DNA from: Sipunculus nudus | Taxonomy: Eukaryota; Annelida; Sipuncula; Golfingiida; Sipunculidae | Length of the DNA: 64,000 bases | Assembly: GCA_026874595.1 (NCBI GenBank) | Contig: CM049320.1 | Location: 27,383,214-27,447,213, forward strand | Direction: 5' to 3' | Shown: one piece after another, positions 1 to 64,000 of the stretch | Numbering within the stretch: the first letter of the stretch is position 1 | How the letters are laid out: each line of letters opens with the position of its first letter | The notes under the pieces: generated by a model | Told to the model about the DNA's origin: nothing | Databases searched by the model: none | The model's input: the letters and a program-made list of their open reading frames with translations, nothing else | Program-made: the position numbers and the translations under genes

Positions 1-360
1 AATTGTATGCATAAGGCCAAGGACCTGGGCAGTCTCCTTTGAAATTTAAAATTTGCCCATGGTGACCTATATTCTGTAAGCTACTGGTCAGAAGCATGAT
101 TTTGAGCAGTCAGCAAGGCAAATATTGCATCTATTAGCCCTGGACTCTTCTAACATGAAATTAAGGGAAGTCCTTGACAATTCTCCTTAGAAACCTGAAA
201 TTGGTTCACGGTGACCTATATTCTGCGAGCTATGGACCAAAAACATGATTTTGAGCACCGAGACAGACAGGGTACAAATTGTACCCATTTTTCTTGTAAA
301 CCTGTTTTGTGAAATCCAGGGGGGTCCTTGGCAGGTCTCCTATGAATTCCGAAATTTTTA
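1..360. repeat. degenerate tandem repeat, ~150 bp period
   Basis: Related segments recur with a CCTTGRCA-like start near positions 24, 172 and 326. Each is followed by a TCTCC motif and, in the first two, by GGTGACCTATATTCTG and later ATGATTTTGAGCA. The period is about 148-154 bases. The array is cut by the window edge, so its full size is unknown. No coding potential is visible. Confidence 0.6.
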
Positions 361-1179
361 TTTTATGTCAATTTTTCAACATAGAAACATTAGCCATAGG
401 CTATTCTCACAGACAAAATATAACATCAATTTAAAGAAATGAGCACCAAGGCAAATTAAGCTGAGCGTCATGGCCCATGTGGCACTCGTTAAATATATAT
501 ATTGACAAAGATCTATCATAAATATGACGTGGCAGCACACATCAATGTCAGATACGTCAAAGTATGTTACACAAAGACCAGCTGATACCTTACCCTACCT
601 TCAGATGAAAAATAATGACCAATGTTATTTCATTATTATAGTGTAATTTCCAGTTTATTTTATTTTCTGTCTGTTTATGTAAACAATTTTTGTTAATTAT
701 ATTTTTCTTGTATCATTGCTAAGCAATATTACCCACATTCAGAAAATATAGAACAGGAGTGAAAGAATTTTGGAACATCGTTAACTTTCAAATATCTCCA
801 TAACTGCATGTTTTGCTTACGTCAGACTTCATTGGTACCCATCCATAAATTCCATCTGCATGATGACGTGTGTAATTTCATATACAGGATTCCAATAACG
901 TATTGCCAGCACAGAGCACACTGCTTTTATGTATTACGACGAAAAAAAAATAACAATTTCCAGATGTGGATTATGTTGTTCTAAGCACAATAAAATGGAC
1001 GTTATATAAGCGCATCCCAAATGCGTTCCCTTCCTCAGGATAATTTCCTTGCATTTAACGGATTTAAAATTTCAAAGATTCCATCCAATAATTATTGGTG
1101 TTTTTTTTCTTCAGAAATCAACAGAATTTCATACTTCTTTTTAGAAACCAAAACTTTTGGATATAATTTGTTTTTTTCT

Positions 1180-1183
<4 letters not shown>
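361..1183. other. AT-rich sequence, nothing recognised
   Basis: Short ORFs only, with no splice-flanked coding stretch or repeat structure that I can support. Confidence 0.5.

Positions 1184-1254
<71 letters not shown>
1184..1254. repeat. (TA)n-(GA)n microsatellite
   Basis: An uninterrupted TA run passes directly into a GA run. The small ORF reading Tyr-Ile repeats into it is an artefact of the microsatellite. Confidence 0.97.
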
Positions 1255-1257
<3 letters not shown>

Positions 1258-1283
1258 AAACAGGAACTACAGAAAAGCTAGTT

Positions 1284-1356
1284 GACTCCGTATGGGAATC
1301 GAACCAGTGACCTTTTGATTGCCGGTCCTTTGCACTACTACAAATTAACTTTCATC
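1284..1356 (-). pseudogene. tRNA-like pseudogene or SINE head
   Basis: On the minus strand a perfect B box (GGTTCGATTCC, 1295-1305) sits where a T arm would be. Before it is an anticodon-arm-like GGACCGGCAATCAAAAGGTC, and a degenerate A-box-like GTAGTAGTGCAAAGG lies upstream. The anticodon loop is too long and the acceptor stem does not pair, so this is not a working tRNA. A tRNA-derived SINE head is the likeliest origin. A (GA)n/(TA)n tract follows on the minus strand. Confidence 0.5.
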
Positions 1357-1500
1357 TCCAACCCGTCTGTATATTAGTACACCTTTATAGGAACCGACGA
1401 ACTGATGTTACAACAGTCCTACCTACTGCATTGTATACACAGCGACTTTGCATAAAGCAGGGCAACTGAAGGCCCTTCATGTTGAGCGGCATGTATTATA

Positions 1501-1584
1501 CAGATAAGTGTATAAATAGCCATGCTAGCTCATTGGATAGAGAAAGAATATGAATACACAGAATATATATATATTATATATATA

Positions 1585-1675
<91 letters not shown>

Positions 1676-1843
1676 AGATAGAGATGGCTGGTAATAATTT
1701 TTTCATGTAAATATAGATCCTGATATTCGTAGCATATAATATAGCTTATACGTCACACTCAGTTTGACATTTCCGTCCTTGAATATAATATTTTAATTTG
1801 CAGTATGCATTTGTGGTTACCTAGTCCTGTACTTGATAATAGC
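1501..1843 (+). repeat. tandem duplication, copy 1 (period 344)
   Basis: This copy runs from CAGATAAGTGTATAAATAGC through a (TA)n(GA)n core to ACTTGATAATAGC. The next copy begins after one base and is almost identical outside the microsatellite core, which points to a recent duplication or an assembly-level repeat. Confidence 0.92.
1563..1676. repeat. (TA)n-(GA)n microsatellite inside tandem copy 1
   Basis: An interrupted TA run (TATTATAT) is followed by a GA run with one GACA interruption. Confidence 0.95.
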
Positions 1844-1844
1844 A

Positions 1845-1926
1845 CAGATAAGTGTATAAATAGCCATGCTAGCTCATTGGATAGAGAAATAATATGAATA
1901 CACAGAATATATATATATTATATATA

Positions 1927-2013
<87 letters not shown>

Positions 2014-2176
2014 AGAGATGGCTGGTAATAATTTTTCATGTAAATATAGATCCTGATATTCGTAGCATATAATATAGCTTATACGTCACACTCAGTTTGA
2101 CATTTCCGTCCTTGAATATAATATTTTAATTTGCAGTATGCATTTGTGGTTACCTAGTCCTGTACTTGATAATAGC
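1845..2176 (+). repeat. tandem duplication, copy 2
   Basis: Second copy of the unit at 1501. It differs mainly in TA and GA run lengths and one or two bases in the flanks, and ends at ...GATAATAGC before unique sequence resumes. Confidence 0.92.
1907..2009. repeat. (TA)n-(GA)n microsatellite inside tandem copy 2
   Basis: Same compound microsatellite as in copy 1, with a longer TA run and a shorter GA run. Confidence 0.95.
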
Positions 2177-2889
2177 GGACTGCAAAGGAAAGTCTGTTGT
2201 CATGTCAGCTGAGCAGAGGATCCGCCTGTTTCACATCTCATCTTATTCTCTTATGCCCTGGGCGGATATACAGTTCTGAAAGAGAAACCCTTTGATACCA
2301 GGGAACCATTAGGAAAGTAAGGCGTATTCCGTTTGATGAAAGCTTCCATTCGAAATATGCATACATTGATTCTAGCTTGATGATTTCATTGCTTCATTGT
2401 TTAGTTCCGCTTCTCCCTTCTTTATATGATTTCCATGGAATTTGAATCTATCGGAATATGTTTGAAGAAATAACTAAAATATATCAACCAGATGTGAAGG
2501 CCCTTTCTCCACCTTGCCTAGCCAAAAAAGAAAAAAAAATAATAGAATTAATTTCCAGCTAATACTCAGGCAAGTAGTCCGTAACCGCGTCATTTTTCAT
2601 TTTAGAAGCCTACAAAGATTCAGTGTGAAAAATTCCAAAAGAAAATCTTTTAGCAAATTACATGGGAATATGCAATATTTTTGACTATTAAAATGACGCC
2701 GAAACATCTCTGTTTATAACACCCTTTGTTGCATAATTCTAAAAGCCTATGGTTGCAGGTGTGATGACATCTCATGCAAAGGTAATGTAAATTACAGTTA
2801 GCATGACGGTGTGTTCTGTCGGTAATCACCAGTACATGTCATATTTATATTCGATTTGACGAATTCAACAGAGTCTTTTCACGTGTGTA
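2177..2889. other. no recognised feature
   Basis: AT-rich sequence with scattered short ORFs. Nothing supportable. Confidence 0.5.
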
Positions 2890-3930
2890 CATGTGCGGAC
2901 CGGCTCCGTTTTGGATATGTGATTTAATGGGGCTTTAAGGGGCGTAACATGTCCAAAACAAAGCCCGTCCGACGTCTCTGCGAGTTGAAAGGGTATTTTC
3001 GGCAGGAATACGGCCGGTGTTTGCTCGATCACTGCGGGCTACGCCGTGACTTTTACGGGTCGGCCGACGATCGCAGGGCACCGAAACCTGTTCTTAGTTC
3101 AGCGATTTTCAATGGCGATTTCTTAGGTCGTAGAGCTCGTAAACAGGTCGCCGGTAGATCGCTCGGGTAGCGGCGAACATGCGATCGATATTCGGGCAGC
3201 AATCCCAAGATTCTAGACCACTTTTTGCTTTTAAATTCGGACGGAGGTCGACAGAGCTGCGAGGCCGCTGCATGGGCTCACTACGATACTCCAACGACCC
3301 CTTCCCGTTTTCCGCCCGACTTGAACGAAGTCGAACGTGGTGCGAGCGCTCTCCGTGCTTGTGTCGGGCTGTCGTCGGGCGGCTTCTTCAGCCCCAGGCC
3401 GGGCTCCTCCTGTCAACTCAGCTTCCAGTTCATGCTCCGATGAAGCGGACTCAGGCTCTCGTGCCACCTTTTTCTAAGGAACGGATTTCTTTGCTCCCTT
3501 GGACTTCTTTGGAGGCATCTTACCTAGCCACTATGACTTAGTAGCTGTGCAGCGCTCTTCACTCTGTCAGACTTAAAAAATATGATGTGACACACTTTTA
3601 ACATGCATTTTAAATACTCGAGGCGCGGACGCCGGACGACGTCAGGCAGGACCTCGGGCGGGCAGAGCCTTGGTGTCTGGCGGGCACGACAGACCAAATG
3701 ACCGTCGACCGCAACTCGGACGACGCCTGCATTTTTGCAGTGCGGCCTTCAACCGACTATCTTTTGTTTACTGTCGGTTTGTTTACTTTAGATTTTAAGC
3801 TAAGCGTAAAAAACGCTCGACTTTCTGGCGGGCTTGGACTCTGTGAATTTCTGGCGATCCACAAATTCGGACGGAGGCCGTTGGATATGTGACGCAGGGT
3901 AAAAACGTATATTAGAATTATACATTTTGT
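2890..3930 (-). pseudogene. decayed GC-rich mobile-element-like unit
   Basis: This kilobase is far richer in G+C and CpG than its surroundings. Read on the minus strand it starts with a promoter-like block (3519-3900, with TATTTAAA at 3609-3616). An ATG at 3516-3518 then opens a basic peptide, MPPKKSKGAKKSVP, halted by an in-frame TAG at 3474-3476. The same frame continues to 3231 as an acidic/Arg-rich stretch, and another frame carries on from about 3294 to 3109. A GGATATGTGA motif beside a CGGA-rich block occurs at both ends (near 2902-2925 and 3863-3895), and AAATTCGGACGGAGG occurs twice (near 3233 and 3861). I infer a broken gag-like or other transposon ORF. No family is recognised. Confidence 0.4.
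3609..3616 (-). promoter_or_regulatory. TATA-like box of the decayed element
   Basis: TATTTAAA on the minus strand, about 90 bases before the MPPKKSK start codon, inside a GC-rich block that resembles an LTR or promoter. Inferred from position only. Confidence 0.3.
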
Positions 3931-5635
3931 ACCTGCATAGCCAATACCCTGCCCTATTTCCGATACATCGCATAAAATCTTTTCCTTAAACCCCAGGACT
4001 CTCGTCTCTGTTCTTATTCAAGGCCGATATTTTTTTCTTACGAGAGCTGAAAACTCATTTGATTAGTTTCACCGGCACTGGGGCTGCAAAAAACTAAAAA
4101 AAAAAAATTTATCGTTTTTTTAAATTAGGGCTCCGGGGAGGGGGGGGGGGGGGGGCGTTTAGGTACTCTTGGCAGACGGCAACTATTTTCAGATGTGAGA
4201 GTACACGTTTATAAAAAGCACTGCGAATAATGAAATTTTGATGCTGGTTCAAATTGTTAAATGGCTGGTGTGCAAACGCCGTATTGAAAAAAAAACACGG
4301 CACACCATCATCCCGAAGTACTGGACGCTCGAACGTTACCTGTACAGGTGGGCAGGCTACATTTAGGGTCAATCAGCGAACTTGACCCACAAGGCTGGGA
4401 CTGGGGTATTGTGGTGCAAACATGCTGAGAGGATGAGATATGGAACTTGCCTTAGTTCTTCTGTATTTTTGTTAACACTGCACTTGTTTTGTACTGTGTG
4501 TCGGCATTACTGTTCACTGGATTATTCCTAAAATTCCAAGTTGTTGCTTTATATTGAATATTGAACGGTCATTCGTTAGTGTGCCGAATTTGTAGACGAT
4601 TGTAAAGGTCTGAATGTAAGTTATGTTTCAGAGTCGATAAAATGTTTAGTTACATACTATGTACTTTGGGGAATGGGAAGAAATACTTGATTTGGGAATC
4701 GGTAGAAGTACTGTATTTTCCCTTGAATGTTACACCAACAAATTGAAAATGCAAATTTATATTTTGTTGCTTTTAAGAACAAAAATATATATCAATTTTG
4801 CCAGTTTAGAGGAGTGCAAAAACCCATTTGTTTCCTCGCATATACATCGATGCTTGTAGGTCTTGGAGGATAGTTACATACAATGTACCGTTGTTCGATA
4901 CCTAATCTATTATGCTGCTTACGTGCAGCCTTCCTTTATAGCCACGGGACCCAAACATTAAGAAATACAATGAACAATAGGGTCCACGCCGGTGTAATAA
5001 GCAAATGAACACACCCAATATAGTAACGCCTTAATCTTTCATATGGAGCATTCCTTTTACATTAAGTGTATGTTTGTTTGCCACACCCTGTAATTAGTGC
5101 ATAATGGAAGTTGTTCTTAGTAATTCTTTTATCAGCGTGAGTGAAAGGGAAGGTAAAGCGAAGATCTATTTATTTAAATAGAGAGGTATACGAAGTCATT
5201 GGTCGGATTGCATAATGGAATGCAGATTTTTAGGGTTTTCATTTCACTGAGGAATAAGTTTACTGAGGAATATGTATTGCTCTTTTTCCGTCGTCCGTCT
5301 ATCCGTCCGTTCATCTGGCCGAAGAAGCTTCTAAGTGGATATCCTTTCGCGTTCAATAAAAAATTCCCATGGAAACGATAAATTATGACACCGCGACATA
5401 AACTCCGAGCTAAAGGGTTTGTAAGTAACCCCCTAGAATATTTAAAAAAAATAATACAGAAACTCCAGTATCTCAATAACAAATGCTTGGATTTTCATGA
5501 AACTTGCCTTGAATATTGACCATGACTTGTTTTGTCAGTTCTGCTGGCGCCACCTGAATTTTTCTGTATTTTTTTGTTGTTGTTGTTATTTTTAGACTAC
5601 AAAATGACAGTTACCATGTCAGTTTCTCAGCTGTG
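3931..5635. other. no gene seen; contains a poly-G run
   Basis: AT-rich sequence. The only notable structure is the G-rich run at about 4135-4156, whose complement gives a spurious proline-rich ORF. Confidence 0.5.
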
Positions 5636-5639
5636 GTTT

Positions 5640-6425
5640 TATTTAATGTCCTCAAACCTAGTGTGTTTATTGATCATAAATTGATGCCCGAAAGTAATCT
5701 CCCTGTCCCTCCGTCTGTGTCTCCGTCTATCAATTATCAAATTTGTTTTAAGATGATTACTCCAGTTTTGATTGACATATTGATTTCAGACCTGACTTTT
5801 CATGCCCCACAATTTAAGCAAGAATCTTAATTATTTTGGGGGTATACAGGTTATAGGGCATGGTCACAGGACCCATTTATTTAAGACAATGTTTCAGCCA
5901 AACTTTCGATCTTGTACATATAGCTGACTTGCCAATAGGGGAAGAATCTAATTGAATTTGGGGTCACGTGGTCGGAGGTCACGGTCACAGGGGCCATCTT
6001 TCTACAGATTTGTATCCAGATGAAAATTCTAGTTTGGTTTGACATATTGATTTCAACTTTGACTTATATATGGTCCACTATTAATGTATGAAACCCTATC
6101 GATTTCGGGGTCATGAGGTCAAAGGTCAAGGTCACATGACCCATCTCTAAAGGAATGTTATGCGTTTTAAACAGATCTTTTAATCACAAACATTCCATTT
6201 CCAGATGTTGCTGACCTACCAATGGAGAAGATTCTTTCCGATTTTGGGGTCAAAGATCAAGGTGTCAGGGCCAATCAAACCAGAAATTATTTTATAGACG
6301 ATAATTCTGGTTTGGATAGACAGATTGGCTTCAAACTTGTTTTAATGACAGACCACTAAAGTAAGAATCATTTTGATTTATGGGTCTGGGGGTCAAAGGT
6401 GAAGGACACAAGTTAAAAATTTGGG
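5640..6425. repeat. degenerate ~160-190 bp tandem repeats rich in AGGTCA
   Basis: Successive segments repeat the pattern 'ATTTYGGGGTCA..GGTCAAAGGTCAAGGTCAC..GGCCATCT' and 'GGTTTGACATATTGATTTCA'. Clear anchors are near 5830-5875, 5955-6000, 6105-6145, 6240-6270 and 6380-6410. Divergence is high. The AGGTCA direct repeats match nuclear-receptor half-sites, but the same motif is common in invertebrate interspersed repeats, so no regulatory role is claimed. Confidence 0.6.
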
Positions 6426-6576
6426 ACATATCAAACTTTTCATCCAAAACCTTCCATCTGGCACACATGTCATCCGTTCCAAAAATGGAAGAAGGGCCTT
6501 TGATTCTAAGTAAATTAATAAGGCTTGGTAAAATATTGACTTTTCATCTGAAAGAATAAGAAAGGTTTCATAGTGT

Positions 6577-6580
<4 letters not shown>

Positions 6581-6629
<49 letters not shown>
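6581..6629. repeat. (TA)n microsatellite
   Basis: Uninterrupted TA run. Confidence 0.97.
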
Positions 6630-6630
<1 letters not shown>

Positions 6631-8990
6631 GTGTACTTTTTTACGGTATATTTTTCAGTTTAGGAAAAACACCAAAATATATTTGTAAAAAAAAAGAACA
6701 AGATGATAACACATATGAATGAAGAAACATATAATCTCTGTTAATCTCTGTGCAATATTTGCTTGGTTTAGGGTTCAAGGTCTCAAGTAAAATTCCTGTT
6801 AACTTTACATGTACACAATATAACACCACAACCTCTATCTTCACGAATGTATGTAAAACATTGTCCTGCCGGTAATTCGTCAAACCCGAAATAATCCAGC
6901 TCGAATATATTCCAGTATGTCGTATTTGCGAAAGTAGGGGAGGTAAAATTTTTTAAATTTTTAAGTATTTTTATTTGGGTGATTAATAAAACTTAAAATA
7001 TGCCGTAAAACGTAAATAGAGAGGAAGACTACTCATGTTTGTTTGAAGTAGCGCGTAAAGTGAAAGTCTGCAGCGTGATGACGAATTCGTTTGATGATGT
7101 GCGTCTATCAGGAGCTTTTGAAATACTGAAATGCCAAAATCGGCACTCAGTCAGTTTTACCCTTTCTCATGACCATTTCAATGAACACTCCGAAATTAAC
7201 AGGGTGGCGCGTCTCACCGAGCTTCGTCTCAACGAGTTGTGAAATCAGCCATACGTCCTAACGAGATGCGTCGTATTTGGTAGACAATTTCTTAAATTAG
7301 TGCTCAAAAACAAACATTTCAATCAGATAAAATGATGGCATGGTCAGTTGGCTATCAATTCATTTAACATCTGATGGCATAAAGTTGTAACTATGCATAT
7401 TCGGTGAAAGATTAATTTCCGGTCATTCTTCGAATTTATTCTTTATATTTACGAAGGCAAGATTATTTTTTTGCGCCGGGGTAACAGGGTGGCATTGCAT
7501 TTATTCAGGATAATATTGATAATAACTTACGGTTCCATTCAATAACATTTTGATTTAACGTATGTCACACACAGTAAAACAAACAAAATTAGTCAGTACT
7601 TCAGGACTTCCACAACAGTTTGATCACGTTTCGTATTGCATTTGTAAATATTAATACCCTACGGTTTTCTCTTGAAAACACGCCTAACTGATATAGAAAT
7701 ACACTAAAATTAGGATAATAGGATGTCTAACGACGTGACCATACTGGCTTTGTGCTCTCGCTAAAAGCTCCAGGGTTCGTTTCACTACAGCTTGATCACG
7801 TTTCATATTTCAGTTCGAATTATTACCCAATGTCGATCTCTCGGAAACACACCTAACTTATGTATGAGTACACGAAGTTTAGAATGACAGTATTTCTAAT
7901 GACATGACAATACTTGCTTTGTGCTTCCGCGAAATGCTCCAGGTTTGGTTCCGCCTTGATGTTGGTTTGATAAAGCCTAGGTTTTAAGGCGATGGATATC
8001 AGAGCTGAAGGTCCCCGCTGTGAACCCCACCGGTACCTTAATGGCATGATGGTGAATTCTTGCTAGAACCTCAGAAATTTGCTCTAATGTCTTATTGTCA
8101 AGATATGTCTTCTGAATAATTCCTAACCCTGTGTTTATAAAACCTGCAATCCAGTAGGCCTAATAATAACATTATTATATAATATCATTCTTTCTTATGG
8201 ATACCTGCATTCTCATTCAATAGACAGTGTCACCAACAGGCCGTGGGCCTATCCTTACTAAAAACAAAAAACAAAAAGTGAGTCAGCCGAGCGTCATGAC
8301 GTATGTAGGTCGCTTTATTTTTTTTTCTTGTTTTATACAAATATATGGTCCCTTACTGAATCCTGTAGATACTCCGAGGATAGTCCAAAGGCGGGAGAGA
8401 AAGTGTGTTGTGACGATTGGACCCTCATTGGCCAAGGAGAAGTTGGCGACCACGCCGACGACAGTGAATTGTATCAAAAATCGTCCATTGCTTTCAAAAG
8501 AATCATGACGGAGCGTTTTTGTACTGTTTATTTAGATTTTCCAAACGTACGTTTTACCAAGTAATTGTGTTATTCATAAAGAAAAGAAAATACATGACAT
8601 AAAATCTCATTCCTACTTTGCACAGTTCTAAAAAGTATGACAAATGTGACAGCTTTATAGCCTACATTCTACATGCAAATAAAAAAAGAAGTGAAGAATT
8701 AATTTATAATTTGAGCGATAATGTTCTTGAAAGCAGGCCCAAAGAATTCTCGAGCTTAACTTCAGCAAAGCAATTTCTTATCATATACATTTATATTCAT
8801 GTTGTATATGTTAACTGACAGAAGTAAAGTTAACAAATAAATTTCCTGATACATGTTCTGCTAAAGCTATTTGGGACAGCAACATCTACATAGTCTATTC
8901 TGCACAACATTGAACTATAGGGTAACAACATGAGGTGTGTAACAGAAGGTGAGAGTAAGGAAATCACGGCAAACTGTTTTATACTCCACC
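6630..8990. other. no convincing gene
   Basis: Several ORFs of 60-90 codons overlap on both strands. A slightly GC-richer patch at 8350-8480 is open in both plus frames and one minus frame, so it cannot be assigned. Nothing is recognised. Confidence 0.45.
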
Positions 8991-8997
8991 AACAACT

Positions 8998-9057
8998 AGG
9001 GGCGTAGACGGGGGGGGGGGGGGGGTTTGCCCCCCCCCCCTCCCCCCAAAAAAAGAA
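8998..9057. repeat. poly-G / poly-C palindrome beside a GGGGCGTAG motif
   Basis: A run of G (about 17), then TTTG, then a run of C with one T. The halves would form a long G:C hairpin. AGGGGCGTAGAC precedes it, like the GGGCGTAGCC terminus of the element at 15.1 kb, which also carries a poly-C tract. It is probably the remnant of the same repeat family. Confidence 0.75.
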
Positions 9058-9295
9058 AAATCTTTTTAGCAAAGGGAAATGGTCATGCAATCAGCCGCTG
9101 TTTTATGAGAATAATATTTATATAATGGATCTGAAATATATAAATATCTTAATAAATATACTTTGGTACCGTTTCTGAGTATATTATAAAATAGTATATA
9201 TCTAAACCTGTTTAGAATAAACCTATACTTGAAACATTATACCTTACTTTTTTTAAATGTGTCAGACAGAAAATAAAATATTATATTATATAATA

Positions 9296-9298
<3 letters not shown>

Positions 9299-9339
<41 letters not shown>
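9299..9339. repeat. (TA)n microsatellite
   Basis: Uninterrupted TA run. Confidence 0.97.
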
Positions 9340-9342
<3 letters not shown>

Positions 9343-10120
9343 CTGTTGTCACAACTTTGATTACACTCCCTCGTTTGCGAGTCATCCCCCACCCTTGAAG
9401 ATAAATTGACGCCAATGCATCATAAAAGAACTACACGGTAGTTGCGTAAATTTCTGAGAACAAACTTATAGCTAACTAAAGCGGGCTATTAAAAATGGGT
9501 CTTTCTCCTTAAAATTGCATTTCATTACCATTCTGCACCAGCTTTCCTTTTACGCAAGCATTTTTGTATTGTGTGCGGCGAGTACGGGGATCCCCGCCGT
9601 GTCAAGTGATGCTTTATTGTTGTACACGGATCTGCTAAATTAGCAGGAGAACTCAAGTTAAGGGTATTGTTATAGCAGCATTTATTAAATGAAGACGGCA
9701 ACCGGTCTTTGATCCCCGGTAGCTACCGGCTATTCTGATAAAGCTCCAGGAAACAGTACCATTTATATGGTTGTGTGTAGTTCACATTATTATTAAATAT
9801 TTAATCACGTTTGTGTTTGTTTCTAAAGTCATTAGAATGTTCAGTCATTAAATAGAACAATATACAGTACCAAGCATTGAAGTTTGTTCATTCTCGAATT
9901 ATCGTGTGTCCCTATTTGTAAAGTCTTCGTCATGCCGCTGGAAAGCTTCGTATTTTATCGTATTTTACACGTATTTTAGTGGAATTTTGTCTCAAACATG
10001 GTGCAATAAACGAGGTTAAAATATCATGATAAAAATGACACCTAACGACCCCTAGCAATAAGGTACCTCTAAATAACCTCTCAATAAGGTATTAGGCATA
10101 AAGCGGATAGAGGAACAAAT

Positions 10121-10128
<8 letters not shown>
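9340..10128. other. no recognised feature
   Basis: AT-rich sequence with no supportable coding or repeat structure. Confidence 0.5.

Positions 10129-10188
<60 letters not shown>
10129..10188. repeat. (TA)n microsatellite
   Basis: Uninterrupted TA run of about 60 bases. Confidence 0.97.
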
Positions 10189-10193
<5 letters not shown>

Positions 10194-10523
10194 TTAACAC
10201 CGGGAAAATAAAATGCGCTCCCATATATTATATCTAGTTTCTATGTTAGGCTTCTCTCTTTTTAAGGTAGTTTGCCAGATTTTTTCCTTCATGTTTCTCT
10301 TCAATCGCAGATATGTGACAGTGTTTATCTCACAGACATAGAAACAAGGAGGGACCCGTCTGCTAACATTTGATATACCATTGTTTTCACTGTTCTTAAC
10401 CATTGCGTCCGGCGGAAATAAAGAAGCTTGACGGGATGAAAATGGTGACGAAACAGAGGGATTATTAAATATTTCATCAAAAGCATTAGTTTGAGCTTTC
10501 CTTACAGGTGTTCTCCAAACCAA
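10194..10523 (-). CDS. unrecognised ORF, possible exon
   Basis: An open frame of about 109 codons on the minus strand. It has no ATG at its 5' end, and an in-frame TGA lies just upstream. The first half (TPVRKAQTNAFDEIFNN, then Ser/Pro-rich, ending near VPPCFY) has the mixed composition of a coding segment; the second half is Lys/Arg-rich. A tempting acceptor (TTTTGCAG, about 10555) lies upstream but its frame would read the TGA. Only an internal acceptor such as TTTGGAG would keep the frame open. I do not recognise the protein, and chance is a real alternative. Confidence 0.18.
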   Translation of the reverse strand: MVWRTPVRKAQTNAFDEIFNNPSVSSPFSSRQASLFPPDAMVKNSENNGISNVSRRVPPCFYVCEINTVTYLRLKRNMKEKIWQTTLKREKPNIETRYNIWERILFSRC

Positions 10524-10793
10524 TGTTCATTACCATCTAGGCGTATCTATCCTGCAAAACACAAATGAATTGTATGCAGAGCCGAGCGCATCTAGTATTA
10601 GGTCACCACGCATAAGATAATGATCAAATTTTTGACACAGGTTAAAATCTTCGAAAGGAAACGAAAAATAGTTAATTCTAAGGTTTTCTCCACAAAAAAA
10701 TCGTACATGAACCGATATCTGGCTTTGCCATAGAGCCCTCGGGTATTTCCGGAATCACGCGAATCTCTGACGTCTAACTAGGCACATGTAAAC

Positions 10794-10880
10794 ATGGCAG
10801 ACACCTCGCTCTTTCAAGACCACGACGTTGCTGTCGAGAATTTTGCCGTTTCACGCAGTGAATCCGAGGGAATTCCGTCA
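10794..10880 (+). CDS. candidate 5' coding exon, unrecognised
   Basis: ATG in a strong start context (AAACATGG) opens the peptide MADTSLFQDHDVAVENFAVSR, continuing SESEGIPS. The reading is mixed and acidic and sits in a local island of higher CpG than its flanks. At 10881 a GTAGTT could act as a splice donor; without splicing the frame ends at TAA 10923-10925 (43 codons). No TATA box is evident upstream. I do not recognise the protein. It would fit a short first coding exon of a gene running to the right, but no next exon was identified. Confidence 0.3.
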
Positions 10881-10925
10881 GTAGTTATATTTAAAGCACA
10901 TGCTGTTATATGTAATATCACTTAA

Positions 10926-11730
10926 CACCAAAGGTGCTTCAAAATTTCTGACTTTTAGAATGTGAATTGTAACAATTTTTATATAGTGCTTGAAGGGGAC
11001 ACCCCTCCCATATCAACCCCCTCGGCCGATACATGCCATGCATTGACACTGGCGCAGTCCTCAAAATACTGGCCCCACGAACTTCCTAATTCAAAGGAAA
11101 CAGTCCTATCAATTCCCTACTATATAGATATTCCTTTCAGATATGATCGATTAGAAAGAAATACATTTTAGTTAACACTGTAAAACTGTGGGTAATTTGG
11201 TATTCAACATGATTCCACTGATGCCGACATAGGATTTTTTTCGCATGAAAAAAAAATCTGCGAAAATCAATTTATTGTACAGACAGGACCCCTCATATCT
11301 AAACCGGGACAGGCCAATCTTAAAAAAAGGCATGTTTTTATCACTGACAATTTACAATCAGAATTATTACATCAATGATAAGCAGATAAACTTATTTCAC
11401 AAGGGGAAAAAATGAAAATAACGTCACCGTGAGGTTAAGACAAAAACGATGAAAAAATCTAAATATCCAATATTAAATATACACCCTGCACTGCTTCGCA
11501 CTGGACAAGCTGCGATTGAAAGCAGCGGGAGACCAAATCATTCCGTGTACATCGGTATATAAGGATTCGGTAGCCGGTTACTGGACATATATGAGGTGTT
11601 TTTTAATTAGTGAAAGCGCATGCATTAATGTTTATGTTCCGCTTGCATAATATTTCATACAAATTTATGTGAATCATCCACCAAATCAGTGCTGAGATTT
11701 AGCTGTCGAAAGCACCATCGGACACAGCAA
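10926..11730. other. no recognised feature
   Basis: Short ORFs only, AT-rich. Confidence 0.45.
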
Positions 11731-11737
11731 TTATATT

Positions 11738-12013
11738 GACTTTAACCCTGGTGTCACGAAAACGACGGACCGCGGGTACAACAATGATCCTCCGCGAGGC
11801 AGCAGCAATAACACCTCGGGGCAGGGACGCGAGTCTCTTTGATGCTGGACAAACCCAGAGCTCACTCCATCTAATGCTATCTCCATGAGATAAGCGTTAC
11901 GCATCACTAATAATTCCACTCAACACCAGTCCTCCTCGACGAGTTACGGGCAAGCGGTGGTCAACATAGACCTAACCATCGTTTACGGCGTGCCGGTCCC
12001 GCCAGGCATCTGA
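11738..12013 (+). pseudogene. GC-rich broken coding-like fragment
   Basis: One plus frame reads a Gly/Asn/Ser-rich stretch (DFNPGVTKTTDRGYNNDPPR...) to a TGA at about 11840. It then continues in the same frame, through one more stop, to TSYGQAVVNIDLTIVYGVPV and a final TGA at 12011-12013. Sharing one frame across two stops, together with a raised G+C, suggests an old coding sequence. The minus strand is also open (11731-11919), so the strand is not secure. No family is recognised. Confidence 0.25.
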
Positions 12014-12609
12014 CAAATCTCTGGCATTTGAGACATTTCTTTTTTTTTTCAAATAACATAGTTTTACAACAGTAGAGCAAACAGCGTGTTCTAACTAAAT
12101 ATCATCTTAACGCTCCTGATATTATAAACTAAATGTCAAAACTCTAAATGAAGAAAAAGATCACTCCGTTTATGCAAGAAACAGTATTTCATTAGATAAC
12201 TTCATAAAAATAGAAAAAGAGAATAAATAAAGAACTAGATATATACATTCTAATGAATGCAAGCCTGCACCTTGTGGAGGTTCCTAATATGTGACAATCC
12301 CAAAACCGTGTTTGCATTCACTTGATTCTAGGTTTACTCGTGCATATATAATTATACTTTTGTGTATATTATTTATTAAAGTTCCTGAGTCGAGATCATG
12401 TCCCTGATCCACGCAAAAATCTTATTGATTTTTCACTGGCGGATTCCCGAAATGCCCTATATATCTCATGAGATTCCGATCATGACTGCGTGAGTTATGT
12501 TTTGAACAAAAATCCCAGACACACAGACGAAAGGGGATGACTGAGCACTCATCCGTAAAAGATGTCTTTAATATAAATATAGATATAGATATATAAAGTA
12601 TTTTAAATA
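12014..12609. other. no recognised feature
   Basis: AT-rich sequence before the minisatellite. Confidence 0.5.
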
Positions 12610-14865
12610 TGGGTTGGGCCAGGTACTTAAGCCCGTACCTGTACCCAGGTAAACAAGGGGGTGTGGGGGGGGGGGGGGGGGGTAGCTGTACCTTTATCAA
12701 AGTAAACAAAACGTGGTATCTGTACCTGTTCCAAGGTAAACAATGCGGGACAGCTGTACGTGTTCCTAGGTAAACGAGGCGGGATGGGAGTTCCAGTACC
12801 TAGGTAAACACTGCGGGATAGCTCTCCCTGTACCTACGTAAACAATTCGTCGTAGCTGTATCTGTACCTAGGTAAATAATGCGAGGTAACTGTACGTGAT
12901 CCTAGGTAAACAATGTTGGTCACCTGTACGTGTTCCAAGGTAAACAATGCACAGTAGCTATGCCTTTACCTAGCTAAATAATGCACAGTGACTGTACATG
13001 TCCCTCGGTAAATAATGCGGGGTAGCTCCACGCGTTCTTAGATAAACAAGGCGGGGTAGTTGTACCTGAACCTAGGTTAATAATGCGGGGTAGCTGTACC
13101 TGCACCTAGGTAAAGAATGCGGGGAAACATTACGTGTTCTTAGGTTACCCTGCGGGATAGCTCTCCCTGTAACCTGGTAAACAATACGTGGTAGCTGTGC
13201 CTGTACCTAGTAAAATAATTTAGCTACCCCGCCTTGTTTTCCTTGGAACACAAAGAGCTACCCCGCCTTGTTTACCTTGAAACACTTACAGCTACACCTC
13301 AATACAGGTACAGCTACCCCGCATTTCTTACCTAGGTGCAGGTACAGGTTCCCTTCTTAACCTAGGAATACGTAATATTACGCTTATTAATTAACCTAGG
13401 AACACGTAATGTTTCTCCGCATTATTAACCTAGGTACAGGTACTGCTACCCCGCCTTGTTAACCTCGGTACAGGTACAGGTGACCAACATTGTTTACCTG
13501 GGATCACGTTTAGTTTCCCTGCATTATTTACCTAGGTACAGGTACAGGTGACCAACATTGTTTACCTAGGATCACCACAGTTACTTCGCATTATTTTCCT
13601 GCATTTCTGCACTTCTCCTAGGTTAATAATGCGGGATAACATTACGTGTTCCTAGGTTAACAAGGCGGGGTAGCTGTACCTGTACATAGGTAAGATATTC
13701 AGGTTAATAAATAGGCGTAATATTACGTATTCATAGGTTAAGAAGGGTAGCTCTACCTTTATCTAAGTTAATATTTCGTGATAGCTGTAGGTGTTCCTAG
13801 GTAAACAAGGCGGGGTAGCTGTTTGTGTTCTAAGGTAAACAAGGCGGGGTAGCTGTCCCTGTACCTAGGTAAATAATTCGAGATAACTGTACGTAATCCT
13901 AGGTCAACAATCTTAGTCACCTATACCTGTACCGAAGGAAACATTGCGGAGTGGCTGTTCGGGTTCCTAGGTTAAAAAGGCGGGGTATCTGTACCTGTAC
14001 CCGGGTTTACAATAAGGTAGCTGTACCTGTACCTAGGTTAACCATGGGGGGCAGCTGTACCTATACCGAGGTAAACAATGCGGGGCAGCTCTACCTGTGC
14101 CTAGGTAAGCAAGACGGGTTAACTGTAGCTGTATCAAGGTAAACAATGCATGGTAGCTCTACCTGCATCTAGGTAAATAATGCGGGGTATCTGTACGTGT
14201 TTCAAGGTGAACAATGTTGGTCACCTGTACCTGTACCAAGGTAAACAGCACGGGGTAGCTGTACCTGGGTAAACAAGGTGGGGTAGCTGTACGTGTTCCT
14301 AGGTCAACAATGAGGGCTAGCTGTAGCTATACCTTGGTTAACAATGCGGGGTAGCTGTACGTGTTCCAAGGTTAAAAGGCGGTGAAGCTGTACCTGTACC
14401 TAGGTTAAAAATGACGGGTAGCTCTACATGAACCTAGAAAAAAAATGCAGGGAAGCTGTACCTGTACCTAAGTTTACAAGGCGGGTAGCTGTACCTTTAC
14501 CTAGGTATATAATGAGAGGTAACTGTACGTGTTCCTAGGTAAACAATGTTGGTCACCTTTATCTGTATCAAGGTAGGCAATACGTGGTAGCTGTACATGC
14601 ACCTAGGTAAATAATGCGGGGTAACTGTACGTGTTCAAAGGTGAACAGTGTTGGTCACCTGTACCTGAACCGAGGTAAACAATGCGGGATAGCTGTTCCT
14701 GTACCCAGGTAAAAATGTTGGGTAGCTGTTCCTGTTCCTACGTAAACAATGCGGGGTACCTATGTAAACAATACATGGTATTGTTAAACGTACTTGTAGC
14801 GAGGTACTTTCTAAAATTACCAAGACCTGCACCTAGGTACTCTTCGAAAAATATGTATAGGTAGT
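12610..14865. repeat. large ~34 bp minisatellite with an internal inverted block
   Basis: The unit is about 34-35 bases, of the form GTACCTAGGTAAACAATGCG followed by GGGTAGCTGTACCT. A variant reads ACGTGTTCCTAGGTAAACAA followed by TGTTGGTCACCT. Nearly every unit carries the palindrome CCTAGG. Units run forward from 12610 to about 13214, in the reverse orientation from about 13216 to 13600, then forward again to about 14865, where they decay. A poly-G run (12663-12682) lies in the first units. A smaller array of the same unit occurs at 38.46-38.77 kb. Confidence 0.97.
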
Positions 14866-15107
14866 GGGACGTGAGCCTAACCATGTCGCCATTTCTTGTA
14901 CGTGTACCTTTGTATTGTCACTTGCACTTGGTCCCAATCCTGTTCAAATTAAAAACATTAATCCATTGATTTAAATATTTTATTTGAGGTAACAAAATCC
15001 TTTTGAGGTGCTTTTCTAGTGCGTATATACCTTGATCCAAGTACGAAAATGGGCAGAATTCCATTTCGTTTTGGGCCTAGGTGACAATTTGAGCGGTATC
15101 ACTCGCT

Positions 15108-15357
15108 TGAAGGGCGTAGCCAGGATTTAAGGAAGGGAGTGCAGTTGGCGGTCTCGAGCGGCGTAGGGAAGAGCGAGAGGGGGGCACAGCATATGCAGTG
15201 GCCAAGGAGTGCATATTTAAACATTTTCGTATTTTAATATCTGCAGTTATGCTTTACTTTTCTTAGTAAATATTACTGTACTGTATGTTTTCCCTCAATA
15301 TAACATTTAAAAGGCGAATGGGGGACCCCCCCCCCCCCACACCCCATACGCCCTTGC
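15108..15357. mobile_element. short TIR element with GGGCGTA ends
   Basis: The left end reads AAGGGCGTAGCCAGGATTT and the right end ATACGCCCTTGC, so the outer AAGGGCGTA is inverted. A G/C homopolymer block (GGGGGACCCCCC) lies near the right end. About 250 bp with no ORF. No clear target-site duplication is visible, so the superfamily is open; a MITE-like element is the best reading. Confidence 0.5.
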
Positions 15358-15642
15358 TCTTAATATAGTTTTTATATGTCTGGTGTCACTCATGTGCAGA
15401 CTCTACGCATTTGCAGGTCATTGGTGTGTAGTTATCCCCGTAGCTTGGTCATAATTATTACCAGTGGAAAGCACGCGTGATGATAATTCAGGTGTTTATA
15501 ATGTGGGTACAGCCTTCCCATTACGCCTACATAGCGGGCACCCGAAATGGGGGCTGACAGTGGATATCGTACCACTTTTAGATGGGCGGAGATCTTAACT
15601 GAGAGACTCAAGGTTGTAAGACCTGTCCTCTACCCCAAACAG

Positions 15643-15863
15643 TGGCCATGTTTACGAGTTATTTAAGGAATATTGTTGTCATTTTGTCCAAGGAGATGAG
15701 GGCCTACGAGAGCAGCTTGGCAGATGATCCAAACAGCAGACAATCCACATCCTCAAACCCTGACCGGAGTGCCGCCACCTCCACCACAACGAGGCCGGAA
15801 CTGGAACCGAGAAGGGGCATCGACATAGGCGACCTCTACCACATTGTCCATGTAGAGTTACAG
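15643..15863 (+). CDS. candidate coding exon, unrecognised protein
   Basis: An open frame bounded by good splice signals. A pyrimidine-rich acceptor ends ..CCCAAACAG at 15642, and a strong donor CAG|GTGAGA follows 15863. The phase is 1 on entry and 0 on exit, giving 221 bases. The peptide starts AMFTSYLRNIVVILSKEMRA, has a Ser/Thr-rich polar middle, and ends RRGIDIGDLYHIVHVELQ. The ATG at 15648 could be the start, making this a first coding exon with a hydrophobic N-terminal helix. G+C is clearly above the flanks. I do not recognise the product, and no partner exon was found nearby, so introns must be long or the partners diverged. Confidence 0.45.
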
Positions 15864-17190
15864 GTGAGAGGGACATATTTCCAGACCCTTTATATTATCA
15901 TATAAGCTGCACACGTTGGGGGCATTGGAAAAGTTTTTTCTATCGAACGTTTTGCACCATGTTATACATCAAATTCAAGATCAACACCTGATATTTTATT
16001 TAAGTCCAGGAAAACAGGGGATTCGATCAGTATCTCATTTTTCCTGCTAGAGACCAGTTTCTCCAGTGCACTTTATGCACCACAGGTATAGCCATGCACA
16101 CATCATAAGCCTTGACACATTTAATCGTTTTCAAACTGCACAAAAACCAATATACTTAAAATACCTAATATTCTCTGCTGTCCTGCAATATTTAATGCCT
16201 GCTCACTCTAACCTGTACTTAGTCCTCCAACCGTTTCGTCGAGTCAATACTGTTATTGAATTGTCAGCTCTATCAGGATTCGTGAAAAAAAATAAAAAAA
16301 ATAAAAATTTACCTTCAATGATGTCACGATTACAGGTGTCAAATTTTACCAGGAATAATAGGCATTCATGAAATGTAATGTTCTCTCCTTAAAATGTGGT
16401 ATTATATGAAAAGTTTCCGTTTTAAAGGTGGCCTTTCAATTTCCTTTTGAAAGAGAATTTATGTGATTTCTGGCTTCCTCTGTGTATATATTAATTAACT
16501 AAGGGTAATTTTGGTTGTGAAAGTTCTTGTAACCCCTTCGTGGAGGATGTATGAACTTGCTTATCAACATGTTTGCAAACACAGCAAAGGTTAACAAACG
16601 GGAAAAAATATTAAACCTAAGCTGATATGTTGCATATATGATGAGGAAGGAAGGTCACTTGTTGCAAAACGCCATTTGCAAAGCTGTGGCTCATCTTGCC
16701 CTTGGTTTATATGTTTTGATTATTCTGGCCGCCCCCACATATTATGAACACGACAGAAAATGATAGAAACAACACATGCAGCCTGCATTCGGATAAATCC
16801 ACGTTACCAGTCTATTTTAAAAAAAAAGCTCCAAGGGATTACCGTTACTTTATGAAGGTCAGAAAGGTAATTTTGCCCCGATAAGCAATTTCCTTGCGAG
16901 TAAACACAGTAGAGATAAACCTACACCTGGCGCAATAAGGGGGAAAAAAGCCACAAACATAGGGTCCACTGCTGTCGTAGTCACCTACATAACCTAGCAT
17001 GTTTATACAATTTATCGCTGCGACTGTAATTTTCAACAGACGAAAGAAACACATGGGTGTTTTTTCTTGAAAACTTTTTTATTCAGCCAAAACGAGCGAA
17101 CAGAGGAAGAGATTACTCATTTTGGCAAGTACCTTTAACTCAATTTACTCAAGGGGTCTGCATAAGCATGAGTATTTTATTCTTAAGCCA
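15864..17190. other. no convincing gene
   Basis: Possible intron of the candidate exon just upstream. The ORF at 16066-16371 has no splice context, codon signature or recognisable motif. Confidence 0.4.
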
Positions 17191-17203
17191 GGTGCAGATG
17201 TTA

Positions 17204-17218
17204 AGCGCCCTCTGGTGG
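17204..17218 (-). promoter_or_regulatory. CTCF-consensus motif
   Basis: The minus strand reads CCACCAGAGGGCGCT, a full match to the core CTCF consensus CCASYAGRKGGCR. One match of this length is unlikely by chance in an AT-rich window, but binding is not shown. CTCF exists in many bilaterians with a conserved recognition core. Confidence 0.45.
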
Positions 17219-17751
17219 TTCTCGTGGAAACAAGTCCTTTTCACCATTGGTAAAACAGATTTCATCGAATGCCGCAACTTCACGAATTATTCACCCATGG
17301 GATTTTTAAATGTTCTACAAAGGGAACCGGAACGGATCTTGTTTAACTCCTGCCAGCCATGTCTAACAGCATAGAACTTCGAAGGTTACTGGGGCAGAAA
17401 TGTATGTTAATTTATGTAAATAAGAGGGAAACAATAGAGTGGTTCACCTTCCTACATTTGATGATAGTGCTCTCCGTTTGTACAGAGTAACGCAGTTGGA
17501 CATTGCACCTAATTAGATCTAAAAGCTGAACACTCAGATCGACAATGTCGCTTTGTTTATGGGTTTATGGTTCACTTACCTACTGCTTGCAAAGTTTGCC
17601 TTCGTTGTATACAGACTCCATGACGCTTGCACAGGGCCAAGAATGTTTCGATATTTAGTGCAATGTATTACGCTTATCCCTTCTCATGGGCTGTTAATGA
17701 GATATTATTCATATATGCTGGCACAGGATGCAATAGTCATAGACGTCATGA

Positions 17752-17759
17752 TGACGTCA
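17752..17759. promoter_or_regulatory. CRE palindrome with adjacent half-site
   Basis: TGACGTCA preceded 10 bases upstream by GACGTCA (17742-17748), giving two near-palindromic CREB/ATF sites. No gene start was identified beside it. Confidence 0.35.
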
Positions 17760-18239
17760 CCATTGTATCGGCTGATGACTTACACTGGTTAATAAAGAGC
17801 TACTTTTTATGCTTCGTATTATATAACCCACCGTAATAATTTTGTAAAGGGCTCCTTGGTTGGAATATTGCGGAAATTTTCAGAGAATAAAATTTCGGCG
17901 CCTTTGGAAGCAGTATAAGTTAGAGGCACAATGTGCAGGCAGTGGGTAGATAGGATGGGATATAACGAATGTTACTCGAACACTTCACTTTGAGCGTATA
18001 AAAATAAATCTTATCTGCATTGAGAAAGGAGTAAGCAATAACCTGTTTCTTTTAGCTTTTGAAATAAAGCAATAAAGTAAATGAGCATTATAATTCATAG
18101 GTAGTCCCTACAATCGAGAACGCATTCACGAATTCCGTCCTCACTCTTATTTTATTATCCTTGGGCGACCAAAGTGTTGGATAGTGAAGAATCTCAGCAA
18201 TGATAAATGTTATTCATAGCCATGATTACGCACATTATG
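17760..18239. other. no recognised feature
   Basis: Nothing supportable. Confidence 0.5.
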
Positions 18240-18900
18240 ATACTAACAATAGATTCGGGAAACATGCTACAGGCGATCATGACATAATCACAGGTGTCGA
18301 AGTAGTTTTGTTGAATTTTAAATCAGGATATTCTAGGCCTAATCAATTTTACTTTTTGTCCTGCTGAGTGTCAAAGTGGTATAATCATGTTCTCACCTAT
18401 AGTCCATAGGTCATATAGAGCATATAAATCTTAATGACCTAATTTCAGGATTCAAGAACCTTCCGGGATGTCATATTAAAAGGTTCTAGTTGCAATAGTG
18501 AAGTTTTGTGTCCTGTCTGTCTAGGTCACCATGACATAATTTCAGCTTTCCATTGAGATTCAATCGAGACTTCACTGGATGTTACGTTAGCAGTTTCTAG
18601 GCCTAACAGATACAACATATGCTCTGGTTGACTTTCTGAATGCCCATAATTATTTCTTTGGCCAGTCGCTCGCTGAATTTATGTCTCCATGACCTAGTCT
18701 CACGTTTCCAAGGAGATTTTCCAGAACCTCCCTGGATGCTGCGTTAGATGATTTTAGGCCAAATGTAGGCCCCAATTTGTGCCCCGTCTGACTCTCTGGC
18801 ACCTCAAAATCGTGTTTAGCCCGACACTCGCAGGATAAAGATCATACAAGATTTGCCTAACACCTACCTGGATATACAGGCAGAGGTTTCTAGGTCTAAC
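18240..18900. repeat. strongly degenerate ~170-185 bp tandem repeats
   Basis: Segments recur around TTCTAGGCCTAA (near 18331, 18594 and, as TTTTAGGCCAAA, 18752) and TCACCATGACATAATTTCAG-like sequence, with a CCTGGATGYTRCGTTAG motif. Divergence is high, so unit borders are approximate. Confidence 0.45.
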
Positions 18901-18902
18901 GG

Positions 18903-19370
18903 TTACTGGTTTCTGAACTGTTGACGGCAGGACTGCTTCATTTGAAGATCAAAAACTAGGGGAAAATGCGAAAAATTTGAAGAAAAATATGCAAGGAACG
19001 AAACATAGCAAACAATGGTGCATTTATTTAGATACTGGAGCTTATGTATCATTTCTTTAATGATTCTGGCATACACAGACAGGCCCAATAACTCAGAGAT
19101 TATCGGTCGGAAGTGACTTAATGTGAGCTGTTCCGGTTGATTTTCCAAGAGCCTGCCTGGATCCTTAGTTAACTTACCACGAACGACGAAAAAATATTGA
19201 TTGCTATAGCTCAAATGACTTCCAGACAACTCGGCCAACAACAAGTTATGAAATACAATCTGTATAGTGTATACGATGCTTTTAATGAAAATGCAGTGGA
19301 CACATTTGTACAACATCATAAAATTAAGAGAAGACTTTAAGGAAACTCGCGCAAAATATATCAGAATCAT
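18903..19370 (-). CDS. unrecognised 155-codon ORF
   Basis: The second-longest ATG-started frame in the window. It is rich in Leu, Ile and Phe, with a more mixed central segment (KLTKDPGRLLENQPEQ, then SHFRPIISELLGLSVYARII). No motif, splice context or homologue is recognised. The segment overlaps the edge of the degenerate tandem repeat on the left. In AT-rich DNA of this size one chance ORF of this length is not surprising. Confidence 0.15.
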   Translation of the reverse strand: MILIYFARVSLKSSLNFMMLYKCVHCIFIKSIVYTIQIVFHNLLLAELSGSHLSYSNQYFFVVRGKLTKDPGRLLENQPEQLTLSHFRPIISELLGLSVYARIIKEMIHKLQYLNKCTIVCYVSFLAYFSSNFSHFPLVFDLQMKQSCRQQFRNQ

Positions 19371-19494
19371 TACACGTTGATATCACAAATTTTACAGTCC
19401 TTGTGTTTCATATTTATTGTTTCATGTTTTTTAACTATGAGAAGAATCTATACAAACAGCACACAAACAAAAATCATACCTACAGGCAAAGTGT

Positions 19495-19556
19495 ATATAT
19501 AGATATATATTGATAAATATATATATATATATATTTATATTACAGAAGTAATTCAC

Positions 19557-19607
<51 letters not shown>

Positions 19608-19612
19608 CTCTA
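19495..19612. repeat. interrupted (TA)n microsatellites
   Basis: Three TA runs separated by short unique sequence (19495-19510, 19518-19541, 19560-19608). Confidence 0.9.
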
Positions 19613-20225
19613 CACAATTAATATATTCATAAAACATGCAATAAGAGCTACGTGGTAAAACAACTCATTCTAATATGTTAAGAAAATTATTGACAGCTAG
19701 GCAGTTATTTAAAATTTGTGTAATAATTTGTTTATATAAGTATGTATGTAAAGTAAATTGAAATGCACATTTCCCAACAGGCATTTTAAATTGACGTTGT
19801 GACCATGTTTACCCATTCTTCATATATGATTTTGTTCAGCGATAGCATGAATGTGGTTTTATTGGCATCGGTCCCTAATTTCTCTTCTGTTCTTTAGGTG
19901 AAACACTGACAACCCTCCTCTGCTTAAAACATGAACCATCCATCATTTACAGAAAAAAAAAATTAGAATATCGTTGAACTAAGACAGACAGTAAATACTC
20001 AGTGAATTGGATACCATTGGATACATATCATTGATATGACGTATTACCGAATACACCATGATCAGAGCATTATTTCTCAGTTTTACAGTCTCAATGATTG
20101 TAGAGTTTTTTTTTCACTATTTTATAATGTATAAACAGCCACAGATAAAGTACAACACATGCAACCGAAACAAACATAAACCATTACTTTCAGTTATTAG
20201 TACAGATAGAAGCCATAAATTATTA
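19613..20225. other. no recognised feature
   Basis: AT-rich sequence. Confidence 0.5.
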
Positions 20226-20470
20226 ATATTTTAATATATGTATATGTATATATAAACATATATATATATACATATGTTGTCAACATGGTTGAACTATACC
20301 TTGTTTAAGTATATATATATATATATACCCACATAGGAATTTATAGTCCATATCATGAAGGCACAAAATAAACCAACAGTTCAAATATAAACATGGTATG
20401 CTGACAACGACAAGAAATATATGACATGTTGACATGTATTTATATATAAATATATGTGTGTGTGTGTATC
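20226..20470. repeat. scattered TA/TG simple repeats
   Basis: Short TA runs at 20235-20275 and 20310-20328, and an ATATGTGTGTGTGTGT run at 20451-20468. Confidence 0.8.
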
Positions 20471-20933
20471 ATATTAGACAAATAATACAGACATTGCTCT
20501 GGTACATTCATAGAAAAAAATTAAGGTGCATACCAATAAGAGCATTACAAATGCTAGTGATTATCTGTTAAGAAATTGTGATGTATTATATGCCTTAATA
20601 TAGTATCGCCATTGTGTTCAATTTTGAAATTATGTTAAAGTGAAAGTTGATAAAAATCTTCTGACAGCTTAACCTATATGAGACCGGTGGTAACTCAGGT
20701 AGAATTAGTTGTTGGCTTAAATTAAATCTTGAATGCACACCAAACCCCTATAATCACTGTACACAAGATGTTTGACAGATTATAACACACTACTATTATC
20801 TTAGCACTGAGCAGAAAATATGGTGCTCCTTCATAAATTATAGACCCTATATAGAATTATACCTGAATACATTTCACAATTATTAAATTAATGGTGTTGT
20901 TGGAAATCTTTCTTTCATAAACTAAGTTGTTAT

Positions 20934-20939
20934 TTTATT
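20934..20939 (-). terminator. possible polyadenylation signal of the GPCR gene
   Basis: AATAAA on the minus strand, about 225 bases beyond the GPCR stop codon. It is plausible by distance, but the hexamer is frequent in AT-rich DNA. Confidence 0.3.
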
Positions 20940-21164
20940 TTCAATACAAAATGTATGACGATGAAACAATTGTGTTATTAGTTGACCAACTGGTTCCAAT
21001 ATAAACAGTTCATTTTAATCTAAAGAAACATAAAACCATATATTACTCATAAAAGCAGCTATTGTTAACTAGGTAAATTCGTCCATAGATTAAATTAAAT
21101 ATAACTTTATGACATAATATTCCTGTCAGCATATACATTCGTCGAATAATAAACTTGTCTAGTA

Positions 21165-22181
21165 TTAATCACGGCAACCACATCTCATGAGTTGCACAAG
21201 ATCTTGCCTGAAATGTCGGTTTGTTGATACAAGGAGGAAAAAAGGCATAATATTATAGACAATGTATAACGTCCCAGATATATCCCAAAGTATACCCATT
21301 CCTACGCCTGTTTTAATCTCCATATAAACTGTTACATTTATAGGTACCTTGCATATTATGAAGGTCAACCCAAATGAAATTGCTATAGCTCTGAACCGCT
21401 CAATTGCCTTTTTCCAGTTAGCATACACATTTTCCCCCAATGTAGCTGCACTATGTTTTGCACGAATCATTGTGTTTAGTGTAATTGCACCGGACACTAT
21501 CAAAACCACAAAAATCAGGCTGTCGTAAGCTGACTGCAGAAAAGTACCAGCACGCACGGTGTCTCGCTCACATGTCATATGATCAAAATCTGGTATAAAA
21601 AATACTAAACTACAAACGGAAATATTAAAGATAAGGATTGAGAGAGCTGAGAGGTTTACACGCCTGTATGACCAAAGATCGGATGCTTTGAATGGTAAAC
21701 ACATGACACCAGCCTGCATTACATTGATGGCGGCAACTAAGGAACCAGAAGTGACGTTAGGGAGAAATATCAAAATGGCAGTTACTTCACAAGGCCAGTC
21801 AGTAATAAAAGGTCTTACAATGGACATGGTATTAATCATAATGTGACATACAGATAGCGCAAAGAAGTATCCAGATATGGACATGGTCCGCATGTTGGAT
21901 CTTTGTGTCACAATAGCAGATAAAGCACTCAACAATAAACCTACGACAGAAAAACTTTGAATGGAGTGCACAATAAAAGGGTTTGGCACAAAATGACCCG
22001 ATTGAATCGTGTCCGTTACAGACATACTGTCATTCCCGGTAATATCTTTCTCAGTACCCACTTGAGTGCTCAGCTCTGTTGGTCTCGATGCGTTCGTTAC
22101 CAGCGGATTGCCAGTGCTCGTCAACACCTCTGCCAGCAGGGAGTGCCATCTGTTGGTGGCTGTTGTGGTTTCATTATCCAT
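21165..22181 (-). CDS. divergent rhodopsin-like (class A) GPCR
   Basis: The frame from the first in-frame ATG (22179-22181) gives 338 residues. The open frame extends a few codons upstream to a likely splice acceptor (TTTCATTTCCAG|G, exon edge 22227), and a stop lies just beyond that, so a 5' exon is likely. Residues 1-65 form a Ser/Thr-rich extracellular tail with NxS/T sites at 3, 30 and 50. Seven hydrophobic segments follow: about 69-91, 101-124, 133-157, 177-197, 213-237, 264-287 and 296-318. Cys131 (after TDWP) and Cys204 can form the TM3-ECL2 disulphide. HFRQDL after TM7 resembles helix 8, and a C-terminal CGC could be palmitoylated. The usual switches are replaced: DRY by MQA (155-157), CWxP by CKVP (277-280), NPxxY by MPFFL (312-316). 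The ligand is unknown. A broken paralogue lies at 50.3-51.3 kb. Confidence 0.85.
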   Translation of the reverse strand: MDNETTTATNRWHSLLAEVLTSTGNPLVTNASRPTELSTQVGTEKDITGNDSMSVTDTIQSGHFVPNPFIVHSIQSFSVVGLLLSALSAIVTQRSNMRTMSISGYFFALSVCHIMINTMSIVRPFITDWPCEVTAILIFLPNVTSGSLVAAINVMQAGVMCLPFKASDLWSYRRVNLSALSILIFNISVCSLVFFIPDFDHMTCERDTVRAGTFLQSAYDSLIFVVLIVSGAITLNTMIRAKHSAATLGENVYANWKKAIERFRAIAISFGLTFIICKVPINVTVYMEIKTGVGMGILWDISGTLYIVYNIMPFFLLVSTNRHFRQDLVQLMRCGCRD

Positions 22182-22226
22182 TTCGCTTTGTTGGCTCACG
22201 GTGTTGTCCCCCAAATAAGAGCGAGA

Positions 22227-22241
22227 CCTGGAAATGAAACG
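22227..22241 (-). promoter_or_regulatory. splice acceptor upstream of the GPCR exon
   Basis: The minus strand reads CGTTTCATTTCCAG|G. A matching GCATTTCAG|G occurs at the same place in the paralogue at 51284-51287, which supports a real intron boundary retained since duplication. Confidence 0.5.
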
Positions 22242-22860
22242 GTTTATAACGATAGTTCGTCGTACTTATTAAACTAGAGGCTTATTCACCAAATTATTTG
22301 TGTGTGATGCTGTCTTTCATATTCCAAGGATTCCTGCTAAAGAATTTAATCCAGTTCCCTCTTGTTATTGGCAAAAGCGGTAAACAGGAATATCATCTAA
22401 TCAGTGTCCTTTTTAGGTATATTTTATATAAAATTGAGCTGTCATATATACAGATGTTAAGGAGATCTACCAGGGAAAATGACATGTAATTGACACCAAC
22501 ATCGTTCTGTTGAATAATCATTATACTACTCTGGATATCCTTCCAAAAAAGAAATACACTTGAGAATAAAGCTCTGATAAAACACACCTGAAACGTCATA
22601 GGATACTATATCGGTGAATATATTCTTGTTATTACGGGTTCCGTGCGGTAAACGTTTTTTTATATATGTTAATTTTGAACTTCGGTGTGTGTTAAGAAAA
22701 CTACTCATTCCTGAAGACTTATTACTAAAGTAATTAGAGTGAATGATAAAATGGCAACTATTAAGTGGTCTTGATAAATGGGCGATAAAACATTTAAAAT
22801 AATTTAATTAAGATATTTAATATTAAAGACGTTTATTTATCAAGGTATATTCATGAACCC
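22242..22860. other. probable intron or upstream DNA of the GPCR gene
   Basis: Short ORFs on both strands without support. Nothing recognised. Confidence 0.4.
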
Positions 22861-22995
22861 GGCTTGTGTGGCCTGGTGAGATACTGCGCTCGACTCAGCC
22901 GATTTGCTGTGCTCATTTTTTTATAATCCCCGTCTACGATGAGGGTTGGTTTAAAAATAAGATCGTTTTTCCCAAGGTCGAGTTTCACTCAAACT
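22861..22995 (+). mobile_element. possible tRNA-derived SINE fragment
   Basis: GTGTGGCCTGGTGAGATACTG followed by CGCTCGACTC resembles a tRNA A-box/D-arm region. A B box is not clearly preserved; the closest is GGTCGAGTTTCACTC near 22977. Treat this as a weak hint of SINE origin. Confidence 0.25.
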
Positions 22996-25880
22996 CGAAT
23001 GCGTTATTTAGGCCTTCTACCTAGTCCCCAGTGATTGTCTATTTTTTAAACTTGTTCCGTTTGATGTAAGGTAAGCTGTTAAGATAAGACTTTTGAAAAA
23101 AAAAAAAATAAAAAAACATGAAACTCGATATCACACTTGTCAAGACCATACTTACTATTTTCAGACATTGGGCCAGGGGGAAATCACCCTATTTAAGTAA
23201 AATCAAAGATGGCGCCAAAAATGTCCGCCAGATTATTAGAATGGGCCTTTTTGGGGACAATTCATTTATAAGGGTTTTATGTCTGTTTATATTGACTCTA
23301 TGAATGAATTCTGGTTTTGGTGAAATTTTAAATTGTACTATATTTGCCTTTTACTAGCTCAACGAACAGCAACATTATTTGATCTGTACAGTAGTCACAA
23401 CTTTGTATTTGTGATCAAACGGAAGTGAAATTTGCTAGGGTTGGTTTGTCTGTTTTGTCATGTATTTTTATGTCTAAATTATAGAACAGTTTGAATGTAA
23501 TATTTCATATTCCGTACTTTCCGATTCCTTTTATTTGGTTGTTGACAAATGTAATTGCTTTGAAGAAGTAATGGGTACATAACTGTCAAAATCTGGAAAA
23601 AATTTAGGAACTTTATATTTCCGTAAATACTTATCTTTAAGATATCAGAGACCTACATGCATTTAATTAGATTTTACAATCAACTTGACTTTTATGTTGA
23701 GCCCTGTAAATGCAATTGGGAAAAATCAAATAGATAAATAAAACTGTGCCGACATTTAATATACATATCAATTTTATGTATTTTAGCTCTGATTGTTTCA
23801 ATGACAGTCGATTGGTATCTACACTGGCGCCCCAGATTTGATCATCATCTTTTCTATAAGGGTGGATTGTAGTGGCCTGTCAAAGGTCGATGATTTTCTC
23901 AGTGTCCTCCGATTTCCTCCATCCCTAAATATTATACCGAACGCTACCATCCGAGCCTAAGAAGAGGGCCTGTAACAGTAATTATAACTATTGTACAGTC
24001 CATATAAAAGATATGTAATAATAAAAGAATTCAACCAATCAATAGAAAATAAAGTTCATCTTGATTATACGTGTTATTGTTATCCTAAAAAGGGTTTATG
24101 ATTCTATAAATACCATAATATGTTTTTATTTTAGTTTAGTTCGTATTGAAAAACAATGTTTCAATAAGTGCACCTAGTCGTGTGTTAGTGCATGAAGTGT
24201 GATTGTCAAGTTAAACCGATTCTTGTGAGAACAAGTTCGCACCATCCGGCGTTGCAACGAAAACATTTCTTATACACGTAATCATTATATGAATGCATGC
24301 ATGACAGGATACAGACACATGTAAGAAGCTGTATAAATTTGTATGTTTGAAATTGTGCTTTAAGTGTCTTTTTCATCAGCACATCCAAAGGTAAGCCTTT
24401 GTCGAATACTGCACTTAAAAATAAATGTATCGTATGCCTGGCTAGGTTTTATTATATGATTTCTTATTTCTTCTGTTTGATTTCCCTGGAAGCGATAGAT
24501 GAAAGAATATTAGCTATCATACGTGGTATCATATTAGAAGCTTGATAAATCCGTAAATAATAGCCAAATATTTTAGTTTATCTACAAACATGATATTACA
24601 TTTTACGATCAGCTTAATAATCACGTAAACGTTTGTCCGTGCAATTGGAAAATATAGGATTTTTGTCCTGACATTTTATTATACAGGTATTAGTAACATG
24701 TATTTGAACATTATACCTGTTTCATCGGAAAGACTTATTCATATTTTTATAAAGACAAGAGATGCGCATGATAGAAGCATACACCTTCTCCCAGTTTCGA
24801 TTCTATGCTTTAATATACCATGAGTTGATGGCTTTCACACTCTATGCAGGCGTGAAGACAGGATCAGCACTTATGTAGATGCGTACGACATGTTGCTGTA
24901 TACTACCTTTGTACTATGGTGATGAATGCATGACATAATTCCCATACCTTTTCAGATTGCCAATTTTTGCCATGGAGATGATGCAGACTTCAGACGGGTA
25001 TGCTCGTACAAAAGATTAACAATTTTGCTTTGATGCTATTTATGTTCATCGGCATGAAACTACACTTGCATGGTCACTTTTTCATGACCCTGTGATGCAA
25101 GCAGATTTGAACGTACAGTTAGAACAAAGGGGCAAAAACGCCGCATGTGGGACAATGGACACTTGCATTAGATCTTCACCATCTTGATTACATAAAAAGT
25201 CAGTAGAAAGTTTGGTTTGAGTTTTCTTTGACTTGGTTGATGATTGTAACGTTCCAGTCCTTTTAGCTTCAGTGCTCCGGCAACCTTTGGCCAGTTAAAT
25301 TTTCTTTTATTGTCAGCTTATTGCCCAAAAGCTTTCCACTTGCTCCATCAAGTGAACATACATGGAAAAGAATAGATTCTGAATATTCTTACTGAATATT
25401 ATTATTACTGAAGAGAACAGGTTATAACATAATATTTTTGTATTATTTCCATTTCTTTCCATTTCAACTTTTTGATAACCTATGCCTAAATATTTTCTTT
25501 AAGACCCGGTAGAACATAGGAACTATTATTTTGTTATCTTATATGCAAGCTCGGTGCGATCCATTTTCCATCATGTGTAAGTGGTAATACATTCCATCAA
25601 ATAAGTTTTGTAAACATTTCTGATTTCAAATAAAACCTGTACGTGCTATGCATTATCGGTATTGAGGTATGTAATATATGTATTGATATTTTATAATCCA
25701 GTGGCCAACAGGCCGCTATCTTTGATTCTGACCAAGATTAAATGAATTCCGCTTGGCCCAATTTATGAAAATATTGAATTCGGTCTGGACAACTATTATG
25801 CCAAATTTCTTTTTTCTTTCATCTTTTAAACAAATCATTCAAATATGCAGCTTAACCGCTGGACTAACGGGAATATTATC
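22996..25880. other. no convincing gene
   Basis: AT-rich. It contains CAAAGATGGCGCC (about 23204), which resembles a YY1-type site but has no gene beside it. Other ORFs are short and unsupported. Confidence 0.4.
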
Positions 25881-25883
<3 letters not shown>

Positions 25884-25938
<55 letters not shown>

Positions 25939-25947
25939 TATATATAA
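25884..25947. repeat. (TA)n microsatellite abutting a retroelement terminus
   Basis: The TA run ends directly against the ATAAGTGATATAGCCGTGTT terminus of the next feature. Confidence 0.95.
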
Positions 25948-26158
25948 TAAGTGATATAGCCGTGTTAGCCTGTAGTTGAAGTGAAAGTTAAGATAAATAG
26001 TGACACTTTTAGATAGACTAACCAGTTTATTAACACACGAGCTTTCGAAGTACAAAAACTTCTTCGTCAGGTGGTCTTTGTACTTTGAAAGCTGGTGTGT
26101 TAATAAACTAGTTAGTCTATCTAAAAGGCGTCACTATTTATCTTAACTTTCGCTTTTA
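25948..26158 (-). mobile_element. Penelope-like terminal repeat, inverted, hammerhead-like core
   Basis: Two arms (25980-26040 and 26090-26155) are inverted copies sharing GTTAGTCTATCTAAAAG and GTGTGTTAATAAACT. Read on the minus strand the centre gives CTGACGA (26064-26070), then a GAAGT/ACTTC hairpin with a 6-base loop, then GAAA (26043-26046). This is the order of a hammerhead core (CUGANGA - stem II - GAAA), with one extra A before stem II. The phrase 'GGTTAGTCTAT...ACAGGCTAACACGGCTATA' resembles termini I recall from animal Penelope-like elements, which are reported to carry hammerheads. It is flanked by (TA)n on both sides and has no reverse transcriptase. Confidence 0.55.
26043..26070 (-). 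ncRNA. hammerhead-like core (Penelope-type)
   Basis: CTGACGA, a 5 bp stem II and GAAA are intact. A short stem III (AGC with GUU, one wobble) would put UUA as the cleavage triplet, which is allowed (NUH) but not optimal. The flanking inverted arms could supply stem I or form a competing fold. Confidence 0.4.
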
Positions 26159-26180
26159 TATATATATATATATATATATA
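26157..26180. repeat. (TA)n microsatellite
   Basis: TA run immediately after the inverted terminal repeat. Confidence 0.9.
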
Positions 26181-27258
26181 ACAGCCAATGAGTCCCCAAA
26201 AATATAGAAATTGAGTATATCAAATGCTTTCAATAGTCAGTGCCACGACCCATGGTCCACCTGATTTTTTATTAAATAAAAGAATATTACCTAACAACGT
26301 TGGTAAGTGCCATGCAGGCACCATATCAAAATAGCTGAAGGGGATGTATAACGTCACAGCGGCTCGACTGTGCCAAAATCGACTTTTGGGGGGGGGGGGG
26401 TCAGGTCCTTGTTAATGGTGCCTGGAGGGTGCGCTGCGGCCTCTTTGGTCAGGAATGTTTATGGTTGTTGCTTCTAGAATGTCAGGTGTTGGTAATTTAA
26501 TAGGATCTGGCTACGAAGAGGGTTCATGAGAGTGTTTGCGCCATCTTTTTTTAAGATATATCCAGTCAAACCCCGCATTTATACCTTAAAGGAGATGAAA
26601 GAGTGTTTAGGCCTGCAAGTGTGCAGCGACGCTGTGAAGGACAGATCTATGCTAATATGATAATGTCCAATTTTAAATCAGATATTGTATACATTTGTAC
26701 ATATAACAGATTGTTCTCGCCAGGAATTTTTTTTCGTGTAGTCTTATTGGCTACTCCTGCCTTCTGGCTACTTGACAAAAGTATCCGTGGTTCCCTGTCA
26801 CGTACCTCATATTTAAAGCTCACTTTTAACATTATTTCATAAAACGAACACTAACTATCCTAAAAAATATAATATTGATCACATGAATGAGTTACTGCGA
26901 AACTCTCCTGTCTTACTCCTCTCCGTGGCTTATTCTTCTCATTATCTGTGTAAAACCTCGAATCAGCAAGAGTAGGATACATTCTATATTACAATACTCA
27001 AGAAATGATAATATGTTATTTAATTTAATTAAATATATGCAATAAATTAACATACGTTAGTCATTATGTATTGATATCTAGAGTGTGGTGGGTGAACTTT
27101 GCATTTTTATGTCTGATATCTCTCAGGTGAATATCAAAGGGTAACTAAATAAATAATTTAAAGAAAAACTAAAATTAAAACTGTAAACTCTATAAATATA
27201 CAATTTCACATAATATCACTTCCTTTTTGTTCAGTATTTGACCGTAAAATGTACTTAC
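26181..27258. other. no recognised feature; poly-G at 26388
   Basis: AT-rich sequence with a G run (26388-26400). ORFs at 26603-26842 on both strands are unsupported. Confidence 0.4.
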
Positions 27259-27423
27259 CCGGTCGCTGTGGTACAAGGAAACCACTGTTTCGTCAATAAT
27301 CTGTGAAAACGTTCTCTTCCTCTGCCTCGTCCCCTTGTCAAGCCTGATGAAAAAGTAGCAACGCTTTTGCTTTTGCAAAACCTTTTCAACGTTCTTCAAA
27401 GATGAAAGCCGTGAGGCAAACAT
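27259..27423 (-). CDS. candidate first coding exon, unrecognised protein
   Basis: The ATG at 27421-27423 opens 55 codons ending at a consensus splice donor, CCGG|GTAAGT, in phase 0. The peptide MFASRLSSLKNVEKVLQKQK continues RCYFFIRLDKGTRQRKR and ends ETVVSLYHSDR. It is strongly basic, and its N-terminus (Arg, Ser and Leu, no acidic residue before position 13) could be a mitochondrial presequence. A TATATAAAAG box lies 167 bases upstream, so promoter, start and donor are in a sensible order. The next exon was not identified. Its phase does not match the GPCR exon at 22.2 kb, so it is not simply the start of that gene. No family is recognised. Confidence 0.4.
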
Positions 27424-27589
27424 TGCGCTAACAGAGATGATTGGTTAACGCATGGCACAACATTTGTATAAGAACCATTGATCAATAAAATTCACGAGGG
27501 ATTATTTATTCAAATGTTTCTTATGTGACTTCAGAAGTGACACGCCACATCAGGGGATTCTTTTTCTAAGGCTGGAGGTAACCGCACTC

Positions 27590-27599
27590 CTTTTATATA
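27590..27599 (-). promoter_or_regulatory. TATA box upstream of the 27.3 kb exon
   Basis: TATATAAAAG on the minus strand, followed by GC-richer sequence, 167 bases before the ATG. Transcription would start roughly 30 bases downstream. It is supported by arrangement only. Confidence 0.35.
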
Positions 27600-28081
27600 T
27601 AAGCTCATCGTTATCTAAGCTGCCAAGATGGTTATTGTATAGACTCCTTTTCGGGTTTTGCTTCGAGGATATATATTAGCTATATCACAATACAAAAGAC
27701 CTAAACACAGTGTAAAACCATTATTATGTGAATTGATTAGATCGGGCGGAAAAACATTCTACGATTATGTAGACAATATCTTATTATGAAATCTTATTTA
27801 AAAGACAAAGATATGATAAATTTTGGAGTATCATTCTTTGAACATGCACAATCTATTTGTATTCATTAAGTCAATCTTTTACCTTCCAACTTTGTCTTTT
27901 AGGGTTGGAACTTTTATTCACAAAGGTTTTTTAGCAATACTGCTCTTTCGCGAATATTTCGAATCTTTATCCCTTGCGAACTAAAAGGCATGCACAGTAC
28001 TGATCTTGAAAGCACCCTCCAGCCATAATAATATAATTCCATGGACTTTGCTCATCAAAAATATAACCTGTATCAATTTTC

Positions 28082-28085
<4 letters not shown>
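27600..28085. other. no recognised feature
   Basis: AT-rich; upstream of the candidate promoter. Confidence 0.45.

Positions 28086-28148
<63 letters not shown>
28086..28148. repeat. (TA)n microsatellite
   Basis: TA run with one TTTA interruption. Confidence 0.96.
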
Positions 28149-28501
28149 AAGATTGTTGCAAAACCATGGGGTTTTAAATTGCTCAACTGACACTAGGAGC
28201 TGTAATACGTATATTTTAGGACTTTAAACACACTTACTTGTGTTCGACAGCTCTCTGAAACGGAGTCCGGTATGGACCATTATCTTTCGCTGTTACCACG
28301 CCTCTCATTGAGCAGGATCATCGGTAAGACGTCCGATAATATAATGTCAGCAAAATGACTACAAGTGGGAGTTTGCATTTCAATTAATCATGTTTATTGA
28401 AAGACTCAATAATACATCTCTGCGATTGAGTGCGCTTCTTTATACAAGAAGTAAGGGGAGAGTTGATGGAGTTAATCTTCAGTGAAAACAATGAGAGATT
28501 G

Positions 28502-28502
<1 letters not shown>

Positions 28503-28560
<58 letters not shown>
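28503..28560. repeat. (TA)n microsatellite at the left edge of duplicated unit A
   Basis: TA run directly before the duplicated unit. Confidence 0.96.
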
Positions 28561-28561
<1 letters not shown>

Positions 28562-28601
28562 GTTGTATAGAAAGCTCTAAACAGGTTTTCTGCAGGCATT
28601 T

Positions 28602-28660
28602 CATGACTAATTATTTCGTATAACACGCTCACAGCATGGAGACCTCTTCAGATATTGTTC
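28602..28660 (-). ncRNA. hammerhead-type motif, copy A (stem II degraded)
   Basis: Minus-strand order: CTGAAGA (28645-28651), 27 bases, GAAA (28614-28617), TAATTA, GTC (28605-28607), ATGAAATGCC. All core elements and the 27-base stem II spacing are kept, but stem II no longer pairs well and position 15.2 is T opposite G. It is probably inactive. Confidence 0.45.
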
Positions 28661-28710
28661 GGCTACAACATCTGAAGAGTGCCACACGCTCTGCGCGTAT
28701 GATATTGGGG

Positions 28711-28764
<54 letters not shown>
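28711..28764. repeat. (TA)n microsatellite beside hammerhead copy A
   Basis: TA run with one GTA interruption, directly following the half-inverted hammerhead copy. Confidence 0.95.
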
Positions 28765-28768
<4 letters not shown>

Positions 28769-29215
28769 AATGACACAATAGTCCTGGAAAGTATTATTAA
28801 ACATTAATACTTCTTGAAACTTACTCGCTCAAAAACTAAACTAAAATGTTATCTTCAATTATGCTCAAATGTCCTCCAGGATTAACATGTCTATAGAATT
28901 ATGATGACCATTCATGCAGCCATTGCTGAGAAATTAGGAAGGTTGTAAAAAAATTATGAATTATGTAAAAGAGATTTATTTCGAAGAACTTTATGAAAGT
29001 GTCCCTACCAGTGCTGACGAATTTTATTTAATTTTCTTTTGTGACATTTTTTAAAAGGACCTGTAGTGGGCTCATAGTTCAATTTATAAACAAATACAAG
29101 TTAATCGCACCAGTTGATTACAAACAGGGACATATACAGGAATTTAGTTTAGGGAAATGAGCAGATGCGGAGTGTATAAGAGTGGGCAACCACCTCTCAT
29201 AATGTAGAAACTTTA

Positions 29216-29373
29216 AAAAAAATAGGCTGTACTGTTGTTAGACTAGATACTTTAAAAAGTATCATGATGCAAAATCCTACAAGGTTCTTATCAGCAGGTC
29301 ATAAGACTCAAGTCACTCCTCGTGTTCGAACTGCTACTATTTTATAATAAATCTTTGCATTCATTCTGTTGAA
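29216..29373 (+). pseudogene. LINE-like ORF C-terminal remnant, copy A, left part
   Basis: Paralogous to 41170-41376 in copy C, including GGTCATAAGACTCAAGTCAC and GTGTTCGAACTGCTACT. In-frame stops break it (TAATAA at 29346). The frame resumes after the inserted TIR element (30882-30927). It resembles the end of non-LTR reverse transcriptase ORFs only weakly; see copy C. Confidence 0.35.
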
Positions 29374-29376
29374 TAA

Positions 29377-30878
29377 AGCCCCGTTCCCACTTTCACGAAT
29401 TTGACGCCGAATCGCCACGATGTTGAATTCGTGGCGATTCGTGGCCAATCGGCCTGTCGAGTGATAAAAATTCCATCACGACCACGATATTGTACGAAAG
29501 GAGTACGATGCCAGTACGATTGGCTACGACAGTGACCCGAAGCCAGCACGATATGACACGACACTTTTAAACATGTTCACGGCTCAGTGACGACGTCTAA
29601 GATACTGGTACGATATTTCCACGATTGATCTGCGACTTGTGGACGATACTCCTACGATCATTCAATTTTGCTACGGATTGTTAGATAGCTATATATGCGA
29701 TATATGGCTATTGTAATGTCACAAAGAAGACGATATTAGTAAAAGGACACCATAACAACACTTTACTCAACTTCTCCAGATATTTTAATTTGACAAAAGT
29801 TATCCAGGTTAAAACACTGATAATATATGTCTCATTTTATTTGAGTAATTAGACAATTACGACTTATTTATGTGGTGGCAAATACGATGTTAACATCCTA
29901 AGTCCAAGTAGACGACCGTCTTAATCGAATGTAAAATATCTGAATTCTCAAAATATTGGTTAAAATATCTTATTGATTCAGCTCTCAATGTGATATAAGA
30001 TTCTGTTAATATCAATTTGTGTTAGGCTCAGTTTATTCTCCCATAGTAAAATAGGAAATTCATAATTTATGATATTGACCATATGTTTATGTATGACGAA
30101 ACTGTATAATATATTCAGCTTCTTTAAACTGTTTTGGTTCAAATTTATTTTGTCAACCAATATTAACGATAAAAAAATTTCTTTAAAACAAATTTACTAA
30201 TCTACATGGTTTACTCACTGCAAAAACTTCCTTTTTTGTTTACAAAGAAGATACAAATTACAAAAGAAACGTAATTTGATTCAGCTTCTTCAAATTATTT
30301 TAGTTCAAATTTATTTGGAACCAATAACCACAATACAAATCTTCTTTAAACAAATTTACAAATCTACACAGTGTTCTTACTTCTAAACCTTATTCCTCAT
30401 TGGTTTGTAAGAAGTTAAAAATCACTAAGAAAATAAAATTTTCCGTAACATTATAATGTCAGTTCTTGATGATTCGTCACCAAATTCGTGGAAGTAGGAA
30501 GGGGCTTTATGAACGTGACTCTCTCTTGAGAGTTTCTTGTGGTAGTCGTTTTGTAGTCGTGTTGAAGTCGTGTCGATGTCGTTGTCCTTCGTGAGCATTC
30601 GTGACATTGTTTTACATCACGAATTTACAAGAATTAAGAAGACTCTCATACGACTTACCAAGAAACTGTTACGACTTAGCTATGACTTGTGACGAAAAAG
30701 CTTAATTTTTGAACATTTCAAAAATAGCGCCACGAATTCTGAGTGCTCAAGACCTCGCTACGAACATTACCGAATGTTCAAGACATCATCTACGATTCTC
30801 CCACGAGGTCCCTACGAATTTTAATGATGTAAGTTCGTGGCGATTCGGCGTCAAATTCGTGAAAGTTGGAACGGGGCT
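29377..30878. mobile_element. PIF/Harbinger-like TIR element, TAA target duplication
   Basis: A 1502 bp insertion. The termini are inverted repeats of 44 bases with one mismatch, starting AGCCCCGTTCC and continuing ACTTTCACGAATTTGACG. It is flanked by TAA (29374-29376 and 30879-30881). Copy C has the uninterrupted site GAATAAACTACCATATC (about 41324-41340), so the insertion and its target duplication are resolved by an empty site. A 3 bp TAA duplication fits PIF/Harbinger. There is no transposase ORF. The interior is full of short ACGA/TCGT motifs, as in nonautonomous elements with subterminal repeats. Confidence 0.88.
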
Positions 30879-30881
30879 TAA

Positions 30882-30927
30882 ACTATCATATCAGGCCGGT
30901 TTAGTGGACCCTTTTAAAGGGACCTAA
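30882..30927 (+). pseudogene. LINE-like remnant, copy A, right part
   Basis: Continues the frame split by the TIR element. The peptide YQAGLVDPFKGT* corresponds to YQDGLSVDTFKET* in copy C. Confidence 0.35.
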
Positions 30928-31365
30928 TACGTACAAATAATGTAGAATTAACACAACAAATAGCGACTTCTCTTTAAAAAAATATGGTTCCTGCCAAAAT
31001 TTAGCCCTGAAATCGTTGGCTAACTCGTGTACACGAGTGTTAGAATACGTGGACCGGGCGGGATCACTGGCAGCAGTATTATACAACCGTGCACCTTAAT
31101 GTATGGACTTATTCTATACATAGGTCTACAGCAACTGTCAATCAGGGGATGCCTTGACTGATATTTGTCAAAGTCCGTGTTGCCATGGCTCAGTGATCCG
31201 ATCCAAGGATGCTGCGAATGTCATTTTAGATGAGGGCCCTAAACCTATCGCAAAATTTGGCGATATGTTCTACAATGCCTTTACATTCGACCAAAGGACC
31301 GAATTATCATGCAGCATAGATATATCTATGATATGTCAGAAGACATGTATGGACTAGCCTAGTGT

Positions 31366-31377
31366 CGCGCATGCGCA
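31366..31377. promoter_or_regulatory. NRF1-type palindrome (copy A)
   Basis: CGCGCATGCGCA matches the NRF1 consensus YGCGCATGCGCR. It is identical in copy B (33800-33811) and differs by one base in copy C (41817-41828). Confidence 0.4.
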
Positions 31378-31696
31378 AAATCGTACCTCCGGTCAAGCGG
31401 CCTATTTGTTATTAGTGTACTCATTATTCCGGAAAATTTTATTCGGAGACCAATAGGACCATGATGCACCTCCGGGACGACGATTCCATAAATATGTATA
31501 TCGCCTTTGTCTTAAATTACCACGATGACGGAAAAGGGGTATACAAAACTTTTAATTATAGACAAATACAGATAGGAGAGTTTGTATTCCATATACTTCA
31601 TTGAGATTTAAGAGTGATTTATGTAGACATCATTTATGTATATTACTTTCTCGACCAATTTGTTTATAAGACATATTTGGCCATGCCTGGTGGCAG

Positions 31697-31704
31697 TGAC
31701 GTCA
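31697..31704. promoter_or_regulatory. CRE palindrome (unit tail, copy A)
   Basis: TGACGTCA, retained at the matching place in copy C (47019-47026). Confidence 0.3.
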
Positions 31705-32344
31705 TTTAATTAGTTATACCCCAAGACGAATCATACGAAATTGTATTTACTAACTATAATATATCACTCTTTTCGCCTTTTGACGTAAAGGAGGCGACCA
31801 CAGTATATTTTGTTATTTAGTAAAATTTAATAAACTCGCTTCATTCAATAACACCATTTTTTTCATTACAATAGTATGCTTTTATTCAGGTATTTAATAT
31901 CATGTCTATACATGATGTGTTTTGTAATCTAATCAAATACCTAGGGAGCCTTCTTCCGTTTCATGTGGTTCAAAATAGAACGTCAAAATGCGAAATATAT
32001 TCAACCTGATAGTTCTTCATCCTCTGAGTAAGATATGAGGCATACCCTGTGTAAAATATTGATTAGGAATTGGAAGCGTATGGAGCTACAAGTCCGCTTT
32101 ATATGTTAACAAAGAGAATATGAAAACTGTACGAATCCATTAGTGCCCTATTGGTAGAATATATCGCGAAAATGATCAGTTACGTGTTTTCATGCTGTCG
32201 CAATCCTCAGATGTTATATGTGAACGTATGATAAAATCTGATGATTGAAACAGCATGTAAACATGTCTCAAAGTGTAATAAACCTTTTCCATATTATAAA
32301 TATGTTGTTTAGAAAGATCTAAACCAGATTTTCTGCAGGCATTT

Positions 32345-32400
32345 CATGACTAGTTAGTTTCGTACCACACGCTCACAGCGTGTGGCACTCTTCAGATGTT
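32345..32400 (-). ncRNA. hammerhead-type ribozyme motif, copy B (best stem II)
   Basis: The minus strand reads CTGAAGA (32389-32395), then a 27-base hairpin (32362-32388) of 12 consecutive pairs with one G-U and a GTG loop. GAAA follows (32358-32361), then C, the 6-base loop TAACTA and GTC (32348-32350). C15.2-G16.2 and A15.1-U16.1 close a minimal stem III. Cleavage would fall after GTC, before ATGAAATGCC. Stem I is short (CAT with ATG, three pairs). Short-stem-III type I hammerheads are reported in Penelope-like elements and animal retrozymes. A half-inverted copy upstream (32400-32440) could form a competing palindrome. Confidence 0.6.
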
Positions 32401-32446
32401 GTCAAGGCTTCAACATCTAAAGAGTGCCACACGCTCTGAGCGAATG

Positions 32447-32450
<4 letters not shown>

Positions 32451-32499
<49 letters not shown>
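32451..32499. repeat. (TA)n between hammerhead copy B and an inverted repeat
   Basis: TA run bounded on the left by the half-inverted hammerhead copy and on the right by GCGAAAGTTGAGATAAACAG. Confidence 0.96.
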
Positions 32500-32500
<1 letters not shown>

Positions 32501-32630
32501 CGAAAGTTGAGATAAACAGTTACGCCTTTGAGATAGACTAACTAATAAACTAGTTAGTCTATCTAAAAGGCGTAACTGTTTACCTAAACTTTCGCTTCAA
32601 CTACAGACTAACACGGCTATACCACTTATT
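32500..32630 (-). mobile_element. Penelope-like inverted terminal fragment, core deleted
   Basis: The two arms GCGAAAGTTGAGATAAACAG and its inverse (32500-32545 and 32552-32596) share GTTAGTCTATCTAAAAGGCG. They are followed by ACAGACTAACACGGCTATAC, as in the element at 25.95-26.16 kb. The central CTGACGA..GAAA part present there is missing, leaving a long near-perfect hairpin. Confidence 0.6.
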
Positions 32631-32631
32631 A

Positions 32632-32647
32632 CCATATATATATATAA

Positions 32648-32700
<53 letters not shown>
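32632..32700. repeat. (TA)n microsatellite
   Basis: TA run with two AAA interruptions directly after the inverted fragment. Confidence 0.95.
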
Positions 32701-32703
<3 letters not shown>

Positions 32704-33222
32704 CGATGAAACAACCGTGCAGGATAGTTATATCAAATATTAATACTTCTTTAAATTAACTCGCTTTAAGTTCAGCTAAAAATGCTCAACTTCAACAAAA
32801 TGCTCAAAACTCCTCTAGCATTAACATGTGTATAAAATTTGATGACCATTCATGCAACAATTGCTGATAAATCCAGAAGGTTGCATGTGAATTATGTAAA
32901 AGGGTCTTATTTCGAAGAACTTTAGGAAAGTGAACCAAACAGTCCTGACAGGGTTTTCTTACGTCACAATTTTTTAAAGGGCCTGATGAGGGCTCGCTGT
33001 TAATTTATGAACCTTTATTGCCCGTGTTGAATACAAACCTCGGCGGATACTTGAATTTTGATTAGGGAAATTAGCAGATGCGGATTGCACTAGAATGGGC
33101 AACCACCCCTAAAAATGTAGAAACTTTTCGGCTCTCTTCTCTTTAAAATAATTAGGTACCTGCCAAATATAGCCCTGGGATCGGTGGAAAACTCCTGTCC
33201 ACGAATGTTTGAATACGTGAAC

Positions 33223-33660
33223 CGGGCACGATCACTGGCACCAGTATAGTATAACCGTGCACCTTCATGTCTGGACTTATTCTATATATGGGTCTACAGC
33301 ACCTGTGAATCAGGAGATGCCTTGACTGATTTTGCCAAAAGTCCGTGTTGCCATGGCTCAGGGACCCGATCCAAGGTACTGCGATTGTCATCTGATGTTG
33401 GCTCGCTGTTCAATTTATGAACTTTTATCGCCAGTGTTGATTACAAACAGGGGCGGATACTGGAATTTAGATAAAGGAAATGAGCAGATCGGGCACGATC
33501 ACTGGCACCAGTATTGTACAACCGTGCACCTTCATGTCTGGACTTATCCTATACATGGGACTACAGCACTTGCGAATCAGGGGATGCCTTGACTGATTTT
33601 GCCAAAAATCCGTGTGGCCCTGGCTAAGGGACCCGATCCAAGGATGCTGCGATTGTCATT
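33223..33660 (+). repeat. internal tandem duplication within copy B (period ~267)
   Basis: CGGGCACGATCACTGGCACC starts at 33223 and again at 33490. Both copies run through AACCGTGCACCTTCATGTCT to a CCGATCCAAGG region. The linker between them (33398-33489) repeats 32985-33075. Copies A and C have a single version, so this arose in B after the larger duplication. Confidence 0.85.
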
Positions 33661-33799
33661 TTAGATGAGGGCCCTAGACATGTCGCAAATATGGCGATAG
33701 GTTCTACAATGGCTTTACATTCGACCAAAGGACCGAATTATCATGCAGCACAGATATATCTATGATATGTCAGAAGACATGTATGGACTAGCTTAATGT

Positions 33800-33811
33800 C
33801 GCGCATGCGCA
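33800..33811. promoter_or_regulatory. NRF1-type palindrome (copy B)
   Basis: CGCGCATGCGCA, identical to copy A. Confidence 0.4.
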
Positions 33812-33879
33812 AAATCGTATCTCCTGTCGAGCGGACTTATTATGGTTAACTCATAAGCAGAACCATAATATCTCAGAAC

Positions 33880-34140
33880 TATGGCCTGTTGGAACAATGA
33901 CCTCTAGGAAAAATGGCCTCTTGGACCAATAACCTGTTCGACAATTGGCCGTTTGCGCCAACCTCAGCAGGACCAATATTCTTTTTCAGTAAAGGCCTGT
34001 AGGAACAATGGCCTCTTGGAACAATGACCTCTAGAAACAATGGCCTCTTGGAACAATTTCCTATTCGATCAATGGCCGGAAGGGCCAAGCCCAGCAGGAC
34101 CAATGTTCCTTTTTACTAATGGCCTGTAGGTCCAATTGCC
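33880..34140. repeat. ~17-18 bp minisatellite, two higher-order blocks
   Basis: Units like ATGGCCTCTTGGAACA repeat in two blocks. Each block ends with AGCAGGACCAATRTTC, then CTTTTT. Copy C has one such block (41880-42015). The period, near a multiple of three, keeps the minus strand open and yields spurious Gly-His-Cys-Ser-Asn-Arg-Pro ORFs. Confidence 0.85.
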
Positions 34141-34616
34141 TGACGGAATTATGAGCTTTCGCACCAACATTGAAGAGAAACTATCTAGTAGTTGGCAAGA
34201 CATAAACTCAACTACAGCATTTATAATTTTTTTCCCGACAATTTCAACAGTAACTCACTCTACTTACTCTTTCTCTTTCGCTCTGTTACCCCTGTTAGCC
34301 TTTTTTTTCGTTCGTCAGAGTTGTTCCTCAAATCGCCTTTGTGTTTACATATTTTTCATTTCGTTAGTATTCCCAGGATTATTATTTAAAACTTCCATTT
34401 ACAAAACCTCTCAAATAATCTTATACAAATATCTGAATTAATGCAGGTTGTGTAAGTCATTTAATGTTTCTTTTAATATATACATAGTTAAGTTGTATAT
34501 CTGTTCTTTATTTGCACTTTGCAAAGAGTCTCATGTACTACTCATTAAAAAGTCTTAAAATTAGTGTTGAGATTTCTGACGATATTCTATTATGTTAGAG
34601 TTGTTTATGCTTTGAC

Positions 34617-34930
34617 CGACTGACGTGGTCATGGGGTTAAGCACAGGGTTCAAAGCTGGGTGTCGTGACTTCGAATGTCAACCGAGACAGCCCCACCCAG
34701 GATGAGCGCTATGAAGGGGATACTGCAGAACATTTGTGTTTCACTCACAAACGAGTGCCCCGTATAAGGGTTCCTCGGTGTCATGACCCAGCAAGCGGGC
34801 ATAACACACACCCACCCAGCATCCGCAGGAGTGGTGCACTGAGACTTTCGAAACCAGAAGCCCCCGTCATGTAGTCCGAAATCGAAATGAAATTCTGCAG
34901 ATGTATATAGATTTTAGTTAAGCAAGAATA
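34617..34930 (+). mobile_element. tRNA-derived SINE, copy B
   Basis: Paralogue of the better preserved SINE at 42474. The B box has decayed (ACTTCGAATGTC). Its position relative to the neighbouring unit sequence is the same as in copy C, so it was present before the duplication. Confidence 0.55.
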
Positions 34931-36388
34931 AATCATGCCGGCGGTTACCTCTAGCAATTTTTTTTAAGTTGGTTATGACTCTGCCCGTATATGTGCTTGT
35001 TTGATTTTTGATGTTGATCTATTGGTTTTATTTGTTGTTGATCGTTCTTGGCTTCACTCACCTGAGGTAGGGCATTAACAAATTTGATAACAGAGATAGT
35101 TTTGATCTATAAAATACTGACTACATATAAGGAAATGTTTACATTTACCAATATACCTCATATTTTACTAATTCTAATTAGTCCATACCATAAGGCAAAT
35201 ACTTTTCATTTACTCATCCGAGTGAATTGTAGTTCCCACATCCCTCCCTACCAGGGAACATCAGCTCATTTTCTCTTGTCCTTGTAGTAACAGTCCAAAT
35301 CTCATTACGATTAATCCGTTCATGGTTTCGAAAAGTGTGGTTTACAGAGAATCAGCTAAGCAGTCTTCTTAGATCAACAGTGTTATTCAAATCCATGTAA
35401 CCATGATGAAAATAATCAACAGCTATACTGTATGATGAGATCTCGGGATCCATGGGCATCTCTCTTATTGCTCTTGTAGTGAAAAAGTTGAAACCAACGT
35501 ACACAGCTGTTTTATGGATTTGTGAAGTTACCGGTCAACTGATACATCCAAATTTGGTTGTCCTCGCGACGACAGTGGACAGCTTTCGTATTGTACAAAT
35601 TGAAGGCCGCCATTGACGTTATTTGTTTAACATGTATAGTTAACAACTCTTCACTTACTGACCTTGCATTTAGATTATTACAAACGACTATACGACATCA
35701 CAGCTTTAATGATTACACAATGTGTTTAATATATCTTATATTCAGAAACACGACGTGCTGATTACTGAACATTTGATCGATAATGACCCATTTAGATTTC
35801 ATGCTCACCATAAATTCCATGACGATGTGCAGCATCATAAGTGGACTTCGTTCTGACGGGCCCTTGTATCTGATTAACGGACATCAGAGATTTATTCTGT
35901 ATGTGTCACAATATTATTAATTTTATTTGCAAATTTTACATTAGAAATTGACGAGCCAAATTCATTTAGTATTTACTCTGAGCCTGGCCTTTGTTAACAA
36001 CAAGCAGTTTTTGGGCGAGGATTTGGCGTATTAAAGCTTGCGGTCATAGATAAGGAAACCCTGATCAGTTCAAACGTGACACTTTCGCCTCTAGCGCAGA
36101 TATCTTAATGTGTCGGCTTATCGCACTGTCACTGCCACTGTCCTCTGACTGTTTCGATCTAGTGGGGTCCTCATAAAACCTATGTGATTGACCATATAAA
36201 AATGCACTAAAGAGAGCCAGTGCACATTCATAAGATTTTTCATGCAAGCAACGTTCCTGACAATAAATTTCTAGGCTTTATTTTAAAAGTATATCATGTT
36301 TAATTGTAGAATATATACTTCAGCCTTGCCCTTAAGTTATTGTTTCTCCCACTTGCATTTAGATGTAAGCCATATTCATGTTAATTAA

Positions 36389-36391
<3 letters not shown>

Positions 36392-36429
<38 letters not shown>
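36392..36429. repeat. (TA)n microsatellite
   Basis: TA run at the same position as a longer compound repeat in copy C (44740-44858). Confidence 0.95.
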
Positions 36430-36432
<3 letters not shown>

Positions 36433-37365
36433 CTAAATGCAACAACATGGTCAAAGTCAACAAAGTAATTATAATATTATTATTGCACAAATAAGCATTT
36501 TATATTGACTTAAAGATATCTGCAACTCAATATATTAAGTACTGACTGTACTCAGCTCGGTGAGTGCCTTTGTCTCAGGGTACTGTAAGTTCAGATCGTG
36601 ACATCTTCCCGTCATTTACATGATAATCGCCTACTACCGAACCTCGCGCGACAGATCTTGTTTAAGATGCGCAGGGTCATTCATGATCAAAAGAACAGTT
36701 TACCTTAGTTGAAAAATGGAGTTAACGATAATAAATGTAAAAGGACATTGAAGATTTGCTTAGATTTATGTATAATAATAGTGGCCATGAGGCTTTGTTT
36801 GTGGGTGTTGTCATTTCATTTTAATATTTCCTGAATTATGCACCCTAAAATCAAAAAAGCCCTTTTGAAAAAAATGTATAATGGAACATTAAGGAGCATA
36901 ACAAACAAACCCCTTCATACGTTGTGAAAGTGTTTTCATAGCACAACATAGGAAAATAGACATCTGTCTATATTGAATCAAGCGTGCTTGCATTGGCGTA
37001 AATTTATCTTAGAATTTATCAAAACACTATTATTGTTCCCACATGCCTCGCGTACAACAGTGGCAACCAATAAGTTTTCATAGTTGTCGACTAAATGTCG
37101 CGTATCAATTGATATACGGTCAAACCTCTTTTATTCGCCCCTTGTTCATCCGCCAACCTCGCCTATCGCCAATAAATGATAAAGTCCCTTTATCCTTACT
37201 ACTTATAAAAGTCGTGTATGACATGATGTATGCCGTTTAAAATAGGGTAAATTTAATAATGGTGACGTTTTAGGTTATTCATTCAAAAGAAGATAGGATC
37301 AGAATAATATAAATGCCGCTGTAGCCACGAGATGTCCCTCGTCTACGGCCACTATGGGGAGACGC

Positions 37366-38455
37366 ATAATAGACACAAAGTGCACTGTCAGTGCTAAGGG
37401 ACAAAATAAAATGATGGTGAACTGAACAACTAAAAGTCTACGCTGTATCGCCACCATGTGATTTTGGTCAACTCTATTTTGCCTTTGTTTCCCTGGTTTG
37501 GCAAGTACAGGGCGGGGCGAAATTTAGGATCAATCAAATCTGGAATGCAAGGAACGGTGCGATTTCGGTTTTTGCTCAGTGACTCGCAAAATGATCAGCT
37601 ATGGTCTAAAGATAGAATATGGCCGTGTTAACTCTCCGGTAGCTACGTTTTGAAGCAGCCTTGTCTATTTCATAAAATTTGATCAGGTAAGCGCTAGAGG
37701 CATTTCAAAATCATAACAGCCAATCAATCCAAATGAAACACATTTAAAATAGAGGAGTGAAAACAATTTACTGTTCACACGAAGTTATGGACACGAATTT
37801 TGCACCAGAAATAGGAAAAGTATAGAAGCCTTTATTTAAATGTTCGGATCCTCGACCCTTTCTGATAAAGCTTTGATATAAAAATAGCAAATATTGTTTC
37901 GGTTGCTCCGTACAAGTAAGTCAATGTAAGTCCTTCGGTTGGTCAAGTTGTATTAATTATCATTCATCAAACTGAAGAAAAGAGCATGTTGTTTGAAGAA
38001 AGGAGGCTTAAGCCTAATTACCTGGAATAAAAACCAAACCATAAGAAGAAAACAATATACGAAACACAATGAAATCAAGGTATTAGAAAGCGGTCTAACT
38101 TTGAAGCATCTCATCTTTTGTTATTGGAGATCACGATGAGTGATTACGCGCAAATAAAGCTGCATAAAAAAGCTTAGCATTGGCTGCATTGTGTCACAAC
38201 TATTAAAATCAAACGGAGCGCGCAGATTGAGGCTAGCAGACGCCGTGTCTGATGACCAACAGATCCAGCGGGCTGCAAAACATAAATACTATTTTATATA
38301 AAGAGATTTTTTACATTATATTAGGCCTTTGGTCACTCCATTACTTGACTATATGATGATATCAACGTTTGGTGCCTTTCATTCTCCCATGACACTTGTA
38401 AGCATATTGTGGTGCATTATATGGAAATTTAGATATGTATAGTATTGTAAATCGT
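37366..38455. other. spacer between duplicated units B and C, nothing recognised
   Basis: No ORF, repeat or RNA feature supported. Confidence 0.45.
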
Positions 38456-38459
38456 GTTT

Positions 38460-38770
38460 GTGGCTAGGTATTTAAACTAGTACCAGTACTAAGTTAAGCA
38501 ATACGGGGTACCTGTAACTGTACTTAGCTTAAAATACGGGGTACCTGAACCTAGGTAAACAATGCGTGATAGCTGTACCTGTTTATAAGTAAACTATGAG
38601 GCATACCTGTACCTGTACCTAGGTAAACAATGTTTGGTACCTGTACCTAGGTAAACAATGCGGGGTACCTGTATCTGAACCTGGGTAAACAATGCGGGGT
38701 AGGTCTACCTGTATCCATGTGATCGTTGTGGTACCTGTACCTGTATCTAGGTAAAAAATGCTAAAAAATG
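38460..38770. repeat. second array of the ~34 bp CCTAGG minisatellite
   Basis: Roughly nine units of GTACCTAGGTAAACAATGCG, then GGGTACCTGTA. This is the same unit as the 12.6-14.9 kb array but with GGTACC rather than GGTAGC in many copies. It ends abruptly at ...GGTAAAAAATGCTAAAAAATG. Confidence 0.95.
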
Positions 38771-39380
38771 CGAGCGAGCCCGTCAAATTGATAATGACGT
38801 GCCTTTTTTTCACGCACATACGTGCACATTTTCCCCACTGATCTCATCTTGATGTAAAATTACCTTTCAAGCTTACGTCAAATAATAAAACCAAGTAAGC
38901 CACAAACATCAGCTTGTGCGTAAACTTACTCATACTTATTATTTAATATATCATTTAATATACTTTTTATGCAAATGTAAAGTCCAGCCGTATATATTGG
39001 ATCATGGGCTTGCAGATATACTAGTCGTCAATAGTCGTAAAGCTGACGAAATTCATTAACTTCAAACCGTAAATGTGTCAGAGTGCATCAGCTCAACATA
39101 ACCCGAATACCTGGACTGGATTTATAACCTAGCATTATTGGCAAATGAACTGGACCACTAAGATCCCGGGCCAACATGTTAAAATTTAGAGTAGCCAATC
39201 GTAGATCTGTTACACTTTACCATGCATCATGGTCATAACAAATTAGTAATCAAACATATATATGTTAGAGCAAAAGTGTGTAACTAGGAATTTCGCTCAG
39301 TCGAAAAAAACTTTCAGGTCATTCGTGAAATCACTGTTTAACTGACGGATTTCATTAAAGTCTGAGTTATCATAATCATA
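38771..39380. other. no recognised feature
   Basis: AT-rich sequence. Confidence 0.5.
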
Positions 39381-39384
39381 TTAA

Positions 39385-39645
39385 TAACATTTAAGTACAT
39401 ATATTTTACACAATCTCACTCTGATCCATAACATTTCAGTATCTTTATTTTACTCATACTTACTGATATTCATAACTTTTATGTACCTTTTTTACACAAT
39501 CTTACTCATATTCATAACATTTCAGTACCTTTATTTTATACAATCTTACTCATATCCCTAACATTTCAGTAACTTTATTAACACAAACTTACCATTATTA
39601 ATACGATTTAAGTACTTTTATTTTAAATCATCTTACTGGATGGGA
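39385..39645. repeat. ~43 bp degenerate minisatellite
   Basis: About six units of the form TAACATTTCAGTACCTTTAT followed by TTTACACAATCTTACTCATATTCA, well aligned from 39385 and decaying after 39600. Confidence 0.85.
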
Positions 39646-39923
39646 TTCAATGAATTTTTAAGACTGCACTCTTTATATTAATCAAAGTTTGTGGTTCATT
39701 AGGAATTAATATTACCATCTTCATAGCATTTCACACTATTAATAGGCACTACAAAGAGATAAAAGTCACGTTTGGCTGTTTCATAGAGAAAGTTTTCAAT
39801 GTTATTGGTATTCATAAAATTTCACGTTTATAAGTTCACAGTCCAACGTAGTACTTTTATGTCTGGCTCAAAGTGTCAGCAATATGATACATGCTTTGAG
39901 GGTTTCGCTGTTAAATACACATG

Positions 39924-39926
<3 letters not shown>

Positions 39927-39966
<40 letters not shown>
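39927..39966. repeat. (TA)n microsatellite
   Basis: Uninterrupted TA run. Confidence 0.96.
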
Positions 39967-39970
<4 letters not shown>

Positions 39971-40421
39971 CAGTGAAATCAATAATTAGTTACCTGGCAG
40001 GTGGGGCGATTCCCCCATGTCAACCGAGTTCTCCTCCTCCCGACCAGTTAGTCCAGGAAAAGATAACAAATACAATGGCTACACTGATGGCCGTCGGCTT
40101 TGGGTATGTAAATATTATATATAAAGATAAAACCTAACACATTAACACCCCCTCCCCTAAATAGATTTGCCAACCAACACCCATTTTATAAGGGTCCGAT
40201 ATATATGTAAACGAAGAGTATATGAATCCTGAACGAATCCAATAGTGCTCTCTTGGTGGGATGTAAAAAGCTGATATACAGAATATATCATGGAATGTCA
40301 TTTACGCATTAACACGTGTTTTCATGTGGTCGCAATAGTTAGATGTGATCTGTGAACGTCTGTTATTATCTTTCAATTGCAACAGCATGAAAACGTGTTA
40401 ATGTGAAAATGATCATTTTCA

Positions 40422-40424
<3 letters not shown>

Positions 40425-40465
<41 letters not shown>
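40425..40465. repeat. (TA)n microsatellite left of hammerhead copy C
   Basis: TA run in the equivalent position to the TA run before copy A. Confidence 0.95.
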
Positions 40466-40469
<4 letters not shown>

Positions 40470-40530
40470 ACATACATACATACATGTTGTATTGAAAGGT
40501 ATTGGTTTTCTTGGATTCCTGCAGGCATTT

Positions 40531-40590
40531 CATGACAAGTAAGTTTCGTACCACACGCTCAGAGCGTGTGCCACTCGTCAGATGTTGCTA
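40531..40590 (-). ncRNA. hammerhead-type ribozyme motif, copy C
   Basis: Minus strand: CTGACGA (40575-40581), a 27-base hairpin (40548-40574) of 12 positions with a single G-G mismatch and a CTG loop, then GAAA (40544-40547). C, the 6-base loop TTACTT and GTC (40534-40536) complete a minimal stem III. CTGACGA still satisfies CUGANGA although it differs from CTGAAGA in A and B, so variation falls at the free position 7. The ATGAAATGCCTGCAG flank after the predicted cut is identical in A, B and C. Confidence 0.55.
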
Positions 40591-40628
40591 AGCTACAACA
40601 TCTGAAGAGTACCACACGCTCTCAGCAT

Positions 40629-40629
40629 A

Positions 40630-40680
<51 letters not shown>

Positions 40681-40737
40681 TATATGCATTTATATATATA
40701 TATATATATTTATACATAAATATTTATATATATTGTG
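40629..40737. repeat. (TA)n microsatellites beside hammerhead copy C
   Basis: Long TA run then shorter ones separated by TGCATT and TTTATACATAAA. They follow directly after the truncated inverted hammerhead half (CTGAAGAGTACCACACGCTC). Confidence 0.95.
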
Positions 40738-41169
40738 ATGCAACAACAGTCCTGTATAGTAATATCAAACATTTATACGTCTTGAAATAAACTCCTTTTT
40801 AAATTAAACTAAAAACAATTGTTCAACTTCAACTTAATGCTCATATGTCCTTCAGGATTAACCTGTGTATAGAATTTGGTTTACATTCATGCAGCCATTG
40901 ATGAGAAATTAGGTAGGTGCGAGTGGATTATGTAAAATATTCTTATTTGGAAAAGCATCATGAAAGTGTCCCGACCAGTCCTGACAGTGTTTTATTTGAC
41001 CTTCTTTGTGACAATTTTTTAATAGGGCCTGATGTGGGCTCGTAGTTCAATTTATAAACAAATACAAGGGAATCGCCCCTTAATTACAAACAGTGGCAGA
41101 TACAGGAATTTAGAATTGGGAAATGAGCAGATGCGAGTTGTATTAGAATGAGCAACCACTCCTATAAAA

Positions 41170-41376
41170 AAGTTAGGCTGTACTGGCGTAATCTTGGATA
41201 GATTAAAAAGTATCATGATTCAAAATCTTATAAGGCTTTTATCAACAGGTCATAAGACTCAAGTCACTTCTCGTGTTCGAACTGCTACTTTTTTACAATA
41301 CATGTTTGCATCCAGTCTGTTGAATAAACTACCATATCAGGACGGTTTATCGGTAGACACTTTTAAAGAGACCTAA
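41170..41376 (+). pseudogene. LINE-like ORF C-terminal remnant, copy C
   Basis: The open frame from 41194 (MDRLKSIMIQ) ends VRTATFLQYMFASSLLNK, then LPYQDGLSVDTFKET*. The pattern of an aromatic block, 'N-LP', then 'S-DTFK' near a stop resembles the end of CR1/Jockey-type reverse transcriptase ORFs (FF..S...WN.LP....S.D.FK). The match is short and no catalytic domain is present, so this is an inference. The same frame occurs in copy A, broken by the TIR insertion. Confidence 0.35.
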
Positions 41377-41816
41377 TTACATACAAAAATGTTGAATTAA
41401 CACAACAAATAGCGGTTTCTCTTTGAAATAATATGGTTCCTGCCAAAATTTAGCCCTGAAATCGCTGGTTAACTCGTGTACACGAGTGTTAAAAAACGTG
41501 GACCGGGCGCGATCACCCGTACCAGAATTGTACAACCGTGCACCTCCATGTTTGTACTTATCCTTTACATTGGGCTACAGTACCTGTCAATCAGGGGATG
41601 GCTTGACTGATTTTTGCCAAAAGTCTGTGTTGCCGTAACTCAAGGACCCGATCCAAGAATGCTGCCAGTGACATTTTAGTTGAGGGCCCTAGACCTATCG
41701 CAGAATCCGTAGCGATAGCTTCTTCAGTGCCTTTACATTCGACCCAAGGACCGAATGTCCATGCGGCAGAGATAAACCATGATATATCAGAACACACGTT
41801 TGGACTAGCTTGTTGT

Positions 41817-41828
41817 CGTGCATGCGCA
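41817..41828. promoter_or_regulatory. NRF1-type motif (copy C, one mismatch)
   Basis: CGTGCATGCGCA, a single C-to-T style change relative to copies A and B. Confidence 0.3.
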
Positions 41829-41879
41829 AAATCGTACCTCCGGTCAAGAGGCCAACTCAGTAGCAGAACCGTGACATCT

Positions 41880-42015
41880 CGGAGCAATGGCCTGTTAGAA
41901 CAATGGCCTGAAGGAGCAAAGGCCTGTTGGAACAATAACCTGTTCAACCAATGGCCGTATGGGCCAACCTCAGTTGGACCAATGTCCTTTTTCATAATGG
42001 CCTGTAGGACCAATT
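41880..42015. repeat. ~17-18 bp minisatellite, one block
   Basis: Counterpart of the two-block array in copy B. Units resemble ATGGCCTGTTRGAACA. Confidence 0.8.
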
Positions 42016-42473
42016 GCCTAGCGGAATAATGAGCCTTCGCACCAAAATAGGAGAAGAGCTTTCTAGTAGTTGGCAAGACTTAGACAACGCTACAGAATTT
42101 ATTTTTTTTTGCGACAACATCAATAGTAACTTATTCTACTTACTGTTTTTCTATTCTGTAGTCCGTTCCGCTACCCCTGTTAGCCTGTTATGTTTATCGT
42201 TGTTTACATATTTTCATTTAATAGGTATTCTCAGGATTATTACTTCGAATTGCGATTTACCAAACCTCTAAACTAATCCGATACAAATATTTGAATTTAT
42301 GCATGTTGTGTAAGTCTGTTAATGTTTCTTTAAATATATCCATAGTTAAATTTTATTTATGTTCTTCATTTGCTCTGGGCAAAAAGTCCCATCTACTACT
42401 CACTCAGTCTTAAAATAAGTGGGGAGATTCTTTGACGATATTCTATTATGTTAAAGTTGTTAATGACTATACT

Positions 42474-42795
42474 GGCTGCCGTGGTCATTGGGTTGTGCAC
42501 AGGACTCAAAGCTGGGTGGTCGTGAGTTCGAATCTCAACCGAGGCGGCCCCTACCTAGGATGAATGCTATGCAGGCTTAACGGGGAGATTGCCGAACATT
42601 TGTGTTTCACTCAGAAACGATGGCCCCTTATTGGTTCCTCGATGTCATGACCCAGCAATAGGGGATGGCACACACCAAGCATCCGCAGGACTGGTGCACC
42701 GAGCCGGTTGAAACCAGGAGCCCCCATCACGTTTTTCGAAACTGGAATAGAATTCTGCAGATGAACATAGATTTTAGTAAAGCTTGAATAAACAA
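42474..42795 (+). mobile_element. tRNA-derived SINE, copy C
   Basis: The head is tRNA-like. An A-box-like GTGGTCATTGGGTTG (42481-42495) is followed by a B box, GTTCGAATC (42526-42534), inside a GTGAG/CTCAA arm. The two are spaced as in tRNA genes. A unique body follows, with AACATTTGTGTTTCACTCA and AGCATCCGCAGGACTGGTGC, ending in an A-rich AATAAAC. The copy B homologue has a weaker B box. There is no coding capacity. Termini are approximate because no target duplication was identified. Confidence 0.6.
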
Positions 42796-44738
42796 TGATG
42801 TTACCCCCAGCAACAAAAAATAGTTATGACTATGCTAGTGTATGTGTTTGTTTAATTTTTTTTATTCGGATCTGTTGGTTTTATTTGTTGTTGGTAGTTT
42901 TTGGCTTGACTTTCCTTGGGTAGGGTATTAAAGAATATGGTAACAGAGATGGTATTGATCTACAAAATACTGGCTACATATAAGGAAATATTTAAAAAAA
43001 ATTCAAAATATAAACCTCATTTTTGGTATTCTAATTAGTACATACCATAAGGCAAATACTTTTCATTTACTGATGCGAGTGAATTTTAGTCCCCACATCC
43101 CTCTCTACCGGGGAACATAAGCTCATTTTCTCTTGTCCTTGTAGTAACAGTCAAAAACTTACTACGATTGATCCGATTCATGGTTTCTTTGAATTCAGAG
43201 CTTCCTCATATTGAAGAATGAAATAAATTAGCCTCTATTACATACGTAATATTTCATTACTTTTCTGAAGTGAGGGTTAAAGAGAATCAACTATGCAGTC
43301 TACTTAGATCAACCATGATCAATAAACAAGAACTTTACTGTATGATGAGATCTTTCGATTTATGGGCCAATGGCCACCCCTTTTATTGCACTTGTTGTAA
43401 TAAAGTTGACACCAATGTACAAAGCTCTTTTTGGATTTGTGAAGTTACCGGTCTACTAACTCATTCAAATTTGGTTGTCCTCACGATAACCGTGGACAGC
43501 TTTCGTATTATGCAAATATAAGGCCGCCTTTGACGTAATTTGTTATAATGTATACTTAACAAACTCTTCATTAACTCACTGACTTTGCATCTAGATCATT
43601 ACACACAACTATACAGCATCACATCTTTATTGATTGCACAATGTGTTTCATATATCTGATAGTCAGTACCATGACGTGCTGATTACTGAACATTTGATCG
43701 ATAATGAGGCACTGAGATTTCATGCTCACCATAGAATCCATGGCGATGTGCAGCATCAAAGTTGACTTCATTGGGACCGGCCCTTTTATCTGATCAATGG
43801 ACATAAGAGATATATTCTGTATGTGTCACAATATTATTATATTTTCCCTTCTCCTAATAGGTGTATCTCAGATTTCCTTTTACCTTCAACTTTGCATCAT
43901 TTTTCTTTTCTCCGTTGTTTTTTATCATATTTCATTACAAATAAATTTTCCTTAGAGCATAATTACTTTTAAATAGTTGTAGTAGGTTTGGATGGTCACC
44001 AAATTTAAACTTACTTATACAATGTTTTGCAATTATGACCATTTTATAATGTCAATGGTTCTTTTAATAACAAAACAACATGTTCTTTCCATCTAGCACA
44101 AAGTCTAATTTTCCTTCTACAAACTTCGAAAGAGGTCAGCAAGTACTACACCCTACAAAAAAAAGTATCAAAATATTATTCATTTTATTTGCAAAATCTA
44201 CATTCGAAATTGACAAGCCAAACTTATTTGGTTCTGCCCTGAGCCAGGCCTTTGATAACAACTAGCAGTTTTTTGGCCAATTAAAAGATAATGCCCTGGC
44301 TCATGACAAACAGTACTTATCAAACAGAAACCAGGAACATATATTGAAGGGATATATTTAATACCTGGACCACAGCGATCGAGGATTTGGCGTATGTAAG
44401 CATGCACTCATTGTTAAGGAATCCCTGCTCAGTTCGACGGTGACACTATCTCAATTTGTAGGCTTATAGCACTGTCACTGCAACTGTCCTTTGTCTGTTT
44501 CAATCTTGTGGGGTTCTCATAAAACTATATATTGAAATCTGATTTGAACATATAGAAATTAACTAAAGAGAGCTAATGCACGTTAATAATATTTTGCCTA
44601 CAAGCAACATTCCTGACAACAAAATGTCTAGGCTTTATCTTGATTAGTTTATCATGTAAAATTGTAGACTATATACTTTAGTATTGCCTTTAAGTTATTG
44701 TTTCTCCAACTTGCATTTAGATGAAAGCCATACTCATG

Positions 44739-44786
44739 TTAATGTCTCTCTCTCTCCCTCTCTCCCTCTCTCTCTCTATATATATT

Positions 44787-44858
<72 letters not shown>
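44739..44858. repeat. (CT)n-(TA)n compound microsatellite
   Basis: CTCT/CCCT run followed by TA runs. Confidence 0.95.
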
Positions 44859-44859
<1 letters not shown>

Positions 44860-45514
44860 CTTATATGCAACAACATGGTCAAAGTCAATTAAGTTAAATT
44901 TTTTATTACTGCACATACAAGCTTTTTATATTGACCAAAAGATATGTGAAACTCTGCAAATCAATCTATTTAGTACTGACTGTACTCAGTTTAGTGCGTG
45001 TTTATGTCTCAGGGTACTGTGTGTTCAGATCGTGATATCTCCCTGTGATCTCCCTGATAATCGCCTGCTACCAAACCTCGCTCGACAGATATTGTTAAAG
45101 ATGCGCAGGGCTAATTATGATCAAAAGAACATCATACGTTAGTTAATAAGGAAAATATAAACGATAATCAGAGTAAAACAACTTGGAACTTTTCCTTAGA
45201 GTAATGTATAATACTAGTGGCCATGCGTTTTTGTTTGTAGGTGCTGTCAATTCAATTGGCGATTTCTTGAATTATCCTTCCTAAAGTCACATTTAGACAT
45301 ACCTGTCACGAAGCCCTTATGAGAAGAGGTATAATGGAATATTTAAGAGCATAAAAGGCGAAGCCTTTCATACGTTGTAAATGTGATTTTCAAAGCACGA
45401 CATGGAAAAATGGACATCTTCTTCTTATATTATATCAAGCGTGCGTGCAGTGGCGTCAATTTATCTTTCAGCTAAGGCGCTGGGGTGTGAGTCGCTGCCT
45501 CGCACATTGACACA

Positions 45515-45520
45515 CACACG

Positions 45521-45551
<31 letters not shown>

Positions 45552-45570
45552 ACATATATATATATATATT
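45515..45570. repeat. (CA)n/(TA)n microsatellite
   Basis: CACACACGCACA followed by TA runs with ACATACAT interruption. Confidence 0.9.
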
Positions 45571-45989
45571 GGTGTGTTATGTTTGTTTTATATAAGTTAT
45601 TCTATCCCAGGTTTATATATAATATTTCTTACTAAACAGCATTCCCAAACTGTGGTCTTAACACAATATGCAATTTGCATTTAGATCATAATCTTGAAAT
45701 TGAATATAATTTCACACTCATTTTAGAATTGGTTCAAACACTTTTGTTGCTCCCACATGCCCCGCGTACAACAGTGGCAGCCATTTGGTTTTCAGAATCG
45801 TCGACAAAATGTCCTGTATGACATTATATATGCCTTTAAATTCTACTAAATTTAATAATGGTGACGTGTTGGGTCATTTATTCAAAGGAGGGTAGGATTA
45901 GAATAACGTGCCCTTGTACCCACGAGATGTCGCTCTTCTACGGTGGGTAGACGCATAATTATGTCTTGCCGTTGTCGTCTTCGTCGTAG

Positions 45990-46790
45990 GATATCTTGTA
46001 AACGCGATAACTGCATATTTTCCACCAAAATTTAAAACACTGGTGGTTTCCAGCAAAATCTCGGACGAGTTCGAAACTGGGTTACCTTGACCTTATCTTC
46101 AAGGTAAAATCTGCCGAAATATAAAATTTTTGTAAAGCCATTAACCTTGAATTATTTCACATTTTGTCTTTAAATTCGGTACCCAATCGTTCCTACAACT
46201 TTCTTGAAGAAGTTTGAAACCCGGTGACCTTGACTTCATCGTCATTGTCAAATCTGCCCAAATATAACATTTTTTTAAACCCATAACCTTTGAAGTAATT
46301 CACATTTTGTCCTCAAATTTGGTATACCAATTGCCCCTACATCGTTCTTGCAGAAGTTTGAAAACCTTGACTTTCATCTTCAAGGTCAAATCTGCCGAAA
46401 TGTATTTTTTTTTAATTATTTGTGGACACGATAAATGTTGAAGGGCGGCATATCTTCTGCCGAAATTTGACACACTAATAGTTCTCGGACGAGTTCAAAA
46501 CCCGGTAACCTTGTCCTTCATCTTCAAGTTTAAATCTGCCGAAAATGGAATATTATTTTGAAGCCCATAACTTTTGAAATGTTCATATTTTGTCCTCAAT
46601 TTTGGTACACCGTTGTTCCTACTAAGTTCCCAAATGCGTTCAAAAGCTGGTGACCTTGATCAACATCTTCAAGGTTAAATCAGCCAAATTATAGTTATTG
46701 TCTCGTGAACGCGATAACTTTTGAAAGGTTGGATATATTCCTCCCAAACTGAATCACTGCTTGTTCCTACAAATTTTTTTTAAATTACCG
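45990..46790. repeat. ~140-147 bp degenerate tandem repeat with TGACCTTGAC
   Basis: Anchors like TTCRAAACCCGGTGACCTTG recur near 46070, 46215, 46350, 46493 and 46638. Each is followed by ATCTTCAAGGTCAAATCTGC and ACATTTTGTCCTCAAATTTG. The block separates the B-like and A-like parts of copy C. Its TGACCTTGAC motifs are nuclear-receptor half-sites in tandem, probably just part of the repeat. Confidence 0.75.
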
Positions 46791-47018
46791 CGTCGAGGAT
46801 GCTAAACTGTTAATCATAGACAAATACAGATATGAGCATGTTTATTTCATATACTTCATGGAGATTTAATAAGAGTGATTAATGTAGACATCAATTCTTT
46901 ATATTACTTTCTCGAGCTATTTGTTTAGAAGACATATTCTGCTTTTTCCTTTTCAAGGGTTTGTCAGTGTTTTTTTCCAACTGAGATTCTTGAAAAGGTT
47001 GGCCATGCCTCGTGTAAG

Positions 47019-47026
47019 TGACGTCA
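47019..47026. promoter_or_regulatory. CRE palindrome (unit tail, copy C)
   Basis: TGACGTCA at the position matching 31697-31704 of copy A. Confidence 0.3.
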
Positions 47027-47060
47027 TGTCATTGTTTATACCCGAAGACAACGTGATAAT

Positions 47061-49300
47061 TGGTTTTTGTTTTTCGATTGCAGCTGTGTAGCTGTAACAT
47101 GGCTCCTTAGTAATACGTCATGACTGTATCGTAAGTACTTTTTGCTGTAGCGTGAGTATTTTTGGTTGATGCGCAGAACATCTTAATGATTTTCAGCTAT
47201 TTCGGATTGATTCTTAGGTAATGCTTAGGTACTTCTTAGCTGTATCGGAAGCCAGGTTTTAAGGGTTCGTAGTTCTTTGTAGTGTTACTTTCTGGTTGAT
47301 TGCCCATGAAGCGTCGCGATTACCCCGACGAACTCCGAATAGTTAACGTAATACTTACCACGAATTACCTACCATGTGTGTAGACCTACATGACCTACGA
47401 AATTTGACAATTCGTAACAGGGTCAAATGGTTTAGAGTCGACTCAAAACTTAAATCGAGGACTCAGCTCACTCACGCTCCACGAACAGTCGGCACGTAAC
47501 TGGAGCGAGTTACAGAAAAGGTCTTCAAGAAACCCGTCAAAGAGCTGAGAATCCAAACAAAATCCAATTCCAAACTCATCAGGGAACCACTTTGTGGAAT
47601 TAGGAATGCCCCTTAAGACTATTTTGGATCAGTTATTAAACCACCATGATATTTTAAAACCATACCTCTGTCGTATGTCAAATGTCCTTCATCGGAAGAC
47701 ACTCTTGGGCCTGATCAGTAGCAATTATGGTTTACCCTAGGTAGACGGGGTTATTTCCTCACAATGCCCAAGATATATCCACGGTTGTGCTGAGAAGTTC
47801 AACGATTTATGGCGGATTTGTCGCAAGGACATCTTGATCAAACGTAATTAATTATGCTGATGCTGGAATTGCCACTTATTGCAGACGACGATGGCATAAT
47901 GTTGTCAGTCGGTACGTGGACCTAAAAATAGCATCCTGGGGTGTAGTTCATTGGCTTCAAGGTCGTAGAAACGTCTGCATTAGTCATAGAAAGTTGTATA
48001 TTCAACTTACTCGCTGTTCAGCTTTTTCCTCGCGTCTTGGATGCGTTTTTGCCTGCGTTATGTGATCGTCCTGTTCGCCTGATCGAATGCATGACAACAA
48101 ATAATTACGTACACAAACGTGTGAGAATGCAGAAAACGCATGACCGTTCACAATAGTACAACTGGAACTCATATTTGACAAGACCTACTATGCACTATTA
48201 CTTTATATAGCTATTTTCGCTCTTCCAGGCTCCAACCTAATCTTCTAAGACATTCGCGGTCTTACTCTTTGCTTACTACGCTTTGAAACAATTTTTCTTC
48301 AAACTGAATGATAGTGGCAAACTTTTAAGCAAGTCACAGGACCGTGGAAATCCAAAAGGATCACTACAGTTTGGATCTACGATCGGTCACGGTCAGTAAG
48401 ACGCAAGTAATCGTGTGTTAGTGTAAACGCAGGCTAAGTTTCCAGAACTCTCACCATTGATGGAGTTTACAGTAAAAAATCTGATACTCAGTCACGGTCT
48501 CCCTACTGAGCTCTCATTTTTGGTTATTTGCCAGAGGATCCTGTCTTTTACGAGTAAAATATTTTTTTTTACTCTCACAATTTCAAATATCAAATATTTA
48601 TACGAAGTCATATTAATTCTACCACACTGGCGACCTCTATTGACTTCAAATTACACTGTCTGTCCTGAAGTGTACATTTGTCAGCAATTAGGGCTGGGTT
48701 GCCAAGCACGAAAGGTATAAATCTTGTTCTGTAAAAACGTCGGACAGGAGGACTGCTTAACTTGAAATGGACCTCACCAGTTGATTGATTACCATTCTGG
48801 CTGAAACTGAAATATCATTTAGGAAGCAGGAAATCACAGAAAAAGACTTGCATATGGAGTATTCAACATTTATTCTTATACTCTAGAGACAATACCGGCA
48901 AATGTTTCTTCCTATTGTAGGATATCTTATTCATTTATAGCCGGAGTTCTATGTTATAAATGAGTTCCGTGTCATATGTAATCACATTTCTATTGATTAA
49001 AACTATTGAAAATGCATAAAGCTTAAATTTAACATGCAAATGTTTGAAAAAATATAGTATCGGTATGAATGAATTTAAAAACTACAAACAAATAACAGAC
49101 AACATGACAGGATCCTTTTATTAACAAGAATAAATAATATTATTTCTATATATAGGCAAATATACAATGATTAGACTTGAATATTATGGTTTTGGAAATT
49201 ACTGTGATATTACATATAGGGCTAAAAATTATTTGACAGCATACTTCGTAAGTAGTGTTGAGCATCGAATAATACGTTTATGTAAATTGTCCAAGCATAT
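47061..49300. other. no convincing gene
   Basis: The part at 47090-47420 is rich in short CGTA/TACG motifs, like the interior of a nonautonomous transposon, but ends were not found. The ORF at 48457-48720 is hydrophobic and unsupported. Confidence 0.4.
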
Positions 49301-49301
49301 A

Positions 49302-50171
49302 CCGTAAAACCTGTGTAATCCGGACAGTCACGTGATTGACATATTTTGTCCTTAATATCCAGGTGTCATTAACTAGGTTTGCATTAAATGTCATTGAAAA
49401 AAAAATTCAGAAAAAATGTTTATCACCTGATATATATATATATATTTATATATATATCTTTAATTTAAATATGTAAAAACAACTTATCATAAAATAAAGA
49501 CTATGAACTGCAGAACAGGAATCTTATTGCCATGTATAACATATTACTGGTCATAAGGTAACAATTACACATTGTCTGTTGAGGCATTATAAAAATATTT
49601 CAGGAACTGTTGTTAGGTCAGTTGATGAACCTTATATGTTTGACTAATCATGACTATAATCTCTCATTAAATCCTGGCTTGTCGCAAAGAAAGGCCTTGT
49701 TTGCATTAATTAATTGCATTGTGATCACTAATGCGGGAGCCCGTGCCTCAACATCGACCACTGTGAAAAATAACTAGGTTAATGGGTTTACTGGCCTATC
49801 CCTGCCTAGTACTAGTAGGAATTGTGAGTACATCAAGCCGTGACATGAGTCAAGATAAATAAACCAAGAGCAGAAGTTTTTAACAGGAAAACACTCGAGG
49901 TGTTTGTTTGTCAAAATGTCAATGTGTTGGCGGCATCGCCGGCATGGACAATCGACCTGCTGATCGTGTCTGCTTTTGCCAGGTTGATATACCATGAACA
50001 AACTGGCTTGCGGCAGCATTGATTATCCGTAGTCGGCATGAGGGAGATGTCCGTCCCAGAGAGGTTTAACCTATACATGCTATATAGGGAAAATTCAAGG
50101 GACTTATGTACTCTGTCCGTAACAGCCAGTTGTCAACCTTAGAGAGTTGTCAGCAAAACAAGGTTGAACTG
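49302..50171. mobile_element. possible pogo/Tigger-like nonautonomous element
   Basis: The left end is TA|CCGTAAAACCTGTGTAATCC. The right end, read inverted, is TA|CAGTTCAACCTTGTTTTGCT. The shared part is only TACNGTNNAACCT, but TA flanks both ends and the interior repeats 'AATCCGGACAG'-like motifs typical of pogo termini. No ORF for a transposase. About 870 bp. Confidence 0.3.
49430..49457. repeat. (TA)n microsatellite
   Basis: Short interrupted TA run. Confidence 0.85.
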
Positions 50172-50324
50172 TATATACAATGCTTTGATCTTACCCCTGA
50201 TAACATGTATAATCCTCCAAAGATATCGAAAAGTAAGTAAATATATCAATACAGAATACTCGTTAACTGGCTATTTATTAGAGTTTCGGTGGTAGACTTG
50301 GTGAAATTCTACCCTCTACAAAAA

Positions 50325-51284
50325 AAAAAGATCACGAAGATCTCGTCTAAAAGCATGTTTTGTTGATCCAATGAGAAAAAAGTATGATATTTAAGGAAAA
50401 TTATAAAACCCCGGATATATGGCCCAATATTTTCAACTAGGAAATAAGAAGGACCACCACCAATAATATAGCCACCGCTCTTTTTTTCAGTTATCATACA
50501 CTGATTGTCCTAAGGTCGAGGCATTATATTTTGCATGGACCCTGACGTTCAGTGTTCTCCACCAGATGCTAACAAGACAACCAATACCAGAACTTCAGAA
50601 ACAGATTGCAAAACAGCGGCGACTTGCACTAATATTTGCAAATAATTCATGGGGTCAAAATCGGGTAGAAAGAATACACAGATACAAATAAAAATGTTGA
50701 AGCATTATATTAAAACGGCTGAGAGATTCACGCGTTTGTGCGACCAAAGGACTGATGCATTAAATGATAGGGACATGACTTCAGCTTGTATCACAATTAT
50801 AGTGGCAACCATACAAACAGAAGTGTTGTTGGAGTGAGATATTAACGCAGGAGTTATGGCACAAGGCCAATCATCGGGGATGGGTCTTAAGATGGTCATG
50901 GTGTTTGTCACAACATGACATAAACATAAAGCAAATGGATACCAGGAGGCAGCGATAGTCCGCATATGGGATCTCTGATTCAACACTGCCGTCAAGGCCC
51001 TTAACAATAACCCAACACAATAAAAAACTAAAATATAATACACAACTAAAGGGTGAGGTGCAGTGTTCATCAAATCACCGAAGGTGGGCGTGGATTCCTC
51101 GGGTATGGCACTTGCGACAACAGGTCCGCCATTGGTCAGTCAGGTGTGAGCCCGTTCTTTCTTTATCACAGGATCTTCAGTACTTGCGGGTAGCCCCACG
51201 CACCATCCGGTGGTGGTGTTAGTTGTTTCTGCTTCAGGTGCCTGTGAGTATGTTATCCTGTTGCTCTGGGCGTTAGCTCGTAAC
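50325..51284 (-). pseudogene. GPCR pseudogene, paralogue of the 21.2 kb receptor
   Basis: Full-length homology on the same strand. It begins at a matching acceptor (GCATTTCAG|G) and includes an ETTNTTTGW region that aligns with the NETTTATNRW start of the intact gene. A clean block (51073-50705) covers TM1-TM4 with RSHMRT, DDWPC, IQAEVMSLSF and HKRVNLSA. An in-frame TAA then interrupts TM4, after which the frame continues as VFFLPDFD. A +1 shift follows in TM5, then TLNVRVHAK and NASTLGQSVYDN with a TGA in place of Trp. TM6 is largely deleted. TM7 to helix 8 is recognisable at the DNA level (GGATCAACAAAACATGC against GTATCAACAAACCGACA). It shares the unusual IQA in place of DRY. Confidence 0.88.
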
Positions 51285-52170
51285 CTGAAATGCAAACCGT
51301 CACCATTACGACCCCTAAACATTTACAAAACCAATGCATACGTTATGGATACTGGTATTTGTACAAATGATATATTCTTATACCCTGCACATAATTTGGG
51401 TTCCTGATGATTATTATCTTACTAGCTGCACCCGTAGAGAGTCCAAGGCTCTTTCTGATGCATATTTTTGTAATTAGCTGATAGGAACAAATTGACGCAT
51501 ATTTTTGCAGGAACTTTTTGTCATGTGTTTCACTTATATGATATAAAGATTACTTCTGCTAGAATTCTCAAGGAACGACCTCCCCCAACATATCAACATA
51601 GAAAGAAAATTTATTCTATTCCAGAAATCAAACAGAAAATAAATTACGGAATGAGACGTGAGGTAAATTCAGGGTGTACGAATTTTTAAATGAGATTTTT
51701 TTCCCGATAAACAACATAGGTCGGACAGCTTCATTGCTTAGGAAATATCGAAGATATAACGATTGTATAAAGAAGCATTCTACCATGAATTTATATGAGA
51801 TGCTTTGTATTAGTTGAAGCTCAGGCGACATCGTGAAACAATATGTTTATTCAGTGTAGTCAGTTGAGGGTATAGTCTAAGGCATGTTAACAGATACATG
51901 CGTTTTTTTTATACACATACACATGTCATTGAAGTCTCTTGTACACGAAAGGTATAACTGCCAATGTAAAAAAGATAGGCCCAGAAAAATATATTCCAAC
52001 AGTATTAAATTGTTGGTTTAAATGCTGTAAATTGTCATGTAATAAGCAGGTCTGATGCAAAATTGACAACTCTCCCAGATGAAAAGAAAGCAGGTTGATA
52101 TATTTCGATGAAAGCATTTAGCAATGAAACCACTTCAGCCTTGGTTTTTTTTATAGAGTAAAACTGCATC
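51285..52170. other. no recognised feature
   Basis: AT-rich sequence upstream of the pseudogene. ORFs are short and unsupported. Confidence 0.45.
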
Positions 52171-52175
52171 CGTAA

Positions 52176-52585
52176 TCCATTACATTTTTGGAGGTAATCG
52201 GAATCATCATAATATATCTTTTTCTAAAGTGCCATAATCACAATTCCACGAAGGAATAATTATAAGGGGCTATTCTTATGTCCGCTTATAGAAGCCGCCC
52301 ATTCGTATGCAGTTGTTCTGCGAATCGCCTTGTTAACCGGTGTTTCTGAACCATGACAATATTTTACATGAAACGTGCACGTATGAACGAACGACCGATT
52401 AGTAGATTTTGGCGGCGGTTTCAAAGTCCCCAAGAGATTGAGGACCCTTCGAAGTGTGTGCAATCCTCCCCCTCCTTTTAAAAAAAAAAGCAAGCAACCC
52501 ATAAATCGGCCGAACTATTAAAACCATGGTTATCATGGAAAAATACTTCTGAATGTACAAAAATCAAAATACCTGTAAACCTATA
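52176..52585 (+). repeat. tandem duplication, copy 1 (period ~580)
   Basis: Matches 52757-53245 through several anchors: TCCATTACATTTTTGGAG, CCGCCCATTCGTAT, and CCGAACTATTAAAACCATGG followed by TTATCATGGA. Moderately diverged with indels. Confidence 0.8.
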
Positions 52586-52756
52586 AAACGCGCTTGAATT
52601 AAATTTACTTCCTTTTGACAGAGTAAAATACCTTAACAGGGGATACAATGGAAATGGGGTTCAGTGGGAATTACAGGTCGCCTCCTGAAAAAGCGTGACA
52701 GGCGAAAAATGTTTTGCTGAACATTTGTAGAGGGTAAGGGTAAGACATATCAATAG

Positions 52757-53245
52757 TCCATTTCATTTTGGGAGTAATATGAATCACCCCAATATATATT
52801 TTCTTATAAACCATTATGACAGAGGATCTTTCTTTTGGACCCGTGTGGAAGCCACCCATTCGTATTTATTTTTTCTGCCACTCGCAATGTGAACTCGTGT
52901 TATTGAGGCATGATAACGTTCATACATGAAACGAAACACGTGAACACATGACTGATATTAAAGGAGATTCTGGTGCTGGTCTGTACCAAGTCTAGTTTGT
53001 TATCAATTTAAATATATACTGGTGATATTTTTATATGCTTCACCGTCCCTACAAACAACGGTTCTTAACAAATAAATGTGAACTCCCATCCTCCCCCTCC
53101 CCAGACCCCACCCACACCCAACCCGAATGATAATAAAGTTGTTGAGCTTCTTTTTTTTAAATCTCCTAAAACACGTGACTTGGCCGAACTATTGAAACCA
53201 TGGTTATCATGGACAGATATTTTTGAATGTGTAAAAATCAACTAG
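52757..53245 (+). repeat. tandem duplication, copy 2
   Basis: Second, longer copy. It includes GAAGCCACCCATTCGTAT and CCGAACTATTGAAACCATGG. A pyrimidine-rich CCTCCCCCTCCCC stretch at 53090 replaces the poly-A junction of copy 1. Confidence 0.8.
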
Positions 53246-53832
53246 ATTGTGAAATAATCGGAAGTAATAATAAAAAAAAGATAAGATATATCATATTGCA
53301 TCTTATCATGATGATATAGATCATACCAATCCCAGAAGTTTATTTCAATCATTTATCGATATGCTAAATAACATGCCATTAAAGACGTCTGTAACGATAA
53401 GTTTGTTTCCTTAAATATGGTGATACAAGGTATAATGATCAAACTTTTCTAGCCAGTGGTCTTTTTTTTAATTCTTAGCAAAGCTTTTCTTTGTTTAGTC
53501 TGCATACATTAAATTACATATCAAAAGTCACCAAGAAAAAGACTCAAATTTCTTGTTCAGAACCACTCTGTTAGTTCTCTAACAACACCGATTGCTAACT
53601 ATCCCACCGAGATGTAAATATCTTAACTTTAAAAGGCTGGGTTTTTCCATTTAAAGATAAGTCACCGAATTTACAGTTGATGTACTTTTTTCATCCACGT
53701 GTTTTGATTTGTTTTATTTTTCTCTCGTGTAATATCAAAACTAATGATAGTCTGCTGGGGAGCTACCACTCCTTTGGTGTTTTAAATGTAAGTAACATGT
53801 CAGAGCTACGTGCCCTCAATACGTAGTCACTA
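53246..53832. other. no recognised feature
   Basis: AT-rich sequence. Confidence 0.5.
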
Positions 53833-55021
53833 CAGTCGAACCTCTATAATGTGGGTATCCTTGCGACTGGGCTAAATTATAGAGGTGCCCACTATATGGA
53901 GGTAATCGCTGCAACATTCAGTGCTGCCACCTACTTTGAAATATTACTATATAGTTACTCCTGTTTAAAGATTACTACATTTAATTGATGTATTTTCTTT
54001 CTGTTTTCAAACAAAAAGGTTAACAAGTACAAATTTATAATTGTTTATATATATATATCTATATATATATATATATATATACATTATATACATATTATAT
54101 ACATGTATATACATACATGTATGTGTGTGTTATAACATTAGTTGATCCACATCACCTGCAAACATTGATCCTATTATTTAAAACTGCTAATATTTTGATA
54201 AGTTACCCTATGCATCCTTAGATATGCCATACTGTTCCAAAAAACTTTCTCTTAGACAAGCCACTCTCAGAATATTTAAACAGGTACTCTTTAAGGTCTA
54301 TGCCAAACCTTTATATTTCAGTTAAGGGTTGACATTTTATAAACGGAAGGTAACAGTATATATAACACAGAATGGAAGCAAATGATCAGTGTCTGATGTT
54401 AATCATTAAGTGCAACTGTTGATTAGTTGAGATTGCCTTGGGCAAGGGGGGCTTTACCATGTTGTCTCATCTCAGAGTACATAGTAACAGGGGGAACAAG
54501 CTAAGTGTCCACAGTTTCTTTGCTCCGCTGACATAAGAAAGTCTAGTGACTGTCAGATCTAAGGAAGCTTTTCAGTCCAATATGAATGGCAAATGACCGA
54601 TGCATTCACTGCTGGCTGTAAACGATCACCAGAACAGCCAGTCTGGGCATGAGGTCTCACCAGAGTCTGTGCAGGTACATTAAAGAAGTCTTATTGGTAC
54701 ACATGTATCCCGTGCTTGTCCTTGAGTCAAGAAGACTAATTATTATGATTATGCAATCAGACTGAAATACACCTCTGACATTTGTTCATCTGTTTGATCA
54801 TAATCATTAACAGTTAAAATATAAATATTTAATAATTAACAGTTATTCTGATGGCTAATAGTTACAAATTCACAATAAATCAAACTCTGAAAAGTTTTAT
54901 TTGGAAGATGCCCTCATTAGCTAAACATAATAAAGAGAAGAAAAAAATGGGACTGCCCGGAAGTGCCTACTTTATAGAGGTGTCCACTTTATGGAGGTGC
55001 CCACTAAGGGAGGTCCGACTG
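53833..55021. mobile_element. pogo/Tigger-like nonautonomous TIR element
   Basis: The left end TA|CAGTCGAACCTCTATAA and the inverted right end TA|CAGTCGGACCTCCCTTA share an outer CAGTCGRACCTC. Both ends are flanked by TA (53831-53832, 55022-55023), as expected for Tc1/mariner-pogo insertions. Internal copies of ATAGAGGTGYCCACT occur at both ends. 1189 bp, with no transposase. A TA microsatellite (about 54045) lies inside. Confidence 0.75.
54045..54125. repeat. TA-rich simple repeats inside the pogo-like element
   Basis: Interrupted TA runs followed by ATACATGTATATACATAC. Confidence 0.85.
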
Positions 55022-55023
55022 TA

Positions 55024-56463
55024 TATTATCAACTTCGCTTCCCATTTGTATATCATTGAAATTTATTTACATTACTATATACACAATTTAATGAAATTGC
55101 AATCTGAACCAATTAGCTTGAAATAAAGCAATGTATCAAAATTATAAACACTTCTGGCTGTTGAAATGGAGTATGCTTACTTTGTTTAAGCTTTCCAATG
55201 TGGTGTCACCTTTATCTCTCTTCACTTAGTTGGTAAACCTTAGTGTACAACCTGATTGTATTTGTAATTATAAACAAATCCAACATTTTTCAGACCGAGG
55301 TATTGTGTTATAATTATTCAGTGAAATGTTTTCCTTGTTTTGTCCCAGCCTCAAGGTATACTTCTTCAAGATTAACCGTAAGAGATTTACCTGTCATGAA
55401 TGAGATATACCTCACCTGTTTACTTTACTATGATGCAGAGACCGTCTCCCATATCGCATCAGTAGTCCTTGTGCATGTCGAGAAATGTGCTAAACCGTAT
55501 TGTTTTTATTTCAGACAATTCATGATGACCTATTAAGCCAGAATGTATGATCCTGTGTTGATCTACCGGAGCGAAAGCCTGACTGATCATCGTAAAAATG
55601 CGCCACCCATCCCCACAGACAAATTCGCTAGTAATTTGTTTCTTAATATTTTATTTCAAGCTAAGCTCATCCTAACAGACTCTAACAGGCCAGGCATTCT
55701 TCGGCTTGTTAGTTAAATTGGCAGGTTTCGGTATCATGGTTACGAAGGCTTTTTTATATTCAACTGAAAAATTTCCACATGATATTCACAGCGTGTTAAG
55801 ATTTGCAGTTTTCCCTGGGTAGTGGTATTAAATGAGCTGAGGCATCTTTTAAGTAAGATTGTGCGAGCAAGGTGCAAATGTTGGATTTTAAAAGGGCCCG
55901 CTTTACTTCTGTCCTACTGGTCTGAATGCTGCGTTGCCATGACTAACCGATGGTCCGGGTTTTTAGAGGAAAAAATGTCATTAAAGTCAGGGTGTGTAGG
56001 GGTTTGTGTGTTTGTTTTAAAATATTGGATAATAGGTCTGCACGACACTTTACTGAGGCAGCGACTCTGCCGGCACTCTTGCGGCCTAAAATTGTAGTTA
56101 TACCAACTTCTCCTAGATGGCGCTCAACCCCAGACATTGACAGAGCGAAATGGCCGCTCCGGCTGGTTAATGTCCAGCCCGTATATACATTTTACTTTCG
56201 TGCGAATACATTTGAACAGATGGTGCAATGAGAGCGATTAAGCGACGTTTAACATTTCAACCTTTAGCCTGGATAGTTCTGTTGGAAATACATGATGACA
56301 ATTGTCGGTTGCGATGATTGTGTTATACACTGAATGAGAAAAAAAACTGGTAAAAGGAAAATGTAAAAGTTAATCAAGCCACATCGGCTCCCGGAGGTCA
56401 GTAGTTGGTCAACAATAGCGTGATATTTACATATTTCTTTATTGAGAACAAGAAAATATACAT
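55024..56463. other. no convincing gene
   Basis: A GC-richer patch at 56040-56165 (containing CCTAGATGGCGC, a partial CTCF-like match) is open in more than one frame and strand. No product is recognised. Confidence 0.4.
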
Positions 56464-56464
56464 A

Positions 56465-56483
56465 CATTATATATATATATATG

Positions 56484-56552
<69 letters not shown>
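56465..56552. repeat. (TA)n microsatellite
   Basis: Long TA run with GTATATAAA interruption. It produces long Tyr-Ile repeat ORFs on both strands, which are not genes. Confidence 0.97.
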
Positions 56553-56555
<3 letters not shown>

Positions 56556-56810
56556 TTCTGTTCTTTGTTAAAGACAGTAAGGTTGTTTTCAGTGATAACC
56601 TCCAAGCATTTTTTAAATCACACTAAATGATGTGTACATTAAACATTAATTTATTTTCATATTTGCGAGGTTACTGCGCGAACAATTACCTTTAAAGTGA
56701 GATATAGCAGAGTGTCATACGTATCGCGGTTTTAGAGATCTTGAGTACGAATGTTGGTCAACTACCTTTTATAAGTATTAGATATATTAGTGACTCTTGA
56801 ATATTGTTAT

Positions 56811-56836
56811 CCACCCCCACCCCCACCCCCCACCCA
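56811..56836. repeat. (CCCCCA)n tract
   Basis: CCACCCCCACCCCCACCCCC repeats. The G-rich complement has at least four G runs and could form a G-quadruplex. Confidence 0.8.
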
Positions 56837-59568
56837 GTGGTTGTCATTTCACCGAAAAATGTGCTGTTGCCACGACCTGTGTTTACATCTGTTTTGGCAG
56901 CTCCTCGAAGTAGATCTACATTACAAATTAAATTTCATAATCTTTAAATTTTTCATTTGTTTATTAATAAATAAATATTCATGTGTATTATCCGTCAGAC
57001 TTTTTATCATATGTTTGATATTTATATCCATGTCTATCTATTAACATCAGAACCAATGGAAATAAAAAAAGTATAAGATTAAAAGGCCAGGTGTATAATG
57101 CCGTATTGTTTGAAAATGGCATTATATATATGTTCAATGCATTAGTTTTTCTAAATTAAATTTTTTCATATACGTCAATACATTGCGTTTTGGAAGGAAT
57201 ATAAAAAAATATTTTGGAAATCTTCCTATTGTTATATAACTTATTTCCTGAAACCTCATTTTCTAATATATTAAACTTTATGGAACATTATTTCTGTTTT
57301 ACATTAAACGTTGATATGGTCATAAGGACGACAGAAAAGGGAAGGCTGCATGGCTGGTGGTAAGCCGTTCGAAATACAGAGACACAAGGCGCTGACCCTT
57401 AACCCACTAAATTTATATCATTGTTTCATCTCTTGAGTCCTGAGGTAAGGAACTTGGAACGATGAGACTATTGACAATGGGAGGTATCAGTACATCGAAA
57501 TCAGCGGGTTGTGGTTTAATTCTGTATTCATTGTCACCTAGACGTTTCTCTATCATATGAAACATCACTTAAATGCAACCACCGTGAGTAAGCTTTCCTG
57601 GAGAAGAAACGTAAGGAACTTTTTTTCTAATCTTGCATTTTTGTTTAATTCAGGGTGGACCAATAATTCCAAAAAGACATAAGACGTAAACAGATTACTC
57701 ACGAATCTGACTTATTTATCAATTTGCTCAAACGGCAAAAATAATTATTTGGATGTGCGGTCTACTGTATTCAATTAATTTACAACGTCTTATATATTAC
57801 CTTCAAAGAAAAGCTAATAAAAATCCATTATGCATGTTAGGATTTTTATCTTTGCAAAAAGTTAACACGGACAATGGTTAATAGACTGGAGCATCTGCAT
57901 AATGGTCAGGATCATGTAATATTGCCAATTAAGAACATTTAATAAAACTCACATAGGAAGTGTTTTTGCTCATTAGTAACACCTATAATTTTTAATGTCT
58001 GGTGTCAAACCTTTGATGACACCTTCGAATTAACAAATTCTACAGAATATTAGGTTTATTATAAAGATATCAAACAAGTTAACTAGAGGCACCTGCGTCA
58101 CTTTTACACTTGAGTCAAACATCAGAGGTTTGATTATAGATAGGAGGGGTTTAATATGAATAAGGACACAAATACTGTATAGGCCAATTATTTAGGCTAC
58201 AAGAATTGATTATTAAGGAAAAAGTCTGCATACAAGCATGGTTCGTGGAATAATTATATTACCTCGCCAGAGAGCGTCGGTCCATTACTTATGTACCTTT
58301 ATTGGAAAATTCTGGTGGGTTCTCTCTCAGAGATGTTTCCCAGTCACTGAACTTTATAGGTGAGGTGAAGCACAGCAGTCTCTCCTTCGTGTCCCTGGTT
58401 GCGATTTAGCCTCCCACTTTTTACATATTTCAAGTCTTTTCTTTGTAAGTTTTTTTCATTATTAAAAATGTGCTTCCATCGCTGTCGACAAATTTTAACC
58501 CGTCCTTTCAACGATAGACCTTAGATTTTGTTCGATAAGATAATAGTCTCATCAATAAAGACCTCGGTCTTCCACAAAAAAGACCATTCTATATCATCCT
58601 TGGAGATATTCACATTGAGAAGCTGTTGTGCCATATTCCCAATTAATTTTGGTCAGTCAAGTATGTTATTGTATTTCAATGTCCTGTAGTTGGCAAAATA
58701 ATAAAATCTTATTTTAGTGGTACACTAAGCTATAATAAGTGGAGCTGATCGTGACGCAGCTTACTTGTGAATCGCCATATGGCTGTCTATTCGTAATACC
58801 TGAATCATGGGGTGTTCCCTGTTAATGCAATGAATTTAATGAATGTCCGACCTCTTGCTGATTTGTGCAGCTGCTGTAACACATGAAAAGGAAACAGAGG
58901 TAAAATTATTGTCTTGATTTCTAAATTGTCCCTGATCTGACATAATTAGAAAAAAAAACAAACATTTCAAGAAATCATATTATATAGCCTGCTGGCTGTT
59001 CAACTGCTGCCTTTGTTGTACTGAGTTGAGGAAACATCTTCTGCACTTAATCATTACAAGATGTTCCGTCATTCAACAAAGATATGTAGAAGAGCTGTCT
59101 CAGAGAGAGAGAAAGGTTAACACAATAGCTATAAATATTATAGACAATTGATAGGGGATAACCGATACTTATACAACCTCCTGTCAATCCATAAACACAT
59201 AAATTAGGGTTTCGGATGAGCTAAGTCTGGGTGTAGAGTTTACTTTATAATTTACTTTAATATATGCAAATGAACAAACCAAGGAACTGGATGGGGAAAA
59301 GTACAAAGACGCTACTTATCATTTGTCAAAGCGATCACAAAACAACGAAGGTATAAGTCATACTAAATAAGCCAGTCCTGTAAAAAATACCCTTAATAGG
59401 GTAAGCTAGCTACTGAAGACACCGCAAAAACTCTTTAATGAAGTCTATTCTTTAATGAATTCTACGGGAACTGTATTGATCTACGAGTCTTTTATAATCT
59501 GGTATGACGTGTGTTAACCAATCAAATCGTAACCATTGTAATGTTACCGACTTAACTGGCACCTTTAG
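56837..59568. other. no recognised feature
   Basis: AT-rich sequence of more than 2.7 kb with no supportable ORF, RNA or repeat. Confidence 0.5.
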
Positions 59569-59727
59569 CGCGATAAATTGTTATTCCCCGGAGGCATTAA
59601 ATACGCTACTTGGTGGCAATACCGGAGACACAGAGACATAAAGGAGGAAGCATATGCTTTTGCCGATTATTGGTCAGAAGCTTCTTTCCAAGATGTCGGA
59701 TTGGATTCATCGTACCACCTCAGCCGG
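59569..59727 (+). CDS. candidate internal exon, unrecognised protein
   Basis: Exactly 53 codons between an acceptor (CACCTTTAG|C at 59568) and a donor (CCGG|GTAGGT after 59727), phase 0 at both ends. The peptide RDKLLFPGGIKYATWWQYRR, then HRDIKEEAYAFADYWSEA, then SFQDVGLDSSYHLSR, is rich in Trp, Tyr and mixed charged residues, which AT-rich chance ORFs rarely are. The segment's G+C is above its flanks. No ATG precedes it, so it would be internal. I do not recognise the family. The donor is adequate rather than ideal, and no neighbouring exon was identified. Confidence 0.42.
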
Positions 59728-61574
<1,847 letters not shown>

Positions 61575-61917
61575 ACCTCCGCCAAGTCAGCTCATTTCCC
61601 TAATATGGAACTGTGAGAGAAGCAGCATTTTCCCCTAAAAATATTCCTGAATCAAGAATTTTATCCGTATCAAAATTTAATCAATTTTTCCTTTGATCAT
61701 TGCCGAGCTATCCTGAAGATTTCATCAAAATCAGTCAATACCTTTTTGATATAAACAATCAAACAAGATTTCCAGAGGTCACGCGCTTGCCGGAAATGGA
61801 AATAATACAGACAGAGAGACAGAGAGGAGATGTAGAAACAGTCATATAAATGAGCAATGTTGTGGAGAAGCAGAAACGAATAACACGTTTACATAGGCAT
61901 GCTGAAATTGAATAGCT

Positions 61918-62545
61918 GCCGACCTTTCTTGTGTAAAAGTCGCCAATTTATAAGCATTTATGTGAAATCTTTTTTTCCTAGTTCGACGACATATGCTGCG
62001 AGAATTGGCGTGTTTTGTAGTTCTGTCATGTCACAGTGGGTATATGTTGCGAAATGACAAAGAATAGACTTGCCTCGCTTTAAACGTCGCCGAGTTATAG
62101 CCATTTCTGTGAAATCTCGCTATTTCTCGTTTGACGAGATATAGTGCAAGGTTTGGCGTGATTTACATTTTTTATATCAGGCTTCTCAAATATTACAAAG
62201 TGCCGAAAACTAGACCTGTCTGGCTGTAAAAGTCGCCGAGTTATAAGAATTTCCGCAAAATCTCTTTTATCACGTTTGACGAAATATTGTGCAAGATTTG
62301 TCCATTCTTGCAGTTTTACCATGTCAAACCGACCAAATGTTCCGCAATTGCGAAAACTAGGTCCGTCTAGCTTAAACATTCGAGAAGTTATAAGCATATC
62401 CGCGAAATCTTTTTATTTTCTAGTTTGATGAGATATAGTGCAAGATTTGGCCAGTCTTGCAATATTATTATGTCATGTTGGCAAAATGTTATGAAATGCC
62501 AAAAAGAAGACCAATCTAGCTTAAAAATCTCCGAAAAAACTGGGG
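61918..62545 (+). repeat. ~147 bp tandem repeat, about four and a quarter units
   Basis: Anchors of the form GACCTGTCTGGCTGTAAAAG, then TCGCCGAGTTATAAG, begin at about 61921, 62067, 62214, 62361 and 62509, giving periods of 146, 147, 147 and 148. Within each unit are GTGAAATCT, TAGTTTGACGAGATATAGTG and a TGYCA...AAATG motif. Divergence between units is substantial. Confidence 0.88.
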
Positions 62546-62674
62546 TGGGGATTTGGGGAAGCTTATGTCATTCACTTTTTTATTACAACAGGGCGCAGGA
62601 CTATAAAAACAACGCGCTCCTGCTGTACGTTGATTTACTGACACCTGTCAGAGAAACGGGATGTACACGTGGAG

Positions 62675-62700
62675 TGACGTCATAGTCCTATCTGACGTCA
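62675..62700. promoter_or_regulatory. paired CRE palindromes
   Basis: TGACGTCA at 62675-62682 and again at 62693-62700, 18 bases apart, inside the TIR-bounded element just after the tandem core. Two exact 8-base palindromes this close are unlikely by chance. The function is unknown. Confidence 0.4.
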
Positions 62701-62982
62701 CGGCTCACTCAAAATATGGCTATATCGTCATCTGCTACGTTCCAGTGTAAAGAAATATGTAATAGACTCCCCATAAAGCACTAGAGATTATCCAGGTTTA
62801 TTTAGGCATGGCTGGCCCACAACATTTAATCAATTGTTCCTTGTATAATTGTCGAGTTATCCTGTGAATATCATCAAACTCCGTATAGGATTTTTTGTGT
62901 TATCATGCTAACATACAAACAGAAAAACAGACAAACATACGCTGCCCAAAACATACAACCCGCCGCTTGTCTTGGCGGAGGT

Positions 62983-64000
62983 AATAAAATAACATAATAA
63001 AAATAATGGCTGTACACTTGAAGTTGTTGTCAAGAGAATATATACATGTTTTAAAGACTGCTTGTGTTGCCAAGTTAATAATAACAAAAGTAATAAGTCA
63101 AGATTTGCACTTTTGTTCCGTAACTTTACAGAAAGTTCACTTGAACTTTCGTTATAATATCAGAAAAAACGTTATCACCAAGAACATATCAATTTTACGC
63201 ATGAAGTCATTTTAATCATAAGAATATCCCGGCATATTTCATTCCTCTGGAAGAAATATTTGAAGACAAACAGACTAATTTATAAACGGAATAATGAAAT
63301 ATTAGTTTCATTCTGAAGAAATTGGTCACCTGTAGACTGACGTTATGATCATTTACCCATGGATAATATCAATAAAAACTACCGGGCTCTGACTGGAACC
63401 TTGCTGAAGAAACTTTTGTCAAATTATGTTCGCTCCATAGACCCGTAGGAAATCTCATCGGTTCTCTCAAAATGGGCAACACTAATTTACTTCTTAGGGT
63501 TTGCTTAATGCTCTGCAATTCAACGATAGCAAGACTAACGTTATTTTAGAGAAGCCCGACAACACAAGATAAGAATAATAAAAAAAAATAATTGCTATGT
63601 ACCTGACAGGTACAAGTGAATAACAACAATAGGAAAAGGTCATACTTTTGATGTTATTTAGACCTTTTACTCTTGGCGGATGTAGGGGTTTAAGGAGTGT
63701 AATAAACTTTAGAGTGACATGACCTTATTTGCACATTGGTATCTATATCTAAAATAGATATTAACTCTTTTAGGTAATGTTCGCACCTGTAACTAAAATA
63801 CTACAGCTGGGTTCCATTAAAGCAAAGTTGTTCAAAGCAATAAAGGTATCTCGGGTTTCAAGGAGATGGCAAATCCGGAACCTTTGAATTTTCTTTTCAA
63901 TAAAGCCCTTCTCCCTTCGTGTGCACAGGGCCAAATATCGTCTTCTCCCATGCTACTTGACCTGCTGCTGCTGGATCTGTTTTTACATAAAAATATGATT
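62983..64000. other. no recognised feature
   Basis: AT-rich sequence to the window edge, short ORFs only. Confidence 0.5.

Follow-up and report, generated by a model that had tools for sequence, protein, structure and literature searches.

Animal genomes often contain type I hammerheads, whose place in the life cycles of Penelope-like elements and retrozymes is unsettled in the part of the literature compared here. The minus strand of Sipunculus nudus DNA around 32345 of the window (the whole stretch of 64,000 nucleotides that was analysed) has the look of such a ribozyme, apparently in non-coding DNA, and this raises the question of what the sequence is: a working ribozyme, a piece of a mobile element, the remains of one, or a palindrome that resembles a hammerhead by accident. 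The sequence is referred to as copy B and its relatives in the window as copies A and C.

The motif and its Rfam match

The motif belongs to a known kind, the type I hammerhead. All hammerhead core positions are present in copy B, from C3 (32395) to C17 (32348), and the complete minus-strand core claimed by the sequence-only reading matches the sequence. The core follows the order CUGANGA, GAA, A15.1–U16.1 and H17, and is surrounded by three stems with the end of stem I open, as in type I; stem I has 3 bp and is weak, stem II has 11–12 and stem III has 3. Stem II had been counted as 12 contiguous pairs with one G–U. The G–U pair and the length hold, while the strict count is 11 and the twelfth pair is the loop-closing U–A. 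Stem III, earlier described as minimal, can now be given as three pairs (A–U, C–G and U–A) closed by a 4-nt loop. From the hammerhead model the cut is predicted between 32348 and 32347, in agreement with the site proposed after 32348. Three pairs for stem I is right for copy B; in the enforced fold of copy C, three more pairs (GCA/UGC) are predicted past an A/AAA internal loop, and loop II reads UCUGA.

Table 1. Features of the hammerhead locus and of related sequences, in window coordinates
Feature	Position	Strand	Detail
Small hairpin in 3′ extension past cleavage site	32307..32324	-	7 bp, 4-nt loop; imperfect in A, weak in C
Whole type I layout, copy B	32345-32398	-	stem I CAU/AUG, core, stem II, GAAA, stem III, GUC
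Stem I, 3′ strand	32345..32347	-	AUG
C17	32348	-	predicted cleavage-site residue
Stem III	32349..32358	-	ACUAACUAGU (region also given as ACTAACTAGT)
Core G12 A13 A14 and A15.1	32358..32361	-	GAAA; sequence and Rfam alignment
Stem II	32362..32388	-	loop UGUGA
Catalytic core, C3 to A9	32389..32395	-	CUGAAGA; sequence and Rfam alignment
Stem I, 5′ strand	32396..32398	-	CAU
Upstream inverted copy of the ribozyme's 5′ half	32411..32435	-	25 contiguous pairs with 32377-32401, 9-nt loop
(TA)25 tract, high-coordinate side of B	32450..32499		
Separate insert in AT tract of B	32499..32633		46-nt inverted arms and one-sided AC-rich end
Copy A	28603..28654	-	core letters kept, stem II broken
Copy C	40531..40584	-	CTGACGA core, one G–G mismatch in stem II, stem III 2 bp
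Segmental duplicate A	28505..31403		interrupted at about 29378-30878
Segmental duplicate B	32092..37370		
Segmental duplicate C	40194..45959		
Minimal helix-III-less hammerhead-like core	26043-26070	-	CTGACGA..GAAA, in insert about 25945-26157

A covariance-model search had been named among the checks of this motif, the lack of a hit counting against it, and its outcome was divided: it speaks against the motif at the curated threshold and not at a relaxed one. At the gathering threshold, Rfam gave 0 matches in the whole window, for copies A, B and C alike. At a relaxed threshold, RF00163 (Hammerhead_1) matched 32345-32398 (-) with just 16.8 bits, where the gathering score is 34, the E-value being 1.7 in 2001 bases and 0.07 in 83 bases. 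In the alignment every core position of copy B is matched, all three stems are formed, and no non-standard pair is marked in the stems shown; stem II of copy B is longer than that of the model. No Rfam hammerhead match was obtained for copy C at E up to 10. Because the RF00163 gathering threshold is missed, copy B is termed a hammerhead motif and not a curated family member. Its self-cleavage is a prediction. As a type I hammerhead motif it is nevertheless supported, as originally proposed, by the complete core, by stems II and III and by the chance controls (see below).

Duplicated copies and the inverted arm

Copies A, B and C are alignable over about 145 bp, and their core letters are identical except at the free N7 position. 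Self-comparison of the window, in which rows of less than 100 bases and rows inside two 34-bp satellites were dropped, places each copy in one of three tandem segmental duplicates, which are mostly 73–89% identical with a weaker stretch (67%) at the low side of B and C. Because all three share this duplication, A, B and C are taken as one ancestral motif; three independent insertions are ruled out, as the homology extends for kilobases. AT tracts are found on both sides of A and C and only on the high side of B. Taken in the sense of the ribozyme 5′ strand, the upstream arms of A and B both give GUGCCAC, matching B, and therefore the stem II of B is likely the ancestral state. Within duplicates B and C, 16 bp tandem repeats (GAACAATGGCCTCTTG and variants) are located at 33876-34141 and 41881-41956, and imperfect palindromes lie at the low side of the two copies (32182-32266 and 40274-40437). 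The 34 bp tandem satellite itself is present as two mutually similar patches, 12679-14780 and 38541-38761.

The sequence-only reading had passed over three things: the duplication shared with A and C, the lack of clear constraint (see below) and an inverted arm upstream of the ribozyme. Positions 32435-32411 are the reverse complement of 32401-32377, which hold the 5′ strand of stem I, the CUGAAGA core and the 5′ strand of stem II. In addition, an outer stretch (32437-32442) pairs with 32370-32375. For a 116-nt RNA of copy B including the arm, a free energy of -61.7 kcal/mol was predicted (z -10.1 against 200 shuffles), compared with -27.3 kcal/mol when the hammerhead was enforced; the 25 bp hairpin is thus predicted to be better by 34 kcal/mol. 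For copy C with its arm the corresponding predictions were -56.2 and -27.5 kcal/mol, a gap of 28.7. On removal of the arm the hammerhead was still not the predicted minimum, the gap being 5.2 (81 nt) and 3.1 kcal/mol (68 nt) for B and 8.2 and 7.8 kcal/mol for C. None of these energies, with or without the arm, includes tertiary contacts or magnesium. A transcript starting upstream would form the 25 bp hairpin first and the hammerhead should not form; the hairpin should win in time too, because transcription reaches the arm first. Two further structures were considered and set aside. A second, plus-strand hammerhead made from the inverted arm was rejected by eye, as the arm extends only to loop II or slightly beyond and is not followed by GAAA. 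A self-duplex of stem III (-5.4 for B) was left unused, its register being apparently wrong for a hammerhead dimer.

Origin of the element

The reading we prefer, with a probability of about 0.68, is that copy B is the degenerating remnant of a retroelement of about 145 bp with a hammerhead, which was tandemly duplicated with the surrounding several kilobases and has since drifted. The element would be retrozyme-like or Penelope-related, a likeness and not a proven membership of either family. Its first site would have been an AT-rich tract; the duplication would then have put it at three places, where it drifted. When active, its RNA would have cut itself after the GUC ending at 32348, as the hammerhead model predicts. 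The inverted arm may have arisen by self-priming or strand switching, and long transcripts of today's copy would mostly fail to cleave, with weak activity at best where the RNA starts between the arms. The relic reading finds support in the loss of stem II in A and of one of its pairs in C. It is also supported by other inverted, AC-tailed inserts in the same window and AT tract, with an anatomy that is Penelope-like by comparison with excerpts of PMC3846280.

The sequence-only reading had placed the motif with the compact hammerheads of Penelope-like elements and animal retrozymes, in which stem III is short. The 3 bp stem with its 4-nt loop brings it nearer to the animal retrozymes, and the remainder of that placement found no counterpart in a tandem repeat or in adjacent Penelope coding sequence. 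Animal retrozymes were described, in excerpts of Cervera and de la Pena 2020 (PMC7229834), as tandem repeats of 150-450 bp with type I motifs and a short stem III. It is possible, though doubtful, that the present element is a solo monomer of such an animal non-LTR retrozyme, transcribed, excised by its hammerhead, circularised and copied back into DNA, with the inverted arm as the normal self-paired rod of the circle. The type I order, the GUC triplet, the short and small-looped stem III and the low G+C context are shared with the non-LTR retrozymes of that source, and the ~150 bp scale is near the lower end of the published animal repeats. The self-paired RNA is another likeness, with 70–73% of bases paired in the predicted circular fold. 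Against this, the animal retrozymes in those excerpts are tandem, from dimers upward, each repeat with its type I hammerhead, whereas no tandem array of the element is present in the Tandem Repeats Finder list and one copy is found at each of the three sites, one per duplicated segment. The ends of a monomer are not defined, and the short stem I, the inverted 5′ half upstream and the decay also depart from the published elements.

Equally tentative is the proposition that the element represents a solo inverted terminal repeat from a Penelope-like family other than the one at 25.9 kb. The arms of copy B are inverted head to head with the apex beside the 5′ end of the ribozyme, in an AT-rich setting, and an inverted head-to-head arrangement near AT-rich DNA with the ribozyme beside the junction is likewise found in the parts of the Penelope literature consulted. 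Inverted pLTRs, junction palindromes and a one-sided 31 bp tail were described in excerpts of PMC3846280, and a preference for AT-rich targets in excerpts of PMC11167929. Two inserts in the window also carry inverted arms and a one-sided end. The first, at about 25945-26157, forms a long palindrome (-103.4 kcal/mol), has an AC-rich end on one side only and looks like a Penelope-like inverted terminal repeat. The second (32499-32633) is its relative, 88–93% identical in pieces, without the central part. A to C have an inverted layout like this one, without sequence likeness to either insert in the self-comparison, and this absence speaks against a Penelope-like origin. So does stem III: the Penelope-like hammerheads, carried in pLTRs, were described as minimal type I motifs without helix III in excerpts of PMC7761336, PMC6155905 and PMC11167929, whereas copy B has 3 bp. 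Moreover, no Penelope coding sequence was found adjacent, and no reverse transcriptase or GIY-YIG domain was detected by Pfam in 10 of the 36 ORFs of at least 90 codons; that search gave three weak matches only, all below the curated cut-offs.

The hammerhead-like core inside the insert at about 25945-26157 has a stem I of CAC/GUG, AGCU in the place of stem III and a stem II of 4 bp that is preceded by an additional A. Up to an E-value of 10, no Rfam hammerhead model matched it. A literature search found no paper mentioning the AC-rich end stretch. Elsewhere in the window, two related open frames, 21168-22265 (-) and 50708-51139 (-), are about 65% alike in DNA and have by eye the look of seven-helix receptors; neither had a Pfam match at E up to 0.1, and 21168-22265 had no meaningful PDB match.

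It is improbable that the locus represents a distinct dispersed hammerhead element, in which a single short unit in AT tracts would use its own inverted 5′ half as an off switch and only RNA started or cut between the arms would cleave. A limited literature search found no hammerhead accompanied by its own 5′ half in inverted orientation. Relatives outside the window were sought with motif patterns in viral_contigs and genome_contigs, which hold viral and prokaryotic sequence and hardly any eukaryotes, and 0 were found in each. The combination would offer a small natural test of ribozyme silencing by an alternative hairpin, and such a unit would also test whether inverted units arise by self-priming. 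If the present copy is a decaying relic, it would alter little.

Constraint and chance

A functional, conserved genomic ribozyme, for example one that lies within an intron or a UTR of a gene that was duplicated, is very unlikely. The core letters are kept in all three copies, and the identity of A and B is 122/140 in the element compared with 325/418 in the right flank (Fisher p 0.02). This somewhat higher identity could reflect constraint or conversion. The other two comparisons resemble the flank, with 110/137 against 312/411 for B and C (p 0.35) and 104/135 against 336/426 for A and C (p 0.63). In five further B/C blocks the identity ranges from 76.5 to 84.2%, and in none does it differ from that of the element (p 0.30 to 0.62). 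The alignments thus give at most weak evidence for constraint on the element and no clear sign of selection, and constraint was dropped as an argument for function, as the element resembles its flank in two of three comparisons. A duplicated gene was likewise rejected, since no consistent codon periodicity was seen by eye in five aligned block pairs, with one segment near 31175 skewed 16/3/7, and Pfam gave only the three weak matches mentioned above in 10 of 36 ORFs. Furthermore, A has a broken stem II and C a damaged one, and the inverted arm is predicted to trap the fold.

That a palindromic insertion element came by accident to have its arms between CTGAAGA and GAAA is hardly credible: the stretch is strongly palindromic anyway and the Rfam score is weak, but stems I and III and the UH step also fit, and the following controls stand against it. 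A descriptor consisting of CTGANGA, a stem II of at least 4 bp, GAAA, U16.1–H17 and a stem I of at least 3 bp matched only copy B in the window; copy C fails it because of the one G–G mismatch in stem II. At least one match occurred in 37 of 1500 dinucleotide shuffles. This number fell to 11/1500 when the second stem III pair was also required (stem II of at least 4 bp) and to 1/1500 with that pair and a stem II of at least 6 bp. Because shuffles fail to reproduce real palindromes, the real hairpins of the window were counted as well. Both flanks, CTGANGA and GAAA, were found on one of 88 hairpins of at least 10 bp, one of 292 of at least 8 bp and one of 1258 of at least 6 bp, where neighbouring registers of one hairpin may count more than once; each time the hairpin was that of copy B. 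The loose pattern CTGANGA..GAAA, whose excess is another point in favour of chance, has 9 occurrences in the window where 3.74 would be expected, a count reached in 1 of 100 shuffles, and three of the nine matches are copies A, B and C themselves.
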